Of a stretch of 64,000 bases of DNA, positions 1 to 64,000 are shown one piece after another. Positions within the stretch are counted from its first letter, which is position 1. Every line of letters begins with the position of its first letter. The notes beneath the pieces were generated by a model, which was not told the DNA's origin, ran no database searches, and saw only the letters and a program-made list of their open reading frames with translations. The position numbers were made by a program, and so were the translations under genes. Source of the DNA: Watersipora subatra (lineage: Eukaryota; Bryozoa; Gymnolaemata; Cheilostomatida; Watersiporidae); the NCBI RefSeq assembly GCF_963576615.1, contig NC_088717.1, positions 1,203,001-1,267,000 on the forward strand, read 5' to 3'.

Positions 1-1137
1 CCATTTTGATTCGAGTGCAAATTGATAAAGATGTTCACAGCCAACGCTGAGCATTGCAAAATTTTAATTTCTTTTATCAATTTTTCTTCGCAATGACCAG
101 CCCTGCCAGACAGATGTTTCGTGTTTTGGAGGTTCCACAAATCACGAATCAATTGATTTCGGCTGAATATCTATTAAGGGATAGTCTCAGTTTAGGTGAT
201 TATTTCAGTTTGACAGTTTGTAGCTATTGTAGCAGCTATTGTAATAGCAATAGCTCGTCTGACTCATAACATGCTCATGTAAGGAACGGAAGGGGCTTAA
301 AATGTCTTCGAGCTCATTTTGTAACACACTTGCAAGTTTTTTCATTCCATCAGCTGATGTAAAATTTTATGATAATTATTTTGGTACTAAAATCTTTTTA
401 ATTGACCTTGCTGTTCAAAAATTATGGCAACTTATATGCGCTATTGCCAAATATTAGGTTTTACCGAATATTTAATAATGTTCTGGTAAAAAAATTAATT
501 TGGTAACGAAAGAGTTAGAGAATGTTTATTTCATTAAGCCAGCACTTGTTACTGCATGCTAGTTTACATTTACATGCTATTGATATGCATTAAACTCTGT
601 AGCCATGGTTACAAACAGATCATCACAAGCGCAAATGTTCAAATGTCTAGAATTTATGCTAATCACACAGAGTTGTATCAACTATGTCCTTGTTGCTTGA
701 AATCACACCAGGCTGTCTCGATGGATTTTGACCTTGATATGACCTTGATATGTGAAATGCTCATTCTAAATTTCAGCAGTAAAAACTGAAGGAACACAAA
801 TAGAAAAGGATACATTTGTAGATGAATTGAACGGAACAAATACAGGAAAACATTTGCTCAGAAAGACAAACTAAGGTATATTTTATGCTGCTCAACGGTT
901 GAGTGCATGATATACATAAACTTAGAAGCATATGTTTTTAAGGAACAAAGACCTGCAAGAAAAGCAAAGCATACTTATGATGTAATAAATCAGACTTAGT
1001 CGTAACTCCGAAACACAATTCAAACAACTTTGGTTAAGGTCTTTCTTAGCAAGCTTCTAGCCGACATTAAGATGTCAATGTCTATGACTAGTATGTCTCT
1101 CAAGATCAGAAATTAAAACACTGGAGCTGTAACTAAC

Positions 1138-4100
1138 CTTTGCCATTCCAATGGAGCTAGCATTCAGCTCTGGCAGCCCATGGTTGGTTTTGTCCCCCCT
1201 CTCCCAAATACCATAGTCCTAGAATAACATAAAAGTCAATATTTGCAACTCAATTTCAACTATAACGATATGGGAATAGAGAAAGACAGTCTATTTGAAG
1301 CTGTCATGAATTTGCTGTTTTCCAGCTAGTTACTACTGAAAACCTCACAGCTACAGTATAATTGAGCACCCATCATTTATTAGGGAGTTATGCTTTCTAG
1401 AAAACAATTGCTCATATAAAAACACATTTTGGCTGCACGCATTTAAATTAAAAAAGCCATTCCTAAATAAACTGTAAACTAGAATTACAAGGATTAATTT
1501 GTGTATTTTATGTAAGTTTACAGTGGCCACATTAGGTAAGGAAACCGGTTATCAGACAATGTGTTACTTAATGTACAAGCTGACAATATACAAAGCTAGA
1601 GAAACTTACGGGAATACGATATGCGGATTCTATGTAAAAGACGAGATTTTGTATGAAAGCAACCTCATCCATTGTATAGATGATTCCCACGCCTACAAGT
1701 AAACCCTAGCGACATAAATAATCATGACATGGTTAGCGTGTCTGACTTAGTGAGGCAACCAGAAACTCAGAAAAATAAAGAATACTGCTTACTAAACCCT
1801 GCAGCCGTATATACATCTTGCATGTATGCGAGTGATGTTACACATTGTTGATTTAATAGAGCCACTGCTGTGGTATTAACTAGCAACAGACATCCAGAAT
1901 GAAAATTCTAGATTAAAAGAAATTATTGTTATATATGTATGTTATAATATAGTCATATTTGTTTTTTTTGCGCAATTTGAAATTGTTGATATCACACAGT
2001 GATGTTGAGCACTTTGTTTTTGATTTGTAACCTTTCTTGCTATTCTTATCGTTCATTGCTATTTTTTATCCGTTGCGCAAATTGTAGCTCAGTTGTTGTT
2101 GATACGTATAACAATAAACAACTAATCACACTATTTAGATAAATATATCAAACTATGTTGTCAGTCAGCGTGTAAAAATATATTTACATTTCTGAGCTTT
2201 CACTGTAATCAGGTGAATGCCCTACATTGCATGGGTAATAATAAAGTTTTTGCACAGACAATTTGTTTTTAATCAACATATGTAATGTTTACCATTCTAA
2301 CTTTGAAATGAAGGCGTTTGTTTAATTCTGTGTGTGACAGGCCAATACATAATTCAAATATTAAAAAGCTCGAGGTAGAGCTAAAACAGATTGTCGAAAA
2401 ACATTTCTTACTTCTTATGCTACACATTCATTCAAGATTTAAAACATCTTATAAACAGTGGCAGGTAATCTAGTTGCCATTGGCTAAGTTACTTTAACCA
2501 ATGAATTTGTGTAACTTAAGTTAGTCTAAATCTTTACTATAATAAGAGCCGTGTCCGTGCTTCTGTCTGGACATTAAAAAATTGCACCTCACCGAAATCA
2601 ACCTAGGAATCAAACTGAGAATATTGGTGTATGCGGATGTGAAGCCAAGCTCACTACCACTAGGTCACACAGCCAGCTTGCCACAGCTTAGAATAATTGT
2701 ACACATAATCGTTACGCATCATGATCTCTCACACCATCATGATCTTCAAGCAAGATAGAATAAACAACTATTTCATAGTATGATATGGTAGTGGCATGGT
2801 GCAATGGTTAGTGCATCTGTCTGCAAAACCAAAGTCTCCGAGTTCAATTACAATGTGAAGCGGTTTTTCCCGTTCCTATGACTTTATCGCTATAACTGGA
2901 CATACGGACGACAGACCAACAAACAAGCATTTAGATTTATGTATAGATACTACTGAATACGTGGTGTTGCATGGGTAATAAAAGAATTTGTGCACAAAAC
3001 ATTTATGTGTCATCAAAATTTATCATCTAACTTTTAAATGAATGTGTTTTTCTATTTCCGTGTGTGTTATAAGTTTACTTAAGTTTATGCAATACATGTT
3101 TATAGCATTTTGGGGAAGTCTGGGCACGTATTTTCCCTTTAGTAGTTCAAACACGCTAGCTGAAGCGTGAAGTGTGTGTTTTTTAACCCATCAACATGAA
3201 AGATTGGCAGGGGAAATAAGTATATACACAATCAGTCCGCAGTACGGCAGAGTGGTGGTGTGGTGTGATGGTCAGCGTGCCTGTCTACAAAACCAGAGTT
3301 CCGAGTTTAACTCCAGTGTGATGCGGTTTTTCGTTAGCATGCTTTGATTGCTGTAACTGGATATACGGATGACAGACCAACAAACAAACACTGAAATTTA
3401 TATAGATGTATTAGACATACGCAGCATGAATCTTCCTTCTAGCAACAACACGACTGCAAGTGAGCGCGCTGTTACCTAAACTCACCACTCGCTGTTATTT
3501 GAGCTAGCATGAGAAGGTAAATGCTAGTAGCGTCTATCTGAAGGTGTCCCCAGCCGCTATCAGACACAACAGTACGATGGTCAAGACTTGAATACTTGGC
3601 ATGCAAGGAGCACTTGGGTGATGGGGTCGACTTGAACTGCTCAACTTTGTCGACTTGCCTCATCATACAGACCAGCAGGCCTCGCATCAGCTTCACCACT
3701 GACTAGAATATCACATTCCATCTGGTGATAAATTAGTAAACTAAAACTTAATTTTCTTGTTCCAAGTTATAAATGTACAGAATAATCTTAACATGAAATT
3801 GGACAGAGTGAGACTACATTCAGAGCAGGAAATGAATGCTAAGTGTCCTTTGAAAATTCTTATTCTCGCATTGGCCTTCTCAACAGTTTGCTGAGTGACC
3901 ACTTTTATGGATTTATATCGCATTTTTACTTGATGACATCAGTGTTCAGAAAATCTGCAACCCATTCAGATGGCAATAAGTCTTAAAATCTTAAAACTAC
4001 TGACATGATGACACTCAAGTTAAATAGACACTTCAAAATAATTCCTAAGCTGTTTAAACCCCTTAAAATATGAGAATAACATTTGAGTGTGAGATAACAA

Positions 4101-5072
4101 GGCATGACCAATTATATGGTGAAATGACCGTGCATGACCAATCATATGGTGAGATAACAGTGCTTGCACAACCGTATGATGAGATAGTAGTACTTGACCA
4201 ATCAAATGCATGGAATGACAGTGCATGACCAATCATATGGTGAGATAACAGTGCATGACCAATCATAGGGTAAAACAACAGCGCATGACCAATTACATGA
4301 TGAGATAGTAGTATTTGACCAATCAAATGCATGAAATGACAGTGCATGACCAATCATATGGTGAGATAACAGCGCTTGACAAAGCAAATACATGGGATGA
4401 CCGAGCTAGATCAACCAAATCACGACATAACAGTGCTGAACCAGTCAAATGTTAGCTTTGAATATATTAACTAAAAGTGAACAAAGCTATTGAATGCCAT
4501 TATGCAGCAGTTTGTGATGTTGATCTTGTTAAGGTCTTCTGCAACTTAAAATCAATGTTTAACCGCTGACTTGAAATTTTTAGCATTAAATAGATATTCG
4601 ACACAAAGGGAGGAGGTTCATTTAACGGCGAAGTTGCTCAACGTCGGTGTATTTATAAACATAACCCTGCCATTAGGCAACGACGATTTGAACATTTGTT
4701 TCGGCCCTATGCGTAACATCCTGCAGTGACTGTTGAAAAGTTTTTGTACTGTAGATCAAATAAAACAAGTTACAGAGTATTCTTGGGAAGCATTCACTCC
4801 AGGATATAATGGTTCTAAAAGACCGAAAAAAATCTGAAAAGGAATCAACTCTGAAAGTAAAAGTGTGACTTTACTACTGCCTGGTTGCTTGACAATAAAC
4901 ATAACATAAGAACCTTTTCCAGTTCATAAGCATTGACTCTATCTTCATCGACATCAGCTGTCTTGCGGTACGCCAGACTGAGCGCCCATACTGAGCAGAT
5001 AGAATAGACATTGTCCCTCACCCATGCATCATTGTTCTCATCTGAGGAAGCAATCAATCCAGTTATGGGATT
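1138..5072 (-). CDS. PHKA: Phosphorylase b kinase regulatory subunit alpha, N-terminal exons (gene continues off the left edge)
   Basis: Alpha subunit of phosphorylase kinase, the regulatory calmodulin-linked partner of the kinase that activates glycogen phosphorylase. Four consecutive exons are visible on the minus strand with matching phases: 4914-5072 ([21 protein letters not shown]), 3486-3702 ([31 protein letters not shown]), 1610-1692 ([19 protein letters not shown]) and 1138-1218 ([23 protein letters not shown]). All four have consensus acceptors and donors on the minus strand (for example GTGAGT after 3486 and GTAAG after 1610). The order and spacing match the N-terminal glucoamylase-like (GH15) domain of PHKA. 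The WERGDKTN and [13 protein letters not shown] segments fit alpha better than beta. The remaining roughly 1,000 residues would lie left of position 1. The ORF is open upstream of 5072 to about 5378, but no family match is seen there, so I treat it as intron read-through. A candidate start exon is listed separately. Confidence 0.92.
2540..2677 (-). repeat. tRNA-derived SINE, copy A
   Basis: Read on the minus strand this has a tRNA-like head: an A-box-like GACCTAGTGGTAG and, about 40 bases on, a B-box-like AGTTTGATTCC. It is followed by a tail with AGACAGAAGCACGGAC. It lies in the PHKA intron between 1692 and 3486, opposite in orientation to copies B and C. Confidence 0.6.
2791..2951 (+). repeat. 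tRNA-derived SINE, copy B
   Basis: Starts GTGGCATGGTGCAATGG (A-box-like), has GAGTTCAATTAC (B-box-like), and ends in a tail with CGGACGACAGACCAACAAAC and a TATAGATA run. It is clearly related to copy C at 3252. A roughly 120-bp segment after it (near 2968, starting GCATGGGTAATA) is similar to one near 2228. Confidence 0.7.
3252..3410 (+). repeat. tRNA-derived SINE, copy C
   Basis: Same family as the copy at 2791: tRNA-like head, GAGTTTAACTCC B-box, and tail GGATGACAGACCAACAAAC followed by ATTTATATAGATG. It lies in a PHKA intron. Confidence 0.7.
4080..4450. repeat. About 30-bp minisatellite in a PHKA intron
   Basis: Roughly a dozen degenerate units such as GCATGACCAATCATATGG followed by TGAGATAACAGT. 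The unit length is 30-31 bp, and overlapping minus-strand open frames here ([11 protein letters not shown]-like) are products of the repeat. It sits between the PHKA exons at 3702 and 4914. Confidence 0.9.
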
Positions 5073-5379
5073 CTGAAAAAAATGAAAAAATTTAGAACTT
5101 TGAAACGACAAGTATTTCTCTTCTTCAATAAAAAATTGATGAGACAAGATGAGACGTACCAGAAGATACCCAGTAAAATCTAAACAGAAGAATTCTTTAT
5201 TGAGACAATGATCATTAGCAAACAGGCGAACAGCATGTAAAGAGAAGACGGGTAAGCCATTGCTACTACCTGATATTTCAAGATTGTCTGATAAGTGAGA
5301 CGATGCAACAAATCTAGACGCACGCCAGAATTGCTTCTGCTTCTCATATTGCTCTAAATTAGTTCCCTGGCTTCGCAAA

Positions 5380-7380
5380 ACCTACAAGAGAAAACAATTT
5401 TGGGCAAAACTGCAACAATAATAAAACTGTATCAATTAAATGAGTCAACAGGTTTTTACAAAATTAATAGCACTATCTGATGTCTGTCAAGGGTCAAGCA
5501 GATGTCAAACAAAAACAAGAAAACTTAGAGAGCCAAAAGCAGAAGTAAAAACAAATATCATGACTTCAAAGGACTAGTACAAGAACTAGTAAAAGAAGAT
5601 CAACTGGTTGTCTGTTTTTAAAATGAGCCGAGGGTGTGCTATCTCATAAACTCATAATCTGCAAATCAGACACTTAAAGCTAGCTGATCAAAGCTATTTC
5701 TGATTCAATCAACAAAATTAAATTTTATACATTATTCTGCTTTTAGCTGAATGATTGTGTTTATAGTTTATACTAATGACTGCATTTGGTAGAACTGCCA
5801 ACGTTACAGCTCATTATATAGTCTAATGGAATTACCAATGACTAATGGGCAATGTTGCTACGGATGAAATCGTTTGTAGGAGTAATCTTTTTAAAAACTT
5901 CATGTCACTCTCACCGTTTGAAAATAAATGTTTGGATGTAGAAAAATCTCACATTTGATTGACATGATGCAATTCCATGATATAAGGCAGCAGCGAAAAC
6001 TTTAGCAAAATGTGACAGAAGCCAAAACCCTCATGAATAAACATGTTGCTGGGATCCTTGCTTTTTTGGGCAAAGGGGTTGGTGATTAAAATAACAATAT
6101 GGATTTTTACTGGGTTCTAATGGAGAAATTAGTGGGCTTTTTTTTATCAAATATTAAATTTTATAATAATTAAAAATTTTTTTTTATTAATTTAGGATTT
6201 CATTGATAATATAACAACATAACATACTAGCTAATATTTTATGTGCAAAACTAATTACCTAGTTGTTATAGATTCCTAGAATGTAATAGTTCCACTCGCT
6301 AGTCTTAATGACATAATGCTGATTATTTGATATTTCCTCATCAATGTATAAAGGAAACCATTTTAAACGCTCTATGATTGATGTCTGACTTTTGCTTTAT
6401 AAAAAATAAAAAACATATAAAAATGAGAAAACCTCCAGCCTGACTAGCCTCTGCTCCACACAGTGAATCAATGTATAAAATGAAGCTAGAGAACCTTTGC
6501 CACTGTGTAGGGTATTCAGCAAGCCCATCCATGGATATGCGCTGACAATGGCTGCTTTGTTATGAATTGAGAACCCGAGTATCACGGCCATATAATTTAA
6601 AGATGAAGGCACTTTTCATGAATAAACTATCAAAGATCTCGAACGACGACGGCTGCTAACTTGGCTACATTCATAATCTTTCAGAAAACAAATCTGAAAC
6701 AGTAATACTAGCTGGTAACTCTAGCTCTGGCTGCAGTCTAGCTCTCCGCCACTAACATCGGGGGCTTCCCAAGGCTCAGCACCAGGCTAAGTCTGATCTA
6801 AGTCTATGGTATACTAATGTACCAGACTGTGAAGTATCTAGATGATGAGAGGTTCTCGGGCTAATTTAGACTGGCTAATTATCTGGGCAAACACATGGGA
6901 TGCTAAAAGTATGAAAACATTGCATTTTTTCACACAGAAAGCGGCATGGCACTTGCACACACAGATAAATATTTTAGAGAAATCTCACAGTCAGACCTCA
7001 AATTCAGCACACCCCATGTAGACAGAGTGCGCTGCAACAAAAGACAAAATGGAATGGCAAAATAAACTCTGCCACACAATAGAGAAAGTAAAATTAATAG
7101 CATACAAGTCCCTGTGCCTTCCCACGTGAAATCTGCAGCGTGTGCAATAAATCTAACCTCAAATAAAAAAAGTAAAATCGTTAAAATGACATAAAACCCT
7201 ACAGGGCGCTTTCTCCTAAAAGGAGAAGAGGTGTGTCAAACACTAAGGAGAAGCTCAAACTCCAAGATAAACATACTGCACCAGAAACTATCAAATGAGA
7301 ATGCGCATCCTACACTCTCACAATAAAACAAACATGAACGTCTGTTCATGTGAGGGTGCAATTTTCAGTGGCTATTTTAA
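5380..7380. other. No gene recognised
   Basis: AT-rich sequence, probably within the long first intron of PHKA if the start exon at 8267 is right. It contains short open frames around 6341-6612 on the minus strand with no recognisable domain and no splice-consistent extension. I see no RNA gene or clear repeat. Confidence 0.4.
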
Positions 7381-7381
7381 T

Positions 7382-8738
7382 CTTTTGTCATTAGTAGGCC
7401 TATTACTGTTTCAGAAATTGTTAACTGTGTATTTCAATTGTTGGACTTGTAGTATAAAGAAATATCTTTTACTGGTAAATATCAGAACTGCTAATAATAG
7501 CTTAACACCTCCAGTAATACCTAAACCAGAAATAATCAACTTAGTCCACACAGCCTGAGCGAGTGCACAAACTAAACATAGTCAAAATAGAACAAAATGA
7601 CAAGCAAATTCAACAGTGATGCATGCGTGGATTCAGATTAACTGCGTATAACACGATTTTCCTCTAATTCCCCATGAAAAAGTTACACGTGATGGTAATA
7701 AAACCGCTTTAGTTTGCAAAAAGTGGACCTTTTCGTGCAAAACCACCAGGTTTTAGAATATGACAATCGTGCCTCTCCGTCCAGATTGCTACGCTTTCTC
7801 GTTGATGATAAAACAAGGTTAGCTCTATCAGCCAATTAAGACACTTCGTTGGTGTTTTTAACAAATGAAATAGTAGAGAAGTAGCAATTTAGCGATTCAA
7901 TTAATCTTCTTTTATAAAATAAATAACGACCGAAAGGACAGGAACACTGCGCACAGCTTATTGGCTTGATGAATAGCCCTAAGCGCTACTGTGACACGAT
8001 GGGCACGGCGTTTATTGTACATAATTGTAAACCATGACATTCGGTTACGGCAAGGGACGAACCGGTCAAGTTCAGCGTTTTATTAACTTTGATTGATGGA
8101 CGTCGATTTAACGTGAAACATTTTCTTTTTGCAAAAAATGATTCGAACTGTGCAATGTTGCGCTAATTTTATGAAAGAAAATGTTTTCAGTAAGTCAAAT
8201 TAATTTTACTTAACTATACAGTTCTGTACTTTACCTGCTCACGTATAATCGTTGTAAGTTCAATCATACAAAGCAATCCAAAAGCAATACCCAAAAAGGC
8301 GATCAAAAGCAAGGACCCCAAATAACCCATCTGGTTTAATAAGGTTACCAAAAATTAGGGGAAAATATAGGAAAACAAATTATATCAATCAGTTTTGAAT
8401 CCTTTCTACCCAACTAGATACATGGAAGATAGGCGTAAACACTGTTATGAGTGGTCTGGGAGAAATTATGTTATGCATAACTAATCCGAATTCACACACA
8501 ACATCAGTGTTGAAATTGCTTGTTATATTATTCTATTTTGACTATGTTTAGTTTGTGTACTTTTGCTTAGCTTGTGGGAACAAATTTGATTATTACTGGT
8601 TCAGGTACAAGTGAAGGTGTTAAGCTGTTGTAAGCAATACTGATATTTACTAGTAAAATTTAATTCTTTATTCTATAAGTGCAACAATTAAAATACACAA
8701 CTAACAAAATTCTAAACAATAATATTAATGACAAGAGG
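7382..8738. repeat. Large imperfect inverted repeat
   Basis: The left arm (7382-7621) and right arm (8502-8738) are reverse complements at roughly 80 percent by eye. Shared blocks include GTGCACAAACTAAACATAG on the left and its complement near 8545. The loop of about 880 bp has no recognised gene but contains the candidate PHKA start exon. It may be a foldback element or two opposed copies of one dispersed repeat. Confidence 0.7.
8235..8267 (-). CDS. PHKA: Candidate first coding exon of PHKA
   Basis: A short ATG-led frame, MIELTTIIREQ, ends in a CAG|GTAAAG donor in phase 0. This matches the phase of the exon starting at 5072. In known PHKA proteins a short first exon ends with residues like QQTILCHQ just before NPVTGL, so the length and character agree (TTIIREQ then NPITGL). 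The exon is too short for similarity alone to prove it. The rival model is read-through of the open frame directly upstream of 5072. Confidence 0.35.
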
Positions 8739-8824
8739 TTAAAATAGCTAATAAAAGTTACACCCTTACTCAAACGGTCGTCCATATTTGCTTGCTCGGT
8801 TCATGCGGCTGTGAGTTTGGATAG

Positions 8825-9106
8825 TCAGATGAGAGTCATGGCAGGCCTTATATATAGAGTCTCAGTAGTTGATATAAGAAAGTAGAACAGGATCAGCTGA
8901 TGATGGCGAAGGAGGCTCCGTAGGTAGGGAAATGGTAGAGGCTTTAGAGGGAAGAGAGAGGGAGGCTCCAGAGGTAGAGAAAGGATAGAGACTCCAGAGG
9001 CAAAAGGAAGAGAAAGGAAGGCTCCAGAAGCAAAGGAAGCCTCACCAGGTCCTTGAGAAGAAGAGAGGGATTGTAGATCAACCGGCAGATAAAGATACTG
9101 AGTCAT
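8825..9106. other. Purine-rich low-complexity tract
   Basis: A run of degenerate GAGGCTCCAGAGGTAGAGAAAGG-like units on the plus strand (10-25 bp periodicity, imperfect). The minus-strand open frame across it is rich in Ser, Pro and Leu and has no family resemblance, so I do not call a gene. Confidence 0.6.
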
Positions 9107-9364
9107 TGGAGCTGTTTTCTTTTATAGATGTCTGGCATGTGGGATGGCTAACCTGTGGGTGTAGGTTAAGTGTTAAGGCTCAGTGCTTTATGTCAGGTGC
9201 GTGAACATATCTTGTTTGCGTAAGTCTTCAGCTGGTGCATGTGATGTCGGCATGTAGGGTGGAGGTTGTGACTTACTTCTGGTGTCTAGGTCATGTTTGA
9301 CAGGAGTGGCAGATCTGTATGTGACTCATTGGATTTGTCTCTAATGTTTCTCTGGTAGTTTTTT

Positions 9365-10400
9365 TGCAAAGAATGCAAACAAGGACGATACTACCCATGC
9401 TGTAGTACTAGATTTTGCGAAAGCATTTGACAAAGTGCCACACAAACTGCTGATGCAAAATTTATTCACAAAGCATCAGCAACCAAATACTGATGTGGAT
9501 TCACAACTTTCTATGTAATTGGGAACAAAAAGTAGCCCTTAAAAGTCAAAGATCTCGAGAACTCCCAGTCGCATCTGGCATTTCACATCTGGCTCTGTTC
9601 TTGGCCAAACTTTATTTTCAGTTTACATCAATGATTTATCTACTCATGTTAACTGTGGTATCAGTCTATTTGTAGATAATACTGTCATTTACCAAGTGGT
9701 AAATAATCACACCGACAAACAGGTTTTTCAAGAAAACATTAATGCCTTGGAGTCCTGGGCTTCAACCTGGTGCTTGTCTTTCAATATAGAAAAATATTCT
9801 GTTCTCGCTTTCAGTCCAAAGCATACATAACCCCAGGCGAATTATACGCTATTGCATATCACTCTAGGAGTTGTGCAAAAGACCAAATACCTTAGTATCA
9901 TTTTACAATCCGACTTAAAATTTATAATTCTCATTGAAAATAAAATATTAAAGCGCCAACTTGGTATGATCAAACATACTTTGACAATGCTCTGTAGTAG
10001 GCTAAACTACTGGCCTACATAAGTCTGTGTAGACCGCATTCAGAGTATAGTGCAGCAGTGTAAGACCCATGCCAACAGTATCAAGTGTACAACATAGAAT
10101 TGGTGCAAAATACAGCTCTTCGATTAATTTCTAATGGAAGAGGAAGCATAATCAACCTTGTGTGAAGCTCTAAATCTGGAAACTCGAGCATCAAAGCGCT
10201 ACAACATTAAAAATAACCTTTTGTATAGACTTATAGGAAAGGAGGAAAGTCATTCACCTCTTATCAGTTCATATGATGAACAGATCAACAGTAAAACTGA
10301 AGACACTCCAACACACAAGAGCTAAAACTAGAGGTGACCTACTTACAATACGTGCAAAGATCTAACTTTTTATAACAGCTTTTTACCAAAGACTATTAAA
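9365..10400 (+). pseudogene. LINE reverse-transcriptase fragment (CR1/Jockey/L2-like), decayed
   Basis: Successive plus-strand frames give reverse-transcriptase motifs in the right order: VVLDFAKAFDKVPHKLL (RT domain 3), SVLGQTLFSVYINDLS, then LFVDNTVIY in place of the usual F-A-D-D box, followed by NINALESWASTWCLSFN and later IENKILKRQLGMIK and RLIGKEESHSPLISSYDE. These are typical of CR1/Jockey-type non-LTR elements. The frame changes several times, there are stops, and the second catalytic Asp of the YADD-like box reads Asn, so it cannot be active. Only the 3' half of ORF2 is present. A new LINE 5' part begins near 10,780, so these are two separate fragments. Confidence 0.85.
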
Positions 10401-10774
10401 AATTAAAAAAAATTGAAATCCAAGCTTCACATAACAAACTAGTTGCCAATATAGCAGCAACATTGTAAACAGTGCTGGATAAGAACTTAAAAACATTGAC
10501 ACGTACTCCTTGCCACAAGCTCTAGTACTAAAGAAGAAGAGTAAGCATAATAAAAACTGGAGAGGTCAAAATTCTAGGTTTGCGAGATGAGTTAGCCTTA
10601 CCTCTGTGCCCAAATATTGTGTGAAGTGTACCATAAATCCTACTTAATAAAAAGTGACACATCAGGGTTATAAAAGCTGCACTTACATAGGTGAGAACAG
10701 AAGATTTCCAATGGTGAAATCGAAGCAGATGAGGACTGCTGGACATGTTAAGAGAAGTTGCGTACCATTATAGT

Positions 10775-12490
10775 GAATGGTAAAAAAAAGACATTTCAAA
10801 ACTACTGGATAAGATGTGAGAGGTGTTCATTTTGGTATCACGGTATGTGCCAGCATCTACAAACATGAGACCCTGATGCTATTGAAAGGTTGGAGAAACA
10901 TGAATTCATGTAGTTTTGTGAAGTGTATGGTAAAGACAGAAGGGTAACAAAAAGGATGAGACTACTACATCATAGCCTGGGCATGGCTCTTGTGGGGGAT
11001 TTGGAGAGAGCCTGGGACACATAGCAACACGCGGGGAAGACAACTCTAAAAGTCGACTTCTGCAGTCACTAATATCACAATCGTTATTTCCGAAGGAGTA
11101 TCATGTGACGGTCTTTTTTATGATCTTCTCGAGTATTATGTATTATTTTTAATCTGAATTGGCAGCAAACAAACGCTGGTTAGTAAGTATGAAATGTTGG
11201 TTGCATAATAAATCAATCACGGGAGTTATATTATTTCATATGTTTAATTAATTAAGTTTTGATTTAATTGTAATCAAAAATTAAATCAATTGAATAAAAT
11301 ATTTTCACAATAACAATACAAACGAATAGCAATAGAACAACAAAAATGAATCGCACGCTGCTAGTAAAGAAAAGTTTATCTAGTAAAAAGTAATCTCAGT
11401 TTTATTTTACTCGCGAGTATTGTGATTACTCGCGACAGTTATTATGAACAACTCGGACCTACCACTGCAAAACGGTGCCATCTGAAAGCAAATACTCTTT
11501 CCGAAGCTAGTAGGAAGAACTATAAATTAGTCAAAACCTACGATAATATGTTGTAAAGCTTGAGACTGTTTTGGTCTCAGCGTGCCTATTCCTAACTTTG
11601 ATAGATGATTTTTGAATCGCTCCATTTTTTATCAGTAAATGAAATGAAACCGCAAACGTGAAAACGCAAGAGAATAGTAACCTACGATTCTTATCGTTTT
11701 GTTATCAAACGGGGTATTGCATAACTACCCAGTCTATCAAAAACATAGGGCCTTTCACTAGATCAAGTCACGTTACCGTGACGATAGGCTTTTAAACGCG
11801 CCACATCTAATACATCGTGAGATCGGAATCTATCGACACGCTTTCATTAGTATCAGTCTGAGTGTCATATGTAACATATGTCGCTCGTTTTGCCGAAGTT
11901 ATCTTACCTTTTTTTCGCTATGTGTCCCAGGCTCTCTCTCCCAATCTCCACGAGAGCCATGCCCAGGGTAACTACATCACAGCATAGTGCCATTGACAAA
12001 CTTGAAAGTATTGAAGAATACATCATGAAAACCTAGATAACCTGTATGGATGCCCAAAACAAAATGTTGAAGAGATCAGACAACTTGAAGAAGGCAAAGT
12101 CAAGCAGAATGTAGAACAGATGAAACAGCTGCTGCAGCTAGCAAACAAACAGAGAATATTGTCAAGTACCACATTGAATTCAATAAAGCAGATACCAGGA
12201 AGAACAACTCTATATTTTATGATGTGGCAAAAATGGAAGGCAAGACACTCAATAAACGTGTAAGTGAGTTTATGCAAAAAAATGCTGTAAAATCCTAAAT
12301 AAACCTGTTGCTGTCGTATGACTTGGAAAAAGGATAAGTCATATGACAGCAGACTAAGACCTATGAAAGTCGTATTAGACGGTGAATGCTGTAAGTAGAA
12401 GTTTGTGAGATGAATAAACTCAGGGAATGTAAAAAATGAGAGAATCTTATGCAAGATATGAGTCACAAAATTTAAATCGAAGAGTAGTTC
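10775..12490 (+). pseudogene. LINE ORF1-like fragment with PHD finger, split by a DNA transposon
   Basis: Before the insertion (10,780-10,940) the plus strand encodes WIRCERCSFWYHGMCQHL, the C-x2-C...W-Y-H-x2-C pattern of the PHD-like finger found in many CR1/L2 ORF1 proteins. After the insertion (from about 11,985) broken frames give KLESIEEYIMK and VEQMKQLLQLANKQ, which look like a coiled-coil segment. A further stretch to about 13,300 (TANIKIYRLKKLID, preceded by SDHYI) could be endonuclease remains. Stops and frameshifts are frequent. The domain call is moderate and the subfamily unknown. Confidence 0.55.
10973..11970. mobile_element. 998-bp non-autonomous DNA transposon with 9-bp target duplication
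   Basis: Terminal inverted repeats of about 50 bp: the left end starts TAGCCTGGGCATGGCTCT and the right end, reversed, starts TACCCTGGGCATGGCTCT; both continue to GAGCCTGGGACACATAGC. The 9-mer ACTACATCA flanks both ends exactly (10,964-10,972 and 11,971-11,979). No coding region is seen inside. A 9-bp duplication fits a Mutator-like source, but no transposase is available to confirm this. Confidence 0.85.
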
Positions 12491-13579
12491 TTAAGGGAAG
12501 AGATAAGATATTTAAGGCAAAAGGAAGGAGATGATTCTGAATTCAGAATAAGAACGCTATGCATTGAAAGGTTTGAGCCGGTAAAAGTATGACGGACTTT
12601 GAAAACAGCCTGTAAACAAGCAAACATATATATAAATTTGTTTTCAACTCACACAAGATCAAGGCAAACTAACCAACCTTTATTCCCTTACCATGGGCTC
12701 TATTATAGTGCCTCATAATAGCAACACATACAAAACTGTACCAATTAGCTGCATTATAACAAATAAAAGTAATGATACAGAAAAGTAAGATGTTCAAAAA
12801 GAACAGAACCTTCTCTAGAGATGGGGCATTTTGAATTTACATTGATAAAAGCTTAAAGAAACGGGCTGTAAAAAGGGTGAAACATAACTTCAAGATATTC
12901 TGTTACAACCGACCACATATTTGCCTGAGAGAAACTGAACAAGCTTATGCAGAAGCTAAAACAGACGCCAGGATCATCCTATAATGCCACGTGATGATAT
13001 GAATCTCTACGAGATCAACTGGAGAATACTGCAGGTGAAACTGGAGGAATGGTACAAACAATTCCACAATGGATCAATTGCCTTATTTGTTTGGAAAACA
13101 ATCTGCCACAGATTGCACTTAAGCCAACACCATGTCATTAGCAATGTTTTACATCTGATCTGTACTGTTGACACCTCTGTTCTTTGTGCCATTGATGTCA
13201 TCTTTTAAAGTTTCAGTGATCATTACATTGCCACGGCCAACATCAAAATCTATAGACTTAAAAAACTGATCGACTTGTAATTTTGCTTGAACTCATTTCG
13301 CTGAAAAAATAATATAGACAGTAGTTAAAGTGTTTTATAAAAATTAGTTATGTATGGTACCCAAACTTGTAACATTCAGTTTAGCATTTAATTAGATACC
13401 AAGATATCTACGCTAGTTGACTACCTTCAGGCATTGCAGAATAATTTGTACTATAATATAATATGCACAATGTTTCACTCATGGCCTGCTTTATGTTGGC
13501 TGCTCTCGCATGGCAAAGAAATGTATTCAATTAATCTTCCAAAGGAGCTGCAAGTGTTGTTTGTAAAGAAGTACTTTAG

Positions 13580-13915
13580 GTTATGAAATGACTCCCAACT
13601 AACTGTACATGTCTAGTTAATTGGGGTTGGAAGAGGGGGCGGTGTCCAGAGGGCTAGTATGTGCTACCTGATCACTTCTGAAAGCCAACTCTCAGCACAT
13701 GTGTTCGCATGGCGATACTGATCTTGCTGAAGTAGGTGAGGTACAAAAATGACTCCCGACTAACTGTACATTCCCAGTTAATTGGGGTTGGAGGAAGGGG
13801 GCGGGGGCGGTGTCCAGAGGGCTCGTATGTGTTACCTGATCACTTATGAAAGCCAACTCCCAGCATATGTTTTCGCATGGCGATACTGATCTTGCTGAAG
13901 TGGAGGTACAAAAAT
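13580..13915. repeat. Two tandem copies of a ~160-bp unit
   Basis: The segment beginning ATGACTCCCAACTAACTGTA (about 13,585) is repeated from about 13,748 (ATGACTCCCGACTAACTGTA). Each copy contains GGTGTCCAGAGGGCT and ends with TCGCATGGCGATACTGATC and CTTGCTGAAGT. The second copy has extra G-rich bases (GGGGGCGGGGGCGGTG). No coding potential was recognised. Confidence 0.9.
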
Positions 13916-13919
13916 AGAA

Positions 13920-15600
13920 CTGCTGATAGAAACTAATGGACTACTTGTGTCTTCTTTTGGAGAAGTAAGGGCAGTGTTCTAAGAGCAGATTACCAGAGCT
14001 TTATGCGTTACCTATGGCTTCTTTAAAGGGAAAAATAGGCCCAGTTGCCAATCTTAGATTTTTAGTTTTTCATATAAATGCACCACGCTTTATCCGATTA
14101 ATAACTCAAGAACGCATCATCGCATGCATTAAGAACAATCACTCTCAATGAACCCGGTCATTTTTCCCTTAACCTTTTTGTGCTATGAGTTTAACCATTG
14201 AAGTGGTAGGAGACTGGATTTTTAAACATTTCAATTGTATATTGGACTAAAATGGTTTTTGCATATATGGTACTGTAATTTTAATTCAAATTGCAATTTT
14301 AGTGAGATATTTCAAAAATGTTACTTTCTCCCAAAAATTTTTCATCCCAAGCATCATTTTTTTACTGCTGGCAATTTTACCAAAAATAGCAACAGAGAAC
14401 TTCTCTTTGTGTTAATAATTGTTATAGAGCCTAAATCTGTAGGCCTAACAGTCAAGGGCAGGAAAGCACTGCTTGGAAAAAACTAGGTTTTTAGTTGTGA
14501 GATGTCAAAGTTCATGGTGAATTTTTGAAAAATACTCGAGGTAGCTTTTTGACGAGCAAAAATTTTTTTCTTTAGTAATGAGTATCGATATTGCTCTTGT
14601 TAGTAATTAATAACCAATTTTGTTTTGTTAAACTCATGAACAGTCCAAAATGTGATGATCTTTTTAGCTTGGTCCAAAAATCTATCTTTATAGTTGATTT
14701 GTATCAAACTGAATTTTGGTATTTGATAATTTGTACGTAACCTACTCAGTTTCAGCGCGTGCTTTCGCGATTGTTGATCGAACCGAATAGACTCAGGAGC
14801 AATATGAATCTGACAATCTAGAAACAACCTTATACTTTCACAGCCTCCAACTTAATTTAGTAGTTTGAAAAGATTCCTTTCTTTCCACTTTCCCATAAAG
14901 CAGCTTTATATCCCTATCAACACTCCGGAGATAAGTTAATAGAGATGTTGTTATAGATAGTACCGTACTGTTATTCACGTTTACCAATACTAAATAAAAA
15001 GTATTTTCTCAACAATTTGCATTAATATTTGTACATTATACCCTTCTTTGTAATATTTTGTTTTCTCGCTGTATCAATATATGTAGGGTGTATATTATTT
15101 AGCAGGTGAATGCCTAGATATTGGCTATGTATACTATGTAGGCTGTATATTTAACAGGAGCTACAAGTTCATGCACAGTGATTTTCTGTCCAACTAGCTA
15201 TTCAGGCCAGCAGAGGAATGAAGCACACACACCGTAAGTACATCTTGATCGTCTGGTTGTGATTCTGAGCCAATGTTTGGGTCAACTCAAAGTAAACAGA
15301 TATTTATTTTCTGACCTACAGGATTCACTTCTATGTATGAGAATCAGCATAATATATAATATTCATTGTCACTGGTCTTATTCCTCTTCCGTATGTTCCT
15401 CTGCGTCATTCAACTCTGTTGCGTCCTATCTCTGTATGTTGGATCAACTTAAAACATGATTATTTTGTTGTAGCTGTACTTGAAAAAGTGCTTTACAATA
15501 TTTTTTCCGGATCTCTTGTCTCTTTACCTATTTTTTTGGAAAAATCTCATTTCATGAACATTTTGATTAAATATTTCCATGTTTAGGTTCACACAGTTTA
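13920..15600. other. Intergenic or 5' MRPL22 region, nothing identified
   Basis: AT-rich. The first exon of MRPL22, carrying its start codon and mitochondrial presequence, should lie here or a little further upstream, but I could not identify one whose splice phase fits. A good donor-like ACC|GTAAGT at 15,233 follows a very short ATG frame in the wrong phase. Confidence 0.4.
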
Positions 15601-15602
15601 AG

Positions 15603-18186
15603 CTGCTTCACACATCTCGTCCTTGTCAAATTAAGACCGAACCACCTGAGAACTGGCTCAAGTATAACCAAGTTGTTTTTCCACCAACCAAAGATGGTGA
15701 ACCTGAAAGGCCAGCTGTAAGCACTTATTGTAATCAGAGTGATTTTTGTTTAGAATAGCTTCGGTACACTTTGGATATACGCATGGATGAACTGTTCGTT
15801 TTGGTAGACTTTGGATATACGCATGGATGAACTGTTCGCTTTTGGTAGACTTTGGATATATGCATGGATGAACTGTTCGCTTTTGGTAGACTTCGGTACA
15901 CTTTGGATATACGCATGGATGAACTGTTCGCTTTTGGTAGACTTTGGTATACTTGGGATATATGCATGGATGAACTGTTCTCTTTCGGTAGACTTTGGTA
16001 CACTTTGGATATATGCATGGATGAACTGTTCTCTTTCGGTAGACTTTGGTACACTTTGGATATATGCATGGATGAACTGTACGTTTTTGGTATTGTAGGA
16101 GGTCTACCATCAGAGATGTCACATAAGATATCAGCAACAAAAGATGCTCTATCTTTGTCGCATGGTGAGTGGAGTTTCCATCATGTTATCATCCTTTATA
16201 TGATTACCTTTAACCCACGTCCTAGGTTTGTCAAGCTAGAAAATCATAAAATCGAATGATTTAGATTATAGTTATTAGATATTTATTATATAATAATTAA
16301 TTAATGTTAATTATTATAATCTATATAATTGATTAATATTAATTATTATAGATTATAGAAATCGTCAGGCTTTTATCCCTTTCTGTTGAAGTTTTATATC
16401 ATTGCGGATTAGCATTATCTCACCTGCACATACTGTCTTCACATAAACTGATATGATTTAATTCTAATTCGTTGATATGCGGTTATTTGAGGCACCGCAT
16501 TATATGTAAAAACCTTGATTGGTGGTCATTTTTATAAAAAAAATTGTTTTAATATATGTGGTTAAGATACATGTAAAACTTCATAGTTTATTCTATGCTC
16601 CATTTTCAATGCCATCATCATCTCCAGGTTCGTGGAATGAGTGTAGATGAGGCAAAGAAACAGTTACCATTCAAGCAGAGGGAGGGAGCACAAATACTCA
16701 AAGAGGTAGTGTTTGCTATACTCCGTTTTAGACTAGTAGAGTGTAGAATCGTGGCTATTTTTGGGGTAATTTCTCTAGATTGCGAAAGAGAATATCTGTA
16801 GTGTAGCCAAGGTTTTACCTGTAACATAGCCAAGGTTCTACCTGTAGCATAACCAAGGTTCTACCTGTAGCGTAGCTAAAGTTTTACTTTAAGCGTAGCC
16901 AAGGTTGTACCTGAAACGTAGACAAGGTTCTATCTGTAGATTAGCCACGGTTTTACCTGAAGAATAGCCAAGGTTCTACCTGTACTATAGCCAAGGATCT
17001 ACTTGCAGTGTAGCCAAGGTTCTACCTGTAGTGTAGCTATGGTTTTACCTGTAATGTAGCCAATGTTCTACCTGTAGCGTAGCTGAGGTTTTGCCTGTAA
17101 CGTAGCCAAGGTTCTACCTGTAGAGTAGCAAAGGTTTTGCCTGTAACGTAGCCAATGTTCTACCTGTAGCGTAGCTAAGGTTTTGCCTGTAACGTAGCCA
17201 AGCTTCTACCTGTAGCATAGCCAAGGCTCTATCTAAAGTGCAGCCACGGTTCTACCTGTAGTGTAGAGTATCTTTCATACAGGTTGACTGTTTTGTTCTT
17301 ATGATAGATAATCGAAGAGGCACAGGACCTGGCTGTGGAGAAACACAACGTTGAGTACAGATCCAATCTATGGATAGGTGAGTCTTTTCTCCATGAATGA
17401 GAGTAAGCCAGCCTTTTGGATTCGCACTGCAGAGTCATCACTCTTCTTGTTAGCTGCTGCCTGTGGTAAATGTGCCCTGGCTTGCGTGTTCTATTGTCAA
17501 GTGATTTGCTTGCATTTTCTATTCCTAGTTTGTTAGTGGTTAAACCAAGTTGCTTTAGTTGTAACTTACATGTACTACCTTTCATTTGGAAAGGGCTCTG
17601 GAGATATTTTTTTGAACTTCTATTTGAACGATATATATGAAATATATCTATTATTATTTTCATTTATCTTAATCTTTGCTCACATTTTGTAGCCGAAGCT
17701 TTTCCGGCCAAGGCAGGACATCTAGCTGGAATCCGTAAGCATGCGAAGACGCATAAAGGCATAGTCCAGTAAGAACCTGTTTTCTTCATAGTATTATAAG
17801 CAAATAGCTCTGTAGCATAGTTCTCAGACTACAAGATTTTAAGAGTGGTAGCTCACATTACCCTGCATTTCATCTTTAGCCATCACTGACCACGGTTTAC
17901 ACTTAGCTATACCCTATTGCATATCATTCACTAGAGTTTATCTTCATGGCTTCAGTGTCATTCATTCTGGTCTGTAATTTCGCTCAATTGTAACCATCGG
18001 CAATTGTAAGAATGGTCAGTTTATTGTACTTATCATGTTTTTAGCTATAAATTCATCCATGTATTCATCAAGTTGAGGGAAGGACTACCTCCTGAACATT
18101 ACTACGCCCCTAAACTTACTGGACATGAGCACAAAGCTAACTACATCTCAGACATGCGTAACAGGAAGATTTATCATTCTTTATGA
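15603..18186 (+). CDS. MRPL22: Mitochondrial large-subunit ribosomal protein uL22m (first exon not located)
   Basis: Component of the mitochondrial large ribosomal subunit. Six exons join in phase: 15603-15716 (LLHTSRPC...NWLKYNQVVFPPT), 16099-16164 (EVYHQRCHIRYQQQKMLYLC), 16628-16705 (VRGMSVDEAKKQLPF, GAQILKE), 17308-17377 (IIEEAQDLAVEKHNVEYRS), 17693-17768 (AEAFPAKAGHLAGIRKHAK) and 18045-18186 (ending RNRKIYHSL, stop TGA). These give 181 residues that follow human MRPL22 from the PP...RPAE...CRRQIKYS region to the C-terminal RSRTIVHTL. Acceptor TTTAG|C and donor GTAAGC bound the first listed exon. The N-terminal presequence exon was not found. The gene is convergent with NIT2, with 532 bp between the stop codons. 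Two introns contain minisatellites. Confidence 0.93.
15765..16085. repeat. 40-52-bp minisatellite in MRPL22 intron
   Basis: About seven units of TTTGGATATACGCATGGATG followed by AACTGTTCGCTTTTGGTAGAC, some with an extra TTTGGTACAC. Open frames on both strands through it (MDELF/WNCS and VHPCIYPK repeats) are repeat artefacts. It ends a few bases before the exon at 16,099. Confidence 0.92.
16798..17265. repeat. ~23-bp minisatellite in MRPL22 intron
   Basis: About 20 units of GTAGCCAAGGTTCTACCTGT plus three bases, with frequent C/T and A/G changes. It ends about 40 bp before the exon at 17,308. Confidence 0.92.
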
Positions 18187-18718
18187 GTTCTGCCCTATTA
18201 TGCTGTCTCTCTGAGTGTTTTGTTACCAGCCAGCTCTCATGATGTTGTACTTATTCATGTTGTTATATAATACAATCCACTCAGCTTTGTACCAGCTGCG
18301 TCATATGTTATTGTACTTATTTACTTGCACATTTAACAAGGTTGCGGAATACAATCAACTCCACTGCAAAAAGTTTTATTAATCTCCTGGCGTCATATGA
18401 CATTTGAAAAGTATGGGTACACAAATACTCAGCCATGTACCTGAAATGGCTAAGACCACACGCAGGTGCCATATTGAGGAATCAATGACCACAGTTTCTA
18501 GTCCATGAACAAACACATAGCAAATGAAGTGTCTTTATTTCCATTCAATAAAGTGATTGAACAGGTATAAATGTATCAAAACTGTATAAAAAAGCAAAGC
18601 AAATCTGTGTTTCCTGTAAATATCAACAGTATAAATCATTTGATTTCTCTGAAATGAGAACTGCAGTTGCGTGTGTAGTGAGAAAGCTAAGTTGAGTCAG
18701 TGTAGAGTCAGCCAATGG

Positions 18719-21700
18719 CTACGCACCAGTAACTTTATAGACATCATCACGTTTTTGTGTCTGCACCGGTATTTGTTGTCTAACGGCCTGTTTCTTTTCC
18801 AAGTCTATCTCAGCATATATAATTTCCTCTGCTGCCGCTGCCTTGGCTATCACTTCACCCCAAGGATCAACCACCTATTGATGAAATAGTCTGCAATTCA
18901 TATACTGTCGCTACTCTACGGTTATATAAACAGTTCCTCTGCAAAAGGAATATGGCCAATTTGAGTAAGCTACTATCCATACTGCTAAACTTACTAGTAA
19001 GAGCCGGTAGAGTAACTTTTGTTGATTTTGCGCGTAACACAGAGTCGCTATGCATATTTTAATTCAGACAATGACATATCGTCCAATGAATCAACCGCAT
19101 CTCGAGTAGCTTAAAGGTTGACTTATAATAAAACTTACTTATAATAAAATTTACATTACAGTTATTTGGTATCAAAAGATTCACCATGTTTTACTCTGTT
19201 GTGTTGTAGGTGCCAAATATGTGGAAATGTGATTACAAGCTCTTAAAAGCTCAAAAACGAACAGTTACTCGCAGCCACGCGAGACCCCCGTAGTTTGGAT
19301 TCTTTTTCCAAAACGGCTCAAATGTGACGCATTTGTGAGAGATGGTTTCTGTTTACACTTTCATGCAACCTTATTCATCGAAATATTTTCACAAATATAC
19401 TTCACGCATTCAATAAAACCATGTCTATTGTTCTTACGCGTCTTTTTTATCGTCATTGTAATGCTGTCACTTTTAGCAGTTATTTCTTATAACTTACCGC
19501 AAAAATTCATTTAACTTTTTAACCTTACTTCGAAGGAGTACATATCATTGTCTGATAATCATGACGAGCCTGTTGGTCACCTGTGATAATCGAAAAGTGC
19601 TGCAAAAACTATTTGCGAAGTATTGGGTCACATGATCAGATTACAACTTGCCGATTAGACCAGGCCGAAACAAAACTGTAAAGTAGCGAGCATCTATATT
19701 AGATACGGGATCTTCGGTAAAACCCGAAGTGTTTGTCATAAACTAGTGCTACGATAAGTTTATATTGAGCTTTTTATTGGCCTTTCAATTCACGTGAGAA
19801 CATCACGTGACAAGACAATAACCAAATTTCGTGGCTACGTCATCGAAATAAAGAAATTCCAATCTACGGCGGCTTTTCGTTTTTGAGCTTCTAAGAGCTT
19901 GTAATCACATTTCCACATATTTTGCACTTACAACACAACAGAGTAAGACATGGTGAATCTTTTGATACCAAATAACTGTAATGAGAAATTTGTTGCAAGT
20001 CAACCTTTGATTAATGGATGAGCTTATCACCTGATGAGCAGAAGGTTCTGAGATCAAATCATCTGCGATATGGATTTGTTATATATTTGATATGATTTGA
20101 TATGGATATATTAGATATAGATTTGGTTATATACTAAACGCTATAGCTTGATTGAACGACAGACAGACAGACGACAGACACAAACTTTGACAGTTATAGA
20201 TATACATGTATATATATTGAGTTGAGATCTGCAGCCTGATGATTGCCCAAGCAGAAAACTGACAGTAGCTAACCAAGATAATTACTCTATGTAATTCTCA
20301 ACTAATTTACATATATGAAAATAATATATATATATTATAGATAAAATATATCTAGTTGCTGAGCGTCAGCTACTTAAGATAAGCCCGTTCCCAATATACA
20401 TACTGAAGGAGTGAACAAGTTAGTAACTTACAGATGAGTGACCCCAGGCTATATACGTAGCAGTTTCATCTCTGGCAGGCGAACAGGCTGCTACGTATAA
20501 TTGATTGTCGATAGCTCTGCCCTTCTGCAGCAGTTCCCAGTGCAGAGGACCCGTCGTCATGTTAAAGGCTCCAGGAAACACCAAAAAGTCACAGCTGGCC
20601 CTGTAGAAGATTGTAAGCTAAAACTATTATGCAAGTAAGAAATGTGTTAGCTCTTGTCTTTTAGTCCTGTCACAAAGTCATACTCTGACTAGAGTGTAGA
20701 ATAAAAGTGAGTTGAACACGTACATAACTACTAGCAGCAATATGACCAAGTCAGCATATTATTTCAACGTTATTGCTGACCTACTGCTGCTTGGCTGCTT
20801 AGATGAGAAGGATATGTACATGTAGTATAGGTGTGTGCAGTTTAGGAAGTGTTGCTCGACTAACTTACATAGTGCATAGCCCAAATAGGCAACTTCATAT
20901 TCATCTTGATTTCATTGACCTGCTGTATACACGAAAGGTTTGCTTGAGACCTTCTCATTTACCATATCCCCTAATCATCATAGACTGTCTGAACAACTGT
21001 TGTCAGTACACCAACCACCTATTGTCAGTAGACCAACCACCTATTGACAGTAGACCAACCCACTATAATTGTGAGTAGACCAACCAACTATTGTCAGCAG
21101 ACCAACCAACTGATGTCAGTAGAACAACCAACTATTGTGAGTAGATCAACCACCTATTGTCAGTAGACCAACCACCTATTGACAGTAGACCAACCCACTA
21201 TAATTGTGAGTAGACCAACCAACTATTGTCAGCAGACCAACCAACTGATGTCAGTAGAACAACCAACTATTGTGAGTAGATCAACCAACTATTGTGAGTA
21301 GACCAACCAACTATTGTGAGTAGACCAACCAACTATTGTTTGCAGACCAACCAACTATTGTCAGTAGACCAACAAACTATTGTCAGTAGACCAACAAACT
21401 ATTGTCAGTAGATCAACCAACTATTGTTAGTAGACCAACCAACTATTGTTAGTAGACCAACCAACTATTGTGAGTAGGCCAACCAACTATTGTGAGTAGA
21501 CCAACCAACTATTGTGAGTAGACCAACCAACTATTGTGAGTAGACCAACCAACTATTTTGAGTAGACCAACCAACTATTGTCAGTAGACCAACCAACTAT
21601 TGTGAGTAGACCAACCAACTATTGTGAGTAGACCAACCAACTATTGTCAGCAGACCAACAAACTATTGTTAGTAGACCCACTAATCCACTGTGGTTAATA

Positions 21701-22980
21701 AGAAACATTGTGAACCAAGACCGACTTGGAGGTACTTTGACTAGTAGCTGTGTTCTCCAATCTGCAGGAAACCCTTCATCATGCATTCATGAGAATACAA
21801 CGCTTGCCATATTTCTAATGGCTAATCAAGAACTAAAGTTCTGGTCTGCAAGAATGTATACTAATCACTAGTCAAAATTTACCACTTATGAGAGGCAGGG
21901 ATTAATTGGCTTACTTGGCAAGCAGGATAGAAAGTTCTGGAAACCTCATATCGTAGCAAATCCCCATACCGATTTTAACTCCGTTTGACATCTCGAACAT
22001 ACCCAGTTCATCTCCAGCTGTAAGAACCTCCGATTCCTTGAACCTTATTTTACCCGGAATATCGATGTCAAATAAATGAATCTTGCTGTATCTGTAGAAT
22101 TAGAAAACAAGGAACATCTAGATAAGGAGCAGCTGTCTTTAATAATATATTAATTAATGTGAAATGTGAAAACATGTTATTAATTAGTAGGAGTAAAAAC
22201 TTCAAGTGTGTAAAAAGAGCATAAAGATAGTTTCTGAGACAAGAGTGGCAAACAAATCATGCAAATTGCACATAGAAGTTGAAGGCTCACTGCAAATAGC
22301 AGAACGCTAGAAACTATTTTTGTGAAATCCTAAATAAACCATGCAAAACCAATTCAAATTTGCCATATTTTTCTGCACGAACCTTAATCTGCCAGAATTT
22401 TAATACAGCCAATTACATAGAGATGAAATTGCTATAAATCACCCTACCAGACTCACAAACATGGATTCACCAATGTAGACTACTTTCATATTACTGTATT
22501 AGGTAAACTTCTCACTTCATTATCATTTCGCCTCTTGGATTATATGCTGTTGCTGTGTTGTACAGTTTTTCGGATCTTTTCTCGGGCATGCTGCCTCCTA
22601 TTAGATACACACCCTCATCCTTGGCCACACTTGACAGCATCTCTGTTGTTTTTCCAGGAATTTCTTCTGCATACTCCTCAAAGTACTGTGTTCCTGAATT
22701 CAAAAACAAGATTAACTTAGTCACCTATATGCCGGTCTCTGTCTCCGCGGTGATAAAAAGTGTAGCTGCAATGCTATAGAAAAGCAGCTTTATAAGGCTT
22801 ACCATAGGGTGAATTGAAGCACTCAGGGAGAACTATTAGTGGTGTTTTTTCTTGACCCAATGCTGAAGCTTTTATTTTAGCAGCTGCTTTGCATATCAGA
22901 TCCCTAGCATTTCTAAGGTTAGTCTCCTTGCATGCAGCGACTGACATCTGAATGAGTGCGGTTGGTATCTTAGTAGCCAT
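18719..22980 (-). CDS. NIT2: Omega-amidase (nitrilase-family NIT2), complete, five exons
   Basis: Hydrolyses alpha-ketoglutaramate and alpha-ketosuccinamate to the keto acid and ammonia, completing glutamine/asparagine transaminase pathways. Exons on the minus strand: 22803-22980, 22516-22693, 21915-22091, 20432-20600 and 18719-18874, all phase-consistent, giving 285 residues (human NIT2 is 276). The nitrilase catalytic triad is visible: Glu53 in [10 protein letters not shown], Lys122 in KYSKIHLFD and Cys164 in GICYDMRF. Other family landmarks are YPGAFN-like [28 protein letters not shown] and WGEVIAKA near the C-terminus. The ATG at 22980 aligns with the human start. A splice-acceptor-like GTTTTAG lies 9 bases upstream of it, so a 5' UTR exon is likely. 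The giant MULE element lies 308 bp upstream of the start codon. Intron 3 holds a 22-bp minisatellite and intron 4 a foldback transposon. Confidence 0.96.
19113..20009. mobile_element. Foldback-type non-autonomous DNA transposon, copy 1
   Basis: About 0.9 kb with terminal inverted repeats near 130 bp: the left end reads AAAGGTTGAC...ATCAAAAGATTCACCATG...GTGATTACAAGCTCT and the right end is its reverse complement. The middle (CACGCATTCAATAAAACC, TTGTCTGATAATCATGACG, ACCCGAAGTGTTTGTCAT) recurs in copies at 43,884-44,870 and 32,738-33,160. It carries no coding region. It lies in the last intron of NIT2. Confidence 0.85.
20013..20215 (+). repeat. Degenerate tRNA-derived SINE
   Basis: A tRNA-like head (GATGAGCTTATCACCTGATG, then AGGTTCTGAGATCAAATC) is followed by an internal AT-rich stretch and the tail GACAGACAGACAGACGACAG with TATAGATATA. 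It is the same tail class as the SINEs near 2.8 and 3.3 kb. It abuts the right end of the foldback element. Confidence 0.55.
20995..21690. repeat. 22-bp minisatellite in NIT2 intron
   Basis: About 30 units of AGTAGACCAACCAACTATTG plus two bases. A ~110-bp higher-order block near 21,000-21,130 is repeated at 21,137-21,280. Confidence 0.95.
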
Positions 22981-23280
22981 AATTAAGCCTAAAACAAGCA
23001 CACACAAAATTTGCTCTCACAAGAATTTCCTGAGGCGAGTAGCTGTAATTGTAAGACAACAAGCCAATCAGCAAACCAGACACTTTTCATGTGTGACAAG
23101 ATTTGCACTAGTAGTCAATTTCCATTTTTAGATTTTTATGTGCCAATTTAATTATATGCAAAAGAATAACGGTGAATAGTTCGCTTTTTCGACCAAAAAA
23201 GATTTGAACAAGTTATTACCTGAACCATGAAAAGAGACCTTTGGTGATTTCGTTGATTGTGATGTCGCTTGGGTGAAGCA

Positions 23281-23288
23281 GGCTTTGC
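23281..23288 (+). repeat. Left target-site duplication of the giant MULE
   Basis: GGCTTTGC lies flush with the left terminal inverted repeat and is repeated exactly at 41,983-41,990, flush with the right one. An 8-bp duplication is within the 8-11 bp range known for Mutator-like elements. Confidence 0.88.
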
Positions 23289-23345
23289 GGTGACAGGTCT
23301 ATGTTCCGCACGCCCTATGTTCCGCAAGGCCCTATGTTCCGCACT
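23289..23345 (+). repeat. Left terminal inverted repeat of the giant MULE
   Basis: GACAGG then three tandem 16-17 bp units: TCTATGTTCCGCAC, GCCCTATGTTCCGCAA and GGCCCTATGTTCCGCA. It pairs with 41,926-41,982 reversed, with about five differences and one one-base gap. Confidence 0.88.
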
Positions 23346-23689
23346 TTTCCGCAAAATCGGATAAAATTTCTGAAAAGGACAGACAACTTCTAAAGCAAAT
23401 GCAATTATTGCTGTTTAAATTAAAACCGTCGTTGTGAAATCACGCCGTTGGGAAAATACAAACCGCTCTGCTGAACTTGAGAGAAAATAAAAAGATCTGA
23501 CGAATGAACGTTCACTAAAAATTAGTAGTGATAATACACGAATTATCAAATTAGAATACGCAAAAAAACCATCTTTTTCAGTCATTTTTATTTTAAAGTA
23601 ATATAGATAAATTCAAAGGCTACTTCATTTTTTTATTTAATTATAGACAAGCGTTCATGTAAGCCTACATTTCTAATTATAAAAGCCAT

Positions 23690-24880
23690 AAACTCTATAT
23701 ATCTCACTCCATAACAATATTAACATAATCATGTAAGCCTATGTTACGTACTCTGTAATATTATACAATTTTTCTTCTAGGCGTAATGTTCCACCATATG
23801 ATATTGTATGCCAAGAAAACCGATGCTCTACACTAAATGATATAGTAAATAAACATAATCATGAGGCTATGTTCCTCACTCAATTATAATACTGTATAAA
23901 TATAATCATGAGGTTTATACTCCTCACTCAACTATATTATAAATAAAATCATTAGGGCCAAAGTTCCTCATTCGATTATATTATAAATATAGTAATAAGG
24001 GCCTATATTCTTAACTCTATTATATTATAAATATAATCATGAGGGCCTATGTTCATCACCCTAATATATTATAAATATAATCGTGATGGCCTATGGTCTA
24101 CACTCTGTTATAAAGATAACCCTGATGGCCTGTGTCCTTCATTCTATTAGCATAAAAATAAAAACCGTGAAAGGCCTATGTTCCTCACTATACTTTATTA
24201 TAAATATAATTATGTTATATTATAAATATTTTATTAGTTAAATTTTTTCTATTATTAGCTATGTATAGTTACGTATATTATAAACATAATATGTTTCTCA
24301 TTTTATTATAATATAAACATAATCATGAGAGTTTTTGTTCGTCACTCTATTTTATTATAAATGTAACAATGTTGTATTATATATATTTTATTAGTTAAAT
24401 TATTTATATTATCAGCTGTATATAGTTATGTATATTATAAAATAATATGTTTTTCATTTTATTATATTATAAATGTAATCATGAGGGTCTCTGTTCCTCA
24501 CTCTATCATGTTATAAATATAATAATGAAGGCCTATGTTCCTCATTCAATTATAATATAAATACAATAATGAAAGACTATGTTCCTCACTCTATTTTATT
24601 ATAACTATAACAATATTATATTTTTAATATTTTATTACCTAAATTAGTTATATTATTACTAGTTACGTATATAGTTACTCACTCATAACTATATATAGTT
24701 ATTTATATTATAAATATAATATGTCCCTCATTCTATTATAATATAAATATAATCATGAAGGTCTCTGTTTCTCACTCTATTTTATTATAAATATAATAAT
24801 GAGGGCCTATGTCCCTCACTCAATTATAATATAATTATAATCTTGAGGGCTTATGTTCCTCACTCGATATTGTACAACGT
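23690..24880. repeat. Left subterminal array, degenerate part
   Basis: Roughly 40-50 bp units alternating the motif GGCCTATGTTCCTCACTC with AT-rich ATTATATTATAAATATAATC spacers. The motif is a diverged copy of the terminal unit, and the array runs in the same orientation as the left end. Confidence 0.85.
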
Positions 24881-25560
24881 ACTCGCTTGAGCCTATGTTC
24901 CTCACTCGCTATATTACGATATAGGTATTCACTAGGGCCTAAATTCCTAACTCCATAACGAGCATACTACACTTGCTTGGGCCTATGCTCCTCACTCAAG
25001 ATTGCGCAATATACTCAAAGGGCCTATACTCCTCACTTCATAATGAGCATATTATAATCCCTTGGGTCTATGTTCCTCACTCGAAATTGGGCAATATAAT
25101 TAAAGGGCCTATATTCCTCACTTCATAATGAGCATATTTCATTTGCTTGGGTCTATGTTCCTCACTTGAGATTGCGCAATATACACAAAGGGCCTATGTT
25201 CCTCACATCATAATGAGCATATTTTACTTGCTTGGGTCTATGTTCCTCACTTGAGATTGCGCAATATACACAAAGGGCCTATATTCCTCACATCATAACG
25301 AGCATATTTTACTTGCTTGGGCCTATGTTCCTCACTCAAGACTGCGCAATATAATCAAAGGGCCTATACTCCTCACGTCATAATGAGCATGTTATACTCA
25401 CTTGGGTCTATGTTCCTCACTCAAGATTGCGCAATATACTCAAAGGGCCTATATTCCTCACTTCATATTGGGCAATATACTCCCTTGGGCCTAGGTTTCT
25501 CACTCGATTGCTTGGGCTTATAATCCTCAATTGGTAATGCGGAACATGCTCAAAGAGGCT
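24880..25560. repeat. Left subterminal array, 84-bp higher-order part
   Basis: About eight units. Each carries two copies of the terminal-like motif: CTTGGGCCTATGTTCCTCAC before a GATTGCGCAATATAC spacer and AAGGGCCTATATTCCTCAC before a CATAATGAGCATATTTTAC spacer. The same unit in reverse complement forms the array at 39,775-40,945. Confidence 0.92.
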
Positions 25561-26090
25561 ATGTTAGTCACTCAATCCTGATATAAATACAATCAGTAGG
25601 ATCTGTGTTCTTCATTCTGTTATAGCATGAATAGTCATATGGCCGAAGTTTTTCCTTGATATTGCATGCTAGTCTTGCTAGATCATATAAAGCTCTTAAG
25701 ATCTCATAAAGTCAGACACGGCCATTTTTGGCATGATTGTGAGGCGCAGCACATTGGAATGCTCCCTCGCATACTTTACAGCCTAGATGTGAACTTTTGC
25801 TATCATTTATGCTGCTTTAGGCAGCACTTGGCACCAACTATCACTGAATGAGGTTTCATCCTTGTCATGTAATGGATTGAAAAATTATTAAATATCAAAC
25901 CTGGTGTGATAACCATAATTTGACATCAAAAACTGATTTGTGATCAATTGCAAAAATCTTCTGAAGTTTTTGACACATGACATTATTGTTCAGCAAGCTC
26001 ATATCTCTACTACCCTTCTACTAAAAATATGTACTGTTTTGTTTTTTAGGACCAAGTTTAATGATTCTGTGAGGTTTGAAAGAAGACTAC
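25561..26090. other. Interior MULE sequence, no gene recognised
   Basis: Transition from the left array to the cargo region. Short open frames at 25,666-25,851 and 25,940-26,176 on the plus strand show no family resemblance. Confidence 0.4.
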
Positions 26091-26093
26091 CAC

Positions 26094-27636
26094 CTGTGAC
26101 GCGCGGAACTGTGACGCGTGGGACAAAAATAACACTACGAAAAATCCAGAATTTCTCTACGTTTTGTAGTATTTAGACAACAAATTGTCATGATTTGGAG
26201 TCACAACATCTACCCATATACATGTGGTCAACCAACTAATAATTTAAAATTAGTATATATTATACTTATTTTATTTAACCGTGAATTATAAGACACATAC
26301 GATTCAAAGATTGTGAAACTTTTATGCAGTAAACAATTTTTTCTTAAAATCGTCATATTCTGCCGTTATCATTTTCTCATTTTTTAGTAAAAAGTACCAC
26401 AGTGACCTGATAGTTACCCCTGGTGCAATAACTGGAGATACTTTAAGAGGAAAGTTCATCTGGGTGGTTCTTTTGTCGTTGGGGTTTGGCTGCATGAACT
26501 TCTTGCGTGCACTGTGCATGTACTTTATAGTTCAGCTACTTTCATTGGCCTTTGCAATGAGAATTTCTCCCGTGTTGACTTCAGAGTCATAGGCCAATGC
26601 GACCAGCATTTGTGGTGAAAACTCCATTAATGTTTGTGAAGTATCTCTTGTGGTAACTTCTTGATTAGGTTCGCTGCTCTGTGTGTGTGGAATTGGCTGC
26701 CAGGTGGGATCAATCAATCAGAGCAACATAACTATTTTTTAATTGCAATGTGATGGCACGATCAAATGCCATGAATTAAAGGCACCATGGACCAGGGTTC
26801 TTTGCACATTTGCGCAGTTTCAGTAATCTTATCTTTTGAGATAGAGAATATCTTTATTGGTTTCGCTGATTTGGAAGTTATTGTTGTTGCAGCTTTCGCA
26901 AATGACTGCTGAGTTTACGACATACTTTTTTCCGATACACTGCCATTAGCACCTGTTGTTTGATGCTTTTCCTCAATACCATCTATTACACCTTCGCCAT
27001 GCGATGTGATTTTTGTAATCATACATTAAAAACACACATTCAGTTCAAAGATTACCTCACAATTTGACGGGCATCACGCCAAGTGTTTGTATCAGTAGGG
27101 TAATATTGACCAACTCCATGTTTTGAGTTCGAAACATCGTAAATTAATTCTAATTTTTTATTTCTCTCAAGGAAACTGGCTTTTTTGCCTTGGAATATCC
27201 AGCGATGTTTTCCCATGCAAGGTATCAAAATGAAATCTCAAACAAAGGCAGACATCGTCATATTATTAAAATTGTTCGGCGTGTCACAAATACTTCCATG
27301 TGCCCATAAAACCGAAACTATAGCTATATTTTCAGCTAATTAGCAAGTTTGGCTGGTCAAACTCGCCAATTCTCGCCAAATTTCGTTTTATAGATAAAAG
27401 ATTTTTACCTCAGATAGCTTAGGAAGAACAGGCTGCAACTAAATGCACTAAAATTGTGACACGCGGAACAAGCTATTCTTTGCTCACGCGAATGGTAAAA
27501 AAAAGTTGCATTTGTTAGGAAAAAACACCTAAGCTAAAATCTACTTTTGTATTGATTATAAAAGAAAAGCAAAATTTATTTCAGAATGAATAGCAAAATT
27601 TTAAGAAAGATGACCTATTGTGCCGCCCGTCACACA
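26094..27636. mobile_element. Possible nested DNA element inside the giant MULE
   Basis: The left edge reads TGTGACGCGCGGAAC and TGTGACGCGTGGGACAAA in tandem. The right edge reads TTGTGCCGCCCGTCACA, an imperfect reverse complement, and TTGTGACACGCGGAACAA occurs internally near 27,455. I see no convincing target duplication. It encloses the unidentified minus-strand ORF at 26,322-26,717. Confidence 0.35.
26322..26717 (-). pseudogene. Unidentified coding fragment in MULE interior, interrupted once
   Basis: Two minus-strand open frames lie in the same frame, separated by a single TGA, and together span about 130 codons. Recognisable stretches are FSPQMLVALAYDSEVNTGE and YMHSARKKFMQPNPNDK. The region has a mixed hydrophobic/charged composition like a small globular domain and is not low complexity. 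It vaguely resembles C-terminal accessory domains in some transposon proteins (a VAVAYD...GEV...FMHP...WP pattern), but I cannot assign a family. No convincing splice sites join it to anything else. Confidence 0.35.
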
Positions 27637-27639
27637 CCA

Positions 27640-29120
27640 TACCAGAAAAATCTACTTGCATACCCCATATCATCATGAGAGATTATTTCATTATAAAAAC
27701 TTTCTTGTTTCTGTATGTCTGAACATGTTTACTCACTAATTGACAGAAAATTATGATCACAAAAAAGTAAAAAAAATTGCCTATGTGTGTGACCCTATGT
27801 TTGGCTCTGCCCAGTCGGATTTTTCTTGCTTGTTCTCGCGTAAAACAACTCGCTGTTGCTCACTGGGGTGAGCCATGCTGAAACTGACAATTCAGTTATG
27901 TATACTGTATACAAAAAAAAAACCTTTTTTCTGGCATTATACAAAACATGCCTTTATAAATTACCTCAAGACTCGAATTTTGGAGTAATACATTTATACT
28001 CTTTCCTTTTAGAATACAAAAACCTGTGGTGAAACCTTATGATGCTCAAGTTAATCAATAACTTTTGGGAACTTGGGTTTGGGAAAGTTCAGGAAATTCA
28101 ATCTTATTGCATTCTAACCATAGCGTGATGAGGTATTCCAAGTAGTGATGAGATTTTGAATTTAGCGATGTATAATGTATTTGTGTTTACTTGCTACCAA
28201 GCCAGCAACAGCGCATTTTAAGCAGCTTTGGAAAAATTTGCAACTGACCAAAGAGGTGCAGTTTATCTTACAACTACCAGCAAGTATGTTTGGGGCCTAT
28301 GCTTATGTGATGTTAGGCCTATTATAAATGTAGGTTATTCAGGGAGTCCTGTTTGTCATTCTACTCTAATTCAACTTTGCTTATGCAGGCTCCCTGGGTG
28401 GTGTTCATAAAGCTGAAAGATCATATTTCACATCAGAAGGTTATGCTCGCAGCAACAATAAATATGTCGTATGTTTCAGCCAACTCATACTCACTCAGGC
28501 TCTGTAACTCTGAGTCTGATCATCAGGGACCACCGAGAAAGGAGATGGCTGTAGATAGCCGTTTTCTTATGCCTATGGTGTTTTTATAAAAGCACCTATA
28601 CTGATCATCCCACTGAACACGTAGCCAGCAGAATAAATCAGGCTTATGGGGGAATATGGGCACTAATTCAGGACTGACAACTGCCAGCTTATCAACCTGA
28701 GAATTGTTATTCACTTTTTTAGTTTTTCTTGTGCCCAGCAGCAGTTGAGCATAAGTTATGTTGTGACATTATTATTTGTGTTCATAAAAATTAAGGCTAT
28801 TGGAGGGTATGTCAGAAAAGTGTCTTATTGCAGCCACATTTATATACATGTAGTCGTAAACATTTGCTCCGTTTGATTGTCTGACTTAATAATTTAAGTC
28901 AGAAGTTTAAGTTCTTAAAATAATGTTTTTACTTTGATAAGGTTTATCATCACCGCTATGTACAATATCTTTAACATACCATGAAATTTTTAGTAAGTGT
29001 TTGTCTCAACACACAAAGTAATGACATTACATGAGGTCGAGTTTTTCAAAACATTCTCTTTTTGCAAATTAAAATAAAAAGGCAAGTAAAAATAATAAAG
29101 CATTAAGGCTTTACTGTATA
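27640..29120. other. Interior MULE sequence, no gene recognised
   Basis: AT-rich, with short open frames on both strands around 28,228-28,714 that mirror each other. By analogy with the intact gene, upstream exons of the decayed transposase copy would be expected here, but I could not recognise FLYWCH or the first DDE block. Confidence 0.35.
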
Positions 29121-29126
29121 CATTTG

Positions 29127-31012
29127 TAGATGCTCAAGGTAGTCAACGGCACTGAAGAATTCAGTGCCTTTGAGGTTGTTTGCGACTTTGAGATCAGTCT
29201 GCACGAAGCAATAAAAGCAGCAGGACCCAATGTAGAAGTATGTGGGTGCTATTTCCACACCACCCAAAGTATTTCTTGAAAGGTTGCAGCTTTTGGTTTG
29301 AAATTGGCATACAATAAAGATTGTAATGTACTAGAGATAGTACAAACACTCTCAAGTATAGGATCTTTTTCGCCACATCACATTGAGTAAGTTGTATTAA
29401 ATTAATATGATTATTGTAAGGTAGATTTTTGTTGTTATACAATTTTATTAATTTCATTTGAATATTATTTGACATGATAAACATTTGAACAAAAGCTGAT
29501 CAGCAATTGTGCGCATTAAAAAGTTATTTAAAAGTTAATACACCTGGTTATCAAAAAATGGTGGTGATAGGACTAACGATCAAATCAAGAGTGGAAAGTA
29601 TTTTACTGATTAATAAGCAAACTACAGTAGAAGTTGTTTAATGCTATAGTAATCAATGCAGTTCTATGCCTAGAAGATTAGCTCTACATAGAGTATTTGG
29701 TTAATAGAATCTTACAAAAATATATGAAATGAACGCTTACATTAGTATAAATGGCAATTCATACAAGTGGATAGGCATTTTTAAGGCAAAAATTGTATTA
29801 TTATAAGTATTACTCATGTATAAGTTCATCCCGCTATTCCAGAATATTTTAGAAGCACTATAACTGTATCGATTGTTGCTATCCGAAAAGAAATATAGCT
29901 TTCAAAAGTTTTTTTATTCGATATGATAAATAGAGTTCATCGGCATGTTTTATACGAGGTTTTGGTTGACTCACTTATGATATTGTTTGTGAATGGATCA
30001 CATGCTAAAACAAAAGTTAAGCATTGCCTGTTCTCAATTGGGTGTGAGCTGCTCAGGAGGTAGTAAAAAAACCAACAGTGCATATCTATAGTCTATTTAG
30101 AATTTACAGTTGGAATATTTTGCCTAATGTTTTCCGAATATATTACTTGTTAAACTTAAAACCGATCAGTAGTAGTTCAGCATAACATTAGCGCCTGCCA
30201 TATTATGATTGAAAGTGATGTACTAAGCATGTTCAGTAGAAATATATATGGTATCTTCGCTGATATTTGATACTGGTACTTCTGTGAAATAGCTTTAACA
30301 CTTATATGCTGAACTATCATTAATATGAGTGTTTGTGAATCCGTAGACAAATGCATGCTTCGTCGCCATTAAATTTGCTAATTGGCTTATTTGCTATTTG
30401 CTATTTATGAAAAGGTTTCAATAATAACGGCTTTTGCTGGAAAGCCTTTCGTCTTCAACAACCATGAACAATTGTTTTTTATTTATCCACATTGCTCGTG
30501 CCATCAAGATTTTGTTAATTAGTAACTATGGATAGTATGAACACGAGCTATATGGATAAGAATTGATTTTCATATTTAAAAATTTTTTTTTTTAATATTT
30601 TACTGCATATGTGCATATAAAATTTTATGTAGACAACAGTGCGAATGCGCAGTCGTCAGTATTTAGGCTAAGATCCTAAAAGGCTAGTGAGCTAACTGCA
30701 ATCTGCTGTAAATCAGAAACAAGCTTCCACAAAGTTAAAATAAAAACTGTATGCGATTTTCATCCAAAATTTTGGGTTGAAAAAGATAATTCGTATAGCT
30801 TAATCATATTATAAGCTTATTCAGCAAAGTGTTTTTCCTTAATGCCTAGCCCGGAACAGTCATTTCAATGCATGGTTGGAAAAAGCACCCTTCGATATAG
30901 CTTCTCATTTCATGTTTAGAGGACGAAGAAGTATTGTATAAACAACAAGCCGCAGCAGCTGCTGAATATGGGAACTATCATTGTAATCTACTTTCTTTGG
31001 CAGACTTTGTGT
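29127..31012 (+). pseudogene. Decayed duplicate of the MULE transposase gene (exons 5 and 7 plus introns)
   Basis: 29,131-29,390 is a diverged copy of the transposase exon at 37,031-37,299: MLKVVNGTEEFSAFEVVCDF and then CGCYFHTTQS, with stops in what follows. The downstream intron sequence also aligns (GCTGATCAGCA... and the start of the donor region). 30,590-31,012 matches 38,583-39,000, including the acceptor GCCTAG, CACCCTTCGATATAGCTTC and the CCGCAGCAGCTGCTGAA region. Exon 6 between them is not recognisable. This is therefore a partial duplication inside the same element rather than a second insertion. Confidence 0.8.
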
Positions 31013-31045
31013 GACATAATGATTAATTTGTATTGCTGAGTGAGT

Positions 31046-31090
31046 ATAAATTGTGTCATAGAGCAATAATTGCTCTATGACACAATTTAT
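31046..31090. other. Perfect 45-bp hairpin
   Basis: Two 22-base arms (left begins ATAAATTGTGTCATAGAG) are perfect reverse complements around a single A at 31,068. It lies between the decayed transposase copy and the P2X7-like relic. It could form a strong cruciform; I see no RNA gene context. Confidence 0.9.
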
Positions 31091-31491
31091 GCTTAATACT
31101 TAAAGATGTAGTTGCGTCAAAAATGAAATTAGGACCCATAAAAGGCTAAAACATCAGCTACAATTTGATGCCATTTCTGTCTTTGTAGACCAACCCTGTC
31201 CAGAGATATATGCGTTTGAATGAGGCCCTCTTTTAAAAAGCTCACGTTCCAGGGGATGCCTATTTCGTGACGTCACAAGCAAGGTATCTGAAACGAAACC
31301 ACGAGCAATAAATATGAGGTCGATTCGTTAGCCAATCATGCGTGCGAAATTTTTATATAGGCCGTAATAAATGTTATCACTCGTAAAACGCGTTGTCTGT
31401 GATCTCGAAGATTCTCATCGTTAGAGAATTCATTCTCATCGTTACTGATTCAACGCGTTTCAACAATTACTAAGTTATACATAGTTTTAAA

Positions 31492-32195
31492 ATGGCTTCA
31501 AGTTCGAGCGACCGCTACTCAGAGTTATCTGAGCAACTTTTAGTAAAAGATTAGAGTAGACAGCCTATGGCCAAAGCTGACAGGCGTCAGCAGCTGACAG
31601 GCGTCAACTATTTTTTATAGTCATAAAGACATATACTAATTAATAAAATGATAATTCTTTGCTATCTCCAATCATCGTTTCATAGCTTATCTGCCGTTTT
31701 ACCTAGCTATAATATTTTTTCGAATTTTCTTTGGTAAATTAGAGTCATGATTACAAATTATTTTCACTCGTAGGAAGTGGGTAAAATCGATTGATCATTG
31801 CAAATCTTTAATTTCCAGAACCAAAGCTTCGAATCGTTGGCGTGGCGTACTTGTGCTTTTATTAAATGTTTATTCGTTTTTAAAATTACACTCGCAATCT
31901 ATTTATCTCCCAATTTGGAAGCTGTCAATAGATACGCTTTAGAATGACATATCTATGAATGACATATTTATTGCATCTACTTTGTTTACATTTACTTGTT
32001 TTACTGATTACAGAATGTTTATGTCGTCCCACCAGCCGAAGAAGCTTTGTCAGTGTGGAAACTGCCATAAAGGAGAAAGCGAGACTTGAATGCGTGTTGG
32101 ATGATGTTTTGTTTGAGTTTGTTGCAGTAGATGAATTTGTCTTATTGTATCAGCTAATACTATGTGAGTGGCCACGACTTGATGAATATTTTTAA
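31492..32195 (+). pseudogene. Relic of a P2X7-tail-domain gene inside the giant MULE
   Basis: The layout resembles the intact gene at 42,763. A short ATG exon-like frame (MASSSSDRYSELSEQLLVKD) at 31,492 is followed about 0.5 kb later by an acceptor TTACAG at 32,012 and NVYVVPPAEEA, comparable to VYVPRPVEEW. After a frame change comes LCQCGNCHKGESET, comparable to WCGCGRCQAWP. The Cys-x-Cys-x2-Cys signature is retained but the frame is broken. No third exon is recognisable. The call rests on one motif plus layout. Confidence 0.45.
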
Positions 32196-32637
32196 TAAAA
32201 GCTTTATACCGAGATGAAAATATTTTTGCTTGTAAAAATTATATAATAAAATAATATTGTTGAAGATAATGCAAAACATGATTTGCAGAATATTGTAGTG
32301 AATCGGATATGGTATATGGGTGTCCGCAGAACTGGAGAATGTGAGTTCAAATTCAGTTTGCAGCAGACTTCTCATCCTTAAAACTCTATCCCTGTCTATA
32401 TTATTTTCAAAGAGGTGGCTTGCTTATTTCACTTATTTAGTATTCGGTAAGAATACTAGTAAGAAACTAGTACGTAGGCAATAGGTAATAGGCGACATAA
32501 TGTGGGCGGGGCTTATGGGAGGCTGTATATCGTTTATATGGGTAGCTGCAGAACTGAGCTGATACAAAGACCGCGTTCTACATAAAGTGACTTGACAGAA
32601 TTACCGTAGACCGGTAGAATTGGTAGTCGGTACCCAA

Positions 32638-35600
32638 ATGTTTACACAACATTTGGAGAAAGTGAGTAGAACAAATTTTCAATTTTCGTTATTTGAGACC
32701 TTTTAAACATTCATAATAATGCATCTGTAGCAGGATTTTTCAGCAAATATTTTCACAAATACACTTCACGCATTCAATAAAACCATGTCTAATGTTCTTA
32801 CGTGTCTGTTTTATCGTCATTGTAATGCTGTCACTTTTAGCAGTGATATCTTATAACTTACCGTAAAAAATCGCTAAACTTTTCAACCTTAGCTCGAATG
32901 AGTACATATCATTGTCTGATAATCATGATGAGCCTGTTGGTTACCTGTGATAATCGAAAAGTGCTTCAAAAATTATTTTCGAAGTATTGGGTCACATGAT
33001 CAGATTGCGACTTGACGATTAGTCCAAGCCGAAACAAAACTGTAAAGTAGCAGAGCATCTATATTTGATACGGGGTCTTCGGTAAAACCCAAAGTGTTTG
33101 TCATAAACTAGTGCTACATTAAGTTTTATATTGAGCTTTTTATTGCATTCTCAATTCACGTTTTTTTAATTTAATTTACTCCAAATTTAGGGTAAAAATT
33201 TACTGTACTCCAATTTCAAAAATAATTTCATGTATTCTTGTGTTAAAATTTTAGCCCATACATGTACTTATTGATCCTTATATTCAGTCCTCCTTTACAG
33301 CGAAAAGTGAGGGAAACACTAGTTCAGTATTGGTCAGTACAGCAATTTGATATGGTTTCTAGGGACAAGCCATTCGCGGAAACAGAGGTGGTTATGTGTT
33401 AATATACGATGGCTATCGATACCAGCGTAACCGCAACCTCGTGAGCTCTACTCGTTGGAGATGCTGGCTTCAGTGTGGGGCATGGATAATGACTCAGCGA
33501 TACTCTGTCTCCCGTGAAGGTGATTTTGTTAAGGTGTATGCCACAGAAGACCATAGCCATCTTCCCAATGAAGGCAAAATAAGGCATGATAAGCAAAGAC
33601 AGATTCTAGAGAAGTTGGTTTTATTGAACCCAATTGATACGCTGAAAAGGACATACGCAAAAGAGGCTGTACAGCATGCCAAATTCCCTGAGTATGGCAC
33701 TGTTTCTAGTGTGCTGAAGAGAGCAAGGTGGGTTGAGGCTGCTACTGACACGTTAGTTTAGTAACGTGGATAACTAATAACTAGTTAACACTTAATAATA
33801 ATAACAATATTGAACTGTATGGGCGATCACCATTTTTTGCAGTGTCGAGAAATTGTTGGGCTACTCCATGTTAAATAAACAAATCGCTGAATTCAGAAGA
33901 ATTTAGTTTAGTTAGTGAAGCTTAATACAATTGATGGAATAAAATATATATTATTCTTTTCTCAGATGGCAATGTGCATTTAACAAAGCTACCATAATCT
34001 AAGAATAACATTAAAAACACACCTAGCTCGCAAGTTTGTAATGAGGGTTGAAATCAGGGTATTATACCTTTGAATTAACAATGGTGAACTTTTCAATCCT
34101 GACTCATTACTTGTTATTAATTTTCATAGTGTTCAGCCTATTCTGAAGTCTGCCTATTCTACATTATGCAATATTGTGATTGCTCATCATTTTTTACAGT
34201 TTTTATTTAAGTTTGCTTTTAACAGGTCAAGCAACCTCCCTAAAATCCCAAAACTGCTGGACGAAGTCCAGATACCACTAGAGTGGCAATGTACCCATGA
34301 TAACCGGCCATTTATGTTTTACCAAGTAAGTATAATTCTAAAAATATAATTCTTTATGTCCTTGCAGTTACTTTCAAAAACGTGGTATCTAACCCAAGGC
34401 ATTGTTATAATAAAATATTTTAACAATGGTAAGTGAGTCAACTATCCACCAGACAAAAATAGTATAGTTGTAATTTTTAGTGAGTTAATGAAGGCGTGTT
34501 CTATTACTATTGAAATTACTCATCTCAAATGCAAAGTTTTAACTGTTAATTGTCAAATGGCATTTTGTATAGCTGTTAGTTTCAATCTAATTACTTTTCA
34601 TTTATAGAACAACAAAACTGGAATATTGATTTTCGCCACACAAGAAAGCCTTGACATTGCCAGGAGTTCGCAGACCATCTACATTGATGGAACTTTTAAA
34701 GCCGCACCATTTCCATATCGGCAGATTGTTTCTATCCATGCCATTGTTGCCGATACAGTGGTGCCTACAATATTCTGTTTGTTGGCTTCAAAAAGTACAA
34801 CACTGTATAAGGAGGTAGTATTCTTTGAATAACAGTCTCTTGGAGATAAGCAATCTTGATTACCAACTTCTACATTGTCTAGTATACATAGTTACATACT
34901 AGTGTACATAGTTACATACTAGTGTACATAGTTACATACTAGTGTATATCATTACATACTAGTGTACATAGTTACATACTAGTGTACATAGTTACATACT
35001 AGTGTATATCGTTACATACTAGTGTATATAGTTACATACTAGTGTACATAGTTACATACTAGTGTACATAGTTACATACTAGTGTATATCATTACATACT
35101 AGTGTACATAGTTACATACTAGTGTACATAGTTACATACTAGTGTATATCGTTACATACTAGTGTATATAGTTACATACTAGTGTACATAGTTACATACT
35201 AGTGTACATAGTTACATACTAGTGTATATCGTTACATACTAGTGTACATAGTTACATACTAGTGTATATAGTTACATACTAGTGTACATAGTTACATACT
35301 AGTGTACATAGTTACATACTAGTGTATATCGTTACATACTAGTGTATATAGTTACATACTAGTGTATATAAGAGGGCCAATGTTACAAAATGAGCTTCAT
35401 GGTGAATCTGATGATATCGAGTTTTAATAAATAAAAATCATTCAGTATAGTAAACACTTCTATAACTTAAATCTTTACGCTATTTGGAATTTATGTGAAG
35501 TTTTTGCTTCGCACACCATAAAAAAATATAACGTAGAGAGTCAAGTCGGGTGAGTTCTCAGATTATCTTCGAATGGCAGCACATCTCGCCACACTTGCAA

Positions 35601-38600
35601 ACGAACAAACCGAATGCATTACTATTACATATGTATAGCTTCTGTGACATTCTAAATTGTCGAGATAAATCGTCAGATGTGTCGACAAAACTGAGGATAA
35701 GGTAGCTGCGCAATTATTCAGAAATACTTGAGGGGGATCGATTGGTGCAGGTGTTACAGTGTCAATCTACCAATCTGAATGTCACGAGTTTTAGTACCAC
35801 CGAAAGGTATATTTTATACTAACTTTGACCCCTGCATACAGATAGACTACGAACAGGTAGTACTGCTAGTTTTATAGTAAAAATATATTTTTTTGCTTTG
35901 CTTACTTTTAGATGTCTGAAACATTTGCTATTAGTTTCACTTTGTTGAATAGGCTTTGCTGTTTAGAAAAAATAAGCAAATCGTTGTAAATGAGCATTGT
36001 CGCTGCAAACCAATAATACTGCTGACAAATTAAAATGTTGTTTTTTGTATGACTAAGGGGTGAGTTTGGGAAGATATTGGAATGGATTAGGCAATATACA
36101 TGTAGTTTACTATTCTTATAACGTAAAATCTCTATTATGTAAAGGTTCCTGGAAGCGATTATTTACGTTGTAGGCACACGCCCTATATGTTTTAATCTAC
36201 AGAGTTCATCATTGATTTCTTAAATATATTTGAGGTATTACTGCCTGCATGGTTATAAAACGCTGCATTATGTACTGAATCAACGAGATCTTTTTAAATT
36301 TTCATGAGGCTTCTGAAGACCGTAAGCCTGATTGATCGATGTTTGACTCTTCATTACGTGTACTGGACTATCCGCCTAGTACAATATAGTCCAACTACTA
36401 TGTCCCACTAACCGTCACCGGAACCACAGTTCTATACAGTCACGTGAAAATTAAATGACTATCCTGATTAAAACACATTAAACAATTAAAAAAAGCAAAT
36501 AATTTAGTGGTTTTATTTATTATATTGAAATTGAATCTTATTAAAAACAATAACTTGTTGCTTCAGATTAGCTTATGCTGATGATAACAGCCCGAGTGTT
36601 TGATTTAAAAAGTGTCTTTAGTAATAATATTATTATTTTCTAGTAAATATTACTAGAGACACTGTATTACAAATCACTAAATTATGTACATGTACTCCTA
36701 ATGGAAATGAAAGCCCGTTGGCCAATTATTTTTAGACCGCATCAGCTTATTAGTCAATGGATAAGCACAGAGGGTTCAATCCTTTAGAAAGCTTCTTACA
36801 CTTATCGCGCTCAAGCGGCTCTGATGAATAACTCCTAGCAAAAGCTTCAGCAGTGTTGAATAATTGCTAACCATCTTATACTTATTACACAATATTGCCT
36901 ATCATAAAATCTAAGCTAAATGTGCCCTACAATGTATGGTCGCTAATTATTAATAATTATACCATGTTAAAAGTTTTTTGTAATTATTCCAAATTGCTGC
37001 CTGAATTTGAATGACTTTATAAATTTGTAGATGCTCAAGGTTGTCAAGGGCACTGAAGAAATGAATGCTCTGGAGGTTGTTTGTGATTTCGAGATTAGTC
37101 TCCACGAAGCGGTAAAATCAGCATGGCCCAATGTAGCAATATGTGGGTGCTATTTCCACTTCACCCAGAGTGTTTCTCGAAAGGTGGCAGCGCTTGGTCT
37201 GAAATCCGCATACCAGAAAGATTGTAATGTACAAGATATTGTACAAAAGCTATCAAGTATGGGTTTCCTTCCACCACATCACGTGATCGGGGCATTTGAG
37301 TGAGTTGTATTAAATTAGCATGACTGTTTAATGAAGATTTTTATTGTTATATATGTTTATTTATTTCATTTGAAATTCCTATAGTAAAAACGTGGTCTGC
37401 CTTAACATGATAATCATTTGAACAGTTGAAACTGGGTTGTGAAATGTATATATCCTTGGATAGTTTTCTCAAGTTAAACACCTTTATTAGACAAAGTCCA
37501 GGCAACAACTGTTACAGGTGCGATGACTAATTATGCAATGAACTGGCTTATTAAGATATAAATTACCTAAACATACAAGTAGGAGACAATAATGATGTAA
37601 GGTCACAGAGAAAGGGTTATAGTACCATTTTCAACATGAACAAATGCTGATCAGCAGATGTGTGCATTAAAAATTGGTTTAAAAGCAAATAGGCCTGTTT
37701 TCTGAAATATGGCATTGATAGGATTAACCATCACTTTATTACTAACAAATATATTGGATGAAACCTTTCATCTGGCTTCTTCAAAAATAATATAACTTAT
37801 AAGTATAATATAACTTCAGTGTAAATTCAAAGCAACCAAAAAATATGAGCTACCAATTGCCAGGAAACAGTTTTACAAAGTACATATTTTGCAAGAGAGC
37901 AAATGCAGCAAACGTTTGAGTTCGCCACCTATAAATCCAACCAAACATCTCATAGTATGATTTCCACCATGCTTCCTCGATGACATCTGAATCCTTAATT
38001 AATGTTTTCTCATTTCTTATTGTAGTAGCTTAAAGAGCTCAGTAGCTGTAAGGGAGGCGGCGAAACATTTCCCAGCCATGGAGATATTACTAGCCTATTT
38101 CCATGATACCTTTATACACGGAGTCATTCCAATCAGTGTATGGAACGTATATTTTCGAGACATAAGCACACGGACTAACAACTATGTGGAAGGTGAATAT
38201 AAAAAGCTGAAACAAATTACAATATCAAAAAACTCAGACATCGTCCTTTACACAAAATTAGTGATGCTTGGAAATTCGGCTTCCCCAGTTATTGCATATT
38301 GTCTACATTTGTGGAATATGTTGAATCTTGTTAACAAAAATATCTGTCAGCAAAACAATTCTCGCCAGCAGTATGCAGGCAGATTTTTATTCTTAAGACT
38401 ATATTCTATAATGATACATCATGTGCCAATATCCTTTGATTCTGATTCATATTATTTTGCTGTTTTAACATATTGAAAACCAGCAAAGTTTATTGACACT
38501 CAATTTATAATTTTGTCTTCCTCAAAGTAATTCAATAAAAAAGAGAAGCGTTCAAAAAGCCGCTGCCTTCACTACAAACTTTAAGTATTTTACTGCATAT

Positions 38601-39027
38601 GTGCATATCAAACATTACGTAGACGACAGTGCGAATGTGCAGTCCCCAGTATTTAGGCTAAGATCCTAAAAGGCTCGTGAGCATACAGCAATCTGCTGTA
38701 AATCAGAAATAAGCTTCCACAAAAAAAATAAAAGCTGTATGCAATTTTTATCCGAAATTTTGGATTAAAAAAGATCATTCGCATAGCTTAATCATACTAT
38801 GAGTTTATTCAGCAGTGTTTGTCTTTTATGCCTAGCCTGGAACAGCCATTTCAATGACGTCGTTGGAAGGAAGCACCCTTCGATATGGCTTCTCATTTCA
38901 TGTCTAAAAGATGAAGAAGTGTTGTATAAACAACGAGCCGCAGCTGCTGAAAAAGGTTTGTCTTTTTACGAAAAAATATATGAACGATCATTATAATCTA
39001 CCTTCTTTGGCAAACCATATATATATG

Positions 39028-39083
<56 letters not shown>

Positions 39084-39224
39084 CTAAACGCTTTTCAAAT
39101 GCATTTTTATTTATATGCAATAATTTTCATTTCAGGGAAACTGATAGTTCGCAGGCGCAAAAAGTGGCAGAAGTTAGAAGAACGAATCCAAAAACTCAAG
39201 AGACAGAAAGCGAACAATAACTAG
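32638..39224 (+). CDS. FLYWCH-MULE transposase of the giant element, spliced
   Basis: Predicted DNA transposase of the Phantom-like MULE group. Exons with consensus sites and matching phases are 33363-33727, 34226-34325, 34608-34814, 37031-37299, 38026-about 38357 (donor uncertain), 38836-38955 and 39136-39224 (stop TAG). A candidate start exon, MFTQHLEK, is 32638-32661 (phase fits, low certainty). The FLYWCH zinc finger is near the N-terminus: RGGYVLIYDGYRYQ, RWRCWLQCGAW and EDHSHLP. The MULE catalytic core has the first Asp in TIYIDGTFKAAP, the second Asp in VVCDFEISLHEA with the C-x-x-x-H of CGCYFHF, and Glu in TNNYVEGEYKKLK. The C-terminus has the usual VGRKHPSIW block and a basic tail (RRRKKWQKLEERIQKLKRQK). 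No stop interrupts the joined exons I could resolve. A 20-bp minisatellite sits in the 2.2-kb intron. Confidence 0.82.
32738..33160. mobile_element. Foldback element, copy 3, middle part only
   Basis: Closely matches the middle of the copies at 19,113 and 43,884 (CACGCATTCAATAAAACC, TGTCTGATAATCATGATG, GGGTCTTCGGTAAAACCC, AGTGTTTGTCATAAACTAG). It lacks both inverted-repeat ends. It lies in the first intron of the transposase gene. Confidence 0.88.
34877..35370. repeat. 20-bp minisatellite in the transposase intron
   Basis: About 24 near-identical units of CATAGTTACATACTAGTGTA with ACATAG/ATATCG/ATATAG variants that alternate in a regular order, which suggests expansion as a higher-order unit. 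Very homogeneous, so recent. Confidence 0.95.
35371..37020. other. Long intron of the transposase gene
   Basis: AT-rich. A SINE-like stretch near 35,730-35,880 (GATTGGTGCAGG, then ACGAGTTTTAGTACC) and another near 36,740 are too degenerate to call. No coding potential was recognised. Confidence 0.4.
39014..39082. repeat. TA dinucleotide repeat
   Basis: About 60 bases of nearly uninterrupted TA in the last intron of the transposase gene. Confidence 0.95.
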
Positions 39225-39774
39225 CTATTGGCGAGCGATAAAATATGCTGTGAATGAAATAATTTAAAATTACCCGCAGTCACTTCATAAAAATCTATTG
39301 TATATTGTATTTATCGATTCAGTTGATTGTCAGAGAACACTTTTTGTATGTAAAATTATTTATTAAAAAATAGTTCATACCTGTTGGGGCTCTCAGATGA
39401 AATTGCTAGAACAAGATAAAATCCTAAATATATCGGCTATATAATATCCAAATAATCCGTTGGTTACTTGGCTGTTTTGTTTATGGTAGATGTTTAAAAC
39501 ACATTTTATTATTATAGTTACATAATATATTATTACATCGATTAGCTCATTTCTTTTATTTAAATTAGGCAAGTGAAGAGTAAAACATGTAAAGTAGAAA
39601 GAGGAGATATAGAAACTTTTTTAACAAGCACTTGTTGCAATTTATGGCACTAATGTCACATGAGGATATTTTACCAGTTTCCAATAAATAAATTACTGGA
39701 CAATGTCATCATTTAGTTGCTAGATATAACTACATGTACTTGGTTCTGTTGCTGCTTTTTTGAAATACCTATTA

Positions 39775-40945
39775 AGTAAGGAATATAGGCCCTTTGAGTA
39801 TATTGTGCAATCTTAAGTGAGGAACATAGGCCCAAGCAAGTAAAATATGCTCATTATGATGTGAGGAATATAGGCCCTTTGTGTATATTGCGCAATATTG
39901 AGTGAGGAACATAGACTCAAGCAAGTAAAATATGCTCATTATGATGTGAGGAACATAGGCCCTTTGTGTATATTGCGCAATATTGAGTGAGGAACATAGG
40001 CCCAAGCAAGTAAAATATGCTCGTTATGATGTGAGGAATATAGGCCCTTTGTTTATATTGCGCAATCTCAAGTGAAGAACATAGGCCCAAGCAAGTAAAA
40101 TGTGCTCGTTATGATGTGAGGAATATAGGCCCTTTGTGTATATTGCGCAATCTCAAGTGAGGAACATAGGCCCAAGCAAGTAAAATATGCTCGTTATGAT
40201 GTGAGGAATATAGGCCCTTTGTGTATATTGCGCAATCTCAAGTGAGGAACATAGGCCCAAGCAAGTAAAATATGCTCGTTATGATGTGAGGAATATAGGC
40301 CCTTTGTGTATATTGCGCAATATTGAGTGAGGAACATAGGCCCAAGCAAGTAAAATATGCTCGTTATGATGTGAGGAATATAGGCCCTTTGAATATATTG
40401 CGCAATCTCAAGTGAGGAACATCGACCCAAGCAAGTAAAATATGCTCATTATGATGTGAGGAATATAGGCCTTTTGTGTATATTGCGCAATCTCAAGTGA
40501 GGAACATAGACCCAAGCAAGTAAAATATGCTCGTTATGATGCGAGGAATATAGGCCCTTTGAATATATTGCGCAATCTCAAGTGAGGAACATAGACCCAA
40601 GCAAGTAAAATATGCTCATTATGATGTGAGGAACATAGGCCCTTTAATTATATTGCGCAATCTCAAGTGAGGAACATAGGCCCAAGCAAGTAAAATATGC
40701 TCGTTATGATGTGAGGAATATAGGCCCTTTGAATATATTGCGCAATCTCAAGTGAGGAACATAGGCCCAAGCAAGTAAAATATGCTCATTATGATGTGAG
40801 GAACATAGGCCCTTTAATTATATTGCGCAATCTCAAGTGAGGAACATAGGCCCAAGCAAGTAAAATATGCTCATTATGATGTGAGGAATATAGGCCCTTT
40901 GTGTATATTGCGCAATATCAAGTGAGGAACATAGGCCGAAGCGAG
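39775..40945. repeat. Right subterminal array, 84-bp higher-order part
   Basis: About 14 units of GAGGAATATAGGCCC, TTTGTGTATATTGCGCAATC, AAGTGAGGAACATAGGCCC and AAGCAAGTAAAATATGCTCG joined in that order. It is the reverse complement of the array at 24,880-25,560. Minus-strand open frames such as MGLCSSLNIAQYTQRAY are repeat artefacts. Confidence 0.95.
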
Positions 40946-41700
40946 TGTATTGTACAATATCGAGTGAGGCCCTTTGACTATATTGCGCAATATGAAATGG
41001 AAATATAGGCCATCATGGTTATTTTTATAAAATAATTGAGTGAGAAACATGGTCCTCATGATGATTTTTATACTATTATTGTGTGAGAAACTTAGGCTTC
41101 AATCATTATATTTATATTATTATCGAGTGAGAAATATAGGTCCTCATGATTATATTTGTAGTTAGTTAATCTTCATTGAAATGATATTAATATCAAATAT
41201 AATATTATTTGCGCTTCTATTTGCAGGCAAAAATAAATATCTTCAATTTTATTTCATGAGAAGGAAACTCCCCATCTGTAGGTGAGATTGTCAGATGTAA
41301 ATAACGAAACGGTTATGTAGAGAGGGTAATTATAAGTAGCAAAGTAAAATCATACTGGCAGCAAACAGAAATTGCTTCACGGCAAGACTTATATGCAGAG
41401 TTTATATACAAGACAATACAGAATATATTGTAATTATAAATTTAATCACATTATATTGACTAAAATAATTACAAATATAGAATTATATTTGTAATCTTTT
41501 TGAGTGAGAAACATATACCTTGCTGAGTGCATTGCAAAATATTATGTGATGAACATCAGCCCTTGCGAGTATACTGCGCAATATTAAATGAGGAGCATAG
41601 GCCTCCATGATTTTATAGATGTTATTATTCAGTGAGGAAGATATGCTCTGATGATTTCATTAACAATCAGCGAGTAATACACGTTTTTTGATTATATTTA
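40946..41700. repeat. Right subterminal array, degenerate part
   Basis: Irregular units retaining GAGGAACATAGGCC-like or GAGAAACATAG-like motifs between AT-rich spacers. It mirrors the degenerate left array at 23,690-24,880. Confidence 0.75.
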
Positions 41701-41925
41701 CAAAATCAAATAATCAGAAAACAGGCTTTAGTTTTTTTTAATTTAATTATAATACAATCGCTTGGACAACTTATTACTTATACAGTACGCATTCCTACAT
41801 AAACTTGTTTATTGTATTCTTGCGTGAGAAACATCGGCAGAGCTAATGTGCTGAGACGAATCATCAGTCACTTTTACGTCCGCAACGTCTAGACAGCAAT
41901 AAATTTACTGATTGAGCCGTAGCGA

Positions 41926-41982
41926 TTTGCGGAACATAGGGCCTTGCGGAACATAGGGCCTGCGGAACATAGGGCTGTCCCC
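41926..41982 (-). repeat. Right terminal inverted repeat of the giant MULE
   Basis: Three tandem units ending TGCGGAACATAGGGC and CTGTCCCC. The target duplication GGCTTTGC follows at 41,983-41,990. Confidence 0.88.
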
Positions 41983-42762
41983 GGCTTTGCAGGCTATTGA
42001 CTCGCCTTAGCATCACGTCATCCGGTTTTAACCTTGATGAAATTGTCGATGATTTAACGAAGCACGTTGATCCAAGGCTATTGCAACTGCAGTCGCGCAT
42101 GTGGAAGAAATTGGCTGCCTTTAGAAGCGAATGTATTTTAAATGTTTCGGCCAAATAACTAACGGTATGACGGTCATATCAAATAACGAGAATCCAAGTC
42201 AAGCTTTAGACATCTGATCAGACTTAAGTATCGGCGAAATTAGTTCGGCAAGTTGACTTGCTAATCATCTTCATTGTTCTCATGCGTACTAAACTGACTA
42301 AGGTTACTGAATGAACCGCGGCCGACACGACTTTCCTGTTTATTTCAATGCGTCATGTAATATTGCACCGTTAAGACATTAAACCATAACTGCCACGATC
42401 AGTGTTTTTGTTTTTTTCATATGTAAATCAGACATGCTGATTCCGATTTTGTAATCAAAATAAAAATTGGTCCACTAGTTTTCAAAGTCATTTTTGTTTT
42501 TGAAGGCTTTTTACAGCGATTCAATATCGGGGTCGAAAACGACACTTCAAGCCCCGCCCATAAACATGTGACGTAACCTAGCTTTTTATGGACGCAAGTC
42601 GGAGATGTTTAGTCGACTGAGAAACAAATAGCTCTGCGAGCTTACCAATGAAAATCGACGTTACAGATGTCAAATCTCCAAAGGTCAAGGTCAGGTTTAC
42701 ATAATTTTTCATAAATTTTTATCGAGACGCTCGGAAATCGCTTTATACAGATAACGCTCTCA

Positions 42763-43868
42763 ATGGCAGGAACCCAAGTACCCATGGATGAAGGTATGCA
42801 TGGTTTTGTGGCTGAACCTCTTGTTAGGATGGAAGATAACGAGGTTGTGAACGTGAGTAATATTATTTTTATTTCATTTATTTTTAATTTATCGAAAATA
42901 ATTGATGAAAAAATGCGATATTTGTTATAAAGTACAAAGCAGTTATATCATTCATTTTATTAGATTTCGTTGGATTATATACATACATACAAATGAATAT
43001 ATCGGCTTGTTCATCATCATGTTGTGTTCTCAATAAATTTATTGAGTTTAATATTCTTGACTTAGCTTCCCCAAATTTTTCACTTTGAGACTCGGTTGTA
43101 CATGTATGTAAAGATAAGCCGCTTTGTATTCAACCTCTTGTCACTAAAACATTCGCTTCCTTACCAGGTTTATGTACCAAGACCTGTTGAGGAATGGTGT
43201 GGCTGTGGGAGATGCCAGGCTTGGCCTAAAGAAGACATGAACATCTGCTGCAGGAATCATCCTATATGGGACACGCAAAGAAGTGGAGGGCCAGAGATTT
43301 CCTGCATTACATCATGCCCCAACATTGGCGAACTTATGATGTATGCCCCCTTAAGAAACATGTGGCACAACTACTGTACATACCATGGTGTGTTTTGATT
43401 TGCACTGCATAATGAGATTTGTCGCATGACATGTCTGCTGTTTAGCAAATCCCTTCCTCATCCTATAATGTTTTTAATCTTTCAAGCAAATTATTATGCA
43501 GCTCTATAATGCTACCTCTTACAAGAATATTGTAGATATTTTATTGCAAAAGTTTACCTACAGCCAGCATGATGGGTTGAAAATCACCCATAATCTCAAC
43601 CTAGCATGCGTGGACTATGTTTTTAACCTTTGTTCCTATCATTACAGTACCACAAAGACCAGATGCTGAATTGCTTCAAGTGGGCCCAAACCTAACCCAA
43701 GAACAGATTACCAGACTAATTAATGAACAAAAAAGACTGTGCGCTTACAGGTCGTTAATATTTTGGGCATACCCAAGTTTGAAACGAGGTGAAAGAAAGC
43801 CACTACCTGCCTGCATATATGCTTATGTCAGAGCACTGTTTCCTAGTACAGACGACGAAGAAATTTAG
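42763..43868 (+). CDS. P2X7 cytoplasmic-tail (ballast) domain protein, three exons, intact
   Basis: Exons 42763-42852, 43168-43387 and 43648-43868 join in phase to 176 residues, all with consensus sites (donors GTGAGT and GTGTGT, acceptors TTACCAG and ATTACAG). The core has the Cys-rich pattern of the P2X7 C-terminal ballast domain: EEWCGCGRCQAWP, then MNICCRNHP, CITSCPN, and near the C-terminus LINEQKRLCAYRSLIFWAY. In vertebrate P2X7 this zinc- and nucleotide-binding domain is fused to a channel. Here there are no transmembrane segments, so it is a stand-alone intracellular protein. Its function is unknown. It lies at the left end of the TTAA element, opposite in strand to the transposase, and a foldback repeat begins 16 bp after its stop. 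It could be an element-encoded DNA-binding or accessory protein. Confidence 0.8.
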
Positions 43869-43883
43869 GCCGATTGGCAACAT

Positions 43884-44870
43884 ACTCTCTTTGCCTATAG
43901 CAATCAGCAAGACAGTTGATAGATCAGCAAGATAGTTATTAAAGGTTGACTTGCAACAAAATTCACATTACAATTATTTGATATCAAAAGATTCACCATG
44001 TCTTACTCTGTTGTAGGTGCAAAATATGTGGAAAGGTGATTACAAGCTCTTTAAAAGCTCAAAAACCAACAGAAAATCGTAGCCACACCAGATCGCTGTA
44101 GTTTGGATTCCCTTTCCAAAGCGGTTCAAATGTGATGTAGTTCTGAGCGATGGTTTCTGTTTAGACTTTCTTGCAACCTTATTCGTTGAAATATTTTCAC
44201 AGATATACTTCACGCATTCAATAAAACTGTCTATTGTTCTTACGAGTCTGTTTTATCGTCATTGTAATGCTGTCACTTTTAGCACTGATATATTATAACT
44301 TACCATAAAAAATCATTGAACTTTTTAACCTTAGCTCGAAGGAGTACATATCATTGTCCGATAATCATGACGAGTCCGTTGGTCACCTGTGATATTCAAA
44401 GTGCTGCAAAAATTATTTGCGAAGTATTGGGTCACATGATCAGATTACGACTTGACGATTGAATAATGCCGAAACAAAACCGTAAAGTAGTAAGCATCTA
44501 TATTTGATAAGGGGTCTTCGGTAAAACCCGAAGTGTTTGTCATAAACTAGTACTACGATAAGCTTTATATTGAGTTTTTTATTGGCCTTTCAATTCACGT
44601 GAGAACATCATGTAACAAGACAATAACCAAATTTCATGGCTACGTCATCGAAATAAAGAGATTCCAATCTACGGCGGCTTTTCGTTTTTGAGCTTTTAAG
44701 AGCTTTTTATCACATTTCCACATATTTGGCACCTACAACACAACAGAGTAAGACACGGTGAATCTTTTGATACCAAATAACTGTTATGAGAATTTTATTG
44801 CAAATCAACCTTTAATAACTATCTTGCTGATCTATCAACTGTCTTGCTGATTGCTATAAGCAAAGAGAGT
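43884..44870. mobile_element. Foldback element, copy 2, with extended palindromic ends
   Basis: The inner 0.88 kb matches copy 1 at 19,113 end to end, including AAAGGTTGAC and its complement. Outside it, a further ~55 bp on each side is also perfectly or almost perfectly inverted (left ACTCTCTTTGCCTATAGC, right reversed ACTCTCTTTGCTTATAGC, with CAGCAAGACAGTTGATAG shared). Total inverted arms are about 190 bp. It carries no coding region and is nested in the TTAA element. Confidence 0.88.
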
Positions 44871-45091
44871 TTAGATATAGATATAGTAAATCCTAGATTG
44901 GCGAATAGCTATCATTACAATGGAGCAAAAGTGAGGCCTATAATTGGCTGTTGTTCTCACGATGTCAAGTCGCAGTGATGTGCATCACGGCAACAGAGCC
45001 TTCCGCTGAGCAATGAGTTTAGTAGTGAAAGCATGCTTGTGCTACTAGTTTATAAGTCATAAACGTTACAATAAGACTAAATTCTCGGTAA

Positions 45092-45740
45092 AATGTCATC
45101 AGAAAAGACTACAACACCTCAGGTATGTGAACCCACAATAAAAATTTTAAATACTTAAATCAACTTAACCTTTGCGCGTGTACTATATCATTGGTTCACG
45201 TTGCATGTTGCTACTGGAAACAAACTAACTACCTTACCAACTCAACTTACTTGTCCTATCATGGTCTCATAACAACGAACATACCTTTTTATGATTATTC
45301 GGAATTGAAAGTGAAGTGAATGAATGGGACTATCAAAAGAAAGATTGTCTAGACTGATTACAACAACATATATTACATACTTGTCTCTCAAAGCTGGTAG
45401 GGTTGTAATCTAGCTTGGCATGGTTGATCAAATGCCTTTTTTTGTCTCATTCGAAGTAATGTAATTATATTCATTCTACTACATGTATGTATTGTTAATG
45501 TTTAGGCCAATAAAAAGTCCAAGTCGCCGTGGGTGCTGTGCCTATGAATGTTCAAGCAATCCTGAGAAATGCCCAAATCTGGCCTTGCACCGCTTTCCAA
45601 ACAAGAAACGAGCTGAAACCTGTAATGCTTGCCTCACATTTGACGATTTAGTAAATAAGCTGCTACACCAAAATGCTTGTTCTTGGTGTCAAATTGAAGC
45701 TCAGAATGTGGTTCTAGCAGCCATAGAAACAGAATTTTGA
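45092..45740 (+). pseudogene. Possible THAP-like coding fragment in the TTAA element
   Basis: An ATG frame MSSEKTTTPQ ends at a CAG|GTATGT donor (45,122). A second open stretch from about 45,507 reads RRGCCAYECSSNPEKCPNLA, then LHRFPNKKRAE, which resembles the start of a THAP zinc finger (C-x4-C, then HRFP), but the later C-x2-H half is not seen. The phases of the two pieces do not match as read. It is therefore either a relic or part of a gene whose structure I have not resolved. Confidence 0.35.
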
Positions 45741-46189
45741 TAATGAATACAAAATTTCATTTTTGAACAAATAAATTTATGCCGATCGATCTTACAAGAC
45801 TGACCTATAATTTACACAATAACAAAGAAGGTGCAGATTTTAGCCAAAATCTGTTACTATCACCTGATTCTACACAAAATTCTGAATATACAAGTAAAAT
45901 CTCATGACAATATTACATACTTTCTTCTTTATATAGTCTCACGTAGCATATGGAGTCACTGAAAAAGCACATTTAAGAAAAACGACTTTGAAAAAAAAAT
46001 TTATGCCGCTTCTCTGTTGCTCAGTAGTCGTGCGACGTGCTGTTGACTTACTTCGGCAGTTGTTCGATTTCTACTCCACCTTTTCAAGAGTATGAAACCA
46101 AGCAACTGCGAAAGAAAGTAAACCTTACCGATTTCCGATTCTTTCTCTTCAATCTGTGCTCATCTTTAACTTTTGCATGCAGCAATGAC

Positions 46190-48322
46190 TTCTCACCTAC
46201 AAGCAAACCAAAATACTTCAGTCCTACCACTAGTGAAGAACATCAGGGCCATCGTCGCGCTCACTGTCACCGCATGCTCACCATGCCACTGGGTCTTCGG
46301 GCAACGTCGCCAGATTTCCCCATTCAAACACTCATTCGCATTCTGCGTACGAACCTTCGCACACCGCTCCAACAATCTCTCGTCTGACAATCTCTCGTAT
46401 CACACTCAACATCGCATTTGGTCAGTCAGGTTTTGAAGATGACTTGCTGGGATTCTTATATCAACACCAGCTATCACGAGGGCAATAATCATGCTGCGGG
46501 TGCGAGGCATCAGACGTGATGTGATACGGCGCGGCCAAAATTTCTCTTTTTATTCTATCAATGTTACCTGGATTCCGACTGATGGCTTTGCGATAACAAG
46601 ACTGCAAAGAGGTCATCAAGGTTTCTGTAAGCTTGCCTTTCCCGGAAATAGGCGTCGCCGATTTACTATATGAAACTTGAGTTATTTCATATGAGTTGAC
46701 AAACGTTTAGCAACATGATTTATGCACGCCTCCTTGACGCTGACATTACCATACACATTCAGACTACACACCGCATCATACGCTGCACTATCACCATCAC
46801 CAAGAGAAACAGTATAACGTAAAGGCCCTGTTGTAGATCTCTGCCAGATAATCTTTGCTGCTTCTCTCTCCATAGCACCGCTCGAGCAGTCATGGATCTT
46901 CTCGCAAGCATCTTGGCATTTCTTCCAGAACTCGTCGTAATCGCTGTCATCCTTCTTCGGTCCTTTCTCACATACCTGGCAGTAGTTTGACATCACTTCA
47001 AAGTCTACAACATACCCAGTAAGAACCTCTATAGCAACAAATACACCATTGCGTGAAGTGTGTCCACGCTTCTGCCATGCACCGTCGTAACTCACAGCTA
47101 TATCTACAGTATCTACATCAGTACTACGTCTATCAAGCTTTAGATACTCTGCCTTTACAATATTCCTAATGATTCTAAAACAAGCCTCTAAAGCTGTAGA
47201 ACATGCAGTAGCTAACTTACCTAACATAGCGAAGTATGAGGCACTCGTAATAGGCAGTGGTAAATTTAAATCCGAAATAAAGCTGCACGCCTGTTCATAA
47301 CCTACCCTGTTACTCTTACAAGAATAAACAAATCTATCGTTTATATCATAAGCCTTACCATTTACCACACTCGGGGATGTGTGCCGCGACATAACTACGG
47401 TCTTACAATCGTTACAAACTACTTCAAATAAACTAGACATACCATATACCCTATCAGTCTCAACTAACCCTACATTAGTACTACGACAGACGGAACACAT
47501 ATGAGAAACTAAGCTATATAAAAATTTCACGCTCACTACCCTAAAGCTGCTTGCCCTGACACTGCTTGCGGCGGTATCACCAGAAGTAGTGTCAGCACCA
47601 GCAGAAACAGGCGAGCTAGCAAGATACTTCCTGAAAGTCTCCAGCTTGTGCTTGGACGCAAAAACTGGAGTGGCAGCGGCAGAATCTGGATCAGCACAAA
47701 CTGGAGCATAAGATGTAGATGGTGCTGATGAGAGAAGAGATGTACTCGGCGGTGGTGTGGTTGCATCAAATTTCTACAAATAAAAACTAATTTATGCTTA
47801 GAAGTTATTAGTTGCAGATAATTATTTTTTGCTGAGACTTCATATTTATCTTGGGTTCATATTCTGCGATGTATACAGCATACTGAAGCAACACAGCTAA
47901 CTTTACCACTGATAGAAAGGCCTAATAGGAAACCTTCAATGTTAATGTTTCGTATCGAATAGCATAACATCTACTCGGTATCGTCGATACATAACCAATA
48001 TTTTATAATGGATACTATTTGAATTGTTTGGTTAGCCTAATGAAATGGATAGTAGAAAAGATGAAAGATAGTAGCTGAAAATTTTTTTAGTAACTAATTA
48101 AAACTAGTCATACTAACTAAAAATTTAATCGGAGAAATTACTAATAAAAAATAGCAAAACGAAAATGCTAACCTCGTCATCAATCTTTCTAGATGGAAAG
48201 ACTCGTCTTCTTTTCTTTTTCCCAAACGCAATGGCTGAATATGACTTCACCATATCGTCAATGTAGATCAAAATATAAAAGTAGAGAGTGTTTGAGAGCT
48301 TTGCAAAACGATAAGGAGCCAT
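46190..48322 (-). pseudogene. Mutator-like/Kolobok transposase, 3' part out of frame
   Basis: Exons 48173-48322 and 46682-47773 join in phase 0 (GAG|GTTAGC donor, TTTGTAG acceptor) to 413 codons. The N-terminus is basic (FGKKKRRRVFPSRKID), followed by a Ser/Pro/Ala linker, a C-x2-C finger (MCSVCRSTNVG, CNDCKTVVMS), and the catalytic core starting VSYDGAWQKRGHTSRNGVF, with VDFEVMSNYCQVCEKG and VSLGDGDSAAYDAV. After NHVAKRLSTHMK the frame stops, but the adjacent plus-one frame continues the family signature (GKGKLTETLMTSLQSCYRKA, ITSDASHPQHDYCPRDSWC) before an in-frame TGA. The copy therefore looks broken in its last third. The protein type is the one annotated in animals as Mutator-like transposase; with TTAA ends I assign it to Kolobok. 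Confidence 0.75.
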
Positions 48323-48548
48323 TTATTATGCAAATAAAGAGGTCATAAGGGTCACATTTTTTGCGGTTTTTTTGGGGTTTGTATTATTACAGGGTGTCAA
48401 TAAAAAGCTTTTTGTAGAGTTTTGTCTTAGTTTTTGTCAATAAAATGCATAACTGTTGAAAGAGCATTCTACTACTTACAGTGCTTCATAAATCTGTATA
48501 GAAAATTTGACAAAAATTGTCATCTGTCACCCTAAGTTTCGGCCTTAA

Positions 48549-49103
48549 ACCATAACTGTCACGTACAACTTTTATCATATTTTCTAAGAAAATCAGACAC
48601 GCTGATTCCAATTTTGTACTCAAAATAAAAATAAAGCTTGTTACAACTCGTAGCTTGTTACATGATGTTTAAATGGGCTGAGCGCCGAGAAAAATGAGCT
48701 CAAAAAGCGCGATTTTATCACAAGCTAGCGATGTTATCACGGTTTTTGAACTCATTTTTAAATATGCAATGTTAAATAGCTTAATTACCTTTCAGAAAAG
48801 ACAAATTATTTTTAAGACTGAATTTAGATAATAATGGATTTTAAAGCACCTATCCCTATTATTCTAGATCGGTCTAAACATTCCTAAATTCCATTCCTAA
48901 AAAGCTAGGTTACGTCACGTGTTTATGAGCGGAGCTTGTTGAGCCGATCGTGTTGTTTTCGAGACCGATATTAAAACGCTGTAAAAAGGCCTTCAATACT
49001 CTGAAAGTTGGTGGACCAATCGTTATTTTGAGTAAAAAATCCGAATCAGCATGTCGGATTTACCTGGTGAATACGATAAAAGTTGCACGTGGCAGTTATG
49101 GTT
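48549..49103. mobile_element. Possible nested Kolobok-type MITE (or internal element end)
   Basis: A second left-type end (TTAA then ACCATAACTGTCACG, with TCAGACACGCTGATTCC) starts here and matches the right end at 49,103 for about 90 bp. The core (GGGCTGAGCGCCGAGAAAAA, CGCGATTTTATCACAAGC) recurs near 55,640. It either forms a ~555-bp MITE sharing its right end with the larger element or is a stray end. Confidence 0.6.
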
Positions 49104-49121
49104 TTAATGTTCACAGGGTAT

Positions 49122-52100
49122 TTAGAGGAAAACTATGGGCCGATTTCTATCCGCATTTTTTCTACCCCCCACTCTTCCTCTACCATCCCTACTGCTGACT
49201 ATCTCTTCTACCTCGCCTTCAACTCTCCTGTAAAAATGGGGCTTGGTGGCAACCATCCTCGGTAGATGTTTTGCTTCAATCTCTTTCAAGCTGTATGACA
49301 AACCTGTTGATGCTAGGGTTGGCGGCTCCACATCAACATACACTGGTTCTGATCCTGAAATGAGATGCTTTTCCAGCTCCTTGAAGAGGTCATCAATGTA
49401 ATCTACAAAATTAGAACAACAATTATGAAAGAGCACTACAAAATGGTTGATACATTGACTGGGTTTGCATAAAACCACTGTGAAAGCAATCGTGTCGTGA
49501 TCACTAAAGCAGCTTTGAGAAACCTACGAGAGCATGGAAAAAAATACCCCGTTTGGTATGAACATTTTTTTATCAGTGGCAAGTCTGCTAATCTTACTAT
49601 ATGTAGCATCTTGTCTCCGATGAACAGCAGTTGGTACTTGCTTGGTCGCCTTACTCCTCTGAACGACAACCAGTGGCGTTCCATCACTCTTCAGCTTGAC
49701 ATCTCTGTTACAGTTTTCATTATGTAACATAACAGTTAGTTGTACTCTATAACCAAAACAAGATCTCATTTTTTAATAAGTCGCCATTTTCAAAAGCCGT
49801 GAATCACGAAAAGGATCGACTGAGACATGCCAAAACAGTAATGTTTGTGCGTCAAACATTACCATTGGCTAGAGGTTATAGATTTGGTGTACTCGTGTGT
49901 CTGTTCTATCGGTCTATCGAGTGATGACAGCAAACTCATCATAGTATATAAACAGTCTCCGAGGCCCACTGACTGCATTGTTGACCGACTTACTGGAGAA
50001 TTAATCACAACTTTAGTACAAACCTTGATAGCATTCCACTATAGCTGAAGCCTTCCATCTTTGGGGCATTCCTGTTGATCTCGGCATGGAAAGATTCTAA
50101 CTCGGAAGTAGCTAGTCTACCAGCCTTGGATATGGCATCAATCAGGCCCTTTCTTTCAAGAATCGGTCTTAGTTTTACTGCCGTTAGGCTATCTACAAAA
50201 CAAGAAAATATTTAATTATTGCAGTGCCAAGGCTTCAATTCTACTTTTGGCCTAAGTTGACCTATACCTTGCCAATGATGGTAACATGAACTATATATAT
50301 ATATATAGCAATAAGTAATCAATTAATATTCATTTAGTATAACATCAGTCACACATACATAATATTAAAGCCATGTTACTTACATCTATCAATCCAGCGA
50401 CGATCACAAAGATAACCTTCACTATCTGGTTCTGGCAATAAGGTGTCTGGACCATGAACACAATGATGGAATTCAGTGTTATCCCTGTGAACATGAATGT
50501 TGCACATGTGGTTGGTGACTGATTTCCACCATTCGATTCTAAGCTGACTTCCGGGCTCTGTGTTTACCACAACGTGATAGAGGTGGCGTATTATTGTCTC
50601 TGACCAGTGACCAACAACTCTGTTAGCTGCAACGCTAGCAAACTCACAGAGCTTTTTCTTTAGATCTAATAAAAGTGAAACAACTGTAATAAATCAAGCA
50701 TGGTGCTTATTTTATTATATCCAATTAACTGGCATCATGCGGCAATAAGCAAACTTTAGTGCATAAACCACAAAATTCCAAAAGGTTGGAGAACACTTTT
50801 GCCACCAGCCTTAACACGCTATAAATAACCAGTTTGGCGCAATCTGAACCTACTCTATCTATCTCAGAGAAATATCATATATTGTGCTTGTAGAGTCAAA
50901 CTTTTAAATTAAACACTCACTCTTTGCAATATGCCATAGATCGAAATAGTGGGTAACCTCTGGCCATTCTTTCCTCATGTAAGGAGCAATCATGATGTGC
51001 TGGTCAGTTGTTAGGCTGCCTATACAAACACCAGCATCTTCCACTTCTCGACGGCATCTGATCAATCCCTCCTTCTCCATTGCCTGTGATGATGTTGTCT
51101 CAGTGACCTGTATATGTAAGAATGTTTAATTTGAATTGACTATTGGGCGCTGTCTTCTTATAAAACAAACACAATAAGTATTGAAACACTGAATATGTTG
51201 CTAAACATTTAAGTAGGCGACTAATCAATTTATCAAATCTAGTAAAAATAATAATGTTCACTGGAGACAGTTCTCACCTTCACCAACTGAGATGCCACTA
51301 TAAGAGAGGATTTTACATCCATTAGTGTGTAGGTGCTGTATAGGGCACTATGTCCTGGGGTGTCAAATCTTCCATCTCCGCTGACATCTATCTGCTCTGT
51401 ACCTAGTGCCTGTTGTACTGCTGTCATGTTATGGCTGTAGACATTCCTGATGACCTGTGTAGAAAAACAGCTAGTATTACATGAAACATACAGGATTATT
51501 ACATAAAAGGCATAGAGTTTAGATAGAAACCAAGCTAGTAATTGCTGTAAATATTCATTTGAGTTTTGAACATTGGTGAATACATTCAGGACTCAATTGT
51601 ACCATGATGTGAATGACATTGGACATACTTGCGTTTCATTTTGTCAACCTATTTCTGGTTGACTAAGGTAAAATAATAACACCAAACAGTGCTAAATGTC
51701 ATACATAAACATTATGGTAGATTAAAGACTTGCCCCATGAAGGTAGTGCTGTTGGTGTCTGAAAAAAGATCGCATGGAGGGAGCCATGATACTAAGCATC
51801 GAGAATGCACGGAGAAACTTGGTTGGCAAGCATCCAGTAAACAAGATCATCGCACTTATCAAAATGTTTATGACAGCACGTCCACTGGTGCGACTGCTAG
51901 ATTCCCATGTTCTCACGTGTCTGCAGCTATCACAAACGGCTGTCATTTTGACGTATCCTCCATCTCTGTATGTAGACTCCACGTTGGTAAGGCACGCACA
52001 CTTCCTACAGTACTTGAGTGCCTCTAGAAGTTGCTTGTGATCTACCAAGTATTTTGGTTCATTGTACCATGATCTCTGTCTGTAATTATAAAAGTAATAA

Positions 52101-54870
52101 CTGATGGTTATGCATCTGTAGCATAGCTGAAAAACACTCAAATTATCCCGCCTAAACCGAGGCACAGATGCCAATGATAGGGTGAACCAAATGCACAATA
52201 GTACACATACATTATGAACTTACGCCTGTTTATAGACTTGGTAGTTTTCCTTTTCTGCATCATCATCCTCGTAGTCACTGTCTGGCTCCCAATCAGAATC
52301 TTCCATATCATCTACTGGCAGATCATCTTCTAACTCATCCATGTATTCAAGGAAATCGTCTCCTCCATAATCTATATTCTTCAGAACACTACCTTCTATA
52401 TCACCCACAGCATCATCATCCACATGTTCTACCATATTAGCTGTTACAACCTAGTAATAGATGAAAGTGTTTACACATGGGGGTTTGATGAGGCACCAAA
52501 GCATTACCAATGAGTGGCCATGGGTTGGCAGCCTGATCACATATTGATGATCATAACATCAAAAATCAAAACAAAAGCAACAAACTTCGTGTGGTTGAAG
52601 CAAACTAACGCCATATGGATTGTATATGGCTGGTTTGTTTGCTTTGTTTGGAAATTTTTATTTTGGATAACCCCACAAACCTCTGTTGTATTGCCGCCAG
52701 ATTTTCCATCTAGGCAACTGCTACCATGACAATGCTGTGCTGCTTCCGTTGTATCAATATCAGACTTTTTTTCTGAGCTGTTGGTATCAGTGAGATGCTG
52801 AGCTGCCCCCCTTCTATCTATTTTTTCAATGTCTTTACTGGAAATTTTTGAAAACAACATTTGGTGAGAGGTCATTTTATGAGAGGTCAGCGGACATATG
52901 TTGTCAGTGAAACCAAAAGATAGCCAAAGATGAAATGCAAACATTTAATTATTACAATATTACTAACTCACCTGTTATACTGTGTTGATGATGAGCGATA
53001 CTTGATCAATCCAAAAGTTGAAACGCTCTTGGTGACACTTAAAACAGATTCTGTCATCGTGCTTACTGCGACTGCCGACTGATTGTCTGGCTGCTTCTTT
53101 CTCTTTGGAGGTGGTGGTCGTGTGGTTAGACGTGGTCGTAGTGGGATCCTTGAAAATTATAATGCAAACTAATGCAAAGACATGTATAAAACTGATTGAA
53201 AATGATGAACCAAGTGCATAAGCTTTTGTGAGAACTTTGTATTATGTCACCTTGTCACATGAGTGTAATTTCCCCCCTTCCCCTGAGATGCTTCTATATG
53301 AATTTTTTGTAATGATTGTGATAGTGAGTCATTAAACAGTCATAATTATAGATTCAGACTATAATAATTTACCTTCACTGCTGTGATAGAAAGAGTTCAG
53401 CTTGCATGGATAGAAAGAGTTCAACACATGCATCTGCAAACAAAGTTATTCATGCTGTATGTTACTGATCCTATCTTGAGCCTGGCAAACATGCAAATCC
53501 CTAGTTGAAGGCTGGTTCACACTATATCGCCATATCTTGGCGTTGGTCGTCGATTATGTGAACCGTGAATTTATGTCATCGACGATCATCGCGGACAGGT
53601 CGGGAAAGTTAGCAGCTGTAAAACTTCCCCGATGCTTCGCCAAGATCGACGACTGCCTTTCAAATGTGAACCATTTCAGCGATGGTAATTCAAGGCCGTG
53701 AATAGCGTGAGCTATTCATAATCGTTTATGATAGTCGCTGCGGGACTAATTTTTTATTCCCGCATGCGAAAAAAGAGGTTTCTTCACAAAAATTTAAAAA
53801 TATGTCACGCAGTATTTCCTAATGCAAATGCGGTTGGTTTGTGACACGCCGAAATAGTGTGAACCAGCCTTAAATTGACAAAGTGGAGGCAGCTGTCTTG
53901 ACTAAGTTGGGCAAATGCAGACATGACATAAGGTTTATAGACAGAATGGTTCATACATGGGTATGAGGGATAAAATAATCATGCAGTAAAAAGTAACAAC
54001 ATTAACACAGCAGAGATAGACAGTTGTTATACTTCTGAACTCAGGTTGAGGTGACCTACTCGGGAGCAAGTGCTCTCCTTTTCTCTAATCTGCTCTCTCT
54101 TTTAGTAGGCGATCTAGGTTGTTGCTTTCTTGGTGATGGTACTGATGTGCCAGATGCAAGTTGAATGGTTGGTACAGCATCATCCTTGAATGTGAGCCTA
54201 AAATATTTTCAAAAGATTGTATTTCATTTAAATTTTGTAAGCAGTCTGTCTATATATATATATGATGAGATGGTGAACAACCACAGAAATGTAGACCATG
54301 TTAATTAATGCAGGCTGCTGACTTGACAATATTGCTATTGATGCAGCTAGACTCCATTAACTCATGGATCTTTTATATGGTTTTTATTCATGATAATTCT
54401 ACAGAAAAGATTTGGCTCTGGCTTAGTCAGCTGGATTTTTCTCATTGCGATCAGTTTGGGTTTGCTAGCTACCTAGTACCAGAACAGTTAAATTGGTTGA
54501 ATTACTATGATAATATTATGCACTGAGGAATAAAAAAACACTTATGCGTTTGAACAAAGATATGCAACTCTTGGTTCTGATGTGGTGTAAGATCTTTAGT
54601 ACAGAGAAAACAACTTTTATCTCTGATAACATTTTATCATTCATAATAATATACTCACGTGACACCAGGCATCGTAAGATATTGATTATAGTTGGTGAAT
54701 GAGTCTGTAGAGAAATGCCTAAAGCACAGACGACTGTTACTAGTCCATTTGAAGTTCTTAACTTTGGTCGAGACAAAGTGAGTCCATCGAATTTGAAGAG
54801 AAGAACTCACAGGCCACGCCTTCAGATGGTCTGTAGCTTCACAGTTGGCAGCTGCGCATCTTCTGCTCAT
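49122..54870 (-). CDS. THAP-domain DDE transposase-like protein, 12 exons, open for 833 codons
   Basis: All 12 exons on the minus strand join without a stop: 54659-54870, 54060-54197, 52972-53148, 52681-52837, 52224-52450, 51734-52079, 51278-51454, 50921-51107, 50384-50665, 50024-50192, 49598-49746, 49122-49402. Eleven introns are consistent in phase; the intron after 51,734 uses a GC donor (GGG|GCAAGT). Residues 1-85 are a THAP zinc finger (MSRRCAAANC, RLCFRHF, AVPT). Next come a basic Pro-rich linker, an acidic stretch (about 220-300), a C-x2-C pair (YCRKCACL, CDSCRHV) and a DDE-like core: SGDGRFDTPGHSALYS (Asp446), LTTDQHIMI (Asp513), HYFDLWHIAKNLKKKL, and SELESFHAEINRNAPK (Glu about 667). 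Similar THAP/DGRxDxPGHS proteins occur in fish and invertebrates. The stop lies 14 bp from the TTAA of the Kolobok element. The superfamily is uncertain: an intact transposon gene or a domesticated one. Confidence 0.85.
53508..53871. mobile_element. 364-bp MITE in intron 2 of the THAP/DDE gene
   Basis: Perfect terminal inverted repeats AAGGCTGGTTCACACTAT and ATAGTGTGAACCAGCCTT. The interior has no ORF. GC content is higher than its surroundings. The ends resemble ISL2EU/Harbinger-type MITEs, but no clear target duplication is visible. Confidence 0.9.
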
Positions 54871-54904
54871 CTTACCTTAGCTTACCTCAGGCCGGTAGCG
54901 GGAT

Positions 54905-55215
54905 GAGTACAAAATATACCACTCAACTATATACTACTCAAATCCACAATACACTACTCTTAAATCGGCAATATACTACTCAAATTCCACAATAAACCAC
55001 TCTCAAGTTAACAATATACCACTCTCAAATCAACAATATACTACTCCAAGTCAGCAAAACACCTCTCTCAAGTCGACAATACAGAATGCACCACAGTAAG
55101 TTGACAATAGACCACTCGAAGTCAACAATACACCACTCAATCAACAAAACGCCACTATAAGTCAACAATATATCACTCAAAGTCGACTATATACCACTCG
55201 TAATCAACAATTAGG
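54905..55215. repeat. ~20-bp degenerate minisatellite upstream of the THAP/DDE gene
   Basis: About 14 units of AAGTCAACAATATACCACTC with variants (ACACCACTC, TATACTACTC, GTCGACAATAC). It begins about 35 bp upstream of the start codon, so it lies in the promoter or 5' UTR. Confidence 0.88.
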
Positions 55216-55599
55216 ATGATGCACGATGTATTCTCAATGAAGAAGCGTTATTTATTATTTTCTCAACCGAGTACTCGCAGCGTAGGGATGAGAATGGAAT
55301 ATGTTCGCGGGTTGTAGCGAGTTGAGCGGAACTTGCTTTTACGCTAAACTTTGACACTGCTTGGCGCAGTTGTATTACCGTAGGTTGCATAAGCAGCAGA
55401 TCACGTAAGACACAGTACTGCCTTCGATGGAAACTTTACCGAGATATAATTGTGTTCCAGGACTATTTAAAAAATGGTTGACCAATGACACGGCAGATAA
55501 GAGAATGCGGTGAAATGATTTTATCGAAACGGGTGTCTTAAAACCTATTCTTTTTTTATTTCCAGCCTGTATTATACTCTCAGTCTTTCCTAAAAGGTA

Positions 55600-55936
55600 G
55601 ATAGGACATGCAACACTGCTTGTAGATTGTTACCGGATGTTTTATGGGCTGGATGCCGAGAAAATAAAGCTCAAAAAACCGCGATTTTATTATAAGCTAG
55701 CGTTGTTAATTGGCCAATTGTAAGCTAGGTTACGCCACTAAATTAACGATATCCGCTAAATAGCGACGTGTTCTAAATGACATCGTTTTGGGGACAAAAT
55801 GCAAATTAATCTCAAAACTGTTTGGAATTTTTTTATTGAGGCAATAAATATGAAAAATAGTGTGCCCATAGTGATCAGCATAGTTGATTTGCTATTTGAA
55901 AAACTTCTACTCAGGATGGTGGCAGTTATGGTTTAA
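55600..55936. mobile_element. Kolobok-type MITE fragment
   Basis: The right end reads GGTGGCAGTTATGGT followed by TTAA, matching the ends of the element at 42,383-49,103. The left part (GGGCTGGATGCCGAGAAAAT, CCGCGATTTTATTATAAGC, GTAAGCTAGGTTACG) matches the core near 48,660-48,910. The left inverted repeat is not recognisable. Confidence 0.75.
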
Positions 55937-55939
55937 CGT

Positions 55940-57180
55940 GTAACATAAATATACAGGGATTTGTAAAGTAAAGAAGCAAGTGGTGAGCCACAATCGTATT
56001 GACAATCCTCTGGTGCTCGTGCCAATGGCACTAGAGTGAATCTGCTTGCATATGCTGTTTAAATCAGAGCACTAGTGCAGAATTTTTAGGCACTTGTTGA
56101 CTGTACTAAGGAATGACCATAGCCCGACCATAGTAACCTGCCGATTCAACAATGACTGCCTTGAGTTTAGTTAATCCACAATACCCAGCTCACTCTATTT
56201 GTTATCATCATTGCCATTTTTTGCAGCTCATGTCCATCATAAAACCCCCTTTTGATTTGAATTGCATCGCATTCAACAGATTCGTACTTTTTCTACTCTG
56301 GGCTGTCATTGAAAACTACTTAAAGTAGCCCATTATGGACTATTTGGAAGAACATGGTGCTTTATTCACTATAGCCTGATTTGCCAGTTGGTAGAGCCTA
56401 TTTGAAGGAGATGGATACCGATTCAAGCTGTAATTTTTTTAACACGGAATAATAACCTGGCAGTGTTTTGTAGCAAAAAAATCATTTAATTGTGAATATG
56501 AGTTGTAAACCTTAAAACATGCACTCACCAACTTTGACCGATCAGGAGTCCGCTAGAGGTAAAAAAACTAGCAATAATGTCTTTCACCGAATCATTGATT
56601 TTAGAAAACAAACTTGGGCTAAAAGAAATTTCTCAGTCTACCGTTTTGTTTACATATTGATAATTCACAAATTGATATGGTAATAAATTGGTCATACAGA
56701 AGTAGTTTATACAGTCACCAGCAACTAAACAAGAATAGGGAGTTGGCTAGTAAGTCTATTGGTAACTGCTAGGTAGTCTATTGGTACTGGACAGATTGCA
56801 GGCTTAGCAGAGCTTTAGATATCTGATTGAATATAGCAGAAATTGTAACAGTTTTTACTTTGCAAGCATAACCATTGGAAAGTTATCTTTTGTCAAAAAA
56901 TTCATTGCAAACTCTCAAATTGCACAACTACCACAGACAAATCAATGCTACATGTCATGGTGCCATTAGGAACATCTACGTAATCGTTCTTATTGACTGC
57001 TCTCGGCAGCGTGTACAACTCACAATAAACAAAATAGCACTTCATCTAATCATATAATTTAAAAGTATATTTTGTTAATTTATGATAACCATGTAATTCA
57101 TCAGGTACCCATTGGCATCTGATTGTAAAACAGAGTATAACTCAAATCAGCTTTATTGTTCCCAAATAAATGTTTAGCTT
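55940..57180. other. Intergenic, no gene recognised
   Basis: AT-rich between the Kolobok-type MITE and the 33-bp array. A short plus-strand open frame at 56,875-57,057 shows no family resemblance. Confidence 0.4.
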
Positions 57181-57194
57181 TATTAGATTGTGGA

Positions 57195-58475
57195 ACTGAT
57201 GTGCGCCCCTAGTAGCTGTAGAGCTCTACGGAGATGCACCCCTAGTAGCTGTAGAACTCTACTGAGGTGCACCCCTATTAGCTGTAGAGCTCTACTGATG
57301 TGCACCCCTAGTAGCTGTAGAGCTCTACAGAGGTGCACCTCTAGTAGCTGTAGAACTCTACTGAGGTGCACTCCTATTAGCTGTAGAGCTCTACTGAGGT
57401 GCACCCCTAGTAGCTGTAGAGCTCTACTGAGGTGGACCCCTATTAGCTGTAGAACTCTACTGAGGTGCACCCCTAGTAGCTGTAGAATTCTACTGATGAG
57501 CACCCCTAGTAGCTGTAGAACTCTACTGAGGTGCACCACTAGTAGCTGTAGAATTCTACTGAGGTGCACCCCTATTAGCTGTAGAGCTCTACTGATGTGC
57601 ACCCCTAGTAGCTGTAGAGCTCTACGGAGGTGCACCTCTAGTAGCTGTAGAACTCTACTGAGGTGCACTCCTATTAGCTGTAGAGCTTTACTAATGTGCA
57701 TCCCTAGTAGCTGTAGAGCTCTACTGAGGTGGACCCCTAGTAGCTGTAGAACTCTACTGGGGTGCACCCCTAGTAGCTGTAGAATTCTACTGAGGTGCAC
57801 CCCTAGTAGCTGTAGAACTCTACCGAGGCGCACTCCTAGTAGCTGTAGAATTCTACTGATGTGCACCCCTAGTAGCTGTAGAATTCTACTGAGGTGCACT
57901 CCTAGTAGCTGTAGAACTCTACTGAGGTGCACTCCTAGTAGCTGTAGAACTCTACTGATGTGCACCCTTAGTAGCTGTAGAACTCTACTGAGGTGCACTC
58001 CTAGTAGCTGTAGAACTCTACCGAGGCGCACTCCTAATAGCTGTAGAACTCTACTGAGGTGCACTCCTAGTAGCTGTAGTATTCTACTGAGGTGCACCCC
58101 TAGTAGCTGTAGAACTCTACTGAGGTGCACCCCTAGTAGCTGTAGAATTCTACTGAGGTGCACCCCTAGTAGCTGTAGAACTCTACCGAGGTGCACTCCT
58201 AGTAGCTGTAGAACTCTACTGATGAGCACCCCTAGTAGCTGTAGAACTCTACTGAGGTGCACTCCTAGTAGCTGTAGAACTCTACTGATGTGCACCCCTA
58301 GTAGCTGTAGAACTCTACCGAGGCGCACTCCTAGTAGCTGTAGTATTCTACTGAGGTGCACCCCTAGTAGCTGTAGAACTCTACTGAGGTGCACCCCTAG
58401 TAGCTGTAGAACTCTACTGAGGTGCTCCCCTAGTAGCTGTAGAACTCTACCGAGGCGCACTCCTAGTAGCTGTTA
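57195..58475. repeat. 33-bp minisatellite, open on both strands
   Basis: About 38 units of GTGCACCCCTAGTAGCTGTA followed by GAACTCTACTGAG. Because 33 is a multiple of three and the unit lacks stops in one frame on each strand, it reads as 443 codons (plus, CTPSSCRTLLR repeats) and 425 codons (minus, VHLSRVLQLLG repeats). No splice-consistent flanking exon or family match supports translation. Confidence 0.95.
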
Positions 58476-58521
58476 CAATAAGGAATATCAATACAGATAT
58501 CCATTTAGGCAAAATGCATGA

Positions 58522-59010
58522 TTTACGATTATTGGGAAATTAATTTAATTTTGATTAACTGTTTTACGTCATTGACAGGTTTAAACTTAACAGATTTACA
58601 CCATATGAGAAAAAACTTGTATGTTAAGATTTTTATACGTTGACGTTTGACTGTATTACCATAAAAATGCTGATTTTAACTAAACAATTAGTAGTTCAAT
58701 GTCATTAGTTGATAATAAAATACATTAAACTGTTTGTAACACTGCCGGTTGCCATTTTTTATAAATCACTGGTTACAAGTTGAAGACTACTAGAAGCATT
58801 GCACTTTGAATAAAAATTGTTTATCATACTTTTAATAATACACCAAAGCAAAAAAATGCCAAGTGTAATCAATGTTATATTAATCAGTCTCTTGATCAAT
58901 CTTTGTTAATCAATTTACAATGTCATGACTGGAGTCTTTCTCTTCAGAATTGTCTGTGCCAACCAAACAAGACCATGTTGAAAGCATGTCTAACTACTCA
59001 ACATCCCAAC
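58522..59010. other. Intergenic, no gene recognised
   Basis: AT-rich spacer between two tandem arrays; nothing identifiable. Confidence 0.4.
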
Positions 59011-59012
59011 GT

Positions 59013-59220
59013 ATATTAGAGTTACATATATTAGAGTTACATATATTAGAGTTACATATATTAGAGTTACATATATTAGAGTTACATATATTAGAGTTAC
59101 ATATATTAGAGTTACATATATTAGAGTTACATATATTAGAGTTACATATATTAGAGTTACATATATTAGAGTTACATATATTAGAGTTACATATATTAGA
59201 GTTACATATATTAGAGTTAC
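59013..59220. repeat. 15-bp minisatellite
   Basis: About 14 essentially identical copies of ATATTAGAGTTACAT. The unit is a multiple of three, so LHILE repeats (plus) and two minus-strand frames are open. The lack of variation suggests very recent expansion. Confidence 0.97.
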
Positions 59221-59563
59221 TAATGATTGCTTTGTTCTTTGACATTCTGTAAAGCACAGACTTGGAATATTGACACAACTCATAAAACTACTATCTCTCA
59301 TCTGAGTAATGACCATCATGCTGCATATTCTATAGCGGTATTATAACAAATTCTATCTTTTGTGTTGTTCGTTTTGCTTTTTAACAAGTTATGCACAGAT
59401 TGTTCTCAAAATGACCTGTAAAAGTTATGATTCTTTGACATGTGGCTTAGTTCAACTCAAAGGTCTCGTTTCAAAATTGAAAAGTTACAATAATCTTGCT
59501 TCAGCATATAGAACCAATATTTAAAGTCGAGCTAAAATATTGCCAACTATACTCCATTTCAAA

Positions 59564-62500
59564 ATGAACATCACTGAAACTGTATGTAAGGGTGGTGTTA
59601 CAGGAAGTGAGGGTGCCATGTCATACATCCGTAGCTATGGTCGGGGCCGTGGTGACTCGGCTAACACTCACCAGAGCAAACGGCCAGCATCACCGGGAGT
59701 TCTTTCTGCTGGTTTGTATGTCCAACAATTCTTGTTCAACACAGACTACTGAAACACTTTTGAATGCTGCGTATGGAGTCAACGTTTATAACTTTATATG
59801 CTTGTTTAGAGAGACGCTTTCAGGAGGCCTCAAAGCCAAACTATGACAGCGTAGAACGACATCTTTGTAGACAACGAGAAGAGACTGTTCCAACCCCCTC
59901 ACCTACAAATGATGATGTCGGTGAAGAATTGTTAAAGAAAGTGACTGCCTCTTATGCTCAATATGGTAAGAATACTCAGTAGGGTCTCTGCGGCTCGTAT
60001 TTTACAGTTTAACAAATTTTTTGTGTAAATGTTCATTATGTTTAGCACTACTTTACTCCATTCGAAATTACATTGCAGCATCAGCTACCCTCTCACAAGC
60101 ATTAGACAGTTAGCAAATATCAAATCATAGAACAGCTTTGTAATGCTGACAATACTAATTAGTGGAATGATTTTCAAGTCATCGTCATAACATCATCTGT
60201 TTTTAAACAAATTTATGGAGTTCTTTGTAGTGACACTCAGCCAATTGAATATGGAATCTGTAAATTTATATACCTTTGAAATTGGCTGAAGGAGTTTTAT
60301 GTCGGTCGTAGATTGTGACGAGTCTGGGCTTATCGACACACATTCAGTGGTTGACACAGTACTCAATGAAGATACGAATGTTTGCCTAATATGTCTTGAG
60401 ACCATTGACAGGGCTGACCCAGTAAGTGTATTCAGCCTTAGTTACCCTATGCATGCTTCTCTCGCTCTAATAGGCCTATCCATATATCTCATCACTCTTC
60501 TTCCCTTAGTTCTTTCTTTTCTCATTCTGTATTTCTGCTTTCCTTTATATAGTTGTCCTGTTATTCGCTCTGACTTCCTTCACTTCCTCACTCTATGTCA
60601 CTTCCTCACTCTATGTCACTTCATCACTCTATGTCACTCCCTCACTCTATGTCACTTCCTCACTCTATGTCACTTCCTCACTCTATGTCACTTCCTGACT
60701 CTATGTCACTTCCTCACTCTATGTCACCTCCTCACTCTATGTCAATTCCTCACTCTATGTCACTCCCTCGCTCTATGTCACTCCCTCGCTATATGTCACT
60801 TCCTCACTCTATGTCACTTCCTCACTCTATGTCACTTCCTCACTCTATGTCACTTCCTCACTCTATGTCACCTCCTCACTCTATGTCAATTCCTCACTCT
60901 ATGTCACTTCCTCACTCTATGTCACTTCCTCACTCTATGTCACTTCCTCACTCTATGTCACTTCCTCACTCTATGTCACTTCTTCACTCTATGTCACTTC
61001 ATCACTCTATGTCACTTCCCCACTCTATGTCAATTCCTCCCTCTATGTCACTTCCTCACTCTATGTCAATTCCTCACTCTATGTCACTTCCTCACTCTAT
61101 GTCACTTCCTCACTCTATGTCACTTCCTCACTCTATGTCACTTCCTCACTCTATGTCACTTCCTCACTCTATGTCACTTCATCACTCTATGTCACTTCAT
61201 CACTCTGTCACTTCATCACTCTATGTCACTTCCTCACTCTATGTCACTTCCTCACTCTACGCCACATACTCTATGGTACTTCCCTTTTGTCATTCCCCGC
61301 TAGCAGTCACTTCTCCTCTCCATCACTTCTGCACTTTTTTACTATTTGCTAGTTTCTTACCCTATGTAATGCTCACTTCCCGTCTTTTTAGCAGTCTCCC
61401 TTCTCACCCACAAAGCACATATGCCAGTTATTTTATTTGTTAGTTCACTCTGTTTTTGTATTTAACATTGGTGCATATAGAAAGGTAAAGTACGAAGTCT
61501 ACTGACACTGCTCATTACCCACTCATAGTAGGACAGCCTACACATCTTTCAGACAGACACTTGTCTTGCGTGTCATCTTGGTCACTCTACACCTCTTGCA
61601 GATCTGGAATTGTGGTTCATGTTACTGCAGTCTTCATATGGACTGTATTCAGCAATGGATACGAGAGGGAGCTTACCAGCAGAAGTTGCACGTTCTCAGT
61701 GACCAACACTTTCCTAACAAGAAGGTACCCTGGCATTGGTAAGCTTTCTCTCTCCTTATTGTCGCTACTAAAGCACTGCTTCTTACTCGTGCTCCATTCA
61801 TCTTTCATCATACAATCTGTTACTCTATTTGTCTGAATTCAGAAGACTCTGCTGTAGCATCCAGCATTAAGCAGTTTATTTTAAAGATGTTTTTCTATCG
61901 AGCGCCATGTTCACTTTTGTTCTCTATTTAGTCCCAAGTGTCGAATGGAGTACGACCCTAGCAACCTTCCCTCAGCCTACATGTGTTACTGCGGTAAAAC
62001 GAGAAACCCGATTGATGATCCATGGAATCTTCCACATTCTTGCGGAGAGACCTGTCAAAGAGCGCTCAAGCCCGTCTGTGGACATCATTGCTTGCTTTTG
62101 TGTCATCCCGGGCCATGTCCCCATTGCCCTAAATCTGTTATGATCGCCTGTCACTGTGGAGAGAAAGCTCCAATCTCACGTCGGTGTGGTGCTAAGAGCT
62201 GGTCATGTGGCCAACGCTGCCCGAAGCTCTTGTCTTGTGGTCACCATCGATGTTCTGACGTCTGCCACACAGGTGAGACCCCTGACCATCGTAAGACTTA
62301 AAGCAGTCTCTTAGCTCAGCGCAAGCTTGTTGTTTTAGTACCAATCAGCCCACCAACTTGAAGAACCCTTTATCGTAAGTCCTCATGCTCAAGCGGCTCG
62401 GCTTGTGCTCACAAACAGATGACTCATGAAGGAAAAAATAACTCCAACAAGCTGTCTGTGGTATCTAGCCGCCCTTACCAACAAGCCGCATATGCCCACA

Positions 62501-64000
62501 GACCACGGCTAACGACTAAGGTTTTTTCGTCCTTGACTCCTTCGGGAGCGAGAGTGTTGAGACGGATTTCGCTATACCCCCGTACTCTTGAATAAGAAAA
62601 CAGGCTACATCAGTGCATGTGAAAAGAATTTTTTTTACTTCCATGTTCGAATTAAAATTTCTGAACCCCTGCATCAAGAATTTACTTGCCATGTCTCAGC
62701 TAGATTTTTATTGCGCTGTTAGAGGGCTTATAGGCTGTAGGTTTTTCGTGAAGGTTTAGCACTAGTGGGCATGGTTGTATCAAGTTAATGAGTTAAGTCT
62801 TGCTGCTGCTAACGATGTGAAATAACTGAACGCCTGTGGCTTGCTGCAATTGGTTTGATGTGGTGAGTTGTGCGCTTAGTTTGGTCCATAGTTTCTGCTT
62901 CGATTTCAGCAGGTATTAACACGCTCCCAACCATTTGTCTCTCACTCGTGTGTCCCGAATTCATCTCAGCTTAGAGCGATAAATTCTTCTTTAGTCTAGA
63001 GTATTCCATAAACATGACCTTGAAAGTAAACGAGTAGGTCGCCAAAACCCCCATACATAAAAGTGTATCATGAATGCGATTCTATGGTTATAGCGCGGGA
63101 GCTGAGCAGAGACCGCATTTATCGAGAAGCCGCCCTGAGCCCCATATAAGTTTTAAAAGAATGGCCTTAGCCGCGGTCTATGACCTTGGTCTATGGCTTG
63201 AGCATGAGGACTTACGGTACACATATTATCACACCTCACCTGCCATCCTCCATGGCATCTCTGACGTGTCATATTGAGATTAACTGCTTCGTCAGCAGGC
63301 TGTCTACTAGACAAGCGTCTAAGAATAGTTTTACTCCAGTCTCCGTCAGAACTCTAACCCGTCTGGTTGACACTATCTTTTTCCATAGAACAACCCATTA
63401 TGTAGAGAATTGCTCTCCAGCAAGTTATCATCCTCTTAAAGTTGGATGCACAAAGGGGATATATGACTGGATGAAGTCTAGTCCATTTCTATTTGGTCTC
63501 TGTGTATATTGTGCACTCATAGCCAGGTAGTTGAGCAATTGTGTTGAGGGCAGCTAATTTGAAAACAAAGTAACTTAACCTTCCGGAATGCTCCTTGGTG
63601 AAATTGCTGTCTGCTTAGGATGTTTGTCATTCTTAATTGATTTACTGGTCAGTTTTTTTTGACAGGTGAGTGTAATCCTTGTCCAGAGACCAGCCTACAG
63701 AGCTGTAATTGCAAGAGAGAGAAAATGAAAAGGCCGTGTGCCCAACCCTCTTGGTCATGTGATACGGTAGGTCATAGACTTTTCAAGTTGTTATGTATGC
63801 GTATTTAATACCTGTATTAGCAGCAGTAGTCAGGGTTATAAAGGCTCACATTGCATCTGTTCCAACCCTGTCAAGATGACAAGTAGTTGTGCTGCGTTCG
63901 TGTACAGTACTAATTCCGATTGGCACGATTTGACAGGTGTGTGGCAGGTTGTTAGTCTGTGGCAATCACTACTGCAAAAAAAAGTGTCACAAACCGGGAG
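59564..64000 (+). CDS. NFXL1: NFX1-type zinc-finger protein, closest to NFXL1, 5' exons (continues off the right edge)
   Basis: Exons join in phase: 59564-59711 (Gly/Arg/Ser-rich start, SYGRGRGD), 59810-59965, 60312-60421 (VCLICLETIDRADP), 61602-61738 (IWNCGSCYCSLHMDCIQQWI, PNKKVPWHW), 61932-62272, 63666-63766 and 63937 to beyond 64,000. A RING-type finger spans exons 3-5, closing with CPKCRMEYDP. It is followed by NFX1-type repeats with the C-G-H-x-C-x3-C-H pattern (CGHHCLLLCHPGPC, CGHHRCSDVCHTG, CGNHYCKKKCHKPG). This is the layout of NFXL1, an ER-linked NFX1-like protein whose biochemical role is poorly defined, and of NFX1. The C-terminal membrane segment that would separate NFXL1 from NFX1 is outside the window. 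An 18-bp array occupies intron 3. The start ATG at 59,564 is one of two in frame (the other is 59,618). Confidence 0.9.
60590..61258. repeat. 18-bp minisatellite in NFXL1 intron 3
   Basis: About 37 units of CACTTCCTCACTCTATGT with CTCC, CTTC-ATC and AATTCC variants in a patchy higher-order order. The unit is a multiple of three, so two plus-strand frames stay open (CHFLTL and MSLPHS repeats). It lies between exons ending at 60,421 and starting at 61,602. Confidence 0.96.
62290..63660. other. NFXL1 intron 5, no other gene recognised
   Basis: About 1.4 kb. Contains a GC-richer stretch near 62,340-62,620. Open frames at 63,074-63,530 have no family resemblance and no fitting splice context. Confidence 0.5.

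Follow-up and report, generated by a model that had tools for sequence, protein, structure and literature searches.

A probable single insertion of an unusually large FLYWCH MULE, with mirrored arrays of its own end motif, in the bryozoan Watersipora subatra

Muta1, a FLYWCH MULE of Aedes aegypti, has been described as a 3,198-bp element with two exons, 145-bp terminal inverted repeats (TIRs) and nine repeats, in which the ends combine a 10-bp terminal motif with 12-bp repeats separated by 3-4-bp spacers and the target-site duplications (TSDs) measure 8-9 bp (PMC5225508). It has been classed as a type 2 Foldback element with an intron-containing DDE transposase gene, and a FLYWCH finger was reported in 13 of 14 sister families, Muta6 being the one without it (PMC5225508). 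The length given for Muta5 is 3,496 bp. Tm1-A of Meloidogyne carries a Phantom-type transposase within Foldback-like TIRs; its description gives a length of 2,593 bp, a 9-bp TSD, one to nine repeats per TIR and asymmetric 7-bp tips (PMC3169594). For Phantom, group 20 of Dupeyron et al. 2019, TSDs are 8-10 bp where given, FLYWCH occurs in some members, and the tabulated TIRs are either 18-613 bp long or none (PMC6446971). VANDAL21 with VANC21 is an Arabidopsis MULE that has a separate VANC gene (PMC5735166).

Here we analyzed a 64,000-bp window of the W. subatra genome, whose numbering is used throughout. An element of 18,694 bp (23289-41982) is bordered by two exact 8-bp copies of GGCTTTGC, and its 55-bp TIRs are identical at 51 of 55 positions (Table 1). 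As a word, GGCTTTGC is not rare per se, occurring four times in the window against a mean of 1.44 in shuffles, so that its weight as evidence comes from standing directly against the inverted ends. When 78,419 inverted-arm offsets were scanned for pairs of 55-bp arms with at least 75% identity and exact 8-bp flanking repeats, 40 pairs qualified; one was formed by the element ends, and the remaining 39 all used TTGCGCAA, a palindrome within the 85-bp satellite unit. Removal of the element and one duplication would leave the joined site GAAGCA-GGCTTTGC-AGGCTATTG. At the left end, a search for bacterial promoters, a method not applicable to a eukaryote, returned two sites versus 1.3 in shuffles. 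The first-pass annotation of this DNA had described an exact 8-bp duplication flush with both ends and inverted termini with about five differences over some 56 bases, and both descriptions were confirmed; the TSD and the matched TIRs also support its reading of one structurally whole insertion.

Table 1. Coordinates of the element's features in the window
Feature	Position	Strand	Basis
Left TSD, GGCTTTGC	23281..23288	.	
Left TIR: 9-bp tip, then three 13-bp motifs, 3-4-bp spacers	23289..23343	+	
Left 44-bp motif arrays (23849-24210, 24446-24865)	23849..24865	+	
Left 85-bp array, 6.8 units, two motifs per unit	24934..25505	+	
Exon D region of the decayed second copy of the transposase; one in-frame stop	29113..29582	+	
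Exon F region of that decayed copy plus the adjoining intron; one stop	30591..31005	+	
Candidate first exon of the coding sequence, 8 codons with donor GTGAGT	32638..32661	+	inspection
Dispersed genomic repeat, other copies 19371-19795 and 44189-44600	32736..33161	+	
Transposase exon A, FLYWCH finger	33363..33727	+	
Transposase exon B	34226..34325	+	
Transposase exon C with YIDGTF, candidate for the first catalytic D	34608..34814	+	residue by inspection
20-bp minisatellite, 24.6 units, intron between exons C and D	34879..35370	.	
Transposase exon D with CDFE, candidate for the second catalytic D	37031..37299	+	
Transposase exon E with NNYVE at the junction, candidate for the catalytic E	38026..38192	+	
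Transposase exon F	38836..38955	+	
Transposase exon G with stop codon	39136..39224	+	
Right 85-bp array of 13.7 units with minus-strand motifs	39779..40946	-	
Right 44-bp motif array, 3.6 units	41000..41157	-	
Right TIR	41928..41982	-	
Right TSD, GGCTTTGC	41983..41990	.	

By its domains, the length of its duplication and the plan of its ends, the element appears to match a FLYWCH (Phantom/Muta) MULE with Foldback-type ends. The exact 8-bp TSD falls within the 8-10 bp of FLYWCH-type MULEs, and the arms are long inverted ends made of tandem repeats, as in Foldback elements. The FLYWCH-MULE identity proposed earlier is thus supported by the FLYWCH and MULE domains and the TSD, the Phantom placement resting on domain content and end structure. 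Its size had been called unusual and is so beside the lengths published for Tm1-A, Muta1 and Muta5; we regard it as a variant, of unusual length, within a known family. Muta1 is the closest model among the elements compared: as in its description, there are a TSD of 8-9 bp, a short tip (9 bp here) with repeats (13 bp here) at 3-4-bp spacing, and an intron-containing transposase gene. Unlike the compact, two-exon Muta1 described, the present element adds to its three terminal repeats another 67 motif sites, spread over arms of roughly 2.3 kb; its gene has seven exons or more, and a second, dead copy of the transposase is also present. It shares with Tm1-A, as reported, a FLYWCH/MULE transposase and composite TIRs in which repeat number is variable and unequal between the ends (the repeats being of about 14 bp in Tm1-A), whereas the Tm1-A finger lacks its last histidine and the finger here is, by inspection, complete (C, C, H, H) (PMC3169594). 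TSD length and FLYWCH also link it to Phantom group 20, whose aphid members have a minisatellite after the transposase; long mirrored satellites of an end motif set it apart from that group as described (PMC6446971). A double-motif TIR pattern had no match in viral_contigs and genome_contigs, which says nothing on copy number because these collections hold viral, bacterial and archaeal DNA.

The mirror-image subterminal satellites noted at first pass are borne out: the 85-bp and 44-bp arrays of the two arms are inverted, the longest inverted pairs between the 85-bp arrays being about 90% complementary (25 longest of 94 pairs), and the 44-bp units lie outward of the 85-bp units. The 85-bp units, compared over six of seven left starts and 13 right units, have diverged and share variants between the arms. 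Going beyond that annotation, we found that these satellites are arrays of the element's own end motif. With a weight matrix trained largely on the same sites that it later found, all 34 left sites at 12 bits lay on the plus strand and all 39 right sites on the minus strand, with none in the middle (25901-39299) and one elsewhere in the window; the reversed window gave none at 12 bits and eight at 10 bits. Moreover, the terminal 13-mer with up to two mismatches had 51 matches in the window (shuffle mean 0.72), all inside the element, comprising 22 on the left, all plus, and 29 on the right, all minus. Weaker matches (9 of 13 positions) in the wrong orientation numbered one in the left arm and two in the right. 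The terminal sites read TTCCGCA, with G in 6/6, and 65 of the 67 subterminal sites carry T at that position (TTCCTCA). Across much of both arms the motifs are spaced by 41-44 bp, or about four helical turns.

Three repeat types, the 44-bp unit and two half-units of the 85-bp repeat, have this motif in common. Their motif consensuses agreed at 16-18 of 19 positions, while their spacers aligned no better than shuffles (fractions 0.31, 0.76 and 0.97) and are unrelated. This retention in three contexts, together with the single motif polarity of each arm, argues against regarding everything beyond the TIRs as passive satellite that grew by slippage or unequal exchange and has no role in transposition or expression. 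That explanation nevertheless is a serious possibility, only a little short of an even chance. Within eight in-register left 44-bp units (of the 34 left sites, chosen by their 44-bp step, with no right units), motif conservation was 0.746 and spacer conservation 0.809; no motif constraint was seen in these units, so plain tandem duplication can account for motif persistence within the array, and the result counts against an array function. The arms are also unequal in their number of 85-bp units, and since the window contains many unrelated minisatellites, array growth may be a tendency of the host.

The spliced transposase gene proposed earlier stands as regards its seven exons and its domains; the first exon is still a candidate. 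The seven exons form one frame of 438 codons without a stop, and all inter-exon junctions are GT-AG. On the spliced 438 aa, the MULE domain (PF10551) scored 37 bits (E 4.6e-09, cut-off 27.6) and an N-terminal FLYWCH (PF04500) 28.1 bits (E 2.3e-06, cut-off 23.6); exon D alone fell under the PF10551 cut-off. Exons C, D and E provide a candidate D-D-E set. Matches to PF18086 (0.0083) and PF01610 (0.051) were below their own cut-offs and were disregarded, as was the lone match up to E 1 in a search of solved structures, a histone methyltransferase (E 0.18). None of five pattern stretches tried for transposase relatives in viral_contigs was confirmed. A strict donor pattern found no first exon; a looser one gave seven candidates in phase 0. 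One of the seven falls within the decayed exon D; 32638-32661 was tentatively favoured by inspection. The lack of a certain first exon, the dead second transposase copy and the divergence of the arrays would fit a relic with whole ends whose transposase has ceased to be made or to act, its apparent intactness being due to chance or lag. We consider such a relic possible but on the doubtful side, given the 438 stop-free codons over seven exons with canonical junctions and the exact TSD.

Interior cargo, claimed at first pass, was not borne out; a decayed partial second transposase copy occupies part of the interior instead. It was revealed by comparison with the transposase and by self-comparison of the interior (best 20 of 35 direct families, best 25 of 72 inverted pairs). 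Further interior sequence consists of introns, one minisatellite and a repeat that is dispersed in the genome, and many unrelated minisatellites are present in the window. A nested complete second element was rejected because no end-motif site scored in 25901-39299. A Pfam search of six frames of 25506-33362, up to E 0.5, matched no family, and no captured host gene or fragment was detected, a result that applies to Pfam-modelled genes with longer exons in that stretch and not to the non-exon part of 33363-39770; this too is a point beyond the first-pass annotation. The size of the element is in part accounted for by arrays, long introns, the dead partial copy and the dispersed repeat; about half of the interior lies beyond these components, with no gene detected there.

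Alternatively, the arms of the same transposon might offer their arrayed motifs to a protein with an anti-silencing or regulatory role, by analogy with the VANC arrays of Arabidopsis VANDAL MULEs. As in the published account of VANDAL21, a short motif is dense, uniformly oriented and built up by tandem repetition in non-coding parts of a MULE (PMC5735166), and all 18 ATTGCGCAAT words of the window fall within the arms. VANDAL21, however, is a plant element with a separate VANC gene and a motif not described in that account as an end repeat (PMC5735166). Pfam found no second gene in six frames of 25506-33362, and the motif here also serves as end repeat, which makes the transposase the first-choice binder; we therefore judge this reading unlikely. 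Large tandem arrays are prone to misassembly, yet two separate insertions or an assembly join mimicking one element are most improbable in view of the exact TSD flush with matched ends and of mirrored arrays with shared variants.

Thus, we consider it probable that the locus is a single complete insertion of a giant FLYWCH (Phantom/Muta) MULE with Foldback-style ends, whose arms act as extra transposase sites; its ends, TSD, motif arrays and open seven-exon transposase gene are directly observed. The transposase, of 438 aa together with a short first exon, would bind the CCTATGTTCCGCA motif through its FLYWCH finger, pair the ends, cut at the tips and insert with an 8-bp stagger, by analogy with Muta1. 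The terminal motif triplet, built like the Muta1 end, may be the cleavage-proximal binding unit. The arms would be expansions of the motif, with the fixed variant TTCCTCA in three unrelated spacer contexts, and most likely supply many extra putative transposase binding sites. Such sites could raise local transposase concentration, assist the pairing of ends separated by 18.7 kb, or govern expression from the arms. A more specific version, which we put forward tentatively as rather unlikely, posits two motif classes: a cleavage-proximal TTCCGCA triplet, and 67 variant sites, TTCCTCA for the most part, that form a directional platform. Many-fold occupancy of this platform by the element's own FLYWCH protein would keep a very long element paired or expressed, as an animal counterpart of VANC arrays.

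With a two-variant motif and a transposase gene, binding and excision are directly testable. The element indicates that a compact Muta-type end can expand into a satellite of directional motifs, kilobases long, without loss of structural wholeness, which bears on the birth of satellites from transposons and on the size limits of cut-and-paste elements.

The window (64,000 bp, 37% GC) contains an 18,694-bp segment enclosed by two copies of GGCTTTGC, and the two ends of this element, compared as terminal inverted repeats (TIRs), are identical at 51 of 55 positions. The exact 8-bp duplication described in the first-pass annotation is thus present at both ends, flanking matched 55-bp TIRs. We scanned 78,419 offsets for inverted 55-bp arms that were at least 75% identical and bordered by exact 8-bp repeats. 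Forty pairs passed, one of which is the element ends. The other 39 lie inside the 85-bp satellites and all carry TTGCGCAA, a palindrome belonging to the 85-bp unit. Because the element ends are the sole passing pair outside these satellites, the two ends belong together. The coordinates of the main features are as follows.

Positions of the element-related features and tandem repeats in the window
Feature	Position	Strand	Detail
Target-site duplication, left	23281-23288		GGCTTTGC, exact 8-bp copy
Target-site duplication, right	41983-41990		GGCTTTGC, exact 8-bp copy
Transposase exons	33363-33727, 34226-34325, 34608-34814, 37031-37299, 38026-38192, 38836-38955, 39136-39224	+	in-frame joining
Second transposase copy, piece 1	29113-29582		two-piece match to 37014-37733, 77-80%
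Second transposase copy, piece 2	30591-31005		two-piece match to 38580-39015, 85-87%
Dispersed repeat	32736-33161		in element; copies at 19371-19795 and 44189-44600
Minisatellite in element	34879-35370		20-bp
Minisatellite	16796-17266		23-bp units
Minisatellite	20994-21678		22-bp units
Minisatellite	57195-58473		33-bp units
Minisatellite	59012-59220		15-bp units
Minisatellite	60580-61259		18-bp units

Each TIR consists of a 9-bp tip (GGTGACAGG on the left, GGGGACAGC on the right) and, behind it, three copies of the 13-bp motif CCTATGTTCCGCA separated by 3-4-bp spacers; the outermost left copy starts with T. This plan is that of Muta1, a known FLYWCH-type MULE, for which PMC5225508 describes 12-bp repeats, set 3-4 bp apart, behind a terminal motif of 10 bp.

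The end motif is repeated further inward, beyond the TIRs. All 51 matches to the 13-mer in the window (≤2 mismatches; shuffle mean 0.72) fall inside the element, with 22 in the left arm, all on the plus strand, and 29 in the right arm, all on the minus strand. A 19-bp weight matrix built from 66 seed sites in the window was applied with a 12-bit threshold. It yielded 34 sites on the left (all plus), 39 on the right (all minus), none in 25901-39299 and one elsewhere in the window; in the reversed window no site reached 12 bits, and 8 reached 10 bits. These site counts are partly circular, as training was largely on the same sites; the circularity does not extend to the polarity or to the empty middle. 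A simple match search requiring ≥9/13 added a few weaker sites in left-arm gaps, and wrong-orientation matches at this level numbered one in the left arm and two in the right. Motifs are spaced 16-17 bp apart at the tips and mostly 44 bp apart in the outer left arrays; within the 85-bp arrays, steps of 44 bp and of 41 bp take turns. The G of TTCCGCA occurs in 6/6 terminal sites; at the same position, subterminal sites have T in 65/67, G in 1/67 and A in 1/67. The sequence ATTGCGCAAT, which may resemble a bZIP (C/EBP) site, occurs 18 times in the window, always in the arms (4 left, 14 right).

Motif consensuses of the 44-bp unit and of both halves of the 85-bp unit agree at 16-18 of 19 positions, whereas the spacer consensuses of these three repeat types align with one another no better than shuffles. 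The same motif within unrelated repeat backgrounds argues that the motif, rather than the repeat unit, was retained. However, in eight in-register left 44-bp units, conservation is lower in the motif (0.746) than in the spacer (0.809). The terminal motif agrees with the subterminal consensuses at 13-14 of 19 positions, with mismatches mostly in the motif flanks. Mean identity of the 85-bp units is 0.870 in the left arm (6 units), 0.939 in the right arm (13 units) and 0.895 between arms, and the nearest neighbour of the six left units is a right unit in two cases, a left unit in two and a tie in two. Variants are thus common to both arms, suggesting that these share an origin or have exchanged sequence.

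The spliced transposase gene noted earlier was recovered as seven exons in one frame (438 codons plus stop), with GT-AG at 6/6 introns between them. Its product matches PF10551 (MULE, 4.6e-09) and PF04500 (FLYWCH, 2.3e-06), both above the curated Pfam cut-offs, and by inspection candidate catalytic residues lie in YIDGTF, CDFE and NNYVEAWN. Junctions were set by hand from frame, consensus splice sites and known MULE motifs, that of exons 5/6 by restoring the NNYVEAWN...HPSIW stretch. To supply a start codon, a further small exon is required upstream, tentatively 32638-32661 (8 codons, donor GTGAGT; picked among 7 candidates).

The interior cargo proposed in the first-pass annotation was not borne out: no Pfam family was found up to E 0.5 in six frames of 25506-33362. 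Self-comparison revealed instead a partial second transposase copy in the same orientation as the seven-exon gene, with two recognisable exons and one stop in each; neither self-comparison nor comparison with the transposase matched the remaining exons in this region. A whole nested element with recognisable ends is ruled out, since the middle (25901-39299) has no scored end motif; a better fit is duplication within the element or recombination with a relative. Differences between the copies number 17/10/31 at the three codon positions, an excess at the third (p 0.002), and divide into 26.5 synonymous and 31.5 non-synonymous (dN/dS 0.26; Fisher p about 1e-5). Thus at least one lineage was constrained at the protein level for much of the separation. 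Adjoining intron pieces diverge by only about 11% and 16% excluding gaps, below synonymous sites, so no date for the split can be derived. The 20-bp minisatellite and the dispersed repeat also add length to the element. One outside copy of the latter is enclosed by a probable MITE-like repeat (44046-44700), with near-inverse ends, by eye, around CTTTAAAAGCTCAAAAAC.

In agreement with the earlier placement of NIT2 beside the element, the left flank encodes a carbon-nitrogen hydrolase on the minus strand (PF00795 matches of 5.1e-20 and 3.9e-07, each in its own frame). By inspection, we infer a splice donor at 23220 for its 5' UTR, and the element inserted some 60 bp upstream of this donor. Such a position close to where a gene starts is in line with the preference for genic sites that PMC5225508 suggests for Muta1. 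The plus-strand gene in the right flank has a P2RX7_C match of 25.3 bits, above the cut-off, and lower in a longer frame. These flanking genes, together with known taxonomic distributions, suggest an animal host. Joined without the element, the flanks read GAAGCA-GGCTTTGC-AGGCTATTG. A short plus-strand open frame, FNLDEIVDDLTKHVDPRLLQLQ... (42005-42158), adjoins the right target site and may be coding.

Elsewhere, minisatellites across the window make the host genome seem rich in tandem repeats. A 363-aa open frame (46682-47773, minus), some 5 kb to the right of the element, matches PF20700 (3e-39), a Mutator-like transposase of a different Pfam family. A Glyco_hydro_15-like match (PF00723, 1.6e-07) at 4845-5381 (minus) is perhaps a phosphorylase kinase subunit exon, and an open frame at 61885-62301 (plus) matches the NF-X1 zinc finger weakly, under the cut-off (PF01422, 0.0062).

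In its domains, target-site duplication and end plan the element conforms to the FLYWCH (Phantom/Muta) MULEs, with ends of the Foldback type. At 18,694 bp, the element compares with 2,593 bp for Tm1-A (PMC3169594) and 3,198 and 3,496 bp for Muta1 and Muta5 (PMC5225508), and Phantom TIRs reach 613 bp in a table of PMC6446971, as far as the available parts of these sources show. Kilobase-long mirrored arrays of an end motif had no description in the literature searched, a weak negative given that subscription papers were mostly outside its coverage. On sequence grounds, recent activity of the element is possible from its exact target-site duplication and open transposase, and the diverged arrays and dead second copy point to a long history.
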